The translations under genes and the position numbers were made by a program. 64,000 bases of DNA from NCBI RefSeq assembly GCF_005869845.1, contig NZ_VAWF01000005.1:1-64000 (forward strand), written 5' to 3'. Within the stretch, counting starts at the first letter, position 1. Every line of letters starts with the position of its first letter. Origin of the DNA: Fodinibius saliphilus. Lineage in GTDB: Bacteria; Bacteroidota; Rhodothermia; Balneolales; Balneolaceae. The notes beneath the pieces are model-generated. The model had not been told where the DNA came from. It saw only the letters and a program-made list of their open reading frames with translations, and made no database searches. Below, piece by piece: positions 1 to 64,000 of the stretch.

Positions 1-151
1 CAATATCGACAAACTGCTTGGCAACTCCGCCGTGATGCTTAGCCATTACCGTTGTAATAGCAGCTGTCAAGGTTGTTTTCCCGTGGTCAACGTGACCAAT
101 CGTTCCTATATTTACGTGCGGCTTATCCCGCTGAAATGTTTCTTTTGCCAT
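1..151 (-). CDS. tuf: Elongation factor Tu, N-terminal fragment (cut by window edge)
   Basis: The reverse strand from the ATG at 149-151 encodes about 50 residues that begin [20 protein letters not shown] and continue into the P-loop GHVDHGKT, the G1 motif of EF-Tu. EF-Tu carries aminoacyl-tRNA to the ribosomal A site in a GTP-dependent way. The rest of the gene, about 350 codons, lies left of the window. It is the last of the rpsL-rpsG-fusA-tuf genes, 22 bp after the fusA stop, so it is probably co-transcribed with them. The region before the start is A/T-rich with no Shine-Dalgarno sequence. Identity is seen directly from the motif and strengthened by the classic str-operon order. Confidence 0.95.
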
Positions 152-173
152 AATACTATTAATTAATGATGTT

Positions 174-2318
174 TTAAGATCTTTCTTCTAAAATTTCTTT
201 CTCAACATTATCAGGCACCTGCTCATAATCACTAAATTCCATAGAATATGAAGCACGTCCCTGTGTTACTGAACGAAGATCAGTAGAATAACCAAACATC
301 TCTGATAATGGCACACGAGCGTGAACCACTGAACCCTGCTTGTCGTTATCCATTTTTCCAATTAAACCACGTCGTCCATTCAAGTCGCCAATTACATCTC
401 CCATGTATTCTTCAGGAGTTATAATTTCGACATCCATGATGGGCTCCAATATTTTAGGATCAGCTTTTTTCGCAGAATTTCTAAATGCCATCTTAGCACA
501 AAGCTCAAAGCTAAACTGATCGGAATCAACATCGTGGTAAGAACCATCATAAAGACGAACACCGACGTTTTGCACCGGATAATCCGCCTGAATTCCTGAA
601 GTCATAGCTTCCTTAAATCCTTTTTCAACAGAAGGGATGAACTCAGTTGGAATATTACCACCCTTTATTTCATTGACGAACTTAAAGCCTTCATCAACAG
701 AAACATTGTTGTCTTCCTCATCAAATTCTTCAAAATCGCTCAGAGGACCAATCTCAAACTCCATATCAGCAAACTTCCCGCGACCACCAGACTGCTTTTT
801 ATACACTTCGCGGTGCTCAATGCTTCTATTAATTGTTTCACGGTAGGAAACCTGTGGAGCTCCAACATTAGCCTCGACCTTAAACTCACGCTTTAGTCGA
901 TCAACAATAATTTCAAGGTGGAGCTCACCCATTCCTGCAATAGTAGTCTGACCTGTCTCCTCATCAGTTTCAACCTGGAATGTAGGATCCTCTTCAGCTA
1001 ATTTAATAAGTCCCGTTGTAAGCTTTTCAGCATCTGCCTTAGATTTAGGTTCAACAGCAAGCTTAATAACCGGCTCAGGGAATGTAATTTCCTCAAGAAT
1101 AATAGGATCTTCCATACTACAGAAAGAATCACCAGTACGAACCTCCTTAACACCTACAGCAGCTGCAATGTCACCAGCCCGTACAATGTCTAGATCCTTC
1201 TTCTCATTGGCATGCATCTCAAGGATACGACCAATTCGTTCTTTCTTACCCGTAGTTGCATTATATATATAAGAACCTTTTTCCAATTCACCGGAATACA
1301 CGCGGAAAAACGTTAACTTACCAACATAAGGATCAGTCATGATTTTAAAAGCTAATGCGGAAAACGGCTCCTGAACACTAGGCTTACGCTTAATCTCTTC
1401 TCCATCATTCTCAGGATCCTTTCCTGTAATAGGAGGAATGTCATAAGGACTAGGCATATACTTAATAACCTTATCAAGCACAGTCTGCACACCCTTATTC
1501 TTCAAAGCAGAACCACACATTACTGTAGTTATATCACGGTTCAGGGTAGCCTCACGGATCGCATCTTCAATCTCTTCTTCGCTAATCTCCTCATCCATGA
1601 GATACTTCTCCATTAGAGCATCATCATGATCAGCAATAGCTTCGATCATAATCTTACGATACTCCTTAGCCTTCTCCTGGAGATTCTCGGGAATCTCAAC
1701 CTCATCATACTCCATTCCCAAAGTCTCATCGTCCCAGATAATACCTGTCATCTTAATAAGATCAACAACACCACGGAAATCTTCCTCCGCACCGATGGGG
1801 ATCTGAATTGGAATAGCGTTAGCTTTCAGCTTCTCCCGCATTTCTTCAACAACATTGAAGAAATCAGCACCAACACGATCCATCTTATTGACGAATGCCA
1901 TTCGTGGCACTTCGTATTTATTAGCTTGTCGCCATACCGTCTCGGACTGTGGCTGAACAGCTCCTACAGAATCAAAAACCCCAATAACTCCGTCAAGTAC
2001 ACGCAATGAACGCTCTACCTCAACAGTAAAGTCAACGTGACCAGGAGTATCAATAATATTAATTCGATGGTCTTTCCAAATACAGTGTGTAGCGGCAGAA
2101 GTAATAGTAATACCCCGCTCCTTCTCCTGATCCATCCAATCCATCTGAGATGCACCGTCATGAGTCTCACCAATACGGTGAGTGATACCAGTATAATAAA
2201 GGATACGCTCGGTCATTGTTGTCTTACCCGCATCAACGTGGGCAGCAATACCGATATTCCGCGTACGCTTTATCTGGTCTACAATTTTAGGATCTGTTTT
2301 TGTCTTTGTCTCAGCCAT
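174..2318 (-). CDS. fusA: Elongation factor G
   Basis: This 714-residue translational GTPase drives ribosomal translocation. The G1 motif AHVDAGKT is at residues 26-33, followed by a DTPGHVDF G3 motif near residue 91 and an NKMD G4 motif near 145. EF-G domains II-V follow, including the [10 protein letters not shown] stretch of domain III and the GRRG region near the C-terminus. Length is normal for EF-G (about 700). The gene sits between rpsG (24 bp upstream) and tuf (22 bp downstream), the conserved str operon. The start has A-rich sequence upstream and no Shine-Dalgarno. A short acidic insert ([12 protein letters not shown]) lies in domain IV. Many antisense open frames across this gene are shadows. 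Confidence 0.98.
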
Positions 2319-2342
2319 TACTATAAATTGATCTTAAATCTT

Positions 2343-2810
2343 TTAGAATCTAAAGTGGGCAAACGCCTTGTTTGCTTCTGCCATACGGTGAACTTCGTCT
2401 TTCTTCCTCACCGCACCACCTTCGTTATTGGCAGCATCCAAAAGCTCTCGCGACAATCTGCGGGCCATGGACTTGTCATTTCTCGTTTGACATGCACTGA
2501 TCAACCAACGCATTCCAAGCGCTGTGCCACGATCAGGCCGAACTTCAACCGGCACCTGGTAAGTCGAACCACCTACACGGCGAGAACGAACCTCAACTAC
2601 AGGCGAAACATTACTAAGGGCTTCCTTAAATACTTCCATACCCTCATCACCGGTTTCCTCTTCAACAATTTCAAATGCTTGATAGAGAATCTTTCGAGCG
2701 ACATTCTTTTTGCCGTCCCGCATCAGATTGTTTACGAAGCGCGTAACCAGCTTATCTCCAAATACCGGATCAGGTTGTATCTCGCGCTTATCTGCTGTCT
2801 TTCTTCTCAT
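2343..2810 (-). CDS. rpsG: 30S ribosomal protein S7
   Basis: This 155-residue protein of normal S7 length nucleates assembly of the 30S head and contacts the 3' domain of 16S rRNA. Recognisable segments are [19 protein letters not shown] near the start, the [19 protein letters not shown] beta-hairpin region and ALGMRWL. It lies 33 bp downstream of rpsL and 24 bp upstream of fusA in the str operon. In many bacteria S7 represses translation of this operon; no clear S7 target was identified here, so that mode of control is only a possibility. Confidence 0.98.
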
Positions 2811-2843
2811 ATTCTTCTCAGTTTAATTCCTACTCAACTATTA

Positions 2844-3215
2844 CTAATTAGGCTTTTTTGTTCCGTATAAACTTCTACCCTGCTTGCGATCTTCCACGCC
2901 AGCAGTATCGAGCGTTCCACGCACGATATGATAACGAACACCAGGCAAGTCCTTAACACGACCGCCTCGAACAAGAACAATACTGTGCTCCTGTAGGTTG
3001 TGTCCCTCACCGGGAATATATGCAGTTACTTCATAACCATTAGTTAGACGCACACGAGCAACCTTACGCAGAGCCGAGTTCGGCTTTTTAGGCGTTGTGG
3101 TATAAACTCGTACGCAAACCCCGCGCTTCTGCGGGCAGCTTTCCAAAGCAGGAGCCGTTGTCTTACTAGACTTGCTTTTTCTACCTTTGCGAATAAGTTG
3201 TTGTATTGTAGGCAC
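2844..3215 (-). CDS. rpsL: 30S ribosomal protein S12
   Basis: This 123-residue decoding-centre protein matches S12 throughout: [12 protein letters not shown] at the N-terminus, CPQKRGVC, the [21 protein letters not shown] loop and [12 protein letters not shown]. Lysines at the positions where streptomycin-resistance substitutions usually fall (TTPKKPNS, K43, and GRVKDLPG) are the ordinary residues, so the gene looks wild type for that trait. It is the first gene of the str operon in this window. A possible promoter lies 45-75 bp upstream. Confidence 0.98.
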
Positions 3216-3260
3216 GATTAAATACGCTTAATTGATTTTTCGGTCGAACAAGAGTTGCCA

Positions 3261-3290
3261 ATGATAAGGAATTATTAGGTACCAATGCAA
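3261..3290 (-). promoter_or_regulatory. Possible promoter of the str operon
   Basis: On the minus strand TTGCAT (3290-3285) is followed after 18 bp by TATCAT (3266-3261), about 45 bp before the rpsL ATG. It resembles a sigma-70 type promoter, but Bacteroidota-type promoters use a different -7/-33 consensus and the match was found by eye. It is a candidate only. Confidence 0.3.
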
Positions 3291-3411
3291 GAAAAAAAGC
3301 AGTATTTCTTTACCTTTTTTTCTTTGGTGTCCATTTTACCCTATAATTGTAGGAAAAGCCGTCAGAAGGCCTCAAACAACTAGTATATAATTATATATCA
3401 GTATTACTATT

Positions 3412-5481
3412 TTGAAATTAATAGACTTACCCAAGCTTAGTACAAAACGCATAAAAGCGCTATCTGAGAGTGGAATAGATAGTATCCTAGACCTGCTAAA
3501 CTTCTTCCCAAGAAGGTATCTCGACCGCACAACAGTGACAAAGATCCAACAATTGCACGGAAATGGTGAGCAAGTCACTGTCGTAGGTAGAATTGAGAAA
3601 ATACAACAACAGGGCCGGGGGCGAAAAAAAAGACTGGAAATCATTATTCGTGACGATACCGCTTCTCTCAAAGGCGTTTGGTTCAAGGGAGGGCACTATA
3701 TTAAGAAGCAATTCTCGGAGGGAGAGTTAGTCGCCTTCTTTGGCAAGGTAAAAAAGTATGGCAGACAATTTAGCATTGCCCATCCCGAGTACGACAAAAT
3801 TAGTGACAACTCTGATATACAAGACCTGAAAAAGATTGTACCTATATACCCCAGTAATAAATTACTTTCTAAAACGCGTACAACGAGCAAGCTGATACAT
3901 AAATGGCAAAAAGTAATTCTCAAACATGAATCTCCCCCTGAATTTATACCCAAAAATGTTCGGCAGAAACATAAGTTACCCAAGCGCCATGAGGCTTATC
4001 GTATGATTCATTTCCCGGAATCAACATCAGAATACAAGCAAGCTTTTAAACGCTTTAAATTTGAGGAACTATTCCTGTTTGAACTCAGTGTTGCGAAAAC
4101 GAAACATGAAGTAATCGAAAAGCATCAGGGAAAAATTTTTGACAACTTAGAAAACTACACTTCCAAATTCTTTAATGAGCATCTCCCCTTTGAGCTAACA
4201 AAAGGTCAGAAATCAGCCCTTTCTGATATTAAGAACGATGTACGGTCGGGTATCCAGATGAACCGGCTAATACAAGGGGATGTAGGATCAGGCAAGACCG
4301 TTGTTGCTATTGGGGCTATCTTAATGGCAGTCGACAACAATTGTCAAGCAGCTTTTATGGCACCTACAGAAATCTTAGCCGAACAGCATTTCCGTACCCT
4401 CTCAAACTTTTTAAAGCCCCTTGGTATCAATATCAGATTGTTGGTTGGCAATCAAAAAATGAGCCTTCGCACTGACATTCTCACTGATATTGAGGGCGGG
4501 AACTGTGATATCGTGGTAGGAACCCATGCCGTTATACAGAAAGAAGTAAATTTCCATGATCTTGGCTTAGCTGTTATTGATGAACAACACCGCTTTGGAG
4601 TCAAGCAACGAGCAGAAATACTAAAAAAGGGATCCCACCCTCATGTTTTAGTGATGTCTGCTACTCCTATCCCCCGCTCGCTGGCTATGACCTTATACAG
4701 CGATCTTGACATCTCTATCATTAAAGGACTACCGGGAGGACGGAAACCGGTAAAAACAGCAGTTCGCCCTCAACAAAAACATAACGATATCTATAATTTT
4801 GTAGAAGATGAACTCAACAAAGGCGGCCAGGCCTATGTGGTATATCCACTTGTCGAGGAATCCGAAAAAATGGATTTAAAGGATGCAACGGCTGGCTATG
4901 AGAAACTACAAAAACGCTTTCCTAATTTCGAAGTTGGACTTTTACATGGACAAATGAAATCTGACAATAAAGATACTGTTATGCAGCAGTTCATCAATAA
5001 TGAAATCCAGGTACTAGTTTCAACTACCGTAATAGAGGTTGGGGTTGATGTACCCAATGCCAGTATCATGCTGGTAGAACATGCCGAGCGGTTTGGCCTT
5101 TCTCAACTTCATCAGCTGAGGGGACGCATTGGCCGTGGAAACCGCCAGAGCTACTGTATACTCATCCATGGTCATAAAGTGAGCAAAGAGGGGCAATTCA
5201 GATTAGGCAAGATGGCTCAAACCAACGATGGTTTTGAAATTGCCGAAGCTGACCTTGAACTGCGGGGACCAGGAGATTTCTTAGGAACGAAACAAAGTGG
5301 ACTGCCAGAATTTCGGGTAGCTGATATTGTGGAAGATCAATTTATTTTAGAACAAGCTAAAACAGCTGCATGGAAGATGATGGAAGATGATCCTTCATTG
5401 ACTCAACCAGAATACCAAGAATTACGCAAAGTCTTCATCCCTTATTATAAAGAGCGCAGCAAATTTTACGGAACAGGCTAA
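3412..5481 (+). CDS. recG: ATP-dependent DNA helicase RecG
   Basis: This 689-residue helicase regresses stalled replication forks and processes branched DNA. An N-terminal helical/OB wedge domain (about residues 1-180) is followed by a Walker A GDVGSGKT near residue 290, a DEQH box (VIDEQHRFGVKQR) near 390, the motif III-like MSATPIPRSLA, and a C-terminal helicase lobe with QLRGRIGRG. The C-terminal RecG wedge-associated segment (ELRGPGDFLGTKQSG) is present. The reading frame starts at TTG; no in-frame ATG gives a full N-terminus, so TTG is the probable initiator. It is divergent from rpsL across about 196 bp. Confidence 0.97.
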   Translation: MKLIDLPKLSTKRIKALSESGIDSILDLLNFFPRRYLDRTTVTKIQQLHGNGEQVTVVGRIEKIQQQGRGRKKRLEIIIRDDTASLKGVWFKGGHYIKKQFSEGELVAFFGKVKKYGRQFSIAHPEYDKISDNSDIQDLKKIVPIYPSNKLLSKTRTTSKLIHKWQKVILKHESPPEFIPKNVRQKHKLPKRHEAYRMIHFPESTSEYKQAFKRFKFEELFLFELSVAKTKHEVIEKHQGKIFDNLENYTSKFFNEHLPFELTKGQKSALSDIKNDVRSGIQMNRLIQGDVGSGKTVVAIGAILMAVDNNCQAAFMAPTEILAEQHFRTLSNFLKPLGINIRLLVGNQKMSLRTDILTDIEGGNCDIVVGTHAVIQKEVNFHDLGLAVIDEQHRFGVKQRAEILKKGSHPHVLVMSATPIPRSLAMTLYSDLDISIIKGLPGGRKPVKTAVRPQQKHNDIYNFVEDELNKGGQAYVVYPLVEESEKMDLKDATAGYEKLQKRFPNFEVGLLHGQMKSDNKDTVMQQFINNEIQVLVSTTVIEVGVDVPNASIMLVEHAERFGLSQLHQLRGRIGRGNRQSYCILIHGHKVSKEGQFRLGKMAQTNDGFEIAEADLELRGPGDFLGTKQSGLPEFRVADIVEDQFILEQAKTAAWKMMEDDPSLTQPEYQELRKVFIPYYKERSKFYGTG

Positions 5482-5533
5482 GCCACCAGCTTAATTTTAT
5501 CATTATTTATTAAACTTAAATTAGATATCAACT

Positions 5534-6013
5534 ATGAATTATTTAGTCCAAGATTGGATAGGTAGCATTCATCTTATTACCGCAATACTATCATTGATTA
5601 CCGGCACCGCAATTCTGGGTCTTAAAAAGGGGACATCACTACATATCAAGATAGGCTACCTGTATGTTGGGAGTATGCTTGGAGTAAATATCACAGCCTT
5701 TATGATTTACCGTCTGTTTGGGGGATTTGGAATTTTCCACTACGCCGCATTAATCAGCCTATTAACTGTTGTTTTAGGATTTATACCAGCTCTACTCAAA
5801 AAACCAAAAGAAGGATGGCTAGAACTTCATTTTAGTTTTATGTACTGGTCTGTGATTGGGTTGTATGCTGCTTTTGTTTCTGAAATGTTAACCCGTATTC
5901 CTGATACCCCCTTCTTTGGTATGCTGGGAATTGCAACCTTTACTATTATGGCTTTAGGCGGCGGTTACTTTTACTGGAAGAAAAATCAATGGTCAGAGAC
6001 TTTTCTAAATTAG
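5534..6013 (+). CDS. DUF2306-like integral membrane protein
   Basis: This 159-residue protein has about five hydrophobic segments (roughly 10-30, 40-60, 66-88, 103-125 and 132-150). The pattern GSIHLITAILSLITGTAIL followed by a short basic loop, LHIKIGYLYVGSML and a later LHFSFMYWSVIGLY resembles the DUF2306 family of predicted membrane proteins, whose function is not established. It follows recG by 52 bp on the same strand and may be read through from it. It ends 54 bp before the convergent DUF4112-like gene. The family assignment comes from memory of the pattern, not a search. Confidence 0.75.
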   Translation: MNYLVQDWIGSIHLITAILSLITGTAILGLKKGTSLHIKIGYLYVGSMLGVNITAFMIYRLFGGFGIFHYAALISLLTVVLGFIPALLKKPKEGWLELHFSFMYWSVIGLYAAFVSEMLTRIPDTPFFGMLGIATFTIMALGGGYFYWKKNQWSETFLN

Positions 6014-6067
6014 TTCTCTTACAATATCTACAGTTACTTGATGCACAGCAAGTATTCACGAGCCAAT

Positions 6068-6541
6068 TCAGCCAAGCAGATCAGAAAGTATCACCCAAGA
6101 AGCAATTAATATCCAGCTAGTTATAAATAAAACAGCAATGATAATAAGTGTGAAGACAACTAGTAATATCCAGTTGAACCATCGGCTTCGTCTTGTGGTT
6201 CGGTTGGGATTATCTGCAAGTTCTTGTAAAAGCTCGGCATTACGAAGATTAGCTTTCCAATAAACATCAAAAAGCTCACCTATCCCTGGAATGGCTCCAA
6301 TCATAATATCCAGCAGGATATTAATCAGCATATGCAATAACACCGACCATCGAGCCTGCTCTTTTAGCGCATTAAAAAGATAATAACATGAAATAATGCC
6401 TCCTATCCAGTCGCCCACTCCTGGCAGTAATCCCAAAAGTGGATCCAAGCCAAATTTAATCGGGATACCAGGAATCTGAAATTTATTATCCAGTAATTCA
6501 GCTAATTTTGTATTCTTTTGCTTGTCCTTTTCAGTATCCAA
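6068..6541 (-). CDS. DUF4112-like membrane protein
   Basis: This 157-residue protein has the features of DUF4112: a short helix ending in LAELLDNKFQIP, then GLDPLLGLLPGVGDWIGG, then a second GAIPGIGELFDVYWKANLRN repeat of the same G-D/E motif, and a C-terminal hydrophobic stretch (about 132-155). The paired LPGVGD and IPGIGE loops look like an internal symmetry of the family. The function is unknown. It is divergent from the M61 peptidase lipoprotein gene, with about 120 bp between the starts that must hold both promoters. Confidence 0.8.
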   Translation of the reverse strand: MDTEKDKQKNTKLAELLDNKFQIPGIPIKFGLDPLLGLLPGVGDWIGGIISCYYLFNALKEQARWSVLLHMLINILLDIMIGAIPGIGELFDVYWKANLRNAELLQELADNPNRTTRRSRWFNWILLVVFTLIIIAVLFITSWILIASWVILSDLLG

Positions 6542-6663
6542 GTTTTATTAATATTTCTTAAGAATATATTTATAGTGTAACCCTAATATTCAAAATTCGT
6601 TATACGCAAAACTACCTAATAACTAGAACTATATCTCATAACATAAATCAATATTTCTTGCAC

Positions 6664-8559
6664 ATGCGAAGACTTCTTTATCTATTTACAATATTTGTCA
6701 TTGTCGTTGGTTGCTCTCCCAAAATGGGCAACAATATAGAGACTAAAAATCAAGAACCCGCTGCTGATAAAAAACCTATTGCTTCTTCCATTGACCTTAC
6801 CGAAGTAAACAATGATCGCGTTTGGGTACAAATCGATCCCGGTAAGTTTAATGCTGATACTGTCACCTTTCGCCTGCCACGCGTTGTACAGGGCACCTAT
6901 TCGGTAAGTGATTTTGGAAGCTTTACCGACAGCCTGATAGCTTATGATTATGACGGTGAAACACTGAATGTAAAAAAGGACGGTCCTAATACTTGGATCA
7001 TTCCAAATGCGGGTAGTTTTGACAAGTTGGGCTATTATGTAAATGATACCTTTGACATTGAAAATACCGATAAAAAAACGCCCTTCTCTCCCTCTGGGAC
7101 CAATATTAAAGAAGATAATTTTGTGCTAAACCTCCACGGATTTGTGGGATATTTTGAAACCCTACAAGATCAAGAATATCGGTTGGATTTAACCGCACCC
7201 ACTGATTTCAAACGCACTGCCGCTCTACCCGTTGTCAGTACCACCTACAACACAGACAGTACGGAAGTTACCAACACCTATGCCGCTGATCGATATTTCC
7301 AGATTACGGATAATCCCATGATGTATGGTGAACTGGATGTTGCAGAGTTCAAGGTTGATGATATGCAGATTGTACTTAGTGTATATTCTCCTAATGAAAA
7401 ACATTCCGCATCTGCTATCAAAGAGACTATTAAGAGTATGATGGATGCTCAAAAAGATTACCTGGGGGAGCTTAACACAACAGACCGTTACGATATCTAT
7501 CTTTACCTGGCTCCGCGCGCTAAAACAGCCCCAACCGGTTTTGGAGCTCTTGAACACCACACTTCTACGGTTGTTGTATTGCCTGAGGCAATGCCTACTC
7601 CGAATCTCAATCAAACAATGACGGACGTTGTTTCTCACGAGTTCTTTCATATTGTAACACCACTCAATGTACACTCCGAGGATGTACATTACTTCGACTA
7701 CAATGCCCCTACCTTTTCCAAGCATCTTTGGATGTACGAAGGGGTAACGGAGTATTTTGCCAGTCACTTCCAGGTGTATGAAGGCTTGCAGTCAAAGCAG
7801 AAGTTTTATGACAAGATAAATGGTAAAATTGAGTCTTCACATACAATGAATGACTCCATGAGCTTCACTAAGATGAGTGAAAATGTTTTAGAAGAGCCCT
7901 ATGCTTCTAACTATTACAATGTATACCAAAAGGGTGCTCTTATTGGTATGTGCATTGATATTTTAATGCGTGAAGAGAGTAATGGGCAGCGAAGCATGAT
8001 CTCATTGATGACTGAACTTTCACAAAAGTATGGGACCGAGAAACCATTTACGGATGACAAACTGATTAGCGAGATCACCGAAATGACCTACCCCTCAGTT
8101 GGTGAATTCTTGACAACACACGTAGTCGGTAAAACTCCAATAGATTATAACGATTTCTTTAACAAGGTGGGGTTGAAACGAGTCAAAGATTCTACCAAAA
8201 CTAGCCTATTCTTAAATGGCCGCACTCCCTTTGTAAAGGCAAATCAGGAAGCAGGAAGGGTGGAATTCCGTGATATAGAGCTCAACAGTTCACTAAAGGC
8301 ACTTGGTGCTCAAGCCGGCGATATTATCAAGTCAGTAAACGGTACTGACTATACCCTACAAAATATAAGGCAACTTATTCCACAGTCTATGCAATGGGCG
8401 CCCGACACTGAAATTGAGATGGTGGTAATACGCGGAGAGGAAGAAGTAACCTTATCCGGGAAAGTAGGTACCCCGATGGTTGAAACGCTTAAACTCACAG
8501 AAACTGAAGATGCTACTGAACAACAACGCACCTTGCGAAAGCAGTGGCTTGGACAGTAA
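6664..8559 (+). CDS. M61-family metallopeptidase lipoprotein with PDZ domain
   Basis: This 631-residue secreted protease belongs to the glycyl-aminopeptidase-like family M61. The ATG at 6664 is chosen over an upstream TTG at 6658 because it begins a clean lipoprotein signal (MRRLLYLFTIFVIVVGC, Cys17). An N-terminal beta domain (about 40-240) precedes the catalytic domain with GFGALEHH, the zinc motif HEFFH at 325-329 and a downstream MYEGVTEYF that supplies the glutamate ligand. A PDZ domain occupies about residues 530-605 (GAQAGDIIKSVNG). Such enzymes are expected on the outer membrane or in the periplasm and remove small residues from peptides. A strong terminator follows 20 bp after the stop. 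Confidence 0.93.
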   Translation: MRRLLYLFTIFVIVVGCSPKMGNNIETKNQEPAADKKPIASSIDLTEVNNDRVWVQIDPGKFNADTVTFRLPRVVQGTYSVSDFGSFTDSLIAYDYDGETLNVKKDGPNTWIIPNAGSFDKLGYYVNDTFDIENTDKKTPFSPSGTNIKEDNFVLNLHGFVGYFETLQDQEYRLDLTAPTDFKRTAALPVVSTTYNTDSTEVTNTYAADRYFQITDNPMMYGELDVAEFKVDDMQIVLSVYSPNEKHSASAIKETIKSMMDAQKDYLGELNTTDRYDIYLYLAPRAKTAPTGFGALEHHTSTVVVLPEAMPTPNLNQTMTDVVSHEFFHIVTPLNVHSEDVHYFDYNAPTFSKHLWMYEGVTEYFASHFQVYEGLQSKQKFYDKINGKIESSHTMNDSMSFTKMSENVLEEPYASNYYNVYQKGALIGMCIDILMREESNGQRSMISLMTELSQKYGTEKPFTDDKLISEITEMTYPSVGEFLTTHVVGKTPIDYNDFFNKVGLKRVKDSTKTSLFLNGRTPFVKANQEAGRVEFRDIELNSSLKALGAQAGDIIKSVNGTDYTLQNIRQLIPQSMQWAPDTEIEMVVIRGEEEVTLSGKVGTPMVETLKLTETEDATEQQRTLRKQWLGQ

Positions 8560-8576
8560 GACTTAAACCTCTTAAT

Positions 8577-8619
8577 AACAAAAAAGCCCTTCCTTTTTAC
8601 GGGAAGGGCTTTTTTTATA
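8577..8619 (+). terminator. Rho-independent terminator, copy 1 of a near-identical pair
   Basis: AAGCCCTTCC and GGGAAGGGCTT form a perfect GC-rich stem around a short T-rich loop, with six A before and seven T after, so it can work in both directions. It lies 20 bp after the M61 stop. The same 42-43 nt occur again at 10334-10375 with a single T difference in the loop. Confidence 0.9.
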
Positions 8620-8831
8620 TGGGAACTTTGGTAAAACTTAGTAAAGATGGGTTTGCAGATCCATTTAACTATATTAATAGCAAGTGACTCAACAATGATT
8701 TTTATCCACTCTCGAATGACTGACTAACAAAAAATCTCCACCGGACAAAAGAATTTACTATCCCGGATATTTTTTTTAGGTAACAACCGCATTAGCACAG
8801 AATATATAATTCTTTACCACATATTAGTACA

Positions 8832-9704
8832 ATGACTAAATCATCAATAGAAGTTATTAAAACATTCATAGTCACAATAATAGCAATATCAACGCTAGTT
8901 TCCTGCGAAACGGTTGATCAAAAAAATGAAATCTCTTTAAAAGGCGAAAATATTACAAGCCGTTATATGCAGAATAATAATAACTCTTCTGAGAGTTGTT
9001 GTATGGGAGAAGAGAATAAAAATAAATCAAATTCTAAAGAACAATATCAAATATATAGGGTGAATACAAGATCTCCTCAAACTGAGGTAGTGAAAAAGAA
9101 GATTAAATCCACCTTAAATACTATTAAAAAGAACTCAACCGGAAGCAGTAAAAGTAAATTTGCAAATTTACGTAGTGAACCAAATCTAGAAAGAAGTACT
9201 ATTGTTGAAAGAAGTAATAAGATAGCGAACAACCAAACACAAGAGAATATAATGGTAACACCAATTGACAATAATAATCAAAAATTGAGGCAAGTTACCT
9301 ACGCAAAATATGATGAAGCTGCCAACTCAATCAATGACATGGTTATAGTTACCATGGAAACAAATCATACAAAAACTGAATTAGATGCTAATCCAAAACT
9401 CTACGATGAAACTTTCATACATTTAAAAGTTAAATCACAGACAGGCCGAACCCTTCACAGCTATACACTAGGTAACTCAAATCACTTTAAAGGTAGTACG
9501 AAAACTAATTATTCTTCAAATAAGGTTACTAGTAATATTAATCCTTTCGGTTGTTTTGGCAACTGTATTAAAGATAATTATAATGCGATTGATCAGTGGT
9601 ATGAAATATTATGGTGTGAAGCACCAGTGGTCGGAGTTACATGTTATTATGGCATTGTTCAAGGCTGCTGGTCTGGTTGCTTCTGGGCTTGGGTTTTCGT
9701 ATAA
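8832..9704 (+). CDS. Unrecognised lipoprotein with Asn/Ser/Lys-rich body and six-cysteine C-terminal tail
   Basis: I do not recognise this 290-residue protein. It begins with a lipoprotein signal (basic start, hydrophobic core, ISTLVSC, Cys25). Residues 45-140 are a low-complexity Asn/Ser/Lys-rich stretch with little secondary structure visible. A more ordered part (about 155-225) includes YAKYDEAANSINDMVIVTME. The last 50 residues carry six cysteines (GCFGNC, LWCE, VTCYY, QGCWSGCF) among glycine and aromatic residues and end WAWVFV. This could be a disulfide-bonded or membrane-active tail. The next gene, 48 bp downstream, encodes a duplicated membrane protein. The region is far more AT-rich than its neighbours and lies between two matching terminators, which suggests acquisition. 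A secreted peptide or effector role is inference only. Confidence 0.75.
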   Translation: MTKSSIEVIKTFIVTIIAISTLVSCETVDQKNEISLKGENITSRYMQNNNNSSESCCMGEENKNKSNSKEQYQIYRVNTRSPQTEVVKKKIKSTLNTIKKNSTGSSKSKFANLRSEPNLERSTIVERSNKIANNQTQENIMVTPIDNNNQKLRQVTYAKYDEAANSINDMVIVTMETNHTKTELDANPKLYDETFIHLKVKSQTGRTLHSYTLGNSNHFKGSTKTNYSSNKVTSNINPFGCFGNCIKDNYNAIDQWYEILWCEAPVVGVTCYYGIVQGCWSGCFWAWVFV

Positions 9705-9752
9705 GTTTAAGATCACTCGTAATATTATATATAAATTAAAGTAACATTTAGT

Positions 9753-10175
9753 ATGTCTTTGAATAAAGATACCAAAACGACCTTACATATATTAGTTCTT
9801 TTAACAATATTTGGGCCGGTCTTAAAAGCTATAGTTGCTATTATAGCCGGTGATTATTGGGGAATGGGTATTTCTTTAGCACTCTTTGTCTTATTTGGAG
9901 TATTGTACTGGTTTATTGGTATCGATTACTTTGAGGTAGATCAATGGGTTAATATAGAAACAAGAAGGAAAGGCAATCAGAAAAATATCTCCAAAATAAT
10001 TTTACACCTATTAGTACTTTTAGGAATAATTGGTTCATTTCTGCTAGCTCTAATGATGTTCATAAATGAAGAATATTTAAAGATGGGTATACTATTAGGC
10101 CTTTTTATCATATTTGGGGCCCTATATTGGTTCTTTGGTATCAATTATTTAAAGGAAGCAAAGAACCAACATTGA
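9753..10175 (+). CDS. Tandemly duplicated four-helix membrane protein of unknown function
   Basis: This 140-residue protein is built from two copies of a 53-residue module, residues 9-61 and 82-134, aligned without gaps; I count 27 identical positions. Each copy has two hydrophobic helices and ends in a conserved LYWFxGIxY motif, so the protein should span the membrane four times. A basic linker (about 66-81) joins the copies. No family was recognised. It follows the cysteine-tailed lipoprotein by 48 bp on the same strand and shares its AT-rich composition, so the two are probably co-transcribed. A role as a protective or export partner of that protein is possible but unproven. Confidence 0.75.
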   Translation: MSLNKDTKTTLHILVLLTIFGPVLKAIVAIIAGDYWGMGISLALFVLFGVLYWFIGIDYFEVDQWVNIETRRKGNQKNISKIILHLLVLLGIIGSFLLALMMFINEEYLKMGILLGLFIIFGALYWFFGINYLKEAKNQH

Positions 10176-10333
10176 AAAAGGAAAGATAATCAACCATAAG
10201 TTGATTAGTTTACATTACAGTTAATACTTTTTTCCGTAAACATTACTTCAATGTAGAGTTATAGCTTGCCGAATAGATAATGTAAATAAGCTAAAGTATT
10301 TTGAGACCAGCTTTCCCAACGAACTAAATACCA

Positions 10334-10375
10334 AACAAAAAAGCCCTTCCTTTTACGGGAAGGGCTTTTTTTATA
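10334..10375. terminator. Bidirectional terminator, copy 2 of the pair
   Basis: The stem AAGCCCTTCC/GGGAAGGGCTT has an A-tract and a T-tract on its two sides. It sits between the convergent duplicated membrane protein gene (plus strand, stop 10175) and typA (minus strand, stop 10393) and can serve both. It is identical to 8577-8619 except for one T in the loop. Confidence 0.9.
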
Positions 10376-10392
10376 CCTAGTAAATATATGAA

Positions 10393-12210
10393 CTAAGCTT
10401 CTGCTTTTTTCTGAGCTCTTTTACGCTCATTAAAATCAAGATATTTCTTCCGGATACGCAAGCTCTTGGGGGTTACTTCCAAAAGCTCATCGTCATCAAT
10501 AAACTCGATACATTGTTCAAGACTCATCTTCTTGGCCGGTGCAATCTTCACCTCATCCGCACTTTGCGTAGCACGGTGGTTGGTAAGGTTTTTCTTTTTC
10601 ACCACATTAACAACCAAGTCATCAGAACGGTTATTAATACCTACCACTTGGCCTTCGTACACCGAGTCGCCGGGTTCAACCAAGAAGGTTCCTCTATCTT
10701 GTAATCCTTCCAGTGCATAGCTGGTGACCTCTCCTTTTTCCAAAGAGATAAGTGTTCCGCTGTTGCGCCCGGGAATTTTACCGGCATATGGTTCATAAGC
10801 ATCAAACTGCTGGTGCATAATACCTGTGCCCCGCGTTTCGGTCAGCATCTCTCCCCTGAAACCGATAAGTCCACGTGATGGAACTTTAAAGATTAGGCGA
10901 TTATTATCGCCTTCTTGGGTCATAGAGGTCATAATACCTTTGCGCTGCTGCAAGTTATCAATCACCCTGTTACTGTAGTCTTTATGAACATCCACTACCA
11001 CCTCTTCAAAAGGTTCATGGCGTTGCCCGTCAATTTCTTTAAAAAGAACTTCAGGACGTGATACGGCAAACTCATACCCTTCTCGGCGCATGGTTTCTGT
11101 CAGAATCGCCAACTGGAGCTCTCCACGTCCTGATACTTTATAGATATCGGGATTCTCAGTCTGTTCTACTTCAATAGAAACATTAGTACGAATTTCACGC
11201 ATTAATCGATCTTTAATCTGATTAGACGTTACATACTCCCCTTCTAGACCAGCAAAAGGTGAATCATTGACGCGGAAAAACATGGCCATCGTCGGCTGAT
11301 CAATATCAGGATAGTTAATGGCTGTCATATCTTCAGTAGCCGTTAACGTATCTCCGATATCAACTTTTTCGTAACCAGCCAAAGCAAAAATATCACCTGC
11401 TACTGCTTTTTCTACCGGTTCACGTTTGAGACCGTTAAAGGTAAACAGCTTTGTTGCCTTGGCTTTCTCTTTGAGATCCCCATTCCGATCGAGTAGGGCA
11501 ATCTGCTGGTTCTGTTCAATAGTACCCTGCTCCACACGACCAATAGCGATTCGTCCTACATAGTCGTTCCAGTCGATGCTGCTTACCAACATTTTAAAAG
11601 GGGCATCAAGCTCTTGTTGGGGAGCGGGAATTGTTTCTACAATCTTATCAAATAGTGGGGTCAGATCATCATTATCATCTTCAAGCTCATGCTTGGCAAT
11701 TCCATTGATACCTTCTGCATATATAATAGGAAAATCCAGCTGCTCATCACTGGCATCAAGCATTACAAATAAGTCAAAGATCTCATTTAATACATCATCG
11801 GGACGTGCATCTTTTCTGTCGATCTTGTTGATAACGACTATAGGTTCATATCCAAGATCCAATGATTTGCGAAGTACAAATTTTGTTTGTGGAAGAGGAC
11901 CTTCGGCAGCATCCACCAAAATTATTACCCCATTTACCATCTTCAGGATACGCTCTACTTCTCCGCCAAAATCGGCGTGACCCGGGGTGTCAACAATATT
12001 AATTTTAGTTTCGCCCCATTTAACAGCCGTATTCTTGGAACTGATCGTAATTCCTTTCTCTTTTTCAAGGTCCCCGGAATCCATCACCCGTTCCGCGACC
12101 TCTTCATTTTCGCGAAAGGTACCGCTCTGTTTTAACATTTGGTCAACCAAGGTAGTTTTACCGTGGTCTACGTGAGCAATGATGGCTATATTTCTTAAGT
12201 CGTTGTACAT
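10393..12210 (-). CDS. typA: Ribosome-associated GTPase TypA/BipA
   Basis: This 605-residue EF-G-like GTPase assists ribosome assembly and stress adaptation. It has G1 AHVDHGKT at residues 12-19, the effector stretch [16 protein letters not shown]3 [14 protein letters not shown] and G4 NKIDR near 128. The TypA-specific C-terminal domain is seen in [21 protein letters not shown] and the [20 protein letters not shown]-like end. The length is typical for TypA. It is a paralogue of the fusA gene at the left edge, not a duplicate copy. The bidirectional terminator at 10334-10375 lies just downstream. Confidence 0.97.
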
Positions 12211-12583
12211 AAAAATTTAGTATTAATTAGATAAGTCCCTACAGAAGCTCGTGTTTTCCTGATTTTCCGGATCTTTGTTCTAAAAAGAGCAGTGTAGATT
12301 CTGAAACAAGCTCAGAATGATATAAGGGCCTACATCCTATTTTCACGAGCGTGCAAAGATACGGTTTTATTTGCGCAATTCATTATTAGAAAGTTCAATT
12401 TTTTCTAATGTACTTCTCCCTTCTCTAAATTGCTCATAAGCACGTATTTTGGTATATATAGATTCTGCATTTTAGATATTTGACTCCTCTTAAAACATTC
12501 GGGTAAAACGCAGGCAAAATGAAGCCGGTTTTACCGGGGATAGAATGGACACAACTTTTTAAAAAAATAAATTAATATTCTAG
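12211..12583. other. 373-bp divergent intergenic region
   Basis: This AT-rich spacer separates the typA start (minus) from the SDR gene start (plus) and must contain both promoters. I see no convincing reading frame, tRNA or riboswitch-like element. A short inverted stretch (CCGG-TTTTA-CCGG) lies near 12522-12537, about 45 bp before the SDR start. Nothing firm can be assigned. Confidence 0.5.
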
Positions 12584-13360
12584 ATGGACTTAGAAATTAA
12601 AGGCCAGCGGTTTATTGTCTGTGGAGCCAGCAGTGGATTTGGTCGTGCGATAGCAGAATTACTTCTTGATGAAGGGGCTCATGTTATTGCCGTTGCTCGC
12701 CGTGAAGAAAAGCTTAACGAACTTCAGGAAACCTATCCCGATGCCACCGACATTGTAGTCGGAGACCTAACTGATGATGATACTCATAACAACATTGAAG
12801 CGGCAATTGGTAATGAGCAGCTTCACGGTGTGGTTATCAATGCTGGCGGCCCTCCCGCTTTAAGTCCTCTTGAAACAGCTCTATATGACTGGGACCAAGC
12901 GTACGAAAATGTCATGCGGTGGAAAGTAGCACTAGTTTTACGATTGGTCTCTTATTTTACTTCTAAAGAGTACGGACGCATTCTATTTGTCGAAAGTCAA
13001 TCTGTAAAACAACCCATTGCCTCTCTCGTGCTTAGTAATTCATTCCGCGCCGGTATTGTGGGGTTTGCGAAATCTCTTTCACAAGAAATTGCCGGTAATG
13101 GAGTTACGGTTAATGTTCTTGCGCCCGGCTCTCATGATACCCCGGCCATTGAGCGAGTTATTCAGAAAAAAGTTGATAGCTCCGACAAATCGTATGAAGA
13201 AGTAAAAGAAGAGATGGAAGCTGCTATCCCTGTAGGACGTTTCGGCAAAGGTGAAGAGATCGCCTCTTTGGCTGGATGGGTTCTATCACCCCATGCATCT
13301 TATGTTACAGGACAAACAATAAGTCACGACGGTGGTAGTATTAAAGGTACCTTCGGATAA
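12584..13360 (+). CDS. SDR-fold oxidoreductase with degenerate active site
   Basis: This 258-residue protein has the short-chain dehydrogenase/reductase fold, with a nucleotide motif near the start (VCGASSGFGRAIAELL, about 13-28), an NAGG segment near 86-89, and a C-terminal SYVTGQTISHDGG region. The usual Tyr-x3-Lys catalytic pair is not visible: where it should be, the sequence reads LVLSNSFRAGIVGFAKSL, with Leu and Phe at those positions. This matches a known subgroup of FabG-like SDRs without the standard tetrad. The substrate is therefore unknown and it may not be a typical reductase. It is upstream of a small membrane peptide and yjbQ on the same strand. Confidence 0.88.
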   Translation: MDLEIKGQRFIVCGASSGFGRAIAELLLDEGAHVIAVARREEKLNELQETYPDATDIVVGDLTDDDTHNNIEAAIGNEQLHGVVINAGGPPALSPLETALYDWDQAYENVMRWKVALVLRLVSYFTSKEYGRILFVESQSVKQPIASLVLSNSFRAGIVGFAKSLSQEIAGNGVTVNVLAPGSHDTPAIERVIQKKVDSSDKSYEEVKEEMEAAIPVGRFGKGEEIASLAGWVLSPHASYVTGQTISHDGGSIKGTFG

Positions 13361-13447
13361 TTTTTTTAGGTTTTCAGTACAATTAATATCCTCAAAAGAA
13401 TCAGGGGATTAAGGGATCACGAATAGACTAACATAAATAACACTACT

Positions 13448-13621
13448 ATGAATAGGGAACTATTCGATTATTCGATAATCATTTTTATGGGACTTATGTT
13501 ATCGATAATCATATACTTGGATTGGGGCGATTTCTATACCACTTTTTCACTAATTCCACTAGTAGCCTTTTATTATTTGGGACAATACACTGAGCGGAAA
13601 TTTGGTCCTGCTAAATTATAA
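13448..13621 (+). CDS. 57-residue predicted membrane peptide
   Basis: This ATG-to-TAA frame encodes 57 residues starting MNRELFDYSIIIFMGLMLSI. Two hydrophobic helices (about 8-24 and 31-45) flank a short acidic turn (LDWGDFY), and a basic tail (QYTERKFGPAKL) follows. That pattern is typical of a real small membrane protein and unlikely in random sequence. It lies 87 bp after the SDR gene and 51 bp before yjbQ on the same strand. No family was recognised. Expression evidence or conservation in relatives would settle it. Confidence 0.55.
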   Translation: MNRELFDYSIIIFMGLMLSIIIYLDWGDFYTTFSLIPLVAFYYLGQYTERKFGPAKL

Positions 13622-13672
13622 ATCCCGATATCTACACCTCATTAGGTCTAACTATTTCTAAGTTTAAAAGAT

Positions 13673-14092
13673 ATGTGGCATCAAACAAAGGTTACCTTAG
13701 ACAAAAAACCTCGTGGATACCATATTATTACCGATGAGATTTTGCAGTATATCCCTGAAATAAAAGCAATACAGACTGGGCTTGCTCATATCTTTATCCA
13801 ACATACCAGTGCCAGCCTTACAATCAATGAAAATGCCGATCCGTCGGTACGGAGAGACTTTCTCACACACTTTAAGCGGATGGTTCCTGAAGATACTTCC
13901 ATGTATGAACATACTCTTGAAGGTCCCGATGATATGACATCACATATAAAAAGTTCTATGATGGGATCTTCGGTCAGTATTCCTATCACTGACGGGAAGT
14001 TAAACCTTGGAACCTGGCAAGGAATCTATTTATGCGAACATAGAAATAACGGTGGCCGACGAAAGCTAGTTGTCACCTTACACGGTGAATAA
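13673..14092 (+). CDS. yjbQ: YjbQ/UPF0047 family protein
   Basis: This 139-residue protein is a complete UPF0047 member. Characteristic segments are FIQHTSASLTINENADPSVRRD, YEHTLEGPDDMTSHIKSS and LGTWQGIYLCEHR, carrying the conserved histidines thought to bind metal. Family members show weak thiamine-phosphate synthase activity in some tests, but the physiological role is unsettled. The next gene, a methyltransferase, starts 14 bp downstream and is probably co-transcribed. Confidence 0.92.
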   Translation: MWHQTKVTLDKKPRGYHIITDEILQYIPEIKAIQTGLAHIFIQHTSASLTINENADPSVRRDFLTHFKRMVPEDTSMYEHTLEGPDDMTSHIKSSMMGSSVSIPITDGKLNLGTWQGIYLCEHRNNGGRRKLVVTLHGE

Positions 14093-14106
14093 ACTATTTT
14101 AAAACC

Positions 14107-14793
14107 ATGGAGCATAATAAAAAAGAGATAGAAAAGGAGTTTAGCGATACCGACTTGAAAGAACTGGCTTCTCAATTACGCTTTCCGGAGGGCAAAAAAG
14201 GCGCTGATATTGGGCGAAAAATGGATGAAACCAATATAAGCATGACCATTGATACCATTGATGCCTTAAATATTTCTGCATATGATTCCATCTTGGAGAT
14301 TGGTCATGGTAACTGCAACCATTTGGGAAAAGTGCTCTCCCAAGCTAATAATATTCGGTATTCTGGTCTCGAAATATCTGCAACAATGAAGAGAGAAGCA
14401 CAAAGAGTCAATAAAAAACATATTGATTCAAACCGTGCCACATTTTACCTGTATGGTGGTTCAATCTTTCCTTTCGAAGACCACACTTTCAATCAGGTAA
14501 TGACAGTTAATACCATTTACTTCTGGGAAAATCCCATTGATCTTTTACAAGAAGTATTCAGAGTACTAAAACCCGGAGGATTCTTTGGGATCGGCTTTGC
14601 TCAAAAAACTTTTATGAAAGAGCTTCCCTTTGTAGAACATGGGTTCAAGCTTTATGATACATCTGATGTAACCGACCTGATGAAAGAAACTGCATTCCGT
14701 GTCTTTGATATTGTAGACAAAACGGAAGAGGTTATTAGCAAAAGTGGTGAAACGGTTAAACGTCAATATACTGTAATCACTCTTGCTAAATAA
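14107..14793 (+). CDS. Class I SAM-dependent methyltransferase
   Basis: This 228-residue protein has a Methyltransf_11-type domain: motif I ILEIGHGNCNHLGKVL (about 61-76), the acidic strand SGLEISATM, the loop GGSIFPFEDHTFNQVMTVNTIYFW, and post-motif VFRVLKPGGFFGIGF. The first 50 residues form a helical lid. The substrate cannot be read from sequence; small molecules or quinone-like compounds are typical for this class. It starts 14 bp after yjbQ and no terminator separates them. Confidence 0.88.
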   Translation: MEHNKKEIEKEFSDTDLKELASQLRFPEGKKGADIGRKMDETNISMTIDTIDALNISAYDSILEIGHGNCNHLGKVLSQANNIRYSGLEISATMKREAQRVNKKHIDSNRATFYLYGGSIFPFEDHTFNQVMTVNTIYFWENPIDLLQEVFRVLKPGGFFGIGFAQKTFMKELPFVEHGFKLYDTSDVTDLMKETAFRVFDIVDKTEEVISKSGETVKRQYTVITLAK

Positions 14794-15015
14794 GGATTTT
14801 TATTAAACTGCCGGAATTGTGGTATACCGTTTACAACCATATAGAATCACCATTCAAAAAATCACTGCATCCCTCCGATTCCTTTCTTACCCTCCCTTTT
14901 CAAGGATAAATCCTCTCCTATCAACTATAAAATTAATTACAATTAATTTTGAAATAGCCCCGGCAAGAAGTAGATTCGAGATATATACTTATATCATATC
15001 TTTTAAAAAACTGTT

Positions 15016-15516
15016 ATGAAACAAACAGAACTTCAAGAGATTACATTAATAGGATTATCTCTGCCAGAGAAAACAACAAATGAAAACGGGCAGGCACAAA
15101 AGGATTGTGGTAAACTATGGGAAAGGTTCCAGGCAGAAGGTTGTATCACAAAAATCCCCAACAAACTAGACGATGAAATCTACGCTGTCTATCACGACTA
15201 TGATGGAGATTTTACCCAGCCATATTCTTATTTCATAGGTTGTAAAGTCTCTCCGGGCACCAAGGTGCCGGAAGGGCTATACCAATTAACCATCCCCAAG
15301 GGTGAATACAGAAAAATCACCACCTCCGGAAAAATGCCAGAATGTATAGCTGATGCATGGCGTGAGATCTGGGAAAAAGAGGAAGAGTTAAACAGGGGAT
15401 ATATTGCTGATTTTGAGGTGTATGGAAAGAAAGATCAAAATGGGGAACAGGCTGAAATTGATATTTACCTATCAACTGACTCGGCAAAACCATTTCAAAG
15501 CCCCAACGAAGTATAA
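15016..15516 (+). CDS. GyrI-like / effector-binding domain protein
   Basis: This 166-residue stand-alone protein resembles the GyrI-like small-molecule-binding domain found at the C-terminus of AraC- and MerR-type regulators. The pattern includes an N-terminal ITLIGLSLPEKT strand, a central YHDYDGDFTQPYSYFIGCKV and a GEYRKITTSGKMPECIADAWREIW segment. There is no DNA-binding helix-turn-helix, so it is probably a free ligand-binding protein, as in SbmC/GyrI or YdeE-like proteins. It stands alone, about 220 bp from the previous gene. Confidence 0.85.
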   Translation: MKQTELQEITLIGLSLPEKTTNENGQAQKDCGKLWERFQAEGCITKIPNKLDDEIYAVYHDYDGDFTQPYSYFIGCKVSPGTKVPEGLYQLTIPKGEYRKITTSGKMPECIADAWREIWEKEEELNRGYIADFEVYGKKDQNGEQAEIDIYLSTDSAKPFQSPNEV

Positions 15517-15648
15517 TGTTTCCCGCTAATTCTAAGAAAAGACGAGAAGTAAAGTTAACCAATATAGTACAAGTGAGACGTTTGAGATATTGTTAAAAAC
15601 ATTACCTTAAAAAATTGTTCCAAACCTCTCAATTGTACTCTATTTATC

Positions 15649-15686
15649 CCCGCCCTGCGGGTATAAAAAAAGATTAAATCTTTTTT
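15649..15686. terminator. Tandem hairpins, possible bidirectional terminator
   Basis: CCCGC-CCT-GCGGG (15649-15661) is followed directly by an A-rich/T-rich inverted repeat AAAAAAGAT/ATCTTTTTT (15666-15686). It could end transcription of the GyrI-like gene, which stops about 130 bp upstream, or act in the leader of the FUSC gene that starts 73 bp downstream. Confidence 0.4.
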
Positions 15687-15758
15687 ACCACCTTCTTTGC
15701 CAAATATAACTTCTTATATTGTGCTTCAGTAAATTGAATATCCGGGCAGCAAAATAGA

Positions 15759-18107
15759 ATGAGGATCTCCGACCAACTCCAGCAGGCGATCGAATATCTA
15801 CGGGACGTCTTTCAAGGCGAACAGTTCTACCTAAGCCTACGGCACGCCACAGGGGCTTTAATTCCCCTTGTAATTAGCGAAATGTTGGGCTATCCGAACA
15901 TTGGGCTGGAGATGATGCTCGGGGCTTTCTTTGTCTCTGGCGTTGATATTGCCGGTACTTTTCAATCAAAGGCCAAGGCTCTGCTTATTACTACGGCCCT
16001 TTCAATCTCTATCACTTTTTTACTGCTTGTTGCCGGCGGACAGCAACTTTTGGTACTAGTACTGCTCTTTCTTTTTATTTTTGGCCTCGCATACATCTCC
16101 CCTTTTAGCCTCCGCTATTCCCTTATGGGCATTATGGGCTACCTTGCGATTATCCTGGCTATAAGTATGATTGGCCGATTTGACTCAGTTTCTCAAATAT
16201 TACATCACTGTTTTTTATTACTCTGCGGATCACTTTGGTATATCACCTATGCTTTGGTCATCCATTTTTTTGCCGGCACTCGTGCAATAACACGACGATT
16301 AGCACGGTGCATGCGTCAGACGACCCATTATTTTCAACAACGTGTTACTTTGGTTGAACCTGATGTGGACCATACACAAGGGATATTTAAACTGGCAGAA
16401 CTACAGCAAGAACTTAATGAAACCCAGGAAAGTGTGCGTGAGTTGCTGTTTAGTAATACCTCCCTGCTATCAGGCCGCAGCTCAGAGCGACGAAGATACT
16501 ATCTCATATTTATTGAGCTCGTAGACATGCATGAATTGGCTATGGCTACTCCTATAGATTATCCCAAAGTGCGAGACCTGCTACATCAATATCCAGAGTA
16601 CAATATTATTCGTGAAGTCATAGATAATATTCACGCTGAAATGAACCTATTGGCTGATGTATTACTCAACAATAGAGAGTATGAAAATCCACTTCATCTC
16701 CAAGATGAAATGGATACCCTGGAACAATATCTAGCTCGACTTAAACAAGAAGTATTCAGTGATGAAGACCATAATGAAGAAGCCTACCACACCTTAAAAC
16801 GCCTTGAAATATACTTACATAAACAGCTGCAAAAAGTAGAAGTTATTCAAAATGCAGTTCTCGATTACAGAACCTACTACGAAGAGCCAGAAGAGAATGA
16901 CCGAACACCTTATACCGACCTTTCCACAACAGACCTCCCGCAGTTTGTTACTCCCAACCCACTGAATTGGAATAGTACAGTTGATAACTTTAGCTTTGAC
17001 TCAAGCTACTTTCGTTATGCCTTAAGAACGGCTACTACAGCTGTAGCCGGCTATTCTATGGCACATTTTTTGGGATTTGAAAATGCATATTGGGTTCTTT
17101 TAACAGTGTTGGTAGTTATGAAGCCCGGATATGGTGTAACCAGTCAACGGTTTTTCCACCGTATTATCGGTACATTGATTGGTGCTGCTATTGCCTATGG
17201 TTTATATCTCTTAGATCCTAGCCATGTTGCCTCACTTATTATCTTCGGGGTATCGCTAACACTCGCCTTTACTTTTGTTGTGCGTAACTACGTAATTGCC
17301 TCTTCATTTTTTACCATCTTTGTAATTTTTATGTACAGTTTCTTAAACAGAGAAATTCCCTCTATGGTGGTTTTCCGAGTGGTAGATACTATTGTGGGAG
17401 CAGTACTAGTTATAGGAGCAGTTCGTTTTCTATGGCCCTCGTGGGAGTATCAAAAATTTCCGGCACTGCTACGCAAATCGTTGTTTTCCAATAAACTATA
17501 TCTACAAGAAGTCCTTAATCACCTTTTTGAAGGAAGTTTTGATGAAAAGAACTATCGCCTGACACGCAAAGAGGCTTATGTTGATATCGCAAATGTCATT
17601 TCTTCTTATCACCGTTTGGCAAATGATCCAGAGTCCAAACAAAAAGGGGCACAGTTCTCTTATGATCTGGCATTATTAAATTATATGATACTCTCAACAA
17701 CAACCTCCCTTGGGATTTTCCTGCAACGTCACCCCAATGAATCTTTTCACTATCCAGAGTTTCAAACTATTGGCGAGGGCATACAAAAAAACCTAGAGCT
17801 CTCCATCCAATACCTTGCCTATTCTGACTCACCCACCACCGATGAAGGACTATCGAAATCAGAAAAAATAGAAGAAGCCAGCGAAGAGCTTTCCAAACAG
17901 ATCTATACCCTTAAACGCCAGATAGACCGGCAAAATATTCCCACAGATTCCTCTAACAAAACCTACCTTCGATATGCTCATATCAACTATCTGAGCAGAC
18001 AATTGCGGTGGATACTTGAGTTGAGTCGATCTATTCTAAACCGCGCGGCTTATCCGGAAAGATACCCAGATACCCCCCTCACGGCAAATACTACAAGTAC
18101 GAATTGA
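15759..18107 (+). CDS. FUSC/YccS-type membrane protein
   Basis: This 782-residue inner-membrane protein has the twin architecture of the FUSC family. An N-terminal block of about six membrane helices (roughly 25-175) is followed by a long helical cytoplasmic domain (about 185-370). A second membrane block (about 415-570) includes AYWVLLTVLVVMKPGYGVTSQRFFHRIIGTLIGA, and a second helical domain ends the protein. Relatives include YccS/YhfK and aromatic-acid efflux proteins (AaeB); the transported substrate is unknown. No membrane-fusion partner lies next to it. The gene stands alone, preceded by the tandem hairpins at 15649-15686. Confidence 0.9.
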   Translation: MRISDQLQQAIEYLRDVFQGEQFYLSLRHATGALIPLVISEMLGYPNIGLEMMLGAFFVSGVDIAGTFQSKAKALLITTALSISITFLLLVAGGQQLLVLVLLFLFIFGLAYISPFSLRYSLMGIMGYLAIILAISMIGRFDSVSQILHHCFLLLCGSLWYITYALVIHFFAGTRAITRRLARCMRQTTHYFQQRVTLVEPDVDHTQGIFKLAELQQELNETQESVRELLFSNTSLLSGRSSERRRYYLIFIELVDMHELAMATPIDYPKVRDLLHQYPEYNIIREVIDNIHAEMNLLADVLLNNREYENPLHLQDEMDTLEQYLARLKQEVFSDEDHNEEAYHTLKRLEIYLHKQLQKVEVIQNAVLDYRTYYEEPEENDRTPYTDLSTTDLPQFVTPNPLNWNSTVDNFSFDSSYFRYALRTATTAVAGYSMAHFLGFENAYWVLLTVLVVMKPGYGVTSQRFFHRIIGTLIGAAIAYGLYLLDPSHVASLIIFGVSLTLAFTFVVRNYVIASSFFTIFVIFMYSFLNREIPSMVVFRVVDTIVGAVLVIGAVRFLWPSWEYQKFPALLRKSLFSNKLYLQEVLNHLFEGSFDEKNYRLTRKEAYVDIANVISSYHRLANDPESKQKGAQFSYDLALLNYMILSTTTSLGIFLQRHPNESFHYPEFQTIGEGIQKNLELSIQYLAYSDSPTTDEGLSKSEKIEEASEELSKQIYTLKRQIDRQNIPTDSSNKTYLRYAHINYLSRQLRWILELSRSILNRAAYPERYPDTPLTANTTSTN

Positions 18108-18284
18108 TATTATCGGATCAACCTATTCTTTTTTTGATACCCAGAATACGCGTATTTTACGTAGCTGTGACCAAAACTTTTGACCTGTGCTTTTTATCCT
18201 TGGATTACATATTAGGAGCAGATACATTTCTTTACTGCTCTAAATAATTAATGCCAATATATACTATTGGTCAATACATTCGCT

Positions 18285-18290
18285 GGAGGA
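18285..18290 (+). promoter_or_regulatory. Strong Shine-Dalgarno sequence (unusual in this window)
   Basis: GGAGGA lies four to five bases before the ATG at 18295. Most genes here have A-rich leaders without such a site, so this ribosome binding site both fixes the start and stands out. Confidence 0.7.
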
Positions 18291-18294
18291 TCAT

Positions 18295-18711
18295 ATGCAT
18301 GCAATCTTCAAAAACATCTTAGCATTTATCGTAGGAATTATAGTTGGAGGAGCTGTAAATATGGGCATCATCATGGTAGGCAGCTCCATTATCCCTCCCC
18401 CTGCAGGAGTTGATTTGATGGATGTAGAAGCGTTGAAAGCAAATATGCACCTGTTCGAACCTCAACATTTTATCATACCCTTCTTGGCTCATGCCATCGG
18501 CACATTGTTAGGAGCGTTATTAACTGCAACCATTGCAGCAACATACCAGACAAAACTTGCCCTGGGTATCGGGTTATTCTTTTTAGCCGGTGGCATTGCT
18601 AATCTTATTATGCTCCCCGCACCTATATGGTTTGCAATAGTTGATATAGTTGGCGCTTACTTACCTATGGGCTGGTTGGGCAGCAGAATAGCATCTAGCT
18701 GGATAGGATAA
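18295..18711 (+). CDS. Small four-helix membrane protein of unknown function
   Basis: This 138-residue protein has about four membrane helices (roughly 6-30, 58-80, 84-106 and 108-130) rich in glycine and alanine. A conserved-looking extracytoplasmic loop (IPPPAGVDLMDVEALKANMHLFEPQHF) lies between helices one and two. Proteins of this kind are common in Bacteroidota genomes but have no assigned function that I know. The start is fixed by a GGAGGA ribosome binding site. It is monocistronic, between the FUSC gene and the tRNA-Ser region. Confidence 0.75.
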   Translation: MHAIFKNILAFIVGIIVGGAVNMGIIMVGSSIIPPPAGVDLMDVEALKANMHLFEPQHFIIPFLAHAIGTLLGALLTATIAATYQTKLALGIGLFFLAGGIANLIMLPAPIWFAIVDIVGAYLPMGWLGSRIASSWIG

Positions 18712-18880
18712 GCATCCAGCGCACTTTACCACCGACTACCCATGAACATTACAGGTAAAGTGTTCGCACTAGAAAGGTATTCTAAATCAACTTATAGGTT
18801 GTAACAGGAGTGCAATCCCCTCGGAGCTTATGTTTGACATCTGTTACCTGCCAGTTTTTATAAAAGCTTTTAAAATAACA
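18712..18880. other. Noncoding spacer before the tRNA-Ser region
   Basis: About 170 bp of spacer between the membrane protein gene and the tRNA terminator. It holds no convincing frame. A small inverted repeat, CAACttataggTTG, near 18789 is the only structure seen and is too short to name. Confidence 0.4.
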
Positions 18881-18924
18881 AAGACTTCGCTTAACAAGCA
18901 TAGATACTTGCTCAACGAAGCCTT
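18881..18924 (-). terminator. Hairpin downstream of tRNA-Ser, likely terminator
   Basis: Read on the minus strand, AAGGCTTCG pairs with CGAAGTCTT around an internal loop and a CAAG/CTTG inner stem, followed by a T-rich run (TTTGTTATTTT). It begins 13 bp after the 3' end of the tRNA gene. Confidence 0.55.
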
Positions 18925-18936
18925 GGCGTAGTTATG

Positions 18937-19025
18937 CGGAGAGAGAGGGATTCGAACCCTCGATACCCCATTGGGGGTATACTCCCTTAGCAGGGGAGCG
19001 CTTTCGACCACTCAGCCACCTCTCC
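18937..19025 (-). tRNA. tRNA-Ser (anticodon GCU)
   Basis: The minus strand folds into a complete class II tRNA of 89 nt. The acceptor GGAGAGG pairs with TCTCTCC (one G-U), the D arm contains GGCTGAGTGGTCGAAAGC, the anticodon stem CTCCC/GGGAG presents GCT, a long variable arm (TATACCCC/GGGGTAT) follows, and the T arm is GAGGG-TTCGAAT-CCCTC. The long variable arm is diagnostic for serine. The discriminator base is G and CCA is not encoded (the genome reads CAT), so the end must be added by CCA transferase. It reads AGC and AGU codons. Confidence 0.97.
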
Positions 19026-19094
19026 GAGTGAAGTCGCAAATATAAGCTGCTTTATCTTCCTTATCAATAAAAAAGTGAATATTTATCTATTTTC

Positions 19095-19655
19095 TTATCC
19101 TTCCTCATCAAGGATATATATCTGGGCCAAGTTTCTGCCTTCCTGCGCATAATCTAACCCATAGCCCAATACAAAAAGAGTTGGTATTTTAAAACCAACA
19201 TAATCTAGCTGAACATCGTGATGAGTGGCTTCGGTTTTATGGAGTAATGTAACCGTAGCAATGGATTCGGGATTTTTCTTTTCAAGTTTATCAACCAAAT
19301 AGTTCATCGAAAGACCAGTATCCACAATATCTTCTACTAGAATCACATTACGTCCTTCAATATTTGCGTCAATATCCTTAAGGTCTGTCACCTCTCCCGA
19401 TGATACTTTTTCGTCACCATAACTACTAAGCTTTAAAAAATCGACCTCACAGGGAATCTCTACTGATCGCATCAGATCAGATAAGAAAATATATGCACCA
19501 TTTAGAACTCCAATAAAAATTGGATTTTGGCCTTTATACTTTTCGGCCAGCTCTTCCCCCAGTTCGGCAACGCGCGTTTCAAGTTCCTCCTGTGTAAGAT
19601 AAATACTGAAAGTTTCGCCGTTGCATTGAACCGTTTCGGGCTTATATAGAGACAT
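19095..19655 (-). CDS. hpt: Hypoxanthine phosphoribosyltransferase
   Basis: This 186-residue purine-salvage enzyme makes IMP (and usually GMP) from hypoxanthine or guanine and PRPP. It has the PRPP-binding motif VILVEDIVDTGLSM (about 106-119), a GVLNGAYIFLSDLMR substrate loop, and DYVGFKIPTLFVLGYGLDYAQEGRNL near the end. The start lies 5 bp after the tilS stop, so it is the last gene of the ptsH-ptsI-PGI/PMI-birA-tilS-hpt operon. The tilS-hpt adjacency is also common in Firmicutes, which supports both assignments. Confidence 0.96.
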   Translation of the reverse strand: MSLYKPETVQCNGETFSIYLTQEELETRVAELGEELAEKYKGQNPIFIGVLNGAYIFLSDLMRSVEIPCEVDFLKLSSYGDEKVSSGEVTDLKDIDANIEGRNVILVEDIVDTGLSMNYLVDKLEKKNPESIATVTLLHKTEATHHDVQLDYVGFKIPTLFVLGYGLDYAQEGRNLAQIYILDEEG

Positions 19656-19660
19656 GAATA

Positions 19661-21049
19661 CTACGTTCTATTTGTTATTAAGAGGCATTCCTTCGTATCA
19701 GCATCACATTTAAACTGTTCCGAAATAGTGCCTGTTACTGATTGCTTTTTAATTGGCGTAAAGATAATAGCACAGATGGTTTCTTCAAAAGATTCAATAA
19801 CAACTGTCTTTTCCTTCTGTGAGGCCCTTACTTTTCGGTTCGTCAAATGATCTGCTACCTTTTGATGTCCTTCCATTCCCAGCGGTTGTATAACATCTCC
19901 CGCTTGCCAACTACGAATCGTTATTGGCCATTGTATTTTATCAGCATCCAAATACAAACCCTTTTTAAAACCAGGATCTATTTCTTCAATCAACTGAAGA
20001 GAAAAGTTTTTATTCCTGACTCTTCCGTCTGTTAGCGCATCCTTTTGTATAACAATAGGCTTGAAATCTTCCTTATCAGACCCAGTTAATACATAATAAT
20101 CACGATCTCGGATAATAGAATAGCTAGGGGTGAACTCAACCCTTTTGCCTGTTTGCAAGGATACAAGGTTTTCTATCCTCTTTAAATTTTTCCGTGATAC
20201 CTGTAAACTCGAATCTTTCTTCTTCAGGAGGAACAAAATTACTGCTTTCTGAAGTCCCAAAGCCAAGGAGTGGAAATCTTCTCGCTTAATTCCTTTGCTA
20301 TTGGTGACTCTGTCAGCGATCCAGGCAATAGAATCTGAATAATTTTCTGCCTGCTCGCGTATTCGTAATACATTCTTCTTCCAGCCCGGGAAAAATTCTT
20401 CTAATTTTCTAAGCCATTCATTTCGAAGAAGGTTACGAGCAAAATCTGTATCTAAATTAGATGCATCAGTGCGAAAAGGTACACAGCGACTATTAGCATA
20501 CTCCTCAATCTGCTTTCGGGAAAAATCCAATAATGGACGGAACAGCTTGCCATCCCACTTTCCCATACCAATCCAGCTGCCTAAACCGGCTCCGCGAAAA
20601 ATCTTTTGTAAGATTGTTTCTACTTGGTCGTCTTCGTGATGAGCTACAGCAATGCCATCCGCATTATATTCGTGACACAACCCTTCAAATACCTGATATC
20701 GTAATTGACGTGCCCATTGTTGAAAATTCTCTCCCTCTGCATTTACCGGATCAACCTCGACAGTTTGGCAATCATATCCCCATTCAAAGGCCATCTGCTC
20801 AACCAGTTCAGCATCTTTATCAGATTCTTTGCCTCTCTTTTGATAATTGACATGAGCAACAAGCCCCTTAACCCCTAACCTTTTCAATATATAAAGCAAG
20901 CACATAGAGTCCACCCCACCGCTGACCGCTACGATAAAAAACGGAAGTTTGTCTTTATCAAAGTAACGTGCAATCTGGGTTTCAACCTTCTTTTCAATCA
21001 GTAATAAGTCGGATCTGTTCATAAGAAAATGATTCAATTCCACCGTCAT
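19661..21049 (-). CDS. tilS: tRNA(Ile)-lysidine synthetase
   Basis: This 462-residue enzyme (453 if the second ATG at 21022 is used) converts the wobble cytidine of the CAU-anticodon tRNA-Ile to lysidine, so that it reads AUA. The ATP-pyrophosphatase motif SGGVDSMCLLYILKR (about 44-58) is clear, followed by AHHEDDQVETILQKIFRGAGL and later RPLLDFSRKQI. The C-terminal substrate-binding domain (about 370-450) contains ITIRSWQAGDVIQPLGMEGHQK and the KVRASQKEK stretch. The 5' end overlaps birA by up to 56 bp, which suggests translational coupling. Confidence 0.95.
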   Translation of the reverse strand: MTVELNHFLMNRSDLLLIEKKVETQIARYFDKDKLPFFIVAVSGGVDSMCLLYILKRLGVKGLVAHVNYQKRGKESDKDAELVEQMAFEWGYDCQTVEVDPVNAEGENFQQWARQLRYQVFEGLCHEYNADGIAVAHHEDDQVETILQKIFRGAGLGSWIGMGKWDGKLFRPLLDFSRKQIEEYANSRCVPFRTDASNLDTDFARNLLRNEWLRKLEEFFPGWKKNVLRIREQAENYSDSIAWIADRVTNSKGIKREDFHSLALGLQKAVILFLLKKKDSSLQVSRKNLKRIENLVSLQTGKRVEFTPSYSIIRDRDYYVLTGSDKEDFKPIVIQKDALTDGRVRNKNFSLQLIEEIDPGFKKGLYLDADKIQWPITIRSWQAGDVIQPLGMEGHQKVADHLTNRKVRASQKEKTVVIESFEETICAIIFTPIKKQSVTGTISEQFKCDADTKECLLITNRT

Positions 21050-21785
21050 GGTTTAGCATAAGAAGCTGGCCTTTTTCATTGATTCCCAGCATCTTGAAGG
21101 TATCCCCTAGTATCTCTCCATTAACCTGCAAGCCAACCCACTGACCATAACCTAAAATATTTCTGTTAATTCCTTTTATAAGAGCCCGGTGCTGACGCTG
21201 CCACAAGTTATATTTATACTCTATGCGACGAAGAAGCTGACTCAAAAACTGTTCTCGTTCAATCGTAGTATCAATTTCAAGTTTTACGGATGTAGCCTCA
21301 TCAAGATCTGGCGGGAAAGAGGTCTGATTTACATTTATACCGATACCTATCACTAAACGATCCAGTTTATTACCGGCAAACATAGTTTCTGTAAGTAACC
21401 CGGCCACTTTTTTTTCATTTAGCAATACATCGTTAGGCCACTTAATACAAAGCTTGAAATCGTCGTCAAATTCTTCAAGCTGATCTACAATAGCTAATGC
21501 ACAGGCTAATGTAAGCACATGAAAACGCTCTTTTGCCTGTGGTTTAAAAGCCAAAGAAAATGTTAAATTTTTCCTCGACTCTGATTCCCATTTACGTTCA
21601 TACTGCCCACGCCCTTGGGTTTGATGATCTGTAAGACACAGCATGCCATGATCTACCTTGGAGTGTGGAAGTGACTTGAGGTAAGAATTTGTTGATTCCA
21701 GCTCTTCAACAAATAATGAACTTTGACCCATCCACTGTGTCGAAAGCTCTTTTTGAAAGTAAGAAATATCAAACTTAGTACTCAA
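20994..21785 (-). CDS. birA: Biotin--[acetyl-CoA-carboxylase] ligase
   Basis: This 263-residue enzyme activates biotin as biotinyl-AMP and attaches it to carboxylase carrier proteins. The substrate-entry segment ESTNSYLKSL, the nucleotide/biotin loop TQGRGQYERKWESE (about 54-67), and KWPNDVLLNEKKVAGLLTE (about 119-137) are all present. The short C-terminal SH3-like domain is visible (GQWVGLQVNGEILGDTFKML). There is no N-terminal helix-turn-helix, so it is the monofunctional, non-repressor form. It overlaps tilS at its 3' end and follows PGI/PMI by 29 bp. Confidence 0.95.
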   Translation of the reverse strand: MSTKFDISYFQKELSTQWMGQSSLFVEELESTNSYLKSLPHSKVDHGMLCLTDHQTQGRGQYERKWESESRKNLTFSLAFKPQAKERFHVLTLACALAIVDQLEEFDDDFKLCIKWPNDVLLNEKKVAGLLTETMFAGNKLDRLVIGIGINVNQTSFPPDLDEATSVKLEIDTTIEREQFLSQLLRRIEYKYNLWQRQHRALIKGINRNILGYGQWVGLQVNGEILGDTFKMLGINEKGQLLMLNHDGGIESFSYEQIRLITD

Positions 21786-21814
21786 AATTAGTTATGATAA
21801 GTACGTTATAGGTA

Positions 21815-22858
21815 TTACGCTTCTGACAGTTTTCTTTTTAATAGATCAATTTTTGTCACAGGTGTAGGATCAATATTACCAAGCATAGCCAAATAGAAAC
21901 TAGTCCAATCGGCCATCTGGACAAGTGAAACCATTCTACTGAGATGGTTAGGACCGCGCGAATTTATAATATGCAATGATGCAGTTTGATCTTCAATAAG
22001 TTCTTGCACTATATCCATTCTTCGCTGTACGCGGGGGCTATCACTTTTATCCTTTAGCATAATCACTGAAAGGCGTCCGGTCAGATGAACGACCTGTTCC
22101 CAACCCACAATTTCGTTGTGCGTCATTTCTGGTAATGTATTGCTATAAGCCAACGTTTTGGCATTCTGCTGAAACTGATTCTGCCACCAAAGGCTTACCG
22201 GCTGTAATGTTACGGCGTCAGAATAAAATATTGGTAAGGTATCCTTAATATCATGGGCCAGGTTTAGCGCTTCATTATCCTCGGGATTGGAATACAGCTC
22301 ATTCTGATCCGACAAAAAATGCTGCGTCTCATTCAATATCTTCTCTCCTTCCTTTATCACATCTAAATACTGCATTATGCGATACAGGGGAATAAAAATA
22401 TATCCTATGGCCGTACGTGATTCCATCCCCCCGGGCAGCTTAATATAATCGATATTTTCCTTGGCAGCTTTTAACATCAACTCACCGCCTGATGTAACTA
22501 TTATTGATTGCGCCCCTTTATCACGTGCTGCTACCAAACCAGTCAGTGTTTCCTCTGTATTACCCGAAAAACTGCTGGCCACAACTAACGTATTTTCATC
22601 CACCCAACCTGGAATCTTGTAATGACGAGTTATTTCAATCGGATAAGGGCACTCCTCATAAAGGTATGCCTGAATCAACTCTCCCCCTGATGCTGATCCC
22701 CCCATCCCAACGAAACAGATTTTGTTAATACGCTCTTTATCAATAGTAAAATCAATGTCGGAAGTTAAATCTGTAGCTTCCTGCCATTGGTTGGGAAAGG
22801 TAACCAGCTTTTGCCACATATCTTGGCTATCTAGCGACTGGATATGCTTTTTATCCAT
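21815..22858 (-). CDS. Bifunctional phosphoglucose/phosphomannose isomerase
   Basis: This 347-residue SIS-fold sugar isomerase interconverts fructose 6-phosphate with glucose 6-phosphate or mannose 6-phosphate. The sugar-phosphate loop FVGMGGSASGGELIQAYL (about 50-67) and the SSFSGNTEETLTG motif (about 95-107) match the PGI/PMI family rather than classical Pgi; EMTHNEIVGW near 244 is also typical. It sits directly after ptsI (19 bp) and before birA in a six-gene operon. Sugar-phosphate supply for the glycan genes downstream is plausible. Confidence 0.92.
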   Translation of the reverse strand: MDKKHIQSLDSQDMWQKLVTFPNQWQEATDLTSDIDFTIDKERINKICFVGMGGSASGGELIQAYLYEECPYPIEITRHYKIPGWVDENTLVVASSFSGNTEETLTGLVAARDKGAQSIIVTSGGELMLKAAKENIDYIKLPGGMESRTAIGYIFIPLYRIMQYLDVIKEGEKILNETQHFLSDQNELYSNPEDNEALNLAHDIKDTLPIFYSDAVTLQPVSLWWQNQFQQNAKTLAYSNTLPEMTHNEIVGWEQVVHLTGRLSVIMLKDKSDSPRVQRRMDIVQELIEDQTASLHIINSRGPNHLSRMVSLVQMADWTSFYLAMLGNIDPTPVTKIDLLKRKLSEA

Positions 22859-22877
22859 ATACTCTGAATATCTCTTT

Positions 22878-24593
22878 TTATATATTGTTCCAATTAGAAA
22901 ATAAATCGTTTACTTGCTCAATCGTCTCGGTTTGTAAAACTTTATGGGTCAGTTCAGTCAGCTCTGATGATTTATGGGTACAAAGAGCCTTTTTTACAGC
23001 AGGCAATGCTGTTGCGTTCATACTCAGATCTTTAATTCCCATTCCCACCAAGCAACAAGCTGATACAGGGTCAGAAGCCAGCTCGCCACAAACGCTCAGA
23101 GGAACACCTTCTTTTTTTGCAGCCTGTGATACATTTTTAATAAGCTGCCAAATGGCCGGATGACGCTGATCATATAATGTAGAAATTCGTTCATTACCCC
23201 GATCTACTGCTAATAGATATTGAGTTAAATCATTGGTACCAATACTCATAAAATCAACATGTTGAGCAAACAGCGTTGCTTGCAATGCCACATTAGGCAC
23301 TTCTACCATAATACCGAGCTGGATACTTTCGTCAACTTTTATACCGTCCTGGCGAAGTTTCTCCTGTGCAGAACCCAACAGAGTACGAACTTTATGAATA
23401 TGCTCTAATGTTGAAACCATGGGTATTAAGATGCGAACCCGCCCTTTGAAATCAGCAGCTGCCTTGCAAATTGCTGTAAGTTGTTGCTCAAGTAAATCTT
23501 GTTGATCCAACAACATACGAATGCCACGCCATCCCAGAAAAGGATTTTGTTCTACACTGTTATTGTCAAGTATCTTATCGCCCCCGGCATCAAAAAGTCT
23601 AATAACTACAGGCTGAGGAGCAGTATCTGCTAATATTTTTGTATAAAATGATAATTGCTCTTCAACATCTTTGAAATTTTGTTTTCGCAAATAGATAGAC
23701 TCTGTACGAAGTAACCCTACGCCCTCAGCGCAATATTTTTTTGCGGCTTCCAGTTCCTCAACAAATTCAATATTTGCTCGCAGTGAAAAAGAGACTCCAT
23801 CTTTTGTTTTATTGGGACTTTGACATATATCTTTGGCTTCACTAATCACTTTACGGTACTTATCGATCTGTTCATGGTACTTTTTACGTGTCTTTTCGTC
23901 CGGTTTTACAATAACCTTTCCCAATCTCCCATCAACGATAAGTTGGGTATCGTCAGTAATGTGTGAGGTTCCTTCTTGGGTTCCCAACACTGTTGGTAAC
24001 TCCATAGAACGAGCTATGATCGCAGCATGTGAGCTCACACCTCCTCTATCCATGACAATACCTTTCGCCCCTTGGTCGGCAAACCCAATAACCTCACGGG
24101 GGCTCAACTCGTTCGCAACAATTATAGCCCCATCAGCCACATCATGAAGATCATAGTTATGCAGAACCTGGATTAACCGATCCCTGATATCAGTAATATC
24201 TACTGAGCGGTCTTCAGCCTTATTTTGTTTGAGAATACGCAAGTAAGTTTCAAAAACGGAATCAACAGCGGCATCAGCTGTTAAATTTTTATCTATTATT
24301 TTTTGCTTGACCTGTTTATTCAGCTCAGGATCTTTAATAACCTCGATCTGCATACGAACAAGTTCAGCGGTACTCTCTTCATCCTGTTCATCTAAAATTT
24401 GGGTGAGTTCTTCTTCAACTTTTGTGCGCGCCTGCTGAAATTCATCCAGCTGGTGCTGGATCTGTCCATCAGACACAAATGCCTCTGATACTGACGGAAG
24501 ACGACGCTTATAAATACTTGCATTACCAATAACAATGCCCGGTGCTCCCGGCACGCCAGACAAAATCATATCGCCGTCTTTTTTACTGTTCAT
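22878..24593 (-). CDS. ptsI: PTS Enzyme I (phosphoenolpyruvate-protein phosphotransferase)
   Basis: This 571-residue enzyme transfers phosphate from PEP to HPr. The open frame extends to 24620, but the ATG at 24593 is chosen because it overlaps the ptsH stop by 11 bp and puts the active-site histidine (GGVSSHAAIIARS) at residue 189, the E. coli position. Domains are the HPr-binding helical domain (about 35-150), the swivelling phosphohistidine domain and the C-terminal PEP-binding barrel (RTESIYL, GWRGIRMLL, VPLSVCGELASDP). There is no GAF domain, so it is Enzyme I rather than PtsP. No sugar-specific EIIB or EIIC lies in the window, which suggests a regulatory role. Confidence 0.95.
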   Translation of the reverse strand: MNSKKDGDMILSGVPGAPGIVIGNASIYKRRLPSVSEAFVSDGQIQHQLDEFQQARTKVEEELTQILDEQDEESTAELVRMQIEVIKDPELNKQVKQKIIDKNLTADAAVDSVFETYLRILKQNKAEDRSVDITDIRDRLIQVLHNYDLHDVADGAIIVANELSPREVIGFADQGAKGIVMDRGGVSSHAAIIARSMELPTVLGTQEGTSHITDDTQLIVDGRLGKVIVKPDEKTRKKYHEQIDKYRKVISEAKDICQSPNKTKDGVSFSLRANIEFVEELEAAKKYCAEGVGLLRTESIYLRKQNFKDVEEQLSFYTKILADTAPQPVVIRLFDAGGDKILDNNSVEQNPFLGWRGIRMLLDQQDLLEQQLTAICKAAADFKGRVRILIPMVSTLEHIHKVRTLLGSAQEKLRQDGIKVDESIQLGIMVEVPNVALQATLFAQHVDFMSIGTNDLTQYLLAVDRGNERISTLYDQRHPAIWQLIKNVSQAAKKEGVPLSVCGELASDPVSACCLVGMGIKDLSMNATALPAVKKALCTHKSSELTELTHKVLQTETIEQVNDLFSNWNNI

Positions 24594-24867
24594 CGTCTTC
24601 ATACACTTCTCCAAAGCCACTGTCGATTAGTTCTATAATCGCTTCTAACGCTTCTTCCTCATCATCACCATCGACTTCGAGTTCGAGCTCAGCGCCTTTT
24701 TCTGCAGCCAGCGTCATAACGCCCAATATACTTTTCCCATTTACTTTATATCCATACATATGGATATAAAAGTCGGACTCATAATTTGAAGCCAATTTCA
24801 CCATCGCCGCTGCAGGACGAGCATGCAGTCCGGCATCATTAACAATTGTAACTTTCTTTTTTATCAT
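24583..24867 (-). CDS. ptsH: HPr phosphocarrier protein
   Basis: The frame opens at 24903, but the ATG at 24867 gives a 94-residue protein that begins MIKKKVTIVNDAGLHARPAA, places the phosphorylated histidine at residue 15 and the regulatory serine (GKSILG) at 46, exactly as in model HPr proteins. The serine region suggests control by HPr kinase if one exists elsewhere in the genome. The tail (DSGFGEVYEDDEQ) is unusually acidic. It is the first gene of the operon and overlaps ptsI by 11 bp. Phosphate flows from Enzyme I to HPr; the downstream acceptor is not obvious here. Confidence 0.95.
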   Translation of the reverse strand: MIKKKVTIVNDAGLHARPAAAMVKLASNYESDFYIHMYGYKVNGKSILGVMTLAAEKGAELELEVDGDDEEEALEAIIELIDSGFGEVYEDDEQ

Positions 24868-25069
24868 CCTGTAATATTGTGGTTTAGGGGCATAAGATGC
24901 CAATTATTGCCGTAACTATCCACAGTAGTTACTCTAAATATGCTACAGTATCGAGCCACTCCTACGCATTCAAAACATTTGTGAATGTTAGCTGCGACAA
25001 TATTGTCAACTGTTCTGCTGATTTCTTAAATTGTTGCTCATTTTGAACCATGATATAAATATTTTTTAC

Positions 25070-25357
25070 ATGTCCGTAACGAAAGAAGATGTCAATTACG
25101 TTGCAGATCTAGCGCGTCTGGAACTAACAGAAGAGGAAACCGAATCATTAACGGGGGATATGAACCAGATTCTTGATCATATTGAAACCCTTGAAGAAGT
25201 TGACACCTCCGACGTTGAACCACTGGAGCATGTTATTGAACTTGAGTACCGACTTCGTGATGACAATGCGAAAGAGCCCCTATCACACGAAGATGCCCTT
25301 AAAAATGCGCCTGATGCCGACTCAGATTATTTCCGTGTGCCCCGCGTTATTGATTAA
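25070..25357 (+). CDS. gatC: Aspartyl/glutamyl-tRNA amidotransferase subunit C
   Basis: The 95-residue frame from ATG 25070 begins MSVTKEDVNYVADLARLELT, the classic GatC N-terminus; an upstream TTG at 25031 would add 13 residues of no family relevance. GatC stabilises the GatA/GatB complex that converts misacylated Glu-tRNA-Gln or Asp-tRNA-Asn. The segment MNQILDHIETLEEVDTSDVEPLEHV and the ending SDYFRVPRVID are diagnostic. gatA and gatB are not in the window. It is divergent from ptsH and about 100 bp before the YfhO gene. Confidence 0.95.
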   Translation: MSVTKEDVNYVADLARLELTEEETESLTGDMNQILDHIETLEEVDTSDVEPLEHVIELEYRLRDDNAKEPLSHEDALKNAPDADSDYFRVPRVID

Positions 25358-25458
25358 CGGTCACTGTTCTCTATCCTAGAAGTTCTATTTGGCAACCGTT
25401 GAACTATCAATGGCAAAGTATAGTGTTCAAAAACACATTCATTTAATCATTTTCTACC

Positions 25459-27975
25459 TTGAGTAAACAAAAAGGGAAATACGATCTTAAAGAAGATTTT
25501 ATCTCACGTCTATCCGAAAAAAAACAACATTGGATAGCCTTAGCCATCCTTTTTTTGTTGCCCCTCATCTTATACTCTGCCATCTTTTTAGGGGGCAAGC
25601 AATTTTTAGGGAATGATGTATTACAATGGCGCGCCGGCTCTGAATCTGTTGTTGAACATATTGAAGAACATAATGAACATCCCCTTTGGGCTACCAATAT
25701 GTTTTCAGGCATGCCTTCCTATGTTGTTCATAACCCTTCATCACCATATAACGTTGATACTTTTATTAAAAAGATAGGAGGAGATACCCATCCCCTGCCC
25801 TATTTCTGGATATTGTTGGGTGGTGCCTACTGCTTTTTTGTGGTGATGGGCATGCGTCCTTTTTCATCAGCATTGGGGGCTACTCTTATTGGATTTACGA
25901 CATATCTGCCCATCATTATTGAAGCTGGCCACTATAGCAAGTTTATCACCTTTGCATTTATACCCTGGATGTTTGTGGGGTACTATCTGATCTCCAGGTC
26001 TGATAAAAAATGGCTTGGATTCTTTACCTTTGCTCTTGCTGTAACACTGCTGTTGCGAGGAAACCATCCCCAGGTAACCTATTACTTTTTATACCTGTTA
26101 GGATTCTGGTGGATCTATGACAGCTGGCTCTTCTATCAAAAAGCGGAAATTAAAGACTGGCTCCAGCGAACAGGTATTGCCTTTGGCAGCGGGATATTAG
26201 CCATTCTCTGTAGTATCGACCTCTATTGGAGATTATTAGAGTATGCCCAATACAGTACCCGCGGCGGTTCAACACTCGATACCTCTCAGGCCGGGGGACT
26301 ATCCCTTGAATATGCCTTTAGTTGGTCGCAGGGCGTGGGTGAACTTCTTACTTTAATAATTCCGGGTCTGTACGGTGGTTCTTCCGGTGAAGCCTACTGG
26401 GGACCAAAATCGTTCACCAGCGGCCCCCACTATTTTGGAGCTATAGCATTTGTTTTGGCCCTTATTGGACTCATCCATTATCGGAAAAAAATAAAGTATC
26501 TGTTTTTTGGGGTAGGATCGCTTACGATGCTTTTCTCACTGGGATACCATTTTCCGTTGCTCAATGAGTTTATGTTCAACTACATGCCATATTTCAATAA
26601 ATTTCGAACTCCTGAAATGTGGCTTATTGTTACGGTATTTTGCTATTCAGTACTTGCTGTATTCGGCATTGAGGCATTAATTAGCCTTGCTAAAAATGCT
26701 AAAACATCTCTCAATGATCTATTGATTCCTTTGGGAGTTGCTATCGGCATCGGTGTTATATTTACCCTCGGGAGTAGTGCATTGCTTTCTTTTGAAAAGC
26801 CAGGAGAATTCAATCAGTATGCTCAGCAGTTAGCCCAACAGAATAATGTTTCACCCGACAATCAACGGGTTCAACAGGGCGTAAGCAACTATATTAATAC
26901 CAAGCTCAAACCCAAACGTAAAGAAATTGCCAGTAATGATGCTACACGATATCTGATACTGGTACTTATTGCTGGTGGACTAATCGTGGCTTTTGTTCAA
27001 CGAAAAATAAGCAAAGGCTATCTGTTGCTTGGCCTGCTGCTGCTTACTGCCTATGACATGCTTCGTATTGATGCTCGTTATGTGAACGAAAAACGAATGG
27101 TATCAGATACTTTTGATGCCGAGCGGATGATCCAACAGCGGCAACAGCCTGTGGATACCTTCATTTTGGAAAACATTAATAGCAATGAAGGTTATCCTTA
27201 CCGCGTATTCCCCTTAATGCGAAACCCCTTCAATAATGCTATTCCCGCTTATTTTTACCCTACTATTGGTGGATATACCGGGGCGAAACTAGCTCACTAC
27301 CAAGATATGGTTGATCAGTTACTCATGAAAGGACAATCGGGAATCAACCACCCCATACTGGATATGCTTAATGTAAAGTACGTAACGGCAAAACAACGCC
27401 TTCCTTTTAACGGTTATTCCGAAGTGTATAACGAAGAGGGACAGCGTGTTTATAGAAATGAGGACGTGCTTCCTAAAGCATTCTTTGTAGACTCAATAAA
27501 AACAGTCTCAACGCCACAGCAAGCTGTTGATCTGATGCAACCCACTACTGGTTTCAATCCTGCTTCAACAGCAATTGTAGAAACAAAAAACGCTGTTACA
27601 GCATCTGAGGATACTACATCATCTGTTGCTGTAACCTCTTACAAAGCCAATAGTATTGAGCTAAAGACTTCTACACAAGAGAAAGACTTCCTGGTTTTAA
27701 GTGAAGTCTTTTATCCAGCAGGATGGACAGCAACTATCGATGGCGAAGCTACTGAGATCTATAAAACGAATTTTATTCTTCGCGGGTTGGAGATTCCTGC
27801 TGGTAAACACACCATTAGGATGACATTTAAACCGGCCTCTAACGTTTGGGGAAGTCGTATTGCTTGGTTTGGACACATTATTCTGTGGATATCGGGGATT
27901 GGACTGCTTGTCTTCAACTTCGGTTGGATAGGAAGCAATAATGAACAGCAAGAAGACCAGAGTAGTAAAGAATAA
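25459..27975 (+). CDS. YfhO-family large membrane protein
   Basis: This 838-residue protein has about 12-13 membrane helices in its first 550 residues and a soluble C-terminal domain after helix ten. The conserved loop GNDVLQWRAGSE followed by LWATNMFSGMPSYVV (about 50-95) is the hallmark of Bacteroidota YfhO proteins, which resemble lipid-linked-sugar glycosyltransferases (GT-C fold). The soluble part ends with VLSEVFYPAGWTATIDGE and a last membrane helix. YfhO relatives are linked to glycosylation of teichoic acids or surface lipids, so it fits the glycan genes that follow. The start is a TTG at 25459; no ATG gives the same N-terminus. Confidence 0.9.
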   Translation: MSKQKGKYDLKEDFISRLSEKKQHWIALAILFLLPLILYSAIFLGGKQFLGNDVLQWRAGSESVVEHIEEHNEHPLWATNMFSGMPSYVVHNPSSPYNVDTFIKKIGGDTHPLPYFWILLGGAYCFFVVMGMRPFSSALGATLIGFTTYLPIIIEAGHYSKFITFAFIPWMFVGYYLISRSDKKWLGFFTFALAVTLLLRGNHPQVTYYFLYLLGFWWIYDSWLFYQKAEIKDWLQRTGIAFGSGILAILCSIDLYWRLLEYAQYSTRGGSTLDTSQAGGLSLEYAFSWSQGVGELLTLIIPGLYGGSSGEAYWGPKSFTSGPHYFGAIAFVLALIGLIHYRKKIKYLFFGVGSLTMLFSLGYHFPLLNEFMFNYMPYFNKFRTPEMWLIVTVFCYSVLAVFGIEALISLAKNAKTSLNDLLIPLGVAIGIGVIFTLGSSALLSFEKPGEFNQYAQQLAQQNNVSPDNQRVQQGVSNYINTKLKPKRKEIASNDATRYLILVLIAGGLIVAFVQRKISKGYLLLGLLLLTAYDMLRIDARYVNEKRMVSDTFDAERMIQQRQQPVDTFILENINSNEGYPYRVFPLMRNPFNNAIPAYFYPTIGGYTGAKLAHYQDMVDQLLMKGQSGINHPILDMLNVKYVTAKQRLPFNGYSEVYNEEGQRVYRNEDVLPKAFFVDSIKTVSTPQQAVDLMQPTTGFNPASTAIVETKNAVTASEDTTSSVAVTSYKANSIELKTSTQEKDFLVLSEVFYPAGWTATIDGEATEIYKTNFILRGLEIPAGKHTIRMTFKPASNVWGSRIAWFGHIILWISGIGLLVFNFGWIGSNNEQQEDQSSKE

Positions 27976-27979
27976 TAGT

Positions 27980-28756
27980 TTAACCTTTTTGGTATTTTTT
28001 CCTTACTTCATCAGCACTAAAGTAATCTTCTAACAGCTTGTAATCGCGACTGTAGTAATCTATAACTTTTTCCAGGGATTCTCTTGTTAAATCCTGGAGT
28101 GAATAGGAAGAACCACCCGATTTCTCTGATCTTAATTCAATGTTTGAATTATATTTCTGCAAACGCTCTTCAAGCTTTGATAACTCAGACAAGGTAAATA
28201 TCTCATCGAGATAGGTCAGAGAATTTCCCAAAAACAGGTATTGTGGTCGCAGGTGATGTTCGAGACTGGTATTTATATTACTGTAGTCAATCAAATGATC
28301 TACGAAAAAATTAATATCGGGTATTACAGGCAACCCCCTCTTTTCTAATTCTTTTTGAGAACACTTCAGATCCTGTAAGTCAATAACTCTATTCCGATAG
28401 CAGGAAATAAATCGCTTTACAGGATCACGGACAACGGCAAAGATAATGTTTCTGCTATCAGCCTCCAGGCTCTTAACCCCTGTAAAGGCTTGTGGTCTTT
28501 TGTGGTAATAATCGTGAATATTTTGATATCCCCATTCACGATGCTCTTTGTAATTATACTCTTGGTCAAATTCCAGTTCATACAGCAAATGCTTAATTGA
28601 GGAACAGGCATTTTTCGGAATGGGAATATAAATCAGTTGATGCCCCGGCAGAACAATTTGATGGACTTGATAGCCAGGCATTCCTACCCGGCGTGCGCCA
28701 TAATAGAAATACAGGCGTAGGTTATAAAAAAATGAATAAAAGGTCTTCTTTATCAT
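27980..28756 (-). CDS. Sulfotransferase family 2-type protein
   Basis: This 258-residue protein has the PAPS-binding elements of the sulfotransferase family resembling Sulfotransfer_2: the 5'-phosphosulfate loop IPIPKNACSSIKHLL (about 47-61) and the 3'-phosphate stretch VRDPVKRFISCYRNRV (about 130-145). The family moves sulfate from PAPS to a sugar hydroxyl. It is one of three sulfotransferases in the glycan region and lies opposite and tail-to-tail with the YfhO gene (5 bp between stops). The acceptor sugar is unknown. Substrate and partner assignments are inference. Confidence 0.85.
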   Translation of the reverse strand: MIKKTFYSFFYNLRLYFYYGARRVGMPGYQVHQIVLPGHQLIYIPIPKNACSSIKHLLYELEFDQEYNYKEHREWGYQNIHDYYHKRPQAFTGVKSLEADSRNIIFAVVRDPVKRFISCYRNRVIDLQDLKCSQKELEKRGLPVIPDINFFVDHLIDYSNINTSLEHHLRPQYLFLGNSLTYLDEIFTLSELSKLEERLQKYNSNIELRSEKSGGSSYSLQDLTRESLEKVIDYYSRDYKLLEDYFSADEVRKKYQKG

Positions 28757-28901
28757 AATTGAAAAAAAGCGTACTAAATTATCTCCTTATAAGGATAACC
28801 TATTCATATTAGGTGCCTTTGATAAAAAAGTTCTGTTTTTTACACTATTTTGTTTTAATTATTTCTAAGGTAATACAACTTTAAAAAACCATACTGTAGT
28901 A

Positions 28902-29372
28902 ATTAAGAAAAAAATTGAAATATCGTTATTCTTGGTAATCTTCTTTTCTCTCCTTACCCAGCTTTTCACTATCAACAGATATAATGAACCTTATCCTGCC
29001 ATTTTGTTACCAAGTGGGGAACAACTTTTTTTAAATAAAAAAAACTACAACTATACAAAGTATATTGTTGAAGTTATTAGTGATAATGGAGATAAAGAAC
29101 TTATTAATACTGATAAATTATTAGAAACAGTACCTACCCATTACAGGGGGCGGATTATAAAAAATCGATTTGGATTCCCAAATATAAAAAAGGAAGAGAG
29201 ATATAATATTAGAAAGGGACACTCATGGTTCAAAAAAAAACTTCAACCACTTACAACTTTTGACGAAGTTGATAAAATAATAATAAAGAAGCTTTTCTTA
29301 TCACAGAACTTGAATAATCCCATCTCAGACACAACTGATATTCAAACTTACTTTATACTAAGTTTAAAGTAG
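28902..29372 (+). CDS. Small anchored protein upstream of an HTTM gene
   Basis: The frame is open from 28869 to 29372 with no ATG at its 5' end. An ATT at 28902 would begin a basic, hydrophobic anchor (IKKKIEISLFLVIFFSLLTQ), whereas a TTG at 28932 would cut the anchor in half. I favour the longer form, so the start is uncertain (about 146-156 residues). The remainder is a soluble domain with YPAILLPSGEQLF and many Lys and Asn residues. It ends 1 bp before the HTTM protein start, so the two are almost certainly translated together. No family was recognised. It is AT-rich compared with the glycan genes around it. Confidence 0.6.
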   Translation: MKKKIEISLFLVIFFSLLTQLFTINRYNEPYPAILLPSGEQLFLNKKNYNYTKYIVEVISDNGDKELINTDKLLETVPTHYRGRIIKNRFGFPNIKKEERYNIRKGHSWFKKKLQPLTTFDEVDKIIIKKLFLSQNLNNPISDTTDIQTYFILSLK

Positions 29373-29373
29373 A

Positions 29374-30516
29374 ATGAATAAAAAAGTAAAAGATTGGTTT
29401 GATTATTTTTTACACAACGATTACGCAATTCCTCAAAAAGGATTGGCTTTATATAGAATAATATACTCAGCCTTCTTTCTTCTACTTGGTCTACCTGTTT
29501 TCTCATGGATTAACAAAAACCCAGATATTTTTTTTGATCCGCCTCAATACAGCATATCTGCATTATTTTCTTCCTTCCCTCCCGAATGGTTTTTTGTCTT
29601 TCTTGACCTTTCTATCTGTATTTTGTTTTTCGCCTTATTATTTGGCTATAAAACAAAGGTAGTTTCAATCTTACTAACTGTTCTTTTAATCATCGGTAAT
29701 TCATTTCGGTACTCATTTGGTAAAATTGATCATAATATAATAGTTGTTCTAGTACCCTTCTTTATGAGTTTTTCGGGGTGGGGTAACACATTATCTTTGG
29801 ACGCAAAATTAAATCCTCAGACCTCTCTTAATAACAAAGATGCCATCAGCTCAGGTTTGCCAATTACAATCCTTGCTCTGCTACTGGGGTTCGGTTTCTT
29901 CTCAGCGGGTTATCCTAAGCTATTCACTTGGATCGACTTCGATTTAACAACTCAAGGAGTTAAGAATTGGGTGTTAAGAGGATTTTATATCCTTGGGCGT
30001 GATGATTTCTTAATATCGTACTTTTCACAAATTAACTACCCATTATTTTGGGAAATTTTAGATATCATCGCTGTCCTCTTTGAACTAGGTTTTCTTATAG
30101 CTGTATTTAACAAAAAATATTTCAGGATTTTTGTTGGGATAGCTATTTTTTTCCATTTGAATAATCTTCTTATGCTTAATATTTCATTTACTTCTCATTT
30201 AATCATTTACCTTTTGTTTATAAACTGGAATTCACTTTTAAATAAGATTAATATTTCCTATATCTCAGAACAAATTACAATAAGGAAGCTATTATTGTCA
30301 TCTGCTATTTATCTCAGTCTTTTGATAACCTTTTATCATTTCAACAGTAATATTACCCAGCTCCTAACCTTTTCTCCTGTAGCTATTTTACTTTCATCAA
30401 TTGTTAATAACCCTTCAGTAATTATTAATTTTTCATTACTATTTTTCTCAGCAACTATAGTATTTATACTTGCTGCCAAAAAAGTTAAAATTACCTTTTT
30501 TAAAAATAATGTTTAA
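29374..30516 (+). CDS. HTTM-domain membrane protein
   Basis: This 380-residue protein has the pattern of the HTTM family (related to vitamin K-dependent gamma-carboxylase), with about nine helices and the N-terminal signature GLALYRIIYSAFFLLLGLP, then FRYSFGKIDHNIIVVLVPFFMSFSGWG. The histidine in KIDHN is a conserved feature of the family. Bacterial members are mostly uncharacterised and often sit beside glycan or surface genes. Its small upstream partner is 1 bp away. Both are noticeably AT-rich, which suggests they arrived as a unit. Confidence 0.8.
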   Translation: MNKKVKDWFDYFLHNDYAIPQKGLALYRIIYSAFFLLLGLPVFSWINKNPDIFFDPPQYSISALFSSFPPEWFFVFLDLSICILFFALLFGYKTKVVSILLTVLLIIGNSFRYSFGKIDHNIIVVLVPFFMSFSGWGNTLSLDAKLNPQTSLNNKDAISSGLPITILALLLGFGFFSAGYPKLFTWIDFDLTTQGVKNWVLRGFYILGRDDFLISYFSQINYPLFWEILDIIAVLFELGFLIAVFNKKYFRIFVGIAIFFHLNNLLMLNISFTSHLIIYLLFINWNSLLNKINISYISEQITIRKLLLSSAIYLSLLITFYHFNSNITQLLTFSPVAILLSSIVNNPSVIINFSLLFFSATIVFILAAKKVKITFFKNNV

Positions 30517-30577
30517 GAATTTAATGCACTTCCATACTAACATATGTTGAGGTAAATTCTCAGCTAATTACCTAATT

Positions 30578-31414
30578 TTACTCCCAGCCCAACCATTTGC
30601 CTGTAAAGATCTTTTTGAACTCTGCCCAATATCTAAACGCAGGTACCCAACTAATAAATTCTGAAATACTAAGTGACTTTCCCTGAGAGCGCCGAATATT
30701 ATATAACTGGTACTTGCGCTGCGCCTTCGTCAAGTATTTTTTATGCTTCTTATAAAACTGGTAATACCCTTTTGACGAGGAATGACTTGTAATACGATCC
30801 TCTTGGTGATCCATGTGAATATTCTGTAACGGTTTTTGTACATTTTTAATTGGGCCATATACTCTACAAAGCCGCAACCAAAGGTCATAATCTTGTGCTG
30901 CTTCCAGTTCAGGGTCAAAGCCACCTACTTCAAGAATACGATCCCTGCGAGCCAATACTTGGTTTCCGACCTGATTTGTAAATTGCAATGTTTCCAGATC
31001 AATAATTTTGGCTTTATGCCAGACTGCCTCTCCCTTGGAATGGATCATCCTCGTATCTGAAGTAACGAACGCATATTTATCGCTATATGCATTCATCAAA
31101 CATTGAATTCGATCTTGATGCCACTCGTCATCATCATCCAGACCGGCAACAAATTCTCCGGAAGCTTCTTCTATACCTTTATTTCTTGCACGACAAGCCC
31201 CAACAGAATCATCAAACTGTATATGCCTAATATTGCATTGACCTTTATACTCTTCAATAACATCTGCAGTATGATCTACAGACCCATCATTAACTACAAT
31301 AATTTCCATATTTTCATAGGTCTGCACCAACACCGAGTCTATAGCTCGCGGCAACAGATCAGCCCTATTGTGGGTAGTAATAATAGCAGAAACCAACGGT
31401 AAAGAATCAGCCAT
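30578..31414 (-). CDS. Family 2 glycosyltransferase
   Basis: This 278-residue enzyme has the GT-A fold. Nucleotide-sugar binding is seen at VSAIITTHNRADLLPRAIDSVL (about 8-29) with VVNDGSVDHTADVI, the metal-binding DDD cluster lies in GLDDDDEWHQDR (about 91-102), and AAQDYDLWLRLC supplies the acceptor-side acid. The donor and acceptor cannot be deduced. It lacks a membrane anchor. It is divergent from a second GT2 gene (31509) and belongs to the surface-glycan region. Confidence 0.9.
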   Translation of the reverse strand: MADSLPLVSAIITTHNRADLLPRAIDSVLVQTYENMEIIVVNDGSVDHTADVIEEYKGQCNIRHIQFDDSVGACRARNKGIEEASGEFVAGLDDDDEWHQDRIQCLMNAYSDKYAFVTSDTRMIHSKGEAVWHKAKIIDLETLQFTNQVGNQVLARRDRILEVGGFDPELEAAQDYDLWLRLCRVYGPIKNVQKPLQNIHMDHQEDRITSHSSSKGYYQFYKKHKKYLTKAQRKYQLYNIRRSQGKSLSISEFISWVPAFRYWAEFKKIFTGKWLGWE

Positions 31415-31508
31415 TAACTTTATTAGGTTATAGAATCTAAAATTCGCATTCTTGCTCTAAAAAAATGTATTTTCATGTTTTCATTAATTAACTGGTACAA
31501 TACAACCA

Positions 31509-32432
31509 ATGAGCAGTAATCCAACAGTTTCTTTTATTATCTGTACGTACAACAGGCAAGAGTACCTTGATGACACCTTGGAATCATTAGTATCTGAGAA
31601 GTTCCCTCAAACGCAGATAGAACTGCTCATTGTTGACAACAACTCAAAAGATAATACCCCAGCTGTTGTTCAGAAATACCAGCAATTAACCGCTAAAGAT
31701 GGTAAACCCATACGTTATATCAAAGAAAGGAATCAGGGGCTTTCGCACGCCCGAAATCGAGGTATTGCGGAATCAAAAGCACCGTATATCGTTTTTTTGG
31801 ATGATGATATTCGGGCGACCTCTTCTTTAATACCTGCGTGGGTGTCATTTTTTGAATCCAATCCGGAGGCAGTAGCAGCAGGAGGTAAGATTCATGTGCA
31901 ATTTGATGATCCCCGCCCCTCGTGGATGTCTCACTTTTTACTCCCCCTGTTAGGATATCACGATTTAGGAGACAGTCTAAAAACCTATCCAAAAACGAAA
32001 TATCCTTTCGGTGGAAATATGGGCTTTAAAAAAAACATATTCGAACAGGTCGCTACATTCAATATCGAACTGGGTCGGAAAGGAGAATCGCTAAATGCCG
32101 GGGAAGAAAAAGAACTATTCCGCCGCATTCGAGAACAATCTAACGACATCTATTACCTGCCTGATGCCTTTTTGTATCACCGAGTTAATAAAAGCAGACT
32201 TACCGTTGACTACATTCGGAAACAGGCGTTGGGGCTTGGTAAAAGCATGCACCGCCGACTTAAACAAGCTTCGACAATCCAAAAAGCCCAAAATTGGTTC
32301 GCCGAGTTATTTAAACTAGCTGCATCATTCCCATTGGGCTTTGTTTACCTTATAAGCTTTCAACTCGACAAAGCAATCATGCTGTTCAAATTTCGCTGGT
32401 GGATCTGGAAAGGGTACAATCAATCTTCTTGA
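31509..32432 (+). CDS. Family 2 glycosyltransferase
   Basis: This 307-residue GT-A enzyme shows VSFIICTYNRQEYLDDTLESL near its start, IVDNNSKDNTPAVVQ, and the metal-binding FLDDDIRATSS (about 97-107). The later GGNMGFKKNIFEQ and EEKELFRRI segments are typical of GT2 rhamnosyl- or hexosyltransferases. The C-terminal 50 residues carry a hydrophobic segment (KLAASFPLGFVYLISF) that may touch the membrane. It is convergent with the GT4 gene 117 bp away. Confidence 0.88.
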   Translation: MSSNPTVSFIICTYNRQEYLDDTLESLVSEKFPQTQIELLIVDNNSKDNTPAVVQKYQQLTAKDGKPIRYIKERNQGLSHARNRGIAESKAPYIVFLDDDIRATSSLIPAWVSFFESNPEAVAAGGKIHVQFDDPRPSWMSHFLLPLLGYHDLGDSLKTYPKTKYPFGGNMGFKKNIFEQVATFNIELGRKGESLNAGEEKELFRRIREQSNDIYYLPDAFLYHRVNKSRLTVDYIRKQALGLGKSMHRRLKQASTIQKAQNWFAELFKLAASFPLGFVYLISFQLDKAIMLFKFRWWIWKGYNQSS

Positions 32433-32548
32433 AGGGTATTATTGCAAATCTTTAACCCTCACTCTGAGATGGGTTTTGCCAACACAGCTTATTACTACGG
32501 GCGTATAAACTCCCTAAGAGGTAGTTACCCACAGCTTTTGCAAAAGTC

Positions 32549-33718
32549 TCAGTTAAGGCATTCCCCGTAGATCTGTGTAAGCTTTTGCCCTTGTTTTTTG
32601 GCATCAAATTGGGCCCTCATTCGTTTTGACGCTGCTTGCCCCATCTGCTTTCTTAAGCTTGGATCTTGATATAAAGACATAAGATGTGCTGCCAATCTCT
32701 TTGTATCTTTCTCTTCAGCCAACAAGCCCGTTTCTTTATCATCTACCACCTCCGGTATATCACCATGCTTACTGCCTATTATTGGAAGGCCTGTTGCTGC
32801 AGCTTCAATGGTCGTGACAGGAGCCCCTCCCTCGTTATCACCATTATCGGCTTCAATACTTGGTGCTAAAAAAAGATTATGTTTATAATATTCTTTTCGT
32901 AGCTGTTCCAATGGAATCATCCCAGCCAGATGAACGGTTTCTTCCAACCCATTTTTTGTGATAAAATTCAGAATCTCCTGTTTTACGCTTTCAGAATCAG
33001 AAGTATCACTACTATCACCAATAAGTGTTACTGTGCCCTTCCCTCCTTCTTTCCGAAATCTCAGAAACGCTTTTAATCCATAGATAAATCCTTTTTTCTC
33101 GACAAACCGTCCAGCCATGAGTATTTTCAACTCTTGTTCTTGAGAGTATTTTGTACGGACTTCATAGTTATCTAAATCAACTCCCAGATGTTGAACAGTA
33201 ATTTTTTTCGAAGGACATCCAAGATGTTCTATCTTTTCTTTCATTGCCGGTCCTTCTACCAAGAAACGGTCTCCCTTGTCGAATAATCGGCGGTACTTCT
33301 TTTTCCATTTGGGTTTTTCGCGGGGTAAAGAGGAGGCATCATACCCATAAAAGGTCGTCACTAATGGAACCTTTAGCCGATCTGCCAAACCTACGCTATA
33401 GTACCCCATTGGACCAAAGTGAGCATGGATAAGATCAACCTCCCTTTTTTTAGCTTGCCGGTAAAAACTGGGATAATACCCTATAATTCTTTTGATAAGG
33501 CTGTCCATCTGCCGAATTCCAAATAGCAATTCCTCGTCCCGAGAATAGAGTTCAGGAATCCAATCAACCATATCCAGATTTTTACTGAAGTTTGTTAAAA
33601 CCAAACTGTCTACATCCACCTGATTTTTTAACTGGGTATAGATCCAATTCTCACTTTGTTTAAAAAAGATATGCGAGGTATGACATACCAGAGTACTTGC
33701 CAGAGAGGACTCACTCAT
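32549..33718 (-). CDS. Family 4 glycosyltransferase (GT-B fold)
   Basis: This 389-residue enzyme of the colanic-acid WcaL-like type has an N-terminal GT-B half with LIHAHFGPMGYYSVGLADRL and TTFYGYDASSLPR, and a C-terminal half with KILMAGRFVEKKGFIYGLKAF and the E-x7-E stretch GGAPVTTIEAAATGLPIIGS. It adds a sugar to a growing lipid-linked oligosaccharide, using an NDP-sugar donor. It is the last gene of a minus-strand operon that starts with the aminotransferase at 39384. The flippase gene lies 8 bp upstream. Confidence 0.93.
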   Translation of the reverse strand: MSESSLASTLVCHTSHIFFKQSENWIYTQLKNQVDVDSLVLTNFSKNLDMVDWIPELYSRDEELLFGIRQMDSLIKRIIGYYPSFYRQAKKREVDLIHAHFGPMGYYSVGLADRLKVPLVTTFYGYDASSLPREKPKWKKKYRRLFDKGDRFLVEGPAMKEKIEHLGCPSKKITVQHLGVDLDNYEVRTKYSQEQELKILMAGRFVEKKGFIYGLKAFLRFRKEGGKGTVTLIGDSSDTSDSESVKQEILNFITKNGLEETVHLAGMIPLEQLRKEYYKHNLFLAPSIEADNGDNEGGAPVTTIEAAATGLPIIGSKHGDIPEVVDDKETGLLAEEKDTKRLAAHLMSLYQDPSLRKQMGQAASKRMRAQFDAKKQGQKLTQIYGECLN

Positions 33719-33726
33719 AACTTGAA

Positions 33727-35190
33727 TTAACTTTTATCATCTTTGAGATTCTCAATGCTTTCAAATAATAATCGTTTTGCCTCTTTATAGGCTTTTAGTC
33801 TGCCGAAGTGAATTAACCCTAGATATGTAATAATCCCCGTCAGTACCTGTATTACTAGTACTGAAAAAAGAGTCCAGGTCGACGGTATCACCAATCCAAC
33901 GCCATACACAATAACGGCCATAGTAATACTGTAGAAAAAAACACCGGCAACATTAGTTATAAATTCAGTAAATGTCATGTCAATGATATTTCCTACTATT
34001 GTAATTGCAGGGTACCAAACAATATAACTTCGGATAGCATAGGCAGCTGCAACTCCTATAACGCCCCATTTAAGGCCGATAACAAAAGCTAAAATGGTTA
34101 CAATACTTACTACAATATTCCATTTAAACTGAACATCCGTTTTATTTTGGGACTGAAATATCCATCCGGAAGTAGAACCCATCGGTTGCTTTATCCCAAC
34201 AAAGCATAGTATCTGCAATACCGGTACTACCTCTTCCCATTGAGAACCAAAAACAGAAATAACAAAAGGCTCGGCCACTACAAATAACCCACACATCATT
34301 GGCATACTAATGAGCGCAATAATTCTGTTGGCCTGCAGATATATTCGTTTAACCCGTTGGATATCATCCTGGATCTTTGACAAAGCCGGAAACATTACTT
34401 GTTGTAGTACATTTGTAACTTGGCTAATGGGAAGCAGCATGGTACTGTAGGCCCTGGTATAGATTCCCAGCCCTGCTGAACCCACGAAACGCCCGATAAG
34501 CAAATCATCGGCACTACGCGACCAGTAGTTGATTATTTTGAACCCCAACAGGTTAGAACTGAATTTAAGAAGGTCTTTAACCGCCTTCCCGTCATATATC
34601 CATTTCGGACGCCACGGGCTAAGTACCCAAAGCAACACAGAATTAGACCCTACTGTGATAAGACTTTGCCAAGCTAAACTCCAAACTCCAAAACCCGTTA
34701 ACGCCATACCCACTGCAATACCGCCACTTATCACCTGTGTTGAAATTTGTACGATTGTCAATTTTTTAAAGTTCATCTTTCGCTGCAGCAATGACTGCTG
34801 TACTGTGTTCAATGAACCGATAAAAAACTGTAGTGCTATAAAACGGGTGAGATTAACCAGTGCAGGCTCTCCATAGAAATCGGCAACAAGCGATGCCGAT
34901 GCTCCAACAATCAGGGTCAAGAACGTTCCAATCAGCACATTTATCCAAAAAATGGAGGACAAATGACGCTCTTCAATATTTTTTTTCTGGATGAGGGCCG
35001 CCCCAAAACCGGCATCACTAAATAACTCAACGAATCCGGTAATAACGATAATCATCCCTATCAAACCGAAAGCCTCGGGCGTCAATAACCTGGTGAGAAG
35101 GACTATAACACCAAAACGAATAAGCTGTTGCACCACGCGTGCCGTAGCAGTCCAACTAACTCCGGATAGTGTTTTTTCTTTAAGAGCCAT
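33727..35190 (-). CDS. Wzx-type polysaccharide flippase (MOP/PST family)
   Basis: This 487-residue protein has about 12-14 hydrophobic helices. The N-terminal MALKEKTLSGVSWTATARV and SDAGFGAALIQKKNIEERHLSSIFWINVLIG are the hallmark of the WzxC/MOP superfamily lipopolysaccharide biosynthesis proteins that move lipid-linked repeat units across the inner membrane. Its presence beside three glycosyltransferases, with no ABC transporter in view, points to a Wzx/Wzy-type pathway, although no Wzy polymerase was found in the window. Confidence 0.93.
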   Translation of the reverse strand: MALKEKTLSGVSWTATARVVQQLIRFGVIVLLTRLLTPEAFGLIGMIIVITGFVELFSDAGFGAALIQKKNIEERHLSSIFWINVLIGTFLTLIVGASASLVADFYGEPALVNLTRFIALQFFIGSLNTVQQSLLQRKMNFKKLTIVQISTQVISGGIAVGMALTGFGVWSLAWQSLITVGSNSVLLWVLSPWRPKWIYDGKAVKDLLKFSSNLLGFKIINYWSRSADDLLIGRFVGSAGLGIYTRAYSTMLLPISQVTNVLQQVMFPALSKIQDDIQRVKRIYLQANRIIALISMPMMCGLFVVAEPFVISVFGSQWEEVVPVLQILCFVGIKQPMGSTSGWIFQSQNKTDVQFKWNIVVSIVTILAFVIGLKWGVIGVAAAYAIRSYIVWYPAITIVGNIIDMTFTEFITNVAGVFFYSITMAVIVYGVGLVIPSTWTLFSVLVIQVLTGIITYLGLIHFGRLKAYKEAKRLLFESIENLKDDKS

Positions 35191-35229
35191 TAATAATAGA
35201 ACTCAAACTATGAATTGAATGAAATATTC

Positions 35230-36267
35230 TCATTTTTTATAACTAATTGTATCTGCAAAAGTAGTCTCAGATGTATGAGAGTTATGAATTTCAGATAACA
35301 TTTCAGCCCGTTTTTTTCTCCCCTCTTCTTTGTAATACAATCTCAGATTGATCTTTTTATAGATTTCATTATAAATTTTGTACAGCAAATATCGGAGTTT
35401 CCCTACTTTGAAAGTATTGGACGTATATGTTATTGGATATCCCAGATTTGATAAAATATCAGCTGTTAATGACTCAAAAATCCTTGTCTCTTTTGGGGAC
35501 AATTGTTTCAAAAATTTACCCTTGTTATCTGACATCACCGGTTTCGATAGGTTCTCCCAAAAGTTTGATTTTTCAGCCTCTTTAACAGCACTCCTGCTCT
35601 CATGAAAATAAAGCATTGCTTCCTCAAAAGAGATTCCTACAAATGTACAGATCTCCTCTAACACCGATTGGGGATTTTCTATAAGATCTTCGTACCGTAC
35701 CAATTTAACCGACCCTTTATTGATAAGTTCTTGGTACACCTGCAAACACTTTTGTTGCTCTTGCTTCCACTCTTCAGCAATAAAATATACGTGCTGATCG
35801 TGTGTTGCTACTTTTTTTATTGAACAAGCCACATCTCGCCCATCACGACATAAATAAATAAACTTTGCATCCGGGACCACTTCTAAAATTTGGAATGCGT
35901 GATTAAATAGCTTGTTTTCCTTACATACCCACCCTTCTGCTCCTTCTCTTTGAGAGTAAAGGGTGTATAATGTGTTAATAATACCACTAACATTGGGGGT
36001 ATGACATTGATCTAATACTTCTTGGACAGTAAATTGGTATTTCCATTCCAAATGTGAACCGGGCACTTGGGTCATACGAATTGCTTGCTCCACTAACTTC
36101 CTGAACTGCTCCTGATCGTTAAGAGGACCGTAATTAGCAGCGACCTTCATCAGATGTCTCCACATATGCGGGGGCGGCGGAGCAGCCAGAATAGAATGCA
36201 TTCCCAACATTTTTCTCAGCAAATTACTACCGCTGCGTTCCGAAGACATAATAAATATCGGTTTCAT
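35230..36267 (-). CDS. Sulfotransferase (PAPS-dependent)
   Basis: This 345-residue protein has a 5'-phosphosulfate loop FIMSSERSGSNLLRKMLG (about 5-22) and a 3'-phosphate site YLCRDGRDVACSIKK (about 140-154), the layout of Sulfotransfer_1/3 families. It overlaps a second sulfotransferase gene in an operon; the start is separated from the upstream stop by one base. The C-terminal 80 residues are basic. The acceptor is probably a sugar of the glycan made by this cluster, which is inference. Confidence 0.88.
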   Translation of the reverse strand: MKPIFIMSSERSGSNLLRKMLGMHSILAAPPPPHMWRHLMKVAANYGPLNDQEQFRKLVEQAIRMTQVPGSHLEWKYQFTVQEVLDQCHTPNVSGIINTLYTLYSQREGAEGWVCKENKLFNHAFQILEVVPDAKFIYLCRDGRDVACSIKKVATHDQHVYFIAEEWKQEQQKCLQVYQELINKGSVKLVRYEDLIENPQSVLEEICTFVGISFEEAMLYFHESRSAVKEAEKSNFWENLSKPVMSDNKGKFLKQLSPKETRIFESLTADILSNLGYPITYTSNTFKVGKLRYLLYKIYNEIYKKINLRLYYKEEGRKKRAEMLSEIHNSHTSETTFADTISYKK

Positions 36268-36268
36268 A

Positions 36269-37162
36269 TCAACTCTCTAGCTTTGCGATCATTTCAATGA
36301 GATCCTCCTCTTCAGCTGATTGTGCCTCATTGACAGATATTGGAAATGATTCCTTGCCCAAGGTATCTTTTTTCTCCAAAGAAAATTTGGCTGCTATTTT
36401 AGCAATTTCTGATTCTGGAGCTGAGCAGAACTGTTTGTATGATAGGCGATATTTTCTCTGGGTTTGAATACGACCTAAATCCTTATTGAGTTTTTCGCGA
36501 AGCCCTATAAGCTGTCGGGCAATCTGTTCTGCAGGTGCTAAACCTTCCAATTCTCGCCAATTAGGTGGTCTTACTGACCACCATTGAGCAATATCACCCA
36601 TATTTTGTTTGCGGCTTCTAATCAATGAAACTCCTGCATCCTTTAACTCACGATCGATTACAATAAAGTTAGATTGCGGAAAAATCTTGGATATTGCATC
36701 TATTCGCAAAATGTTTTTTACATTTTTATTGATAAAGGGTACTCCCTTAAAAAGCTGTTCTATTTTGGCAATGGTGCCGCTGATAATATCCTCATCTTTT
36801 GCACTTACATCTTTATACGCTATGTAATCTCGGTATCCCCAAAATTGGGCCCAGAAATCGCCCCCCTCGTGCGGGGCATTTGGGCCCGGGATATTTCCAT
36901 AGCTATTTGAAAAATCAGAATGATATATACCAAATAAAGCCAAACGTATGCTCGTGTTTAATGCTGTAGCATGAGGCAACCGGTCGGTACCATTCATAAA
37001 ATAGGCCACTTTAAGACGATGTGCCATGTATTGGTATAGAAGTGTTGTTCCAGACCTGGGCAGTCCCAAAATAAAAATGGGAGGGTATTGGGGCTTCCCG
37101 ACAGAGCTGACCATAAAGGTCTCTATCGGTGCCAGTAGTTTATTTGCAATTTTCTGTATCAT
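36269..37162 (-). CDS. Sulfotransferase-like protein
   Basis: This 297-residue protein shares the P-loop-like 5'-phosphosulfate site IFILGLPRSGTTLLYQYM (about 29-46) with sulfotransferases. Its 3'-phosphate site is less standard (FIVIDRELKDAGVSLIRSR, about 164-182), with Glu-Leu-Lys where Arg-Asp-Pro is more usual. It is followed after one base by the 345-residue sulfotransferase. Together with the gene at 27980 this makes three such enzymes within 10 kb. Sulfation is the most likely activity but has not been shown. Confidence 0.82.
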   Translation of the reverse strand: MIQKIANKLLAPIETFMVSSVGKPQYPPIFILGLPRSGTTLLYQYMAHRLKVAYFMNGTDRLPHATALNTSIRLALFGIYHSDFSNSYGNIPGPNAPHEGGDFWAQFWGYRDYIAYKDVSAKDEDIISGTIAKIEQLFKGVPFINKNVKNILRIDAISKIFPQSNFIVIDRELKDAGVSLIRSRKQNMGDIAQWWSVRPPNWRELEGLAPAEQIARQLIGLREKLNKDLGRIQTQRKYRLSYKQFCSAPESEIAKIAAKFSLEKKDTLGKESFPISVNEAQSAEEEDLIEMIAKLES

Positions 37163-37184
37163 TAATCTTTTTCATTCCTGGACG

Positions 37185-38168
37185 CTATATCGACTTTACT
37201 TTCTTTACTGCCTTTAAAAGCTTGCCGGAGATCACCCCACGCTTTACCGGCCATTTAGAACTCCCAAAGCGACTTTTAAAGTTAGCAACCCCTTCATGTC
37301 CTCCACTGGGATTGAAATCGTAAAAACGAAAGCCTTTTTCAATACCATCTTTCATTATTTCTGGGTGCAACACATTATTAGCTCGATAATCAAAATACTT
37401 CTTGTATGATGCTCCATGCCAGTAATCAATATGGTTATTCCAATAAAAAACAATAGCCCCCGATGCCAATTCACCTTCAACTTCTGCTAACCATAGTTTC
37501 ACATTTGACGGGTATTGCTTGTTCAGCCGATAACATTCTTCAAAAAAGTCCCAAGAATAGGAACTACTGGCATCAGCCCCCCACCGTTCAAGTGAAGCTT
37601 GATACGCCTCAAAATAAGCTTTGTAATCCTTTTTGTTAGCACTAGTACGTACTGAAACCCCCATATCAAGACCTTTATTCATACTACTCCGATGGCCCCT
37701 GGAAAACCCTTCCAATACCTTTTCAAAACTTTGGTCAAGAGATATAATTTGAGTAAAATCGTCCTCGCCCCGATCAAAGGAATTAATCCAGGTATTTGCA
37801 TTCCAGTGACTCCGCAAGGGGTTATCGGTAAGATATACCTCGCCAGTTCGCAACTCTTGAATCGTCTTATATAGGATTGTCACCTCTTCATCTTTAAGTT
37901 CCCCATCTGCAATAATACCTCCGTAGCATCCTGCAAAAGAAGATTCATAGTTTCTGAGAATTCCCATTGTTGACTGACTTGTTTGAACAAGCGGAAGTAT
38001 TGCTTTTGTCCCTCGGTCAGTAATAAGAGCAATAGGACGATTAACCTTATCGCTATATACTTTTTCAATAAGGGTGTGCCAAAGTGGAGAATGAAAAAAG
38101 GTTGCATATGGACACGCTTCAGCAACTTTACGCCAAAGAGAATGATCTGCATTCTTTATAATCTTCAT
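37185..38168 (-). CDS. FemAB-like GNAT acyltransferase
   Basis: This 327-residue protein resembles the GNAT-fold acyl/aminoacyltransferases of the FemAB and PEP-CTERM/exopolysaccharide type (Acetyltransf_6). Key stretches are ATFFHSPLWHTLIEK, NPLRSHWNANTWI, GHRSSMNKGLDMG and ASGAIVFYWNNHIDYWHGAS with a final FNPSGGHEGVANFKSRFG. It lies between the aminotransferase gene and two sulfotransferase genes. An attractive but unproven role is acylation of the amino group that the aminotransferase places on the sugar. Confidence 0.85.
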   Translation of the reverse strand: MKIIKNADHSLWRKVAEACPYATFFHSPLWHTLIEKVYSDKVNRPIALITDRGTKAILPLVQTSQSTMGILRNYESSFAGCYGGIIADGELKDEEVTILYKTIQELRTGEVYLTDNPLRSHWNANTWINSFDRGEDDFTQIISLDQSFEKVLEGFSRGHRSSMNKGLDMGVSVRTSANKKDYKAYFEAYQASLERWGADASSSYSWDFFEECYRLNKQYPSNVKLWLAEVEGELASGAIVFYWNNHIDYWHGASYKKYFDYRANNVLHPEIMKDGIEKGFRFYDFNPSGGHEGVANFKSRFGSSKWPVKRGVISGKLLKAVKKVKSI

Positions 38169-38256
38169 ACACTATGTTATTCACTACTAATATTAAATCA
38201 AAAACTGTCTCAAATATCTACATGTTAACTACCAACCCAACATTTACTATCTATTG

Positions 38257-39384
38257 TTAAAGCAGTTGGTCAATTACATCTGATATTTTCTTAAAGTAAG
38301 CCTCCCCGACATTTAAATCTGGATAGAGTGGCAAACGAATCAACCGATTACTATACTGCTGCGTTAATGTTAAAGATTGTTCAGCCCCAATATTAGATTC
38401 ATAAAATGGAGAACTATGCAAAGGAACATAATGAAATGTCGCGGGTATCCCCACATCTTTAAAAGCAGCAATCAACTCACTTTGTTGATCCTCATCTTCT
38501 GCTAAGAAATAAAAAATATGGTAATTTGAATCACAGCTGTTCGGTATTACAGGCAACTGTAAGTGATTCTTATACGGTCTCAACGTATCCATATATTGCT
38601 GCCATATACGCTTACGCTCAGCTTTTATTTGATCACGTTTTTCTAACTGGGCAGCGAGTAATGCCGCTAATATATCTGAAGGAATATAGCTGCTTCCCTC
38701 TTTTACCCACGTATATTTATCAACCTCTCCACGAATAAAAGCAGCTCTGTTGGTTCCTTTTTCACGTACTATCTCAGCCTTCTTAGCAATGTCATTGTTG
38801 TTGGTAATAAAAGCACCACCTTCTCCACAGGTAATGTTCTTGGTATCATGAAAGCTAAAACAACCAATATCCCCAATAGTACCTAAAGCATTATCTTTGT
38901 AGTAGGCATCTACCCCCTGGGCCGCATCTTCTATTACATACAGATCATATTGAGCTGCTATATTCATGATAGCATCCATATCACAACTTACCCCGGCATA
39001 ATGTACCGGAACAATAGCTCTAGTATTATCGGTAATTTTCTGTTCAATATCAGCTGGATCGATATTCATTGTTTGAGGTAAGATATCCGCAAAAACAGGT
39101 TTTGCTCCTCTTAAAATCACGGCATTAGCAGATGATACAAAATTAAATGATGGCATAATTACTTCATCTCCCTCTTCTATCCCCAATACAATCATCGCCA
39201 TCTCAAGGGCATGCGTACAAGAAGTTGTAAGCAGTACATGATTAACATTTAACCAGTCCTCCATCTCTTCCTGAACACCTTGTGTTTTTGGACCGTCTCC
39301 GCGCAAATGCTTTTGTCGCAAAGCATTTATAATAGCTTGTTCTTCCTCTTTTCCTATAAAAGGTTCATTAAAAGGGATATCCAT
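38257..39384 (-). CDS. rffA: Sugar 4-aminotransferase, DegT/DnrJ/EryC1 family (RffA/WecE type)
   Basis: This 375-residue PLP-dependent enzyme makes dTDP-4-amino-4,6-dideoxygalactose or a close relative from a keto sugar. The start IPFNEPFIGKEEEQAI, the VIEDAAQGVDAYY segment (Asp153 pairs with the pyridine nitrogen) and the Schiff-base lysine in SFHDTKNITCGEGGA (Lys182) match the WecE/RffA branch. It is the first gene of the minus-strand glycan operon that runs through the FemAB-like gene, two sulfotransferases, the flippase and GT4. The exact stereochemistry of the product cannot be told from sequence. Confidence 0.88.
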   Translation of the reverse strand: MDIPFNEPFIGKEEEQAIINALRQKHLRGDGPKTQGVQEEMEDWLNVNHVLLTTSCTHALEMAMIVLGIEEGDEVIMPSFNFVSSANAVILRGAKPVFADILPQTMNIDPADIEQKITDNTRAIVPVHYAGVSCDMDAIMNIAAQYDLYVIEDAAQGVDAYYKDNALGTIGDIGCFSFHDTKNITCGEGGAFITNNNDIAKKAEIVREKGTNRAAFIRGEVDKYTWVKEGSSYIPSDILAALLAAQLEKRDQIKAERKRIWQQYMDTLRPYKNHLQLPVIPNSCDSNYHIFYFLAEDEDQQSELIAAFKDVGIPATFHYVPLHSSPFYESNIGAEQSLTLTQQYSNRLIRLPLYPDLNVGEAYFKKISDVIDQLL

Positions 39385-39610
39385 AGTAGGTATTCAATAA
39401 ACTTATAACAGATAAAAAACTAATTAAAAGCAAATTCAAAGCCTCATGCAATTCAATTCCATATAAATATTATTAACTTCTTTTTTTCTGATTACGGTAT
39501 TTGTGTATTAAGAATCATTATTAGCCAGCATGTCTAAAAACGTATATTTTAAATATGTGGCTTAAAATATAGATTTCTTAATCACTCTTTTAAGATTATT
39601 CAGCGAACCT

Positions 39611-40597
39611 ATGAAAGCAATTAATGTAATACAACAAGAAGACTACAATAGACTGGAGATTGCAGATACCCCTACTCCCCAACCGGCAGAGCATGAACTG
39701 CTCATAAAAATTGAAGCTACTGCTGTTAACCGTGCTGATTTACTGCAGCGCACCGGCAACTATCCACCTCCCAAAGGGGCCAGTAAAATATTAGGTCTGG
39801 AGATGGCAGGTATTGTTGAAAAAATAGGATCGGCAGTAAAGAATTGGGAAGTCGGAGATAAAATATTTTCGCTGCTCCCGGGCGGTGGATATGCCGAGTT
39901 TTGTACCATCCATGAAGATATGGCAATGCCTATTCCAGAGGATCTCTCCTTCGAGGAAGCTGCAGCAATACCAGAAACCTTTTTAACGGCTTTTCAGGCA
40001 ATCGACTGGCTGGGGAAATTACAACAAGAAGAAACAATTCTTATCCATGCCGCCGGCAGTGGTGTGGGAACTTCTGCAATTCAGCTGGCTCAACATTTGT
40101 TTAATGCTCGAATCATCGCCACGGCAGGCAAAGCTCACAAGCTTGAAACAGCTAAAAAGTTGGGTGCCGACTTTGCCTATAATTATAAGAAGCAAAACTA
40201 CGCCCAGGAAATTATCAGTGATATCGGAGCAGACACGGTTGATCTTGTTATTGACTTTATTGGCAAACCATACTGGCACAAAAATATGGAGATCATCGCC
40301 ACCGACGGCCGTATTGTTTACCTCTCTTTCCTAGGCGGACATAAAGTTGAAGGAATGAGTCTCATTCCCATCTTAAGAAAGCGATTGTCTATTATGGGAT
40401 CGACTCTTCGGTCGAGATCACTGGACTATAAAATTGATCTCACTCAGGATTTTAAAGAGCAAACCCTTTCTCTATTTAGTAACCAAACTTTATCTCCTGT
40501 TATCGATTCTATGTATGATTGGAGTGAAACAGAACAGGCCCACCAGCGCATGCAGAACAACAAAAATACAGGAAAAATTGTATTGACAGGAATGTAA
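39611..40597 (+). CDS. NAD(P)H:quinone oxidoreductase, PIG3-type MDR family
   Basis: This 328-residue medium-chain reductase lacks the catalytic-zinc ligands. The N-terminal catalytic domain carries ATAVNRADLLQRTGNYPPP (typical of the PIG3/QOR group), followed by GLEMAGIVEKIG. The Rossmann domain has ILIHAAGSGVGTSAIQLAQH (about 142-161) and the AGKAHKLETAKKLGADFAY stretch. It probably reduces quinones with NADPH. It stands alone between the aminotransferase and a decayed transposase. Confidence 0.93.
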   Translation: MKAINVIQQEDYNRLEIADTPTPQPAEHELLIKIEATAVNRADLLQRTGNYPPPKGASKILGLEMAGIVEKIGSAVKNWEVGDKIFSLLPGGGYAEFCTIHEDMAMPIPEDLSFEEAAAIPETFLTAFQAIDWLGKLQQEETILIHAAGSGVGTSAIQLAQHLFNARIIATAGKAHKLETAKKLGADFAYNYKKQNYAQEIISDIGADTVDLVIDFIGKPYWHKNMEIIATDGRIVYLSFLGGHKVEGMSLIPILRKRLSIMGSTLRSRSLDYKIDLTQDFKEQTLSLFSNQTLSPVIDSMYDWSETEQAHQRMQNNKNTGKIVLTGM

Positions 40598-40601
40598 TTC
40601 T

Positions 40602-40638
40602 GTAGCAGTGGCGTATCACAATACGCCTATGCTGCTAC
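40602..40638. repeat. REP-like imperfect palindrome with GTAG/CTAC feet
   Basis: The outer arms GTAGCAG (40602-40608) and CTGCTAC (40632-40638) and the inner arms GCGTAT (40611-40616) and ATACGC (40621-40626) form a hairpin with a CACA loop. The GTAG foot and GCGTAT/ATACGC inner stem are of the type linked to REP-associated tyrosine transposases. It lies at the 3' end of the RAYT remnant and 5 bp after the quinone oxidoreductase gene, where it may also work as a terminator. Confidence 0.65.
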
Positions 40639-40887
40639 GGTCTGTTATATTAATTATCCCATGCACATGATTGGGCATTATCACGCAATTGTTCGGTTCT
40701 TAGCCATTCTTGTTTCCCAATTTTGCCATATTTGTTTAAAATCATTATACCATTTTCGATGTGACCAAATAGATGATATCGGTCTGGAACACAAATAGTT
40801 GCAAAATAATAGCCGGGCTGCGAGTAGTCATAATTTTCAAGTCTGATAGACTGTCTGTTATGTATGTTTACGAGGATCATACATCAT
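40616..40887 (-). pseudogene. Decayed REP-associated tyrosine transposase (RAYT), N-terminal half
   Basis: The minus strand has three joined pieces of one gene. MYDPRKH at 40887 is the usual RAYT start but runs into a stop after a CATACAT repeat that looks like a 4-bp duplication. The next frame (40880-40650) continues with NRQSIRLENYDYSQPGYYFA and LNKYGKIGKQEWLRTEQLRDN. A third frame (40678-40616) then gives MPNHVHGIINIT, the HUH catalytic motif, after an apparent internal deletion. The catalytic tyrosine helix and the C-terminus are absent. The gene cannot make a working transposase. It is a relic of the element that likely dispersed the adjacent hairpin. Confidence 0.85.
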
Positions 40888-41025
40888 TAGATGTCTGTTT
40901 TTATCGGTAGTCATATTAGTATGACCGGTTATATTCTCAATCCTTTCAAAATTGGGTAAGGATTTCTGTAGGCAGAATATTATCTTTGGAGCGAATAATT
41001 TTCACAACAGAATTTTTATATATCC

Positions 41026-42285
41026 ATGGCGCAACCGACGTTTAGTACCCATGTTGGAATGGTAGACATTCTACCTGATGAAGTGGGAAAATGGCAAAAG
41101 CTGGAACAGATTATCCACGAAGAAGCCAAAAAATTTAACTTCGAGGAGATCCGCACACCCATAATGGAACAAACCGAACTTATTGCACGGGGTGTGGGGC
41201 AGCTAACCGATATTGTCTCTAAAGAGATGTTTGCTTTCGAACGCGGTGATGATCAATACGTACTTCGCCCTGAATGTACCGCCCCGGTAGCTCGCTCTTT
41301 TGTAGAAAATCACCTTGACCAACGTGGGGGAACCCAAAACCTCTATTATATCGGACCTATGTTCCGCGCCGAGAAGCCCCAAAAGGGACGACAGCGGCAA
41401 TTTCACCAATTCGGAGCAGAAATTATAGGTGCTGATGATCCCGCTGCTGATGTGGATATTATCGCTTTTATGATGGCAATTTACGATCGCGTAGGAATCA
41501 GTAATACTACCCTTAAAATAAATTCTGTTGGCGATCCGGAGAGTCGTAAAGCTTATACCGATGCCCTCAAAGATTATTTTCGTCCCAACCTGGATGAAAT
41601 GAGTGAGATCTCACAACGTCGCTTTGAAAAAAATCCTCTTCGAATTTTGGATTCGAAGGAGGAAGAAGATCAGCCTTTCATTGAAAACGCTCCGGTAATT
41701 ACGGACTTTTTAACCGAAGAAACGGCCGAACACTATAAGCAGGTAAAAGAGCTTTTGGATGCCTTGGATATCACCTATGAAGAAGACCCACACCTGGTAC
41801 GTGGCCTCGACTACTATACCCGCACTGCCTTTGAACTTATTAGTCCTGATCTCGGTGCCCAAGATGCATTAGGTGGTGGTGGTCGTTATGATCTGCTTAT
41901 TGAAGAAATTGGTGGACAACCAACACCTGCCGTTGGCTTTGCCGCCGGTATGGAGCGGCTGCTTATCGCTTGTGAAGAACTTGACATCAGCCTTCAAGAA
42001 GAAGAAATGCTGGATGTATACATTGTAACGCTCGGTGAGGATGCTCGCAAATGGGGACTCCAACATCTTCCCAAGCTTCGAAACGTCGGCCTTTCAGCTT
42101 CGATGGATTATATTGGCCGTTCAATGAAAGCCCAGATGAAAGATGCTGATCGTGAAAATGCGCGTCATACTATCATCGTAGGCAGCCATGAGCTCAAAGA
42201 AGGCAAGTTTACCCTTCGCGATATGAAAGCAAGTGAAGAAGATGCCTATTCCTTTGAGCAGATTCTCGAAAAATTAACATCCTAA
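41026..42285 (+). CDS. hisS: Histidyl-tRNA synthetase
   Basis: This 419-residue class II aminoacyl-tRNA synthetase shows motif 2 FRAEKPQKGRQRQFHQFGAEIIG (about 109-131), the histidine-specific signature LVRGLDYYTRTAFE (about 258-271) and motif 3 AVGFAAGMERLL. The N-terminal HVGMVDILPDEVGKWQ replaces the usual RGTxDILP form, a small but common variant. A C-terminal anticodon-binding domain (about 327-419) is complete. The gene is preceded by the RAYT remnant and followed 62 bp later by the AsmA-like gene. Confidence 0.97.
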   Translation: MAQPTFSTHVGMVDILPDEVGKWQKLEQIIHEEAKKFNFEEIRTPIMEQTELIARGVGQLTDIVSKEMFAFERGDDQYVLRPECTAPVARSFVENHLDQRGGTQNLYYIGPMFRAEKPQKGRQRQFHQFGAEIIGADDPAADVDIIAFMMAIYDRVGISNTTLKINSVGDPESRKAYTDALKDYFRPNLDEMSEISQRRFEKNPLRILDSKEEEDQPFIENAPVITDFLTEETAEHYKQVKELLDALDITYEEDPHLVRGLDYYTRTAFELISPDLGAQDALGGGGRYDLLIEEIGGQPTPAVGFAAGMERLLIACEELDISLQEEEMLDVYIVTLGEDARKWGLQHLPKLRNVGLSASMDYIGRSMKAQMKDADRENARHTIIVGSHELKEGKFTLRDMKASEEDAYSFEQILEKLTS

Positions 42286-42347
42286 TATTATAGCAGTATT
42301 CCTGTTTGTAATTTATTTCAGAGTGCTGCATAAATTATTATAGTAGC

Positions 42348-43355
42348 ATGAAAGTGAAATATTACCTCATTGGGATTGCTCTCTTATTAGTTGCCCTATT
42401 TGGGTATCATTTTATTGCCGCTTCCCAAGCCGAAGAGATGATCGATAAAACTGTACAGGTAGAAGCTCAAAAAAATGAGCGTATCTCGGTGCAGTATTCT
42501 GCAATCGACGTAAATCCTTTCGCAGCCGATGTCACTATTCGTGATCTTACCATCATCCTCGGTGATCATATTGAACGAGCCAATAAGCTGACCTTTGATA
42601 TCGAATACCTAGACTTTGTGAACATTTACATAGCGGGATTAAGCTACGGCCTTGATCATCTTCAAGAAGCAAAGTTAACAGCCATACGACCCACCTATGT
42701 AAATAAAAAAGGACTGCAAGAGATAAAGGCAGATACCTTAGAGGTCACCTATTCTGGAAATGCTCTGGATGGACTACGAAGTGCCATAAATGGTACCCCA
42801 TTCGCCAGCTCTCAAACGATTGATGCCTATAGCTCGGGAATCATATTTTCACTGCCCAATACCTCTTTTTCGACCATAAAAGCGCAGCAATTTCAATACA
42901 GTGGTTCCATTGCCAGGCAGCAGGGTAACTTTTGGACCAAGGGAAATCATCAATTCCGATTAGATTCCCTGGTCTGGACACCACCTGCAAACTTTCAAAA
43001 AAGCTATAGCTTCTTCATTAAAGGCTTTGGATACTCAACGGACGCCATCCCCTTTGAATATGCCCAGCTCCACTCCAAACCAACGCAAGAAGCTAATAAG
43101 CTACGTATAGAAGGAGCAATAAATTCTAAACTGGCCCTTTTTTCTACCTCTGGGTTTATCATACTTGAGGACCCCCTCTCTCAATCAAAACTTAAGGATA
43201 TAAAAGTAACAGCCAGTGACTATTCTGACTCTTTTGGTAATGTGTTAGCAAACATCGAGCGATTATTCTCGTTATCTATCCCCAAAACAAACGGGAGTAT
43301 GAGCCTGCAACTAAGAGGAGCAGTATCAAACCCTTCCGTTGTTAAGAGCAACTAA
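42348..43355 (+). CDS. Anchored AsmA-like hypothetical protein
   Basis: This 335-residue protein begins with a membrane anchor (YYLIGIALLLVALFGYHFIA, about 5-24). The rest is predicted beta-rich with repeats of the type IEYLDFVNIYIAGLSYGL, ITIILGDHIERANKL and LRIEGAINSK, resembling AsmA/DUF748 proteins that span the periplasm. I do not recognise a specific family with confidence. It follows hisS on the same strand and ends at a strong terminator. Confidence 0.6.
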   Translation: MKVKYYLIGIALLLVALFGYHFIAASQAEEMIDKTVQVEAQKNERISVQYSAIDVNPFAADVTIRDLTIILGDHIERANKLTFDIEYLDFVNIYIAGLSYGLDHLQEAKLTAIRPTYVNKKGLQEIKADTLEVTYSGNALDGLRSAINGTPFASSQTIDAYSSGIIFSLPNTSFSTIKAQQFQYSGSIARQQGNFWTKGNHQFRLDSLVWTPPANFQKSYSFFIKGFGYSTDAIPFEYAQLHSKPTQEANKLRIEGAINSKLALFSTSGFIILEDPLSQSKLKDIKVTASDYSDSFGNVLANIERLFSLSIPKTNGSMSLQLRGAVSNPSVVKSN

Positions 43356-43406
43356 TAACAGTACAATATCATTAGCTACTCTTTCAGACTGTCACCTAAG
43401 GGCAAA

Positions 43407-43436
43407 TAAAAAAGGCGGCCCGGAGGCCGCCTTTTC
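43407..43436. terminator. Bidirectional terminator
   Basis: AAGGCGGCC and GGCCGCCTT form a near-perfect GC-rich stem with A- and T-tracts outside. It lies between the convergent AsmA-like gene (plus) and nhaA (minus). Confidence 0.9.
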
Positions 43437-43461
43437 TGATATAATTCTGTTTCAATTTAGA

Positions 43462-44823
43462 TTACGAAACGGCCTCACTTCCTTCAGGCACATCATATGG
43501 CTGTTGCGTTTCAGCACCGTAATCAGGCTGTCTGCTTAGTACAAAATAGCCGAGCATACCACTAACGAACGAGCCCAGCAGGATACCAATCTTACTGAAC
43601 TCCAGGAATTCAGATCCAGCATCAAAAGAGAGGTTCCCAATAAAGAGCGACATGGTAAATCCGATACCGGCCAATAGGGCAACACCATACACTGTTTTCC
43701 AGGTTTCTTTATTATCAGCGAGATCAGTAAATCCTAACTTTGTAAGCAGCCATGTAAACCCAAGTATCCCCACCTGTTTACCTACAAAAAGTCCAATTGC
43801 TATACCCCATGTAATGGTAGAGGCAAAAGCATGACCAACTACTTCGGGGTCAAAAACGACTCCGGCATTAGCAAATGCAAAAATTGGCATAATCAAAAAG
43901 TAAACTGAAAAATGCAGCTTGTGTTCGAGTCGGTGCAAGGGTGATTCTGCATGCGTTACGGTCTCCTCCATATGGTGCAAGGCCTGTTCTTTGGTAACAG
44001 GCATGTCATCATCTTCTGCCTGTTTAAATAAGTCGAACCCTTCCTGTGCATATTCTTTAAGTCTTTCAACACTCCATCCCCGGGCTGCAGGAATTGCCAA
44101 ACCAATTAACACACCTGCAATTGTGGCATGGACACCAGATTTGAGCACGGCCCACCATATTACAAATCCTACTATCATATATGGGGAAATTTTATTCACC
44201 CCTCGGTAGTTAAAGAACAGTAAAACGAGAAGTCCAATTGCGGCAATCCCAAGGGCTACCATACTGATAGACTCTGTATAAAATATTGCGATAACCAGTA
44301 CTGCAATTAGATCATCAACTACAGCGATAGCCGTAACAAATACTTTGGCCCAGACCGGAACTCGAGTCCCCAGTAAAGCAACAACACCAATTACAAATGC
44401 AATATCCGTTGCCATGGGAATAGCCCAACCATTCATCATGGAGGCAGAACCAGCATTAAATCCCCAGTAGATTAACGCCGGTAAGGCTGCGCCACCGACA
44501 GCTGCAACAGCAGGTAGTAGTGCTGATTGTACTGATGACAACTCACCATACTTCATTTCCCGTTTTATCTCCAGGCCAACGAGCAAGAAGAAGATGGCCA
44601 TCAAACCATCATTAATCCAGTGGTGTACTGATTTGTCAATATCAAGGTCCCCCACCCCCAATTGAATATGCATCTCAAGAAAGTGGTGGTAGATGTCATA
44701 GAGTGGACTGTTTGCTACAATGAGTGCAAGAATGGTTGTAAAAAGAAGCATCATTCCTGCCGCTGAATCTTTTTTAAAAAACTCTGCGATTTTGCCTTTA
44801 ATACCGTTACTGTCTTCTGTCAC
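43462..44823 (-). CDS. nhaA: Na+/H+ antiporter NhaA
   Basis: This 453-residue antiporter exports sodium in exchange for protons. The start FFKKDSAAGMMLLFTTILALIVANS and FLLVGLEIKREM are typical. Catalytic aspartates are visible in AVVDDLIAVLVIAIFYT (the two adjacent aspartates of helix V) and in the preceding MATDIAFVIGV. About 12 helices are seen, with a cytoplasmic loop (about 255-315) rich in Glu and His that is longer than in E. coli and is a candidate pH or regulatory element. It fits a salt-exposed lifestyle. Confidence 0.95.
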   Translation of the reverse strand: MTEDSNGIKGKIAEFFKKDSAAGMMLLFTTILALIVANSPLYDIYHHFLEMHIQLGVGDLDIDKSVHHWINDGLMAIFFLLVGLEIKREMKYGELSSVQSALLPAVAAVGGAALPALIYWGFNAGSASMMNGWAIPMATDIAFVIGVVALLGTRVPVWAKVFVTAIAVVDDLIAVLVIAIFYTESISMVALGIAAIGLLVLLFFNYRGVNKISPYMIVGFVIWWAVLKSGVHATIAGVLIGLAIPAARGWSVERLKEYAQEGFDLFKQAEDDDMPVTKEQALHHMEETVTHAESPLHRLEHKLHFSVYFLIMPIFAFANAGVVFDPEVVGHAFASTITWGIAIGLFVGKQVGILGFTWLLTKLGFTDLADNKETWKTVYGVALLAGIGFTMSLFIGNLSFDAGSEFLEFSKIGILLGSFVSGMLGYFVLSRQPDYGAETQQPYDVPEGSEAVS

Positions 44824-45027
44824 TTTCCTAGCTTTTTAGATTAATAACTTTCTGTCAATACTTATTGTCGGTGAAATTCCTAAAATATTAAACCTATATT
44901 TACAATAGCTAAATGTCTGTAATCTGACCTATAATTAAAAGTTTATCTTGGCTATATAACATCTTTTATGATTTCCTTACTCCTTGTTTTAAAACAAGCC
45001 AGATATAAGTCAAAAAATGCATTCTGC

Positions 45028-47151
45028 CTATTTTTTTAGGGCCGTTATTTCTGTTATATCTTCGGCCTCACCAATTATAGACAGCTGGTCACCTTCTCTA
45101 ATAACAGTATTGCCATGAGGTATTTTGATATCACCGTCTCTTCGTATAAGCGTTATCAAACTTTCTCCCGGCAATTGAATTTCCTTTATTTCTTTGCCTA
45201 TCATATCTTCGGTTTTAGTGCCGGAACGGATAATGATATTAACAAAACGTTCGTTTCTGAGTAATACTTCTCGTAGCTCGGCCTCATCTCTTGCACTAAC
45301 CCAGCGCTCCAAGAAATCATCATTATCAAGAATTTCAGCAGTATGAGCTAAAAAACGAAGATGTTGGGTAGATCGTTTCTTTGGGCTAACTAAAAAGAAG
45401 ATGGCATACAACTTCTTACTTTCCTGGGCATTATCTTTGACAAGAGAATCATAGTTCTGATTGTCAACAGTAAGTCCGTCTTTAACCCGTACAATAACCA
45501 GTTCAGGATCAGTATCAACTTCTAGTTGGGTATGGTTTAAGGCAGCTCCTTCGCCAAGAGGGATGGCTCCAAAATTACTGACGGAATCAAACGTTTCATG
45601 CAGCTTTTTTTCACTAATCCCGGCTTTATCTGCCAAAATGGAACAGGCTCTATCTACAATATCCTGGTAATTGGTATCGCGATCTTTCACATCACATACA
45701 GCTGCCCGACTTACCACAAATTCATAAGGGTCCTCATCTCGAAGTCCCTTTTCTTGCATAATATGGCGCATTTCACGTTCAAGCCCAGTATCTTTATACT
45801 CAGCCAAGCGCTCAGTAACGTGATAAATTGCCCCTTGTCGCTCAATTTTACCATAGGCATAGTAGTAGTACCAAGCAATTGATAAGATAATTATACCTGT
45901 TGTAAACAGGATGGACAGAATACCCATTTCCATAATTAGCAACCCGGAAGTCAGCATTCCTATCATTTGTAACCACGGATAAAAAGGCGATTTAAAGCCA
46001 GGGTCATACTCCTCAATTTTGCTTTCGCGCATCACAATTATAGCAAAGTTAAGCAGACCAAATAATAAGAGTTTAAATGCACTTGCCAGCTTGGCTACCT
46101 CTTTGACATTAAAAACGAGAAGCAGAAATATCATCATCGCTGTAGTGACCAAAATGGACGTAACAGGCGTGTCGAACTTGCCTATTTCTGCGAATTTGGA
46201 ATGCACAAGCTTATCTCGAGCCATTGCCAATGGGAATCTGGAGGCCGACATGATACCAGCGTTTCCAGTAGAAGCAAAGGCTGCAATTGCTGCAATAACC
46301 ACCAAAATCAAACCTGTATCACCCGGCAGCCAATGCATAAAAACATCACCTGCGGTAGCCACAGGAGTTAGGTCGTTAATAAACTCATTCGGATCAAGTA
46401 CGGACGTCATTAAATATACACCCGCTACATACACCACAATAGCAGTGGTAATAGAGAAAAACATTCCGCGGGGTATATCTCGATCAGGATCTTCAACCTC
46501 CTCAGCTACACTTACAACTTTCGTAAGACCCGCATAAGAGACAAAAACCATCCCCACGGTAGCAAAAAACCCTTGCGCGCCCCCCTTAAAGAAAGGAGTA
46601 AACTGTTCCCGATGAACATCCAAAATATCCATAGAAAACAGGTGTGCAAACCCCTGCACCAAATAAAACGCCATTACCGATAATAGGGTGATAACCAATA
46701 TATTTTGCAATCTGCTGGTTTCTTTTGCTCCAAAAATATTCAGTGCTCCAAAAGCCAGAGTCAAAGTTATTGCAACCGGTGTAATAGGTACATCAAAAAA
46801 CAGAGATATATAAGCTCCCATCCCAATGAGGGCAAAAGCGCTTTTAAAAACGAGAGAGAGCCAAGACCCAAATCCACCAATACTACCCATCAGGGGGCCC
46901 AATGTTCTATCTATGATATAATAGGTACCTCCAGCCCGGGGAAAAGCTGTCCCAAGCTCAGCCTTACTGAGCATAGTTGGAATAATTAACACTCCCGAAA
47001 CTAGATAAGCTAAAAATACGGATGGGCCTGTTTCACTTGCCGCAATCCCGGGTAAAAGGAAGAGCCCAGAACTAAACATAGCTCCTGTAGCAATTGCAAA
47101 GACATCAAAGGCTCCAAGTTGCTTTTTTAATTTATTTGAATCCTTAAGCAT
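45028..47151 (-). CDS. APC-family permease fused to EIIA-like and TrkA-C-like domains
   Basis: This 707-residue protein starts with a 12-helix amino-acid/cation permease of the APC superfamily (GAFDVFAIATGAMFSSGLFLLPG, about 12-34; up to about residue 440). It continues with a cytoplasmic domain of the PTS EIIA type 2 fold (about 470-625); a histidine is present in GEGAALNHTQLEV, where the EIIA active histidine would fall, although the usual IPH context is altered. The last 75 residues (about 630-705) resemble a TrkA-C/RCK-C domain (GKEIKEIQLPGESLITLIRRDG). The transported substrate is unknown. The fusion suggests that phosphoryl transfer or ligand binding controls the transporter. Confidence 0.88.
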   Translation of the reverse strand: MLKDSNKLKKQLGAFDVFAIATGAMFSSGLFLLPGIAASETGPSVFLAYLVSGVLIIPTMLSKAELGTAFPRAGGTYYIIDRTLGPLMGSIGGFGSWLSLVFKSAFALIGMGAYISLFFDVPITPVAITLTLAFGALNIFGAKETSRLQNILVITLLSVMAFYLVQGFAHLFSMDILDVHREQFTPFFKGGAQGFFATVGMVFVSYAGLTKVVSVAEEVEDPDRDIPRGMFFSITTAIVVYVAGVYLMTSVLDPNEFINDLTPVATAGDVFMHWLPGDTGLILVVIAAIAAFASTGNAGIMSASRFPLAMARDKLVHSKFAEIGKFDTPVTSILVTTAMMIFLLLVFNVKEVAKLASAFKLLLFGLLNFAIIVMRESKIEEYDPGFKSPFYPWLQMIGMLTSGLLIMEMGILSILFTTGIIILSIAWYYYYAYGKIERQGAIYHVTERLAEYKDTGLEREMRHIMQEKGLRDEDPYEFVVSRAAVCDVKDRDTNYQDIVDRACSILADKAGISEKKLHETFDSVSNFGAIPLGEGAALNHTQLEVDTDPELVIVRVKDGLTVDNQNYDSLVKDNAQESKKLYAIFFLVSPKKRSTQHLRFLAHTAEILDNDDFLERWVSARDEAELREVLLRNERFVNIIIRSGTKTEDMIGKEIKEIQLPGESLITLIRRDGDIKIPHGNTVIREGDQLSIIGEAEDITEITALKK

Positions 47152-47259
47152 TAAGAAAAATTTCAGGGTTTAAGTTAAATCGAACTGTTTAGAGTGGCGA
47201 AACAGCCTTATAAGATTTAATTAATTAGAATATGGATATTTGTTTTTGTCATCCGGCTC

Positions 47260-47508
47260 TTACTCATCTTCATCCTCAAAGGTAATAAGGCCTTCATCTC
47301 CCATCCGAGTAATCATACGAATAACATAAGCAATAACAACCAACCCTATAAAGCCTTGAACCTTCACGCTTAGCACAGGATGCAGATCAAAAAAAGCAAT
47401 TATCAAATATTCAACCGCGCCGGAAATAATTACAATTCCGATAAGCCAGATAAACTCTGAAATGAACCTACTTTTAAATTGACTGTCCATATAACTCAGG
47501 TCTTTCAT
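47260..47508 (-). CDS. Small two-helix membrane protein
   Basis: This 82-residue protein has two hydrophobic segments (about 19-38 and 43-63), a basic N-terminal part and an acidic tail (DEGLITFEDEDE). It lies 108 bp upstream of the permease-EIIA gene on the same strand and may be the first gene of that transcription unit. A second start at residue 7 is possible. No family was recognised; the short length and hydrophobicity suggest an accessory subunit or regulator. Confidence 0.6.
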   Translation of the reverse strand: MKDLSYMDSQFKSRFISEFIWLIGIVIISGAVEYLIIAFFDLHPVLSVKVQGFIGLVVIAYVIRMITRMGDEGLITFEDEDE

Positions 47509-47741
47509 ATTGGCTCCATTTGGAAACTAAGAAATAAAGCCATTTTATTATTCACTATTTATGCTAGAATATATAAGTCGCAAATAACTATTAGAATCCT
47601 AGTTTCCTCTATAAGTCGCTGGTTTGTAATCGCATATATAATCTACCAAAAAATTTTGTTAATCATAAGACAATTATTGATTTTCACTCTCTGAAAAGAA
47701 TAAATGATATTTATAACATATTGTAATTTCAACATTATTCT

Positions 47742-49550
47742 ATGGGTGAACACTTACTAATAGGCATTACAAGTATTCTTATTTTTGGAATTGGGGCCCA
47801 ATGGATAGCATGGCGATTTAAGCTGCCAGCTATCTTACTGCTATTAATTTCCGGTATTGCCGCCGGTCCTGTCTTTGGACTACTCGACCCTGACCTTCTA
47901 ATGGGCGACCTGCTAACCCCTTTTATTTCTGTAGCTGTTGCTATTATTCTTTTTGAAGGGGGATTAAGTCTGCGATTCTCTGAATTAAAGAATATCGGAG
48001 GAGTAATCGGTAATCTCGTAAGCATTGGAGTTCTGGTTACCTGGGCCATTACAGGTATTTCGGCCTTCTACTTGTTCCCGTTCGATTGGGGGCTGTCTAT
48101 TCTTCTGGGAGCTATCCTGGTAGTTACCGGTCCAACGGTTATTATTCCACTTCTCAGGCAGGTACGTCCGTCGGGGCAAGTGGGATCAATACTGAAGTGG
48201 GAAGGTATCGTTATTGACCCGATAGGTGCAATGTTGGCCGTCCTTGTTTTTGAAGTTATCCTTAGTACAAGTTTCTCTGCTGCTACCAGTCTTGCGGTAA
48301 TGAGTATTGTCAAAACGATCTTTTTCGGCACTATTGTGGGCCTCGCCGGCGCTGCTTTGATCTACTTCCTATTGAAAAGACATCTGCTGCCCGACTTTCT
48401 GCAGAATCCTATTAGCCTTATGGTTGTGGTTACTGTTTTCACAATCTCCAACATGCTGCAGCACGAATCGGGCTTATGGGCAACCACCTTAATGGGAATA
48501 GCACTGGCTAATCAAAAATCAGCACATATACATCATATCACCGAGTTTAAGGAAAATCTTCGGGTTTTATTACTCTCTGCCCTATTTATTTTATTGGCTG
48601 CACGAGTAGAGCTCCAAAGTCTTATAAATAATCTCAACTGGGATTTACTAGTATTTCTCGTTATTCTAATATTTATTGCACGTCCTGTTGGTGTTTATGT
48701 ATCTACCATGTTTTCTGATCTCAAATGGAGAGAAAAACTTTTTCTCTGCTGGATGGCCCCGAGAGGAGTAGTTGCTGCCTCAATTTCCTCTATTTTTGCC
48801 ATCCAACTCGCAAATAATGGATTTGCTCAGGCAGATCAACTCATGCCTATTGTATTTCTTGTGATCATAAGTACAGTTACCATTTACGGTCTTCCTGCCT
48901 CGTGGGTAGCTCGTAAACTTGGCGTTGCCAAGCCCGTTCCCAATGGAGTACTTATTCTTGGAGCCCACGACTGGGCGCTTAAAATAGCTGAAGCCATCCA
49001 AAATGAAGGGTTCAAAGTACTTGTTGCAGATGCAAACTGGAAAAACATTGCAGTTGCAAAAAAGAAAGGCCTAGAAACCTATCACGGGAATATACTATCA
49101 GAGTATGCCATAGATGACATCAACTTAGACGGTGTTGGCCGGATGCTTTCTCTGACACCTAACGATGAGGTAAACTCTCTTGCTGCTCTACGCTTTGGTG
49201 AGATATTCGGTCGCTCACATGTATTCCAACTCCCCCCCAACACCAAAAAAGATGAAGGTAAAGAAGTAAGTAGTCATCTAAGCGGTCGTATCCTGTTTCA
49301 TCCAAAACTCAATTTCGAGAAAATATCAAAAATAGTAACAGAGGAAGACGACCTGTTGGTTGAAAAGATTACCAAAGAAAATCTACCAAGTGAAAAAAAT
49401 ACGCTGGAGAACAAGAAGATTCCGCTCTTCCAGATCACAAATAATAATGAAATACGTCCCTTCACGGTAGATAACCCCCCAAGCCTGACGGTAGGAAGTA
49501 AATTGTTTTATATTCCAAATGTGAATGAACAAGTAGAGAGTGAGACTTAA
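47742..49550 (+). CDS. CPA1-type Na+/H+ antiporter with C-terminal TrkA-N-like domain
   Basis: This 602-residue protein has a 12-13-helix NhaP/CPA-type antiporter domain (about 1-395) with the gating motif FEGGLSLRFSELK and the transport core ILVVTGPTVIIPLLRQV then WEGIVIDPIGAMLAVL. The core contains TGPT and IDP variants of the usual TDP/ND motifs. The cytoplasmic tail holds a Rossmann TrkA-N-like domain (GVLILGAHDWALKIAEAI, about 405-420 onward) and a second region near 500-600. Nucleotide control of transport is plausible; the GxGxxG loop is degenerate (GAHDWA). It is divergent from the small membrane protein gene. Confidence 0.9.
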   Translation: MGEHLLIGITSILIFGIGAQWIAWRFKLPAILLLLISGIAAGPVFGLLDPDLLMGDLLTPFISVAVAIILFEGGLSLRFSELKNIGGVIGNLVSIGVLVTWAITGISAFYLFPFDWGLSILLGAILVVTGPTVIIPLLRQVRPSGQVGSILKWEGIVIDPIGAMLAVLVFEVILSTSFSAATSLAVMSIVKTIFFGTIVGLAGAALIYFLLKRHLLPDFLQNPISLMVVVTVFTISNMLQHESGLWATTLMGIALANQKSAHIHHITEFKENLRVLLLSALFILLAARVELQSLINNLNWDLLVFLVILIFIARPVGVYVSTMFSDLKWREKLFLCWMAPRGVVAASISSIFAIQLANNGFAQADQLMPIVFLVIISTVTIYGLPASWVARKLGVAKPVPNGVLILGAHDWALKIAEAIQNEGFKVLVADANWKNIAVAKKKGLETYHGNILSEYAIDDINLDGVGRMLSLTPNDEVNSLAALRFGEIFGRSHVFQLPPNTKKDEGKEVSSHLSGRILFHPKLNFEKISKIVTEEDDLLVEKITKENLPSEKNTLENKKIPLFQITNNNEIRPFTVDNPPSLTVGSKLFYIPNVNEQVESET

Positions 49551-49698
49551 TAATTAAGTATTAATAGCCGGAACAAAAATCTAGACATGACCTTATCCCA
49601 AATGTAGAATAAGATTTATCAAAACTGGGATTTGAGGTATCCTAAATTCTTATATATTGCAATAGGTAATAGCTCAATTTTAGCTAAACATACTAGTC

Positions 49699-50745
49699 AT
49701 GTTTAGGTTTGTAATAGGTATATTGATAACACTGGTAATAGCCATTCAATTTGGATGTAGTGGTACAACCACACTATTTTCCTCTTCAACTGGTCAAGAT
49801 AGTACTGCGACTAAACATTATACCACTAGCTTTCCTACTCATGATGTATCAAAACAGATAGAAGATGCACGTAGTGCTGTACTAAGAATTATATCTACAA
49901 GCTTTTACAATTCTTATACCTTTGACAAAGCATATCTTACATTAAATGATATAAAAACAAACAACCCACAAGATATAGCTGCAGGCTATTACTCTACAGA
50001 ACAGAGTTCTGCCGGTACGGGTATTATCCTAGACAATACTTACAATAGCTCTCTAATCATTACCTGTAAACATGTAGTCACATCGCCTGATACAGTTATC
50101 ACTTATTTTGAAGGGGATAATATTCCAGATAACACATTTATAAAATCTATAAGTATTAAGCGCAAACAAAATGATTTGCTCTTTACAAAAAGCAGGATCT
50201 ATGATTTCGATATCATTGCCTCTGATGAAAGTTATGACCTTGCTCTAATCGCTGCTGATACCCGCAAAAAGGATAGACTATCATACAATCCTATTCAATT
50301 TAAAGCCGGGAACTCTGATGATGTAAAAATGGGCTCATTTCTATATATTTTTGGTTTTCCCAGAGGATACCCCATGCTAACAAGGGGATTAGCAAGTACT
50401 GATGCTTATAAAAACAAACACTTTTTCCTTACTGATGCTCTATTTAACCCTGGTATAAGTGGTGGATTGGTAATAGCCAGTAAGAATAACTTTCGCAATT
50501 TTGAATGGGTTGGGATGGCCCGTTCTGCAACAGCTTCGGAAGAAAGTATACTGGTCCCACGCACATTTGAAAAGGACTATAGCAAACTTTCCAAACCCTA
50601 TTTAGACCAACCTTTTGTACAAAAGAAAACCAGGATATCATATGGTGTTACTCAAGCTATCCCAATTGATACTATCAAAGAATTTATCAATTCCCATCAA
50701 CAAAGTATTACTGCAAACGGCTTCCGGTATTCTGTGAGAGATTAG
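49699..50745 (+). CDS. Trypsin-like serine protease lipoprotein
   Basis: This 348-residue lipoprotein has a signal ending at Cys20 (LVIAIQFGC). The chymotrypsin-fold catalytic triad is visible as His125 (ITCKHVV), Asp180 (SYDLALI) and Ser254 (NPGISGG). The GISGG form replaces the usual GNSGG, but the Ser-Gly-Gly core and oxyanion context are kept. It resembles the DegP/S1C family without a PDZ domain. It should act on the outer face of a membrane. It stands alone, facing the PBP4 gene tail-to-tail 19 bp away. Confidence 0.85.
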   Translation: MFRFVIGILITLVIAIQFGCSGTTTLFSSSTGQDSTATKHYTTSFPTHDVSKQIEDARSAVLRIISTSFYNSYTFDKAYLTLNDIKTNNPQDIAAGYYSTEQSSAGTGIILDNTYNSSLIITCKHVVTSPDTVITYFEGDNIPDNTFIKSISIKRKQNDLLFTKSRIYDFDIIASDESYDLALIAADTRKKDRLSYNPIQFKAGNSDDVKMGSFLYIFGFPRGYPMLTRGLASTDAYKNKHFFLTDALFNPGISGGLVIASKNNFRNFEWVGMARSATASEESILVPRTFEKDYSKLSKPYLDQPFVQKKTRISYGVTQAIPIDTIKEFINSHQQSITANGFRYSVRD

Positions 50746-50764
50746 TAAAACCAGGTTTCCCTTC

Positions 50765-52144
50765 TTAGAAATGATTGTATATATATCGTAGTACCTTATT
50801 CATCTCTTCCTCGACCACAGATGTGGATGTTACATAATGATTATTCATAAAGCTAAAAATAAACTTCTTTCCACTCTCGGTAATAAGGTAACCACTTAGG
50901 CAATGGTTATTACTAAGAGTCCCTGTCTTAGCAAACACATATGGCGAATCTTGCTGTGGGGGTATATACGAATCTTTAATAGTTCCCCTTTCTCCCCCTG
51001 CCGGTAACAGGTGAAAAAGCTGCTCATTTTTAGTAAACTCATCATCAATTTTCCACAACAGACGAATCATAGATCGAGGGGTAAACATATTGTAGCGGGA
51101 GAGGCCAGACCCATCAACCCATTGTGGTTCGTGTGGCAATACATTCAAGTATTCTTCTTTCATCTTTTTGATAACTGCCCGCGATTCCAAAGGGATCCCC
51201 AATTCGGCCGCAGCCACCAGTAAAAGCTGTTCCGCAATAAAATTATCGCTAGGCTGTAGCATTCGCTTATAAGCGGTATCGGCTTTAATACTGTAAATAA
51301 TACTAGTTGAATCAGGCTTCTCCATATTGGGCAAATAGGTTACCGTTTTACCTAATGTATCAGCTAACATATCGGTAATCAGCTGAGGAGTATAGTGATA
51401 GGGTTTGTCAATGGTATACCTATTGGTATCGGCCTCCGGTTTATACGCAAAGTTATTATTAGAAAAATCACGGAAAAGAATGGGGGCATCATGTTCACGC
51501 TTTACTTCGTTGATATAGGAGCGAAATATAGGAGGAAAAACTGCCAATCCACTATCCGTAGTTACTATTTGCCGTTGTTTTATTTCTTCTATCTTAAAAG
51601 AAACTGTATTACCATACATCGGGAGTGGCGACTTTTCAGTTTGATAATAATAATTGGAATCGTCCCAAGCCCACCCGGGTCCAAACCGTTTGCTGGCAAA
51701 ATTTGCATCCGAATAGTACAGCTTCTCTTCTCTGTTTTTTAGGAATTTATACACTTTCCCATTTCCCATTTTAGAATGCAAAAATGATGGATCCCCTGTG
51801 CCCCAAAAAATAAGTGAGTCACCCCGCACTGTATATTCCAGCGCGCGAATAGAATCGGGTAATAGCTTTAATCCTGCATAGAAAGTAAACAGCTTTGTAT
51901 TCGATGCTGGTGTAAAGTAACGATCCTCATTATGACCATAGATTAAAGAATCATTCGCTGGATCATATAAAGCAAAGCCTGTAAGATTTGATGAAAACAC
52001 CTTGGAGGTATCAAAGGTCACTGATAAAGGAGAAATCGATTCATTCGGTTGATTATCAACTACCGAGTCAGTCGTTTGGCATCCCGCGGCTAAGATTAAT
52101 GCTCCAACAGCTAAAAGCAACAGAAATGAACGAAATTTAGTCAT
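50765..52144 (-). CDS. dacB: D-alanyl-D-alanine carboxypeptidase/endopeptidase (PBP4, family S13)
   Basis: This 459-residue enzyme trims peptidoglycan crosslinks. The three catalytic motifs are present: SNTK (81-84), SGLSRYN (the S-x-N motif) and KTGTLSN. The insert between the first and second motifs is typical of family S13. It is a lipoprotein with a signal ending at Cys22 (ILAAGC), so it is anchored to a membrane rather than free in the periplasm. It does not share an operon with the neighbouring protease. Confidence 0.93.
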   Translation of the reverse strand: MTKFRSFLLLLAVGALILAAGCQTTDSVVDNQPNESISPLSVTFDTSKVFSSNLTGFALYDPANDSLIYGHNEDRYFTPASNTKLFTFYAGLKLLPDSIRALEYTVRGDSLIFWGTGDPSFLHSKMGNGKVYKFLKNREEKLYYSDANFASKRFGPGWAWDDSNYYYQTEKSPLPMYGNTVSFKIEEIKQRQIVTTDSGLAVFPPIFRSYINEVKREHDAPILFRDFSNNNFAYKPEADTNRYTIDKPYHYTPQLITDMLADTLGKTVTYLPNMEKPDSTSIIYSIKADTAYKRMLQPSDNFIAEQLLLVAAAELGIPLESRAVIKKMKEEYLNVLPHEPQWVDGSGLSRYNMFTPRSMIRLLWKIDDEFTKNEQLFHLLPAGGERGTIKDSYIPPQQDSPYVFAKTGTLSNNHCLSGYLITESGKKFIFSFMNNHYVTSTSVVEEEMNKVLRYIYNHF

Positions 52145-52320
52145 TAAGAAATGATATTAGTTTTAAATTAATTCAGTCGACAATCCTAAGCAGATAAATT
52201 CAACCCCATCTCGTTTATAATATATTTCTAAGAATATGCTTTGCAAATCTTTGATCTTCTAGTTGAGGTAGTTCTTGCATTTCCTTTTAACTAATAACAG
52301 GAATGAAACTCCCTTGCAGC

Positions 52321-53310
52321 TTAGGTATGGCTAAAATAGGCCGGCCCCCGTATATCCAACATTGTTTTAAGTCCCGGAGAGGCCTCTAATACAGAACGAA
52401 TTGTATTAACCGTAATAGCAGAAGTTGCAATATCCCCGTTAATACCTCCATCTATGGTTGAAGTAAAAGAGGGTGTGCCGGAAATTGTAATCGTATCATG
52501 AGAGTCAGTGACACCTATGGCTGCTTTAAAAACAAGCGTAATAACCTCATTATTATTCATATATCCCCGGCTAATTTGCTCAACCCCCACCACCTCTCCT
52601 TTATTAACGTCGATTCGCCCATTTTTCAGGTCTTTAGTCGCTATTACCGGCTCTAATGTCTCAGTCACCTCATTCAGGTTCCATTTCATCGCATCAGCAA
52701 TCATACAAACTGACTCTTCTAAGCCGACATGTCGAATACCATCGCGGTTTTCGTTAAACTTTTGTTTTGAAAGCCCCACCCCAATCTTATCCCGAAAGGG
52801 CAATCGGCGAGGCTCAGCATTCTGTATACGCTCAACCCTAATTTGCTCTACATTCCGGCAGACCGATGTCAATACACTAGGCAGATAATCCATTAGAAAA
52901 CCGGGGTTCACCCCTGTTCCTAAGCAGCTAACTCCCTTACCGCAGCAATAATCATCTATCCTGGTGGCAGTTGAGGGTTGTGTTTTCCAGGGATGGGATA
53001 GCTCTTCACAAGTTGATATGATATCCAGACCACAATCAGCCGTGGCCATAATTTGCTGTTCAATTTTTTTGAGGTCAGAAAGAGTTGTTATAACTGCAAC
53101 GTCAGCTTCCTTAATGTTCTGCACTGACTCTACATTAGCAACAATCTCTGTTCCAAACCGATCTAATCCGGCATGTATTCCTATATCGTTTCCAATTTTT
53201 TGGGGATCCAGATCTACCCCTCCCACTATTGAAATACCTTCACGCTCATTAAGGTAACGAGTTAGCTGTTGTCCTATAGGCCCTAACCCCATTTGTACAA
53301 TATTAATCAT
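52321..53310 (-). CDS. ORD-like dehydrogenase (2,4-diaminopentanoate dehydrogenase type)
   Basis: This 329-residue NAD(P)-dependent protein has an N-terminal Rossmann motif (VQMGLGPIGQQLTRYL, about 5-20) and an intermediate resembling dihydrodipicolinate reductase. It contains STCEELSHPW and GTGVNPGFLMDYLP, typical of the 2,4-diaminopentanoate dehydrogenase (Ord) group. Diaminopentanoate dehydrogenase takes part in ornithine breakdown, but relatives with other substrates exist and no other ornithine genes are near. The substrate is therefore uncertain. It follows the serine hydrolase gene by 22 bp on the same strand. Confidence 0.85.
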   Translation of the reverse strand: MINIVQMGLGPIGQQLTRYLNEREGISIVGGVDLDPQKIGNDIGIHAGLDRFGTEIVANVESVQNIKEADVAVITTLSDLKKIEQQIMATADCGLDIISTCEELSHPWKTQPSTATRIDDYCCGKGVSCLGTGVNPGFLMDYLPSVLTSVCRNVEQIRVERIQNAEPRRLPFRDKIGVGLSKQKFNENRDGIRHVGLEESVCMIADAMKWNLNEVTETLEPVIATKDLKNGRIDVNKGEVVGVEQISRGYMNNNEVITLVFKAAIGVTDSHDTITISGTPSFTSTIDGGINGDIATSAITVNTIRSVLEASPGLKTMLDIRGPAYFSHT

Positions 53311-53332
53311 AACCAGGATTCATCTTCGGTAG

Positions 53333-54238
53333 TTAATTAGTAACAAATTCATAAATATTAGCCGAAATATTGGCAAAAGTCGTCAACACTTCCTCGCGGT
53401 TGGGAGCATTTTTGGATAGCAATACCAAAACATACTTCTCTCCATTGGATAAGGTAATAAGGCCCACATCATGATTTACTCCCGTAATCCACCCTGTTTT
53501 ATGTGCTACCTCTACCTCATTGGGCAGTTGTGCCGGAATCATCTTATTAAAATGTTGTTTCTTGAGAATTTCTATCATCTCATTGGAAGCTTCTTTATTC
53601 ACCGCCTTTCCCCTACCTAGCTGCTCATAAATAATTGCTTCATCAATAGCAGTAGTCCTATTACTGAGCCCCCGCTCGTATGCTTTAATATCTTCCACCC
53701 CTCGTAACACTTTAATGCTGTCTGCCCCATAACTTCGCATTGTCTGGGTCACGTTATGGGCTCCAACCTTCTCTATAAGGATATTAGTTGCCAAATTGCT
53801 ACTCATCGTAATCATGTCAGTAATTAACTGTCGTATAGTTCGTTTACTGCCAATCAAATCATAAAGCTCTCCCTCACTATCTTCACTTATATCCATTTTA
53901 TAACGACTGCTATCTACGATACTTCGAAACTCATTTTTCACGAGAATAGAATCACCCAGTGAAAACCTCCCAATCTCTGCCTGTTTAAAAAGCTCGATCA
54001 TCACGGGCGTTTTCATAGTACTGGCCGCATGAAATTTTTCGCGTTCATTGATATATAGTACCTGAGTGGTATCAGAAAGGTTTTTAAAAGCTATGGCAAA
54101 GTCACCTTTAACCTCTTGCAGCTGTTTCTTAATACTACTTTTAAGTGTATCAGTATTTTCAAAAGATTTTGAAGTGCAGGCCGGCAAAGAGATAACAAAA
54201 ATAAAAATGTATAAAACAAGTAAATATCGTCTTATCAT
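53333..54238 (-). CDS. Class A beta-lactamase-fold serine hydrolase lipoprotein
   Basis: The ATG at 54238 (five codons into the longer frame) starts a clean lipoprotein signal (MIRRYLLVLYIFIFVISLPAC, Cys21), giving 301 residues. The fold's motifs are STMK at 73-76, SSN at 146-148 and KTG at 247-249. The omega loop is atypical: in YERGLSNRTTA the spacing between Glu188 and Asn193 is five rather than four, so the Glu that activates water for deacylation in true class A beta-lactamases is displaced or absent. It is more likely a peptidoglycan-related hydrolase or binding protein than an antibiotic resistance enzyme. It probably shares an operon with the ORD-like gene 22 bp downstream. Confidence 0.85.
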   Translation of the reverse strand: MIRRYLLVLYIFIFVISLPACTSKSFENTDTLKSSIKKQLQEVKGDFAIAFKNLSDTTQVLYINEREKFHAASTMKTPVMIELFKQAEIGRFSLGDSILVKNEFRSIVDSSRYKMDISEDSEGELYDLIGSKRTIRQLITDMITMSSNLATNILIEKVGAHNVTQTMRSYGADSIKVLRGVEDIKAYERGLSNRTTAIDEAIIYEQLGRGKAVNKEASNEMIEILKKQHFNKMIPAQLPNEVEVAHKTGWITGVNHDVGLITLSNGEKYVLVLLSKNAPNREEVLTTFANISANIYEFVTN

Positions 54239-54282
54239 ATTGTCCTCAGCCAATTCTAATTCATATTAAACTAAGCCCTTAA

Positions 54283-54320
54283 TAAAATACCAGAACCCTT
54301 CAAATGAAGAGCTCTGGTAT
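54283..54320 (-). terminator. Terminator of the susC/susD operon
   Basis: Read on the minus strand, ATACCAGA pairs with TCTGGTAT over an inner CTTC/GAAG stem, followed by TTTTATT. It lies 22 bp past the stop of the small lipoprotein gene at 54342, ending the operon before the serine hydrolase gene. Confidence 0.65.
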
Positions 54321-54341
54321 CTTTACTATTTAAGAGTTTCT

Positions 54342-54824
54342 CTATTTTATAACTCTAATATTAATAGGACCAGCGGCAAAGTTATCAGTGTCAATGTTAT
54401 TCATTGATAAACCATTTTCATTAACCACTTGAACTTCCAAATTAATATCTGAAGGATCATTGGGTACGGTAGGTATGGTATATTCAATTCGTAAAGAATC
54501 TGTCTGACTAGCTTCCGAAAAACTGGCTTCCTCATATCCCCACTTACTGTATACTTGCTGAGAGGATTGGTTCACCACAGAATCTTTCAGTACGATCTCC
54601 TTAACAGGATCTTCCGACCAGAAAAGGAGATCTAACTCTACTGTTTCTCCCTCCTGGTATTCATCTTTTTCGTTTACTATTTCAAAATCGGAAATATTGG
54701 GATAAGATCGGCCGGTTTCCTCCATGTTATCTTTCAGCCAATTATCCTCTTCCATACATGATATCATCAGAAAAGCTGTAACTAGAAGTAATATGAGATT
54801 TTTCATAACAATTATCTTTTTCAT
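54342..54824 (-). CDS. Small lipoprotein of the SusC/SusD locus
   Basis: This 160-residue lipoprotein has a signal ending LMISC (Cys23 with the first start; a second start at residue 7 is possible). The mature part, about 130 residues, is predicted beta-sandwich (DLLFWSEDPVKEIVLKD) and resembles small surface components that sit behind SusD in many loci. It begins 20 bp after susD. It may help bind or hold the transported ligand; no family was recognised. Confidence 0.75.
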   Translation of the reverse strand: MKKIIVMKNLILLLVTAFLMISCMEEDNWLKDNMEETGRSYPNISDFEIVNEKDEYQEGETVELDLLFWSEDPVKEIVLKDSVVNQSSQQVYSKWGYEEASFSEASQTDSLRIEYTIPTVPNDPSDINLEVQVVNENGLSMNNIDTDNFAAGPINIRVIK

Positions 54825-54844
54825 AATTCTGAATATCTTTTGGG

Positions 54845-56332
54845 TTAGTTATAAAACCACATTGGCGTGCTAATACTCTTTTGGGCCTTTTTAACTTCTG
54901 CTTGATTACGGCTCAACTCAGAACTCGGATACACCGCACGTTGGATCCAATTCCCATTTAAGTCGTCATTGTGGTCTGCAGGTAACGCCAAATCTTTAAA
55001 TATTTGCGGATCAAAATCATAGCGCCGATAATCGTTGTAGACTTCCGGATTTAAGAAGAGGGCTTTAAATTTCTCTTTCATTATAAGCTCCATCGTCAAA
55101 TTACCGGGGCCTACATCAACACTGGCGGCACTCATATAGTCATTCTTCTCAGTAGCTGATACCCCGAGCTTATCCATATTTGCGCTAATCCCAGCCATAT
55201 ATGCATCATAAGCCTGCTGTGAAGCACCAGTAGCTGATGCATTGCCACTATTAAATTTTAGAAAAGCAGCCTCTGCTTCAATAAACTTCATTTCCGCATA
55301 GGTCATCATTAGAATTGGGGCCGCTGCCTGGGAATGAAAAGTTTCGTCCGTAAATACAGTGTTAGAACTGTTATCAGGTGCATCTCCATTAACACCGAAA
55401 TTGCCGTTTTCACTGCCATAATATTCTGCATCCCCTCCATTTCCAGCAATAATAGGCAAACGTGGGTCCTCCTCAGGATAGGTTTTTCCATTCATCATAT
55501 CAATAAGCTGATCGGAATGTACTGGAGCAGGATTACCTGTCTGAGCTGCCAAGTAAGCACTAGTATGCCAAGGGTTCAGGTTCTTTTCATTATTGTAGTT
55601 TACCTGGAAATCATCTGCATTGCTGGTATATGCATCTCCTAACGCTGAGAGTGCATTATCAGCTGCATTCACAGCTCCCTGTGCGGTAAGGTGGATAGCA
55701 ATACGAGCTTTTAAAGCATAGGCTGTTTTTTTCCATTTAGCGATATCTCCCCCATATATGAGATCATCACTACCCGGCTCATTAAATTCGGAAGGTGCTT
55801 TTTCTAATTCTGTTATACCTTCATTGATGAGCTGATTTATAGTGTTATATATCTCTTGTTGGTTATCATAGCTTGGCGAAAACTCTCCCTCTTTAAAAGC
55901 ATCATTCCAGGGTATATTTTCCCACGTAGTAGTAGCAAGACTCAGGTTATAAGCTTGCATAACTTTAACAATACCAAGATAGTGGGCAGCATCGGCCTCT
56001 TTCGCCTTTTGTTCCATCTCATCAAGGTTATTCAAACTCGATAGATAGATTTCTACCCATGCACCGGCTATTTGAGATTCTTCATGAGAGTCAGTTTCGC
56101 CCACAAATGAAATATGTTGAGCATATTGAGAGAACGTAAATGCAATATCGTAATGCGCCTTACTCGTAGAAACCAACACCGGCGGAAGTAATGCATTTAG
56201 TCCTATCTCATCTTTGAAAACCCTATTGGGATCTTCGTTGGTATCTCCTCCTAAGTAATTCTCACAAGCGCCAAATGTAAAAACTACTAGGATACATACT
56301 AAAGTCGTAATATATTTCTGTAATTGTTTCAT
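54845..56332 (-). CDS. SusD/RagB-family outer-membrane lipoprotein
   Basis: The ATG at 56332 (MKQLQKYITTLVCILVVFTFGAC) begins a clean lipoprotein signal; the frame opens four codons earlier. The 495-residue protein has helical repeats of the SusD-like_2 type (LLPPVLVSTSKAHYDIAFTFSQYAQ, PILMMTYAEMKFIEAEAAF, YDAYMAGISANM) and the family's conserved C-terminal region (LFLNPEVYNDYRRYDFDP). It sits on the cell surface as the lid of a SusC channel and binds the incoming ligand. It is 17 bp after susC. Confidence 0.93.
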   Translation of the reverse strand: MKQLQKYITTLVCILVVFTFGACENYLGGDTNEDPNRVFKDEIGLNALLPPVLVSTSKAHYDIAFTFSQYAQHISFVGETDSHEESQIAGAWVEIYLSSLNNLDEMEQKAKEADAAHYLGIVKVMQAYNLSLATTTWENIPWNDAFKEGEFSPSYDNQQEIYNTINQLINEGITELEKAPSEFNEPGSDDLIYGGDIAKWKKTAYALKARIAIHLTAQGAVNAADNALSALGDAYTSNADDFQVNYNNEKNLNPWHTSAYLAAQTGNPAPVHSDQLIDMMNGKTYPEEDPRLPIIAGNGGDAEYYGSENGNFGVNGDAPDNSSNTVFTDETFHSQAAAPILMMTYAEMKFIEAEAAFLKFNSGNASATGASQQAYDAYMAGISANMDKLGVSATEKNDYMSAASVDVGPGNLTMELIMKEKFKALFLNPEVYNDYRRYDFDPQIFKDLALPADHNDDLNGNWIQRAVYPSSELSRNQAEVKKAQKSISTPMWFYN

Positions 56333-56349
56333 GGACATTTCCACTTAAT

Positions 56350-59300
56350 TTAAAACTTAAGATTCATACTGAATGACAAGCTACGCGTCGGCGGTATATT
56401 CAAGCCGGTAAATCCATAAGTGTTTGAACCTGCTGCGTACTGTTGTCCTTCTGGATCAAAGCCCCTGAAAGGAGTATTTAGAAACAGGTTTCTGCCAGTA
56501 ATACTAAATGAAGCTGACTTTAGCGGAATTTTCTGAATAATTTTAGCAGGCAAGTCGTATGATAGCCGCACATTCCGCAGACGAATCCAGGAAGCATCCT
56601 GTACTAATATTTCTGATGCCCTATTAAAACGGGTTGAACTGCGATACACCCCCTGGTTTAACCTTACAGGTGTAGTATTGGGTGATCCATCAGAGGTTAC
56701 TCCCTGGAAAATGACTTCATCATTTCTCCATTTCGTTATCTCCAGAATACCATTTCTGATACTATTACGCTGCCCTGAATCATATGCATCAGCACCCATC
56801 CTAACTTCTAGTAAGAATGACAAGGATATATTTTTATAATTAAAGGTATTGGTAATCCCACCTTGCCAATCAGGAAGGGCATTTCCTACTTTTACTAATG
56901 TATCAGTTTTAACAGTTGGCAAACCATCATCGGCAATCAGCAACTCTCCATCAGCAGTATATTCAAACTTGTATCCATATAAGTCTCCCATTTCGCCTCC
57001 TTCCTGGATACGGTTGACAACACCGGCAAAACCGCTATTAGCAAATTCAATAACATCTAAACCTTCCGGCATTTCGGTTACTTCACTTGCTACCGAAGAC
57101 CAGTTAACTGCAAGATCCCAACTAAAGTCATTATTCTGTATGGGAGTACCATTTACGAGCAGTTCCAGTCCCTCGCTCTCAATTTCTCCGGCATTAGTTG
57201 TATACCGCGACAAGCCCGAGGGATTACTAACAGGAAATGCAACAATCTGGTTCTTACTGGTTTGATTAAAGTAAGTAATATCAAAACGCAATCGGTTGTT
57301 GAGAAAGCGTAGATCTGTTCCTACCTCAAAAGAAGTAGTAATCTCCGGTTTTAGATTAGGGTCTCCGGCCCGAGTATCTTTACTAAAGCCCCCTACACTA
57401 CCAAAGGGGAAATCTGAATCTCCTTCAAAATACTGCCCCACACTATAAGCAGGAGCATCTTTCCCAACTTTTGCCCAAGAAAAGCGAACCTTTCCAAAAG
57501 GGAACCAATCACTGTTGGCTAACCCCAGATCTTCGGTAAATACATATCCCAAACTAGCTGAGGGATAGAAGAATGACCTATTATCTTCAGGTAAAGTCGA
57601 AGACCAGTCGTTACGTCCGGTAAGAGTCAAAAAGTAAGTACCATCATACTCGAGCTTTGCATCAGCAAATACTCCAACTAATCGGCGCAATAAAGCAGAC
57701 TCATTAGTGAAGATATTTGTAGTATTTGCAAGCGAGCGAAAGTCACTGATATTTAACCCTTCGCCTCTAGTATTCAAGCGCTCCGACTTTACATCCGTAA
57801 CTTGATTACCTAACACTAATGATCCACTTAACTTCTCACTGAAATCACGATTTGCTCGGAGATACAGATTTGAATTTAACTGTCGATAATTAATCTGCTC
57901 TTTTACTAAGAATCCATTAACCTGGGTACCGACATCCAGATTAGGAGGAACAAAGCGCTCTCTGGCATCATTGTAATAATCAGCACCAAATTTGTAATCC
58001 AGGGAGAGCCAATCAGTAAAATCATAGCTCAAACCTACATTTCCGATTATGCGGTTAACATCATCCTCAAGTGTACTATGTTCCGCAAAATATCTTGGGT
58101 TATCAATAAAACCGGAATTAGGATTACTTCTAAATCCGGAATAATTTTTCTGGTCCCCATCCGGGAACTCATAATCATTTACATCATTAGAAGGAGTCCA
58201 ATAAGACAAGGAACTCATAATTGATTTATCTCCTCCCGTTGGTCTCACTCCTCCAGAATTCGAGTAATTTACCGACCCCGAAATATCAAAGTCCTCAGAG
58301 ACTTTATGCGAGCCGGATAATTTAAACGTAGTTCGACTCCATTCTGTATTGGGGACTATACCTTCTTCATTCACATTAGAAATCGAAGAAAAATAAGTCG
58401 TATTTTCATTTCCTCCTGAAATACTTAATGAATTACTGATATTCATTGATCGACGGAAAAAGCGTTCAAAGTTATTATACACTTTGGAAGACTCTGTTGT
58501 AGGAGGCCCATACTGCCAAAACTCGAAGCCGAATTCACGATAAGGTAAAGCGCCATAATAACCATGCTGGTAATCATCCTGAATCTCTGGCACCTTATTA
58601 ACTTCGCTAAAACCAACCTTAGAGTTTAGCGTAACCTGAGTATTACCGGCCTCTCCTTTTTTAGTTGTAATTTCTACGACCCCGTTAGCTGCCCTCTGCC
58701 CATACAATGCTGTAGCAGCCGGCCCCTTAAGAATCGAAATATTCTTAATATCGTCGGGATTTATATCAGCACCACGATTTGAAAATGAAAACTGTTCAGC
58801 ACTACCGGGCGAATTAGTACCTTCGCTGGGAAGCACATTTCCATAGCTAGTCTCATTACTTACCGGTACTCCATCAATAACAAACAAGGGTTGATTATCT
58901 CCACTAGGACTAAGTGAAGAAATACCCCGAATTGTAATATCCATACCTGCTCCGGCTGCTCCACTAGTATTTTGAATATTGACGCCAGCAAGCTTTCCCT
59001 GCAGTGCTCCTACTAAATTAGATTCTCCACTTTCTGCAATCTCATCACCTGTTATCTCCTGTACCGAATATCCCAGTGATTTTTTTTCTTGCTCAATGCC
59101 AAATGAAGTTACTACTACTTCATCAAACTTTTGCGCTTCGGGGGCCATTTCGACATCTATGGTCGTTCGATTATTAATTGGCACACTTGTTCTACGATAA
59201 CCGATAAAAGAGAATACCAGCGTATCAGCTTCTTCTGGTACATTAAGCGAATACTGCCCCTGTTCATTCGTAGAAGTACCAACAGTAGTATTTTTGACAA

Positions 59301-59820
59301 AAACATTTACACCAGCCATAGTTTCACCGGTTTCAGCATCAGTAACGGTCCCGGTAATCTCTTGTTGGAAAACCACAGAGGTCTTCGTGAGATCGATCCG
59401 TTTTCGTAAAACAATCTCCCGTGTTTTAGAAATGACGGCTTCATACTCGGTCGCCTCCAGAATCTGCTCTATAGCATCTGAGGCAGTTATATAATCATAC
59501 TTTAAGGTGATTGGTTTATTAAGTGATTGCAGCTCGGCGTTATAGGCTAAACCTAAACCAGCCTTCGAAACCACCATTTCCAGTACTCTTTTGCGAGAGA
59601 TATCTTGCTGGTTAACAGAAATTACTTTTTGCAACTCCGGTACCTGGCTTGAATACTCATCAACAGAATAAAATGATTCTGCCATTGCATCTTGCGAAAC
59701 GGATGTCAAATATTGTGCATTTGCCACATTATAACAGCCTTGGGTTATGGGCAAGATTACCATCCCGAAAACCCCCAAGATAACAACCCGTTTAATCAAA
59801 GTTGATAACAATTTATTCAT
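56350..59820 (-). CDS. SusC/RagA TonB-dependent transporter with STN signalling domain
   Basis: This roughly 1156-residue outer-membrane transporter (ATG at 59820 chosen over 59835) has a signal peptide (about 1-40), an STN domain (about 65-140) that signals to FecR, a CarboxypepD_reg-like domain (ITGTVTDAETGETMAGVNVF, about 155-230) and a TonB box (DEVVVTSFG, about 236). A plug domain follows (LQGKLAGVNIQNTSGAAG, GPAATALYGQRAANGVVEI) and then the beta barrel, ending in GLNIPPTRSLSFSMNLKF. It works with SusD; the ligand is unknown. The STN domain ties it to the FecR and sigma genes upstream. Confidence 0.93.
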   Translation of the reverse strand: MNKLLSTLIKRVVILGVFGMVILPITQGCYNVANAQYLTSVSQDAMAESFYSVDEYSSQVPELQKVISVNQQDISRKRVLEMVVSKAGLGLAYNAELQSLNKPITLKYDYITASDAIEQILEATEYEAVISKTREIVLRKRIDLTKTSVVFQQEITGTVTDAETGETMAGVNVFVKNTTVGTSTNEQGQYSLNVPEEADTLVFSFIGYRRTSVPINNRTTIDVEMAPEAQKFDEVVVTSFGIEQEKKSLGYSVQEITGDEIAESGESNLVGALQGKLAGVNIQNTSGAAGAGMDITIRGISSLSPSGDNQPLFVIDGVPVSNETSYGNVLPSEGTNSPGSAEQFSFSNRGADINPDDIKNISILKGPAATALYGQRAANGVVEITTKKGEAGNTQVTLNSKVGFSEVNKVPEIQDDYQHGYYGALPYREFGFEFWQYGPPTTESSKVYNNFERFFRRSMNISNSLSISGGNENTTYFSSISNVNEEGIVPNTEWSRTTFKLSGSHKVSEDFDISGSVNYSNSGGVRPTGGDKSIMSSLSYWTPSNDVNDYEFPDGDQKNYSGFRSNPNSGFIDNPRYFAEHSTLEDDVNRIIGNVGLSYDFTDWLSLDYKFGADYYNDARERFVPPNLDVGTQVNGFLVKEQINYRQLNSNLYLRANRDFSEKLSGSLVLGNQVTDVKSERLNTRGEGLNISDFRSLANTTNIFTNESALLRRLVGVFADAKLEYDGTYFLTLTGRNDWSSTLPEDNRSFFYPSASLGYVFTEDLGLANSDWFPFGKVRFSWAKVGKDAPAYSVGQYFEGDSDFPFGSVGGFSKDTRAGDPNLKPEITTSFEVGTDLRFLNNRLRFDITYFNQTSKNQIVAFPVSNPSGLSRYTTNAGEIESEGLELLVNGTPIQNNDFSWDLAVNWSSVASEVTEMPEGLDVIEFANSGFAGVVNRIQEGGEMGDLYGYKFEYTADGELLIADDGLPTVKTDTLVKVGNALPDWQGGITNTFNYKNISLSFLLEVRMGADAYDSGQRNSIRNGILEITKWRNDEVIFQGVTSDGSPNTTPVRLNQGVYRSSTRFNRASEILVQDASWIRLRNVRLSYDLPAKIIQKIPLKSASFSITGRNLFLNTPFRGFDPEGQQYAAGSNTYGFTGLNIPPTRSLSFSMNLKF

Positions 59821-59962
59821 ATGACTAACCTCCAATTAAAATTGTTCATTTGTAGAAGTAAACCTCTAGTTATTTTTATGTATTAGATCGTATCCCTTTT
59901 AGTCTTCGTTTTCTGTTTTTGCTTATCACTCACTGATGGCGAGCTCATTTTAGCTTATATCT

Positions 59963-61027
59963 TTATTTAGTCCTTAAAAAAGTGACGCGATTTTCTGCAA
60001 GCTCGTATTCTATATCCAATGACATCGCAATTACATTAAGTACATTCTTAATTGAGCGGCTTTTTAAGTAGGCTGTTAGTTCTTTATTTTTTATCTCAGA
60101 GTTCTCAAAAGAAACTTCAATCCCATATCGCCTTTCGAGTGATTTAGCAACATGCGCCATTGGTTCTTCATTAAACTTTAAGTATCCCTTTTTCCAGCTG
60201 AGGTATAATTGCATATCCTCAACTTTAGTCATTCTTATCCTATCACTACCTAGCTCATAAGCACCCATTTCCTGGGCCGTCAGTAATCTTTTAGCAGTAT
60301 CCATAGAATCTGTTTTCGTGAAGGAAACACGTCCTTCTTCAACCACAACCCGAACATTTTTGTCCTCTTCATATGATCGAACAGTAAAAGCAGTTCCTAA
60401 TACCCGGATTTTTGTCCCGCGCGAATGAATTATAAAAGGTCGTTCGGAATTACTTTTAACCTTGAAATAGGCTTCACCTTTCAAATAAACTTCCCGAATA
60501 TCAGTTTCAAACTTTTCAGGAAATCTCATAGAACTACCTGCATTTAACATCACTTTTGTCCCATCTCCCAGTGTCAGGTTAACCCGCTGAGCATTAGCGG
60601 TACTCACTTCACGAAGAACGGTTTCGGTAACTTTAGGTTCCGGGCTATACCAATTTTGATATGCGAATACCCCTATTAAGGCTGCAAGTAAAAATATTGC
60701 TGCTATGCGAACAACTTTTTGTGTCATCGAATGGATAGAAGAAGAACGATATTTTTTAGCATAAGAGTGTTGTTTATTACTAGGCAATTCCCCTTCCTTT
60801 TTCAGCCGTTTCTGCAATTTTTTCCATTGTTCATCTGTACCAAACATGCCGTACACGGCGCTTTGATCTTTCTCTGAACTATCCCAAATACGCTTAAACT
60901 GTTCAACCTTTTCCTTATTTTTCACATCAGCACTTATCCAGTTTTTTACTTTGTGTTCTTCATCTGGGGTACAATCACCAGCCATATACCGAGCTAAAAA
61001 ACGGTTATCAATGTCATCAAACTTCAT
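59963..61027 (-). CDS. FecR-type anti-sigma factor
   Basis: This 354-residue inner-membrane protein starts with a short cytoplasmic sigma-binding domain (LARYMAGDCTPDEEHKVKNWI), followed by a membrane helix (about 102-122). A periplasmic FecR domain follows (VNLTLGDGTKVMLNAGSSMRFPEKF) and a C-terminal DUF4974-like domain (LYLSWKKGYLKFNEEPMAHVAKSLERRY) that meets the STN domain of the transporter. It holds the ECF sigma factor until the transporter signals. It lies between the sigma gene and susC, the standard order. Confidence 0.95.
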   Translation of the reverse strand: MKFDDIDNRFLARYMAGDCTPDEEHKVKNWISADVKNKEKVEQFKRIWDSSEKDQSAVYGMFGTDEQWKKLQKRLKKEGELPSNKQHSYAKKYRSSSIHSMTQKVVRIAAIFLLAALIGVFAYQNWYSPEPKVTETVLREVSTANAQRVNLTLGDGTKVMLNAGSSMRFPEKFETDIREVYLKGEAYFKVKSNSERPFIIHSRGTKIRVLGTAFTVRSYEEDKNVRVVVEEGRVSFTKTDSMDTAKRLLTAQEMGAYELGSDRIRMTKVEDMQLYLSWKKGYLKFNEEPMAHVAKSLERRYGIEVSFENSEIKNKELTAYLKSRSIKNVLNVIAMSLDIEYELAENRVTFLRTK

Positions 61028-61246
61028 ATACGTATTTCTCTTTCTATTTTAAGATCGATCTTCACTTATATGACAGTTGCAAATACGGCTACCCCCAAAA
61101 AAAATTTAAGAGAAATGTTTTTTAGAATTTTTTTGGAAATTGCTAGAATTGGAAATTAAGATAGCGACAATAACCAAGTGGGAACAATGGTAATGTTTGG
61201 CAACTACCCTTCCTCCTTCGAAGCGGGGAAAATGGATACGGTTTTT
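61028..61246 (-). promoter_or_regulatory. Long leader between the ECF sigma and fecR genes
   Basis: A 219-bp gap separates the sigma factor stop from the fecR start. Most such gene pairs are closely spaced. No frame is present. It may hold a separate promoter for fecR, but no convincing promoter motif was found. Confidence 0.35.
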
Positions 61247-61816
61247 TTACAGTTCAAGATCGATACTGGTTCGAATGTCATCCAGGGCCAACCCCATATG
61301 GTTTTCAACTGTTTTTCTACTAATATCCAGCACTTCCGCAATCTCTTTATAACTTAGCCCGTGTTTACGATGTAGTACAAATACCGACTGACGTCGTTGT
61401 GGCATCTCTTTTACGATACTCCAAATTACCTTTACCAACTGTTCATCACTTTGACTTTTCTGGGATGACTGGCTGGGGGCTACTTTTTCTTCTTGCAACG
61501 ACAATTGCTTTTTTAGCTTCTCCTGATGATCTCTTTTATCGATAAAGTTTAGGGCTTCGTTACGTACAGCCCGAAACAAATACGCTTTAAGTGAAGTATG
61601 AACATTCCAATCCCGCCGTCTTTTCCATAGCTTATAAAATACCTCTTGAACTACATCCTTTGCTCGTTCACTGGACTTTGTGAACTGTAACGCATAGGAG
61701 CAAAGATCAAAAAAGTATTCAAAAAATAGCTGCTCAAAAGCCTGTGGATTGCCCTCGCGGACTTTTTCCACCAGGTGTTTTTCAGACTTATTCTTTTTTT
61801 CTTCAATAATGTCCAT
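61247..61816 (-). CDS. ECF-type RNA polymerase sigma factor (FecI/Bacteroidota group)
   Basis: This 189-residue sigma factor has region 2 (FFDLCSYALQFTKSSERAKDVVQEVFYKLW, about 32-62) and region 4 with a helix-turn-helix (LSYKEIAEVLDISRKTVENH). The linker between them is short. It is the first gene of the regulatory unit and most likely switches on the susC operon when the ligand is bound. It begins about 115 bp from the divergent lysC gene. A 219-bp gap separates it from fecR and holds no gene. Confidence 0.93.
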   Translation of the reverse strand: MDIIEEKKNKSEKHLVEKVREGNPQAFEQLFFEYFFDLCSYALQFTKSSERAKDVVQEVFYKLWKRRRDWNVHTSLKAYLFRAVRNEALNFIDKRDHQEKLKKQLSLQEEKVAPSQSSQKSQSDEQLVKVIWSIVKEMPQRRQSVFVLHRKHGLSYKEIAEVLDISRKTVENHMGLALDDIRTSIDLEL

Positions 61817-61930
61817 ATACTTTGCTAAAAAACTAAAAACCCACCAACCGTTTTTATAAATTTGCCTTCCTCAATTATCAGCAAGAAAACCTATTAAATA
61901 ATTATTAAAAATAAATAACCCTAATTTCGA

Positions 61931-63280
61931 ATGAAGATCCTCAAATTTGGCGGTACGTCCATGGGTGATGCCAATACCTGGCAACGAGTACTAAATATTA
62001 TTGACCGATACCAAGCTCCTTTTATTGTGGTATCAGCTACTGCTCGAACAACTCGCGAACTATTATCAGCCGCAAATAAGGCTATTGAAAGCCTTTCTGA
62101 AGCACAAACAAAAGCAAAAAGTATTCAACAACGACACCAAAAAATAATCTCTAAATTTACAGATGATTACCCTAAAAAAGGAGATCAGTGTCAAAACATT
62201 TGCGGTCAGTGGATTGATGAACAGATTAGAGAGCTTAAACAAGCCCTTATTAATATCCAGGAAGCCAAAGAGTTAACGCCTAAAACAAAAGACGCTATTC
62301 TCTCGATCGGTGAACAGCTATCCTCTTATCTTTTTGTGCAGTGCGGTTCTCTTTTTGGGATACCAATGCAATGGGTAGATGCAGCAGATATCATTCGTAC
62401 AGACTCTGATTTCGGACAGGCCAACCCAGACACTGATTATCTAAAGCAAAAAGCTCCTGAACTTCAAGAGCTTGTACATTCCAATCGGATTCCTGTAATG
62501 GGCGGGTTTTACGGGCACGATGCAAACAACACCACTACAACTCTCGGCTTCGAAGGTTCGGATTATACTGCCAGCTTAATTGGCGCTACTCTTAATGCAG
62601 AAGTAATTGAAATATGGACCGACGTCAGCGGTATCTATACCTGTGATCCTCGTGTTATTGACGATGCTAAACCTATTTCTCACCTTAGTTTCCAAGAAGC
62701 TACAGAACTTGCGTATTTTGGGGCAAAGGTATTACACCCCTCTACTACCAAACCGGCATCTCAAAAACAAATTCCCATTTCTGTTAAAAATATATTTGCC
62801 CCTAATGAACCCGGAACTTGTATCTCCCATGAGATACAGGAAACGGAAGGGGTAAAAGCAATGACCTTTAAAAAAGACTGTGTAGTTATCACAGTAACAT
62901 CATCAAATACGGTGATGGGGTATGAGTTCTTGGCCAATGTTTTCGATATCCTGCGCTGGCACCATCTCCCTGTTGATGCAGTTACTACTACGGAAGCTTC
63001 GGTCTCTATTGCTATCGAAAATGGAAATCGCATTGATGATGCGATAGAACAGTTACAATCCTACGGGTCCGTTGAATTAGATTCCAGCCAAGGCATTATT
63101 AGCTTGGTAGGTTGTGCTACAAAAAAAGCACAATTGTTGGTTAATGATATACTGCTATACCTGAAAGATACCCCTGTAAATATGATCTCTTTTAGTCAGC
63201 CTAAAGGTAATTTAAATATTGTAGTGCCGAAGGAATATGTCATCCCATCTATAAAAGAGATACACCAGCAGCTGTTTTAA
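61931..63280 (+). CDS. lysC: Aspartate kinase
   Basis: This 449-residue monofunctional kinase opens the lysine, threonine and methionine pathway by phosphorylating aspartate. The nucleotide motif MKILKFGGTSMGDANTW at the N-terminus and GFEGSDYTASLIGATLNAEVIEIWTDVSGIYTCDPR (about 201-236) are both diagnostic. Two C-terminal ACT domains (about 310-449) allow feedback control by end products. It is divergent from the sigma factor gene and overlaps the CNNM gene tail-to-tail by 4 bp. Confidence 0.95.
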   Translation: MKILKFGGTSMGDANTWQRVLNIIDRYQAPFIVVSATARTTRELLSAANKAIESLSEAQTKAKSIQQRHQKIISKFTDDYPKKGDQCQNICGQWIDEQIRELKQALINIQEAKELTPKTKDAILSIGEQLSSYLFVQCGSLFGIPMQWVDAADIIRTDSDFGQANPDTDYLKQKAPELQELVHSNRIPVMGGFYGHDANNTTTTLGFEGSDYTASLIGATLNAEVIEIWTDVSGIYTCDPRVIDDAKPISHLSFQEATELAYFGAKVLHPSTTKPASQKQIPISVKNIFAPNEPGTCISHEIQETEGVKAMTFKKDCVVITVTSSNTVMGYEFLANVFDILRWHHLPVDAVTTTEASVSIAIENGNRIDDAIEQLQSYGSVELDSSQGIISLVGCATKKAQLLVNDILLYLKDTPVNMISFSQPKGNLNIVVPKEYVIPSIKEIHQQLF

Positions 63281-64000
63281 CTAGTTTTGGATGAGGAGTC
63301 GATTGACGTCGGCTCCTCTTTCTCTTCCGGTACGATGCCTAATCTTTTAGCACGTTCCATCCATTTTTTGCGCGCCATCTTCTGCATATCTTCAATATTA
63401 TCGACCTCATCTATAATTTCCATACCCAGTAAGGTCTCAACGAGATCTTCCATTGTAACAACTCCGGCGAACCCCCCATACTCATCTACAACAATAGCAA
63501 TGTGCTCTTGCTTTTTCATCAAGCGCTCAAAGAAATCCTGCAGAGGCATCATCTCGGGTACAATTAAAATATCACGCTTCAACTCTTTTAATTTCTGATC
63601 AGTCTCACCGCGAGCCATCATCAGAAGTAGATCATTCTTAAGAACATAACCCGTAATTTCATCCCGCTCTTTTCCATACACCGGCAGACGTGAAAAATGC
63701 AACTGTTCTACATTATCGCTCACATCTCCAATTTCAAGATCTTCTTCAAATCCTACAACTACGGTGCGAGGTGTCATTATATCTTTAACCCGTAATGAAT
63801 TAAAACGAATTAAATTTTTAAAAATACGGGATTCTTCCTCTTCAAAAACGCCTTCTTCAACCCCAAGGTCTGCCAGTGCACCAAATTCTTCTCTACTAAA
63901 ACTGGGCAGGTTATTATCATCGGAAAGCCAACGGGTAATGGCCTGAGACATAACAACTAACGGATATAGAGAAACCATAAGAATGCGAAGCGTGCGCGCT
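63277..64000 (-). CDS. CNNM/CBS-domain protein (HlyC/CorC family), C-terminal part
   Basis: This partial gene runs off the right edge with an open frame to 64000. The visible part has the end of a DUF21/CNNM membrane domain (LVVMSQAITRWL), then paired CBS domains (IMTPRTVVVGFEEDLEI, VVDEYGGFAGVVTMEDLVETLLG) and a basic linker at the end. These proteins act in magnesium or cobalt transport or its control. The usual extra CorC_HlyC domain is missing; the protein ends soon after the CBS pair. The ATG at 63978 is not the true start, as the reading continues beyond it. Confidence 0.88.
   Translation of the reverse strand, partial: ARTLRILMVSLYPLVVMSQAITRWLSDDNNLPSFSREEFGALADLGVEEGVFEEEESRIFKNLIRFNSLRVKDIMTPRTVVVGFEEDLEIGDVSDNVEQLHFSRLPVYGKERDEITGYVLKNDLLLMMARGETDQKLKELKRDILIVPEMMPLQDFFERLMKKQEHIAIVVDEYGGFAGVVTMEDLVETLLGMEIIDEVDNIEDMQKMARKKWMERAKRLGIVPEEKEEPTSIDSSSKTS

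Follow-up and report, generated by a model that had tools for sequence, protein, structure and literature searches.

Seaweeds, animals and cyanobacteria are well known to bear sulfated coats; to our knowledge, such coats have hardly been described in the bacterial group to which Fodinibius belongs (Balneolota). The genome of the salt-loving Fodinibius saliphilus comprises 3.6 Mb and is 98.7% complete. Within the window (the 64,000-nucleotide stretch analysed here, positions 1 to 64,000 of contig NZ_VAWF01000005.1), three sulfotransferase genes lie among genes for surface-glycan synthesis. We consider it likely that the segment from 25.4 to 39.4 kb is a Fodinibius gatC–hisS glycan locus, O-antigen- or capsule-like in character, that serves to build or decorate a surface or extracellular glycan bearing sulfate and amino sugar.

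Three predicted PAPS-dependent sulfotransferases

The gene for P0001 (27980..28756, minus strand) encodes a Sulfotransfer_2 protein (PF03567, 7.6e-17; 62.7 bits against a curated cut-off of 22). P0002 (35230..36267, minus) and P0003 (36269..37162, minus) belong to Sulfotransfer_3 (PF13469, 7.7e-29 and 1.4e-18; 101.9 and 68.4 bits, cut-off 27). The translations of all three contain a 5′-PSB loop and a 3′-PB R...S motif, read as PIPKNACSSIK and RDPVKRFIS in P0001, SSERSGSNLL and RDGRDVACS in P0002, and GLPRSGTTLL and RELKDAGVS in P0003. The P0001 motifs do not vary across 7 aligned sequences. In an alignment of 35 homologues of P0003, residues R36, G38, T40, K146, R171 and S179 are invariant and position 99 is acidic (Glu or Asp) in all but one (34/35); comparing it with the Glu of TPST and NDST, we take residue 99 to be a candidate catalytic base. 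Judged by family and by intact motifs, P0001, P0002 and P0003 are predicted to be genuine PAPS sulfotransferases.

As a sequence search of P0003 against the PDB gave no useful match, its fold was predicted with AlphaFold2 (pLDDT 94.3, pTM 0.92). The closest match to the model is STF1 of M. tuberculosis (2zq5; Z 18.1, rmsd 3.4, 253 residues), followed by STF9 (Z 16.9), TPST1 (15.0), CurM (14.6), NDST1 (12.8) and HS 3-OST (~12.4), whereas the adenylate kinase background (Z ~10.9) falls below STF1, TPST1 and NDST1. The high-confidence model of P0003, the one protein of the three that was modelled, thus predicts a sulfotransferase fold. Mycobacterial STF1 and STF9 and human TPST are its nearest solved folds, at 14-17% identity, although their substrates and context differ. 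P0002 matched CurM and TPST chains by sequence, CurM being the nearest solved structure. Small molecules and peptides are substrates of sulfotransferase families too, and membership of Sulfotransfer_3 does not reveal the substrate.

Three Pfam sulfotransferase searches found 8 such genes in the 3.6-Mb genome, from which ~0.02 would be expected per 9.2 kb; the occurrence of three within 9.2 kb is therefore not due to chance.

Gene organization of the locus

The two Sulfotransfer_3 genes form a tandem inside an operon that runs from 39384 down to 32549, all on the minus strand, with gaps of 88, 22, 1, 39 and 8 bases in that order. It comprises a WecE-like dTDP-4-amino-4,6-dideoxyhexose transaminase (38257..39384), a FemAB-like GNAT acyl- or aminoacyl-transferase (37185..38168), P0003, P0002, a Wzx-type MOP flippase (33727..35190; PF13440, with NF007773 above cut-off) and a GT4 glycosyltransferase (32549..33718; PF00534, 68% identical in the nearest relative, G004). 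The transaminase scores 520 bits with NF008687 (cut-off 375) and 472 with TIGR02379 (cut-off 435), which places it within the NCBIfam equivalog/subfamily definition of the dTDP-Fuc4N transaminase WecE. The FemAB-like protein exceeds the cut-offs of PF13480 and PF02388, broad GNAT/FemAB Pfam domains that are its only assignments, and falls below the FemX/PEP-CTERM FemAB equivalog cut-offs (TIGR03019, 86.7 against 260; NF047883, 26 against 500). The original prediction, made from the DNA alone, had read PAPS-binding motifs in the genes at 27980, 35230 and 36269, and had placed two of these genes, a single base apart, within an operon that also holds a flippase, a glycosyltransferase, a FemAB-like acyltransferase and an amino-sugar synthase; open reading frames, Pfam matches and motifs bear out each of these points.

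P0001 lies outside this operon, standing alone and convergent with the gene for a YfhO-family membrane protein (25459..27975, plus; PF09586), which is 69-82% identical in 11/11 genus relatives. Between P0001 and the operon lie two GT2 glycosyltransferase genes (PF00535), one at 30578..31414 (minus; 54-67% in most genus loci) and one at 31509..32432 (plus; 54-69% in all relatives). They are preceded by an AT-rich insert (28932..30516, plus; GC 0.303) with two ORFs of 146 and 380 aa that have no Pfam or NCBIfam match and were not seen in the loci of genus relatives. The left border is gatC (25031..25357, plus), which most of the 12 genus genomes have in the same place. On the right, a zinc-binding alcohol dehydrogenase family gene (39611..40597, plus; PF00107), syntenic in all genus genomes, is followed by hisS (41026..42285, plus; 85-93% in 11 relatives). 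Pfam searches of the window ORFs between 25 and 40 kb found no Wzy, PCP, priming transferase or exporter.

A variable locus at a fixed site

With hisS as the anchor, the same interval was compared in 11 other Fodinibius genomes (12 in total with the host). The flanks are syntenic (hpt-tilS-birA-pgi-ptsI-ptsH-gatC on one side, ADH-hisS on the other), and every one of the 12 genomes carries at least one sulfotransferase gene between gatC and hisS. YfhO and GT2 genes make up the core, joined in the 11 relatives by a flippase of 494-498 aa; the host is without this core flippase and bears a different one in its cassette. P0001 orthologues (47-54%) occur in 8 of the 12 genus genomes, always at gatC–hisS, and in 1 of 55 other Balneolaceae. 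In G004 the GT4 (68%) and DegT (74%) genes are kept, the sulfotransferase is different, and a Branch-type transferase replaces P0001. Three further genomes (G005, G007 and G009) each carry a set of four sulfotransferase-like genes, together with DegT and a WbqC-like gene; Pfam searches on three of the four in G005 placed two above the cut-off and one just below. A TupA-like ATP-grasp gene is present at the locus in five genomes (by Pfam in G003, by likeness in the others).

O-antigen-like loci typically exchange genes at a constant chromosomal position. The pattern between gatC and hisS, as read from these sequences, is that of a variable, O-antigen-like swapping locus that retains a capacity for sulfation while its core stays constant and its cassette is exchanged. 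The claim of three sulfotransferases in one surface-glycan region stands in that all three lie in the glycan locus, but they do not form one unit: P0001 belongs to the genus core, whereas P0002 and P0003 are part of a swapped-in cassette. Similarly, the genomic predictions of the earlier glycan-operon reading hold, except that the operon turns out to be part of a variable locus without a Wzy, primer or exporter of its own.

PAPS supply and the main EPS region

Both PAPS synthesis and candidates for the missing polymer functions are encoded on another contig, C1. CysC, CysD and CysN, for which the original prediction had proposed a search, were found above NCBIfam family cut-offs at C1:1431-1437k, together with CysQ; the single APS kinase of the genome lies at C1:1435292. 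Because CysC, CysD and CysN are present, a lack of PAPS synthesis, which would have counted against that prediction, is excluded. These genes are embedded in the main capsule/EPS region, which also encodes an SLBB/Poly_export (Wza-type) protein, a WecA-like priming enzyme, a flippase and two further sulfotransferases. As for the proposed search for a Wzy polymerase, this EPS cluster holds a multi-spanning candidate that matches no family, and a PCP-like protein on C1 likewise has no family confirmation. RmlB, which makes the substrate of WecE-type transaminases, is also encoded on C1.

Sulfate assimilation has a separate sulfite reductase/CysH locus on C2. The CysH there carries the CC and CxxC cysteine motifs characteristic of APS-type reductases and matches the broad CysH model, with both the NCBIfam APS and PAPS reductase models below cut-off. 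An APS-type assimilatory CysH would leave PAPS free for sulfation, which these features do no more than suggest.

The P0003 subfamily and its FemAB-like neighbor

A scan of GTDB genomes with a three-member P0003 alignment (an eight-member alignment was too divergent) found 67 relatives in many phyla. The nearest, at 42-43% (43% being the maximum), are from MAGs named Bacteroidetes and Nitrococcus, and the Nitrococcus MAG has the host's gene order of DegT-FemAB-sulfotransferase. P0003 was probably acquired horizontally, because the tree groups it with these two MAGs (support 100/100) and not with F. roseus. The latter has an independent tandem at another site, made up of a P0003-like (~30%) and a P0002-like (32%) member.

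In 19 of 27 FemAB-bearing loci, the FemAB-like gene adjoins the P0003-family gene, against 6.7 expected from random gene order within the locus, which is a lenient null given that functional clusters are clumped. Of the 28 FemAB-like proteins, every one has a PF13480 match and 21 have a PF02388 match. With respect to the remaining neighbors, 10 of the FemAB-bearing loci have a DegT transaminase, 10 have a DUF7033/NodB-like protein and none has both (P = 0.003, kinship ignored). The DUF7033 protein shows NodB-like motifs, and its assignment as a deacetylase is weak by Pfam. The DegT transaminase and the DUF7033 protein would each yield a free amine, and P0003-family loci thus suggest a module that makes an amine, acylates it and sulfates. 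We raise tentatively the broader idea that a mobile, cross-phylum module (the PF13469 subfamily, a FemAB-like GNAT and either DegT/WecE or DUF7033/NodB-like) might serve bacteria in general to produce sulfated amino-sugar glycans that are N-acylated or N-sulfated, and that it is inserted here into a genus-wide sulfoglycan locus of Fodinibius. A search of the open-access literature found no paper joining FemAB, sulfotransferase and polysaccharide. In terms of substrate chemistry, the FemAB pairing would provide a handle if the glycan is sulfated.

Comparison with known systems

The synechan (xss) cluster of Synechocystis PCC 6803 resembles the Fodinibius locus in that a single cluster combines Wzx, many glycosyltransferases and two sulfotransferases from different subfamilies (PMC8205485). 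Sulfotransferases, glycosyltransferases and Wzx thus share a cluster here as in an xss-like Wzx/Wzy-type locus, but a Wzy and a PCP in that same cluster are absent from the window ORFs between 25 and 40 kb. According to the part of the synechan report drawn on here, xss has its own Wzy and PCP and the regulators XssQ/R/S, whereas the Fodinibius candidates for Wzy, PCP and export lie elsewhere; that part names no FemAB or transaminase, both of which the Fodinibius cassette contains (PMC8205485). Unlike xss as described there, the cassette is swapped at a fixed gatC–hisS site.

A nearly equal parts list is found in the putative sulfated GAG-like cluster of Pontiella sulfatireligans F21, with GT2/GT4, a tuaB-type flippase, stf, vioA (dTDP-4-amino-4,6-dideoxyglucose transaminase) and yfhO, and in this organism a sulfated exopolymer has been measured (PMC7356697). 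Pontiella differs in belonging to Kiritimatiellota and in having a single sulfotransferase in the cluster (PMC7356697), whereas in Fodinibius the locus holds three sulfotransferases drawn from two families as well as a FemAB-like gene, and the PAPS genes lie on a different contig. By analogy, the Fodinibius locus would work like the synechan or Pontiella cluster, with a glycan predicted to be sulfated.

The Enterobacterial common antigen pathway (wecA-wecG) was also considered, the window encoding a WecE-like transaminase and C1 encoding WecA-, WecB-, WecC- and WecG-like proteins. It is not claimed, as the NCBIfam models for wecA, wecC and wecG stay below cut-off (those for wecB and wecE exceed it). 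In addition, the Fodinibius genes are not in one cluster, a FemAB-like GNAT takes the place of WecD, and sulfotransferases are added.

Proposed mechanism and alternatives

A route consistent with this gene content would begin with dTDP-4-keto-6-deoxyglucose, supplied by RmlB and aminated by the WecE-like transaminase. The FemAB-like GNAT may then acylate or aminoacylate the new amine, this amine chemistry being drawn from the WecE and FemAB assignments. GT2 and GT4 enzymes would assemble the glycan unit on a lipid carrier, and P0001, P0002 and P0003 would move sulfuryl groups from PAPS to different positions in the cytoplasm. CysD/N and CysC would provide the PAPS, and CysQ would remove the by-product PAP. 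The unit is presumably exported by the Wzx-type flippase, after which the C1 machinery might also serve its polymerization and export, or the unit might instead be passed on to an anchor of lipid or protein.

Since polymerase and export genes lie outside the locus, a polymer and a decorated LPS or glycolipid both remain readings of the product. The latter is a variant of our main reading, to which we give a considerable chance, somewhat short of even: the locus would attach sulfate to LPS, to a glycolipid or to a glycan bound to protein, in the form of a single unit and not of a long exopolysaccharide, a flippase-delivered, lipid-linked oligosaccharide being ligated without Wzy. The lack of Wzy and exporter within the locus agrees with this, as do the O-antigen-like swapping at a fixed site and a YfhO-type protein in the core of all 12 genomes, from a family that has glycosyltransferase members (weak NCBIfam PgfM1 match). 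Against it, the WecA-like, SLBB exporter and PCP-like set on C1 could serve both, and the similar Pontiella cluster accompanies a sulfated exopolymer (PMC7356697). That polymer, 75-80% of which is N-sulfated (PMC7356697), bears on a different proposal, namely that the P0003/FemAB pair N-sulfates an amino sugar as animal NDST does, using the amine from the transaminase (elsewhere from the DUF7033 protein) while FemAB acylates another amine. The mutually exclusive DegT and DUF7033/NodB-like neighbors (10 and 10, no overlap) and the presence of NDST1 among the structural matches of P0003 fit such a role. We nonetheless regard it as unlikely, as acylation of an amine by a FemAB-type GNAT would block N-sulfation there, STF1 and TPST are closer in fold to P0003 than NDST is, and Pfam gives the DUF7033 protein no more than a weak deacetylase assignment.

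The remaining explanations would sever the sulfotransferases from glycan synthesis or from function altogether. Given that CurM is nearest to P0002 among solved structures, the enzymes might act on a small-molecule natural product and owe their position in a glycan locus to accident; with no polyketide or peptide synthase nearby, and with glycosyltransferases, flippases and sugar enzymes adjoining in every genus genome, we find this very improbable. Decay or inactivity of the sulfotransferase-like genes, which the low identity between homologues (≤43% for P0003) could suggest, is at least as hard to credit and in our estimate barely conceivable, the frames and motifs being intact and the PAPS-site residues invariant across homologues. 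We retain a sulfated, amino-sugar-containing glycan as the likely product of the gatC–hisS locus.

Distribution in Balneolaceae

In a single genus, a glycan locus with sulfotransferase genes is retained at one unchanging chromosomal position. Provided that its glycan is sulfated, hypersaline heterotrophs would represent a neglected source of both sulfated glycans and prokaryotic sulfotransferases. The synechan authors note a link to high salinity and regard sulfated extracellular polysaccharides as something that, among bacteria, only cyanobacteria have (PMC8205485); in a study of mat metagenomes, the Bacteroidetes MAGs were reported to contain no sulfotransferase (PMC9723792). A search of the open-access literature found no paper joining Balneolaceae and sulfotransferase and no sulfated glycan for the phylum Balneolota.

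Sulfotransfer_3 genes were found in 50 of 67 Balneolaceae genomes, with up to 14 each and mostly together with APS kinase. Across the 67 genomes, 42 have both a sulfotransferase and APS kinase, 8 have a sulfotransferase only, 5 have APS kinase only and 12 have neither (Fisher P = 6e-5, kinship ignored). Several of the 8 sulfotransferase-bearing genomes in which CysC was undetected are fragmented. The median number of Sulfotransfer_3 matches per genome is 5.5 in Fodinibius, compared with 1 in the rest of the family.

Genes for a sulfotransferase, a FemAB-like protein and a DUF7033 protein with NodB-like motifs form a module that recurs at L041, L042, L044, L047, L049, L055, L059 and L061 (with L045 and L046 in addition), accompanied in some cases by a hexapeptide acetyltransferase. 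The taxa carrying this module comprise Balneolota, Calditrichota, KSB1, Chloroflexota, Bacteroidota, Bacillota and Alphaproteobacteria.

With respect to the window's own sulfotransferases, a tandem of P0003-like and P0002-like genes was also observed in F. roseus (NZ_FQUS01000017; L069, from 7947 onwards), where it is independent, lies at a different site and is accompanied by two further genes, one aminotransferase-like and the other WbqC-like. In the corresponding locus of the Fodinibius genome G010, an extra Sulfotransfer_2 gene (L158:9373-10098) adjoins the P0001 orthologue, which suggests duplication or gain within the locus core. Between P0001 and the GT2 gene, the window holds an AT-rich insertion (28932-30516; 30% GC) with two ORFs, neither of which belongs to a known family; the insertion was seen in none of the other genus loci. 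At the right border, some genus genomes (L155, L156 and L163) share a 125-aa ORF, encoded on the opposite strand between ADH and hisS, that the window lacks.

Elsewhere in the F. saliphilus genome, a second CysH-like protein (PF01507; 218 aa) is encoded on contig C4 (L038:6857-7513), apart from the assimilation locus. Three small ORFs scattered through the sulfate activation and capsule region (L011:1445-1777, 7640-8002 and 10880-11233) look like four-helix-bundle proteins of the 23S rRNA intervening sequence type.
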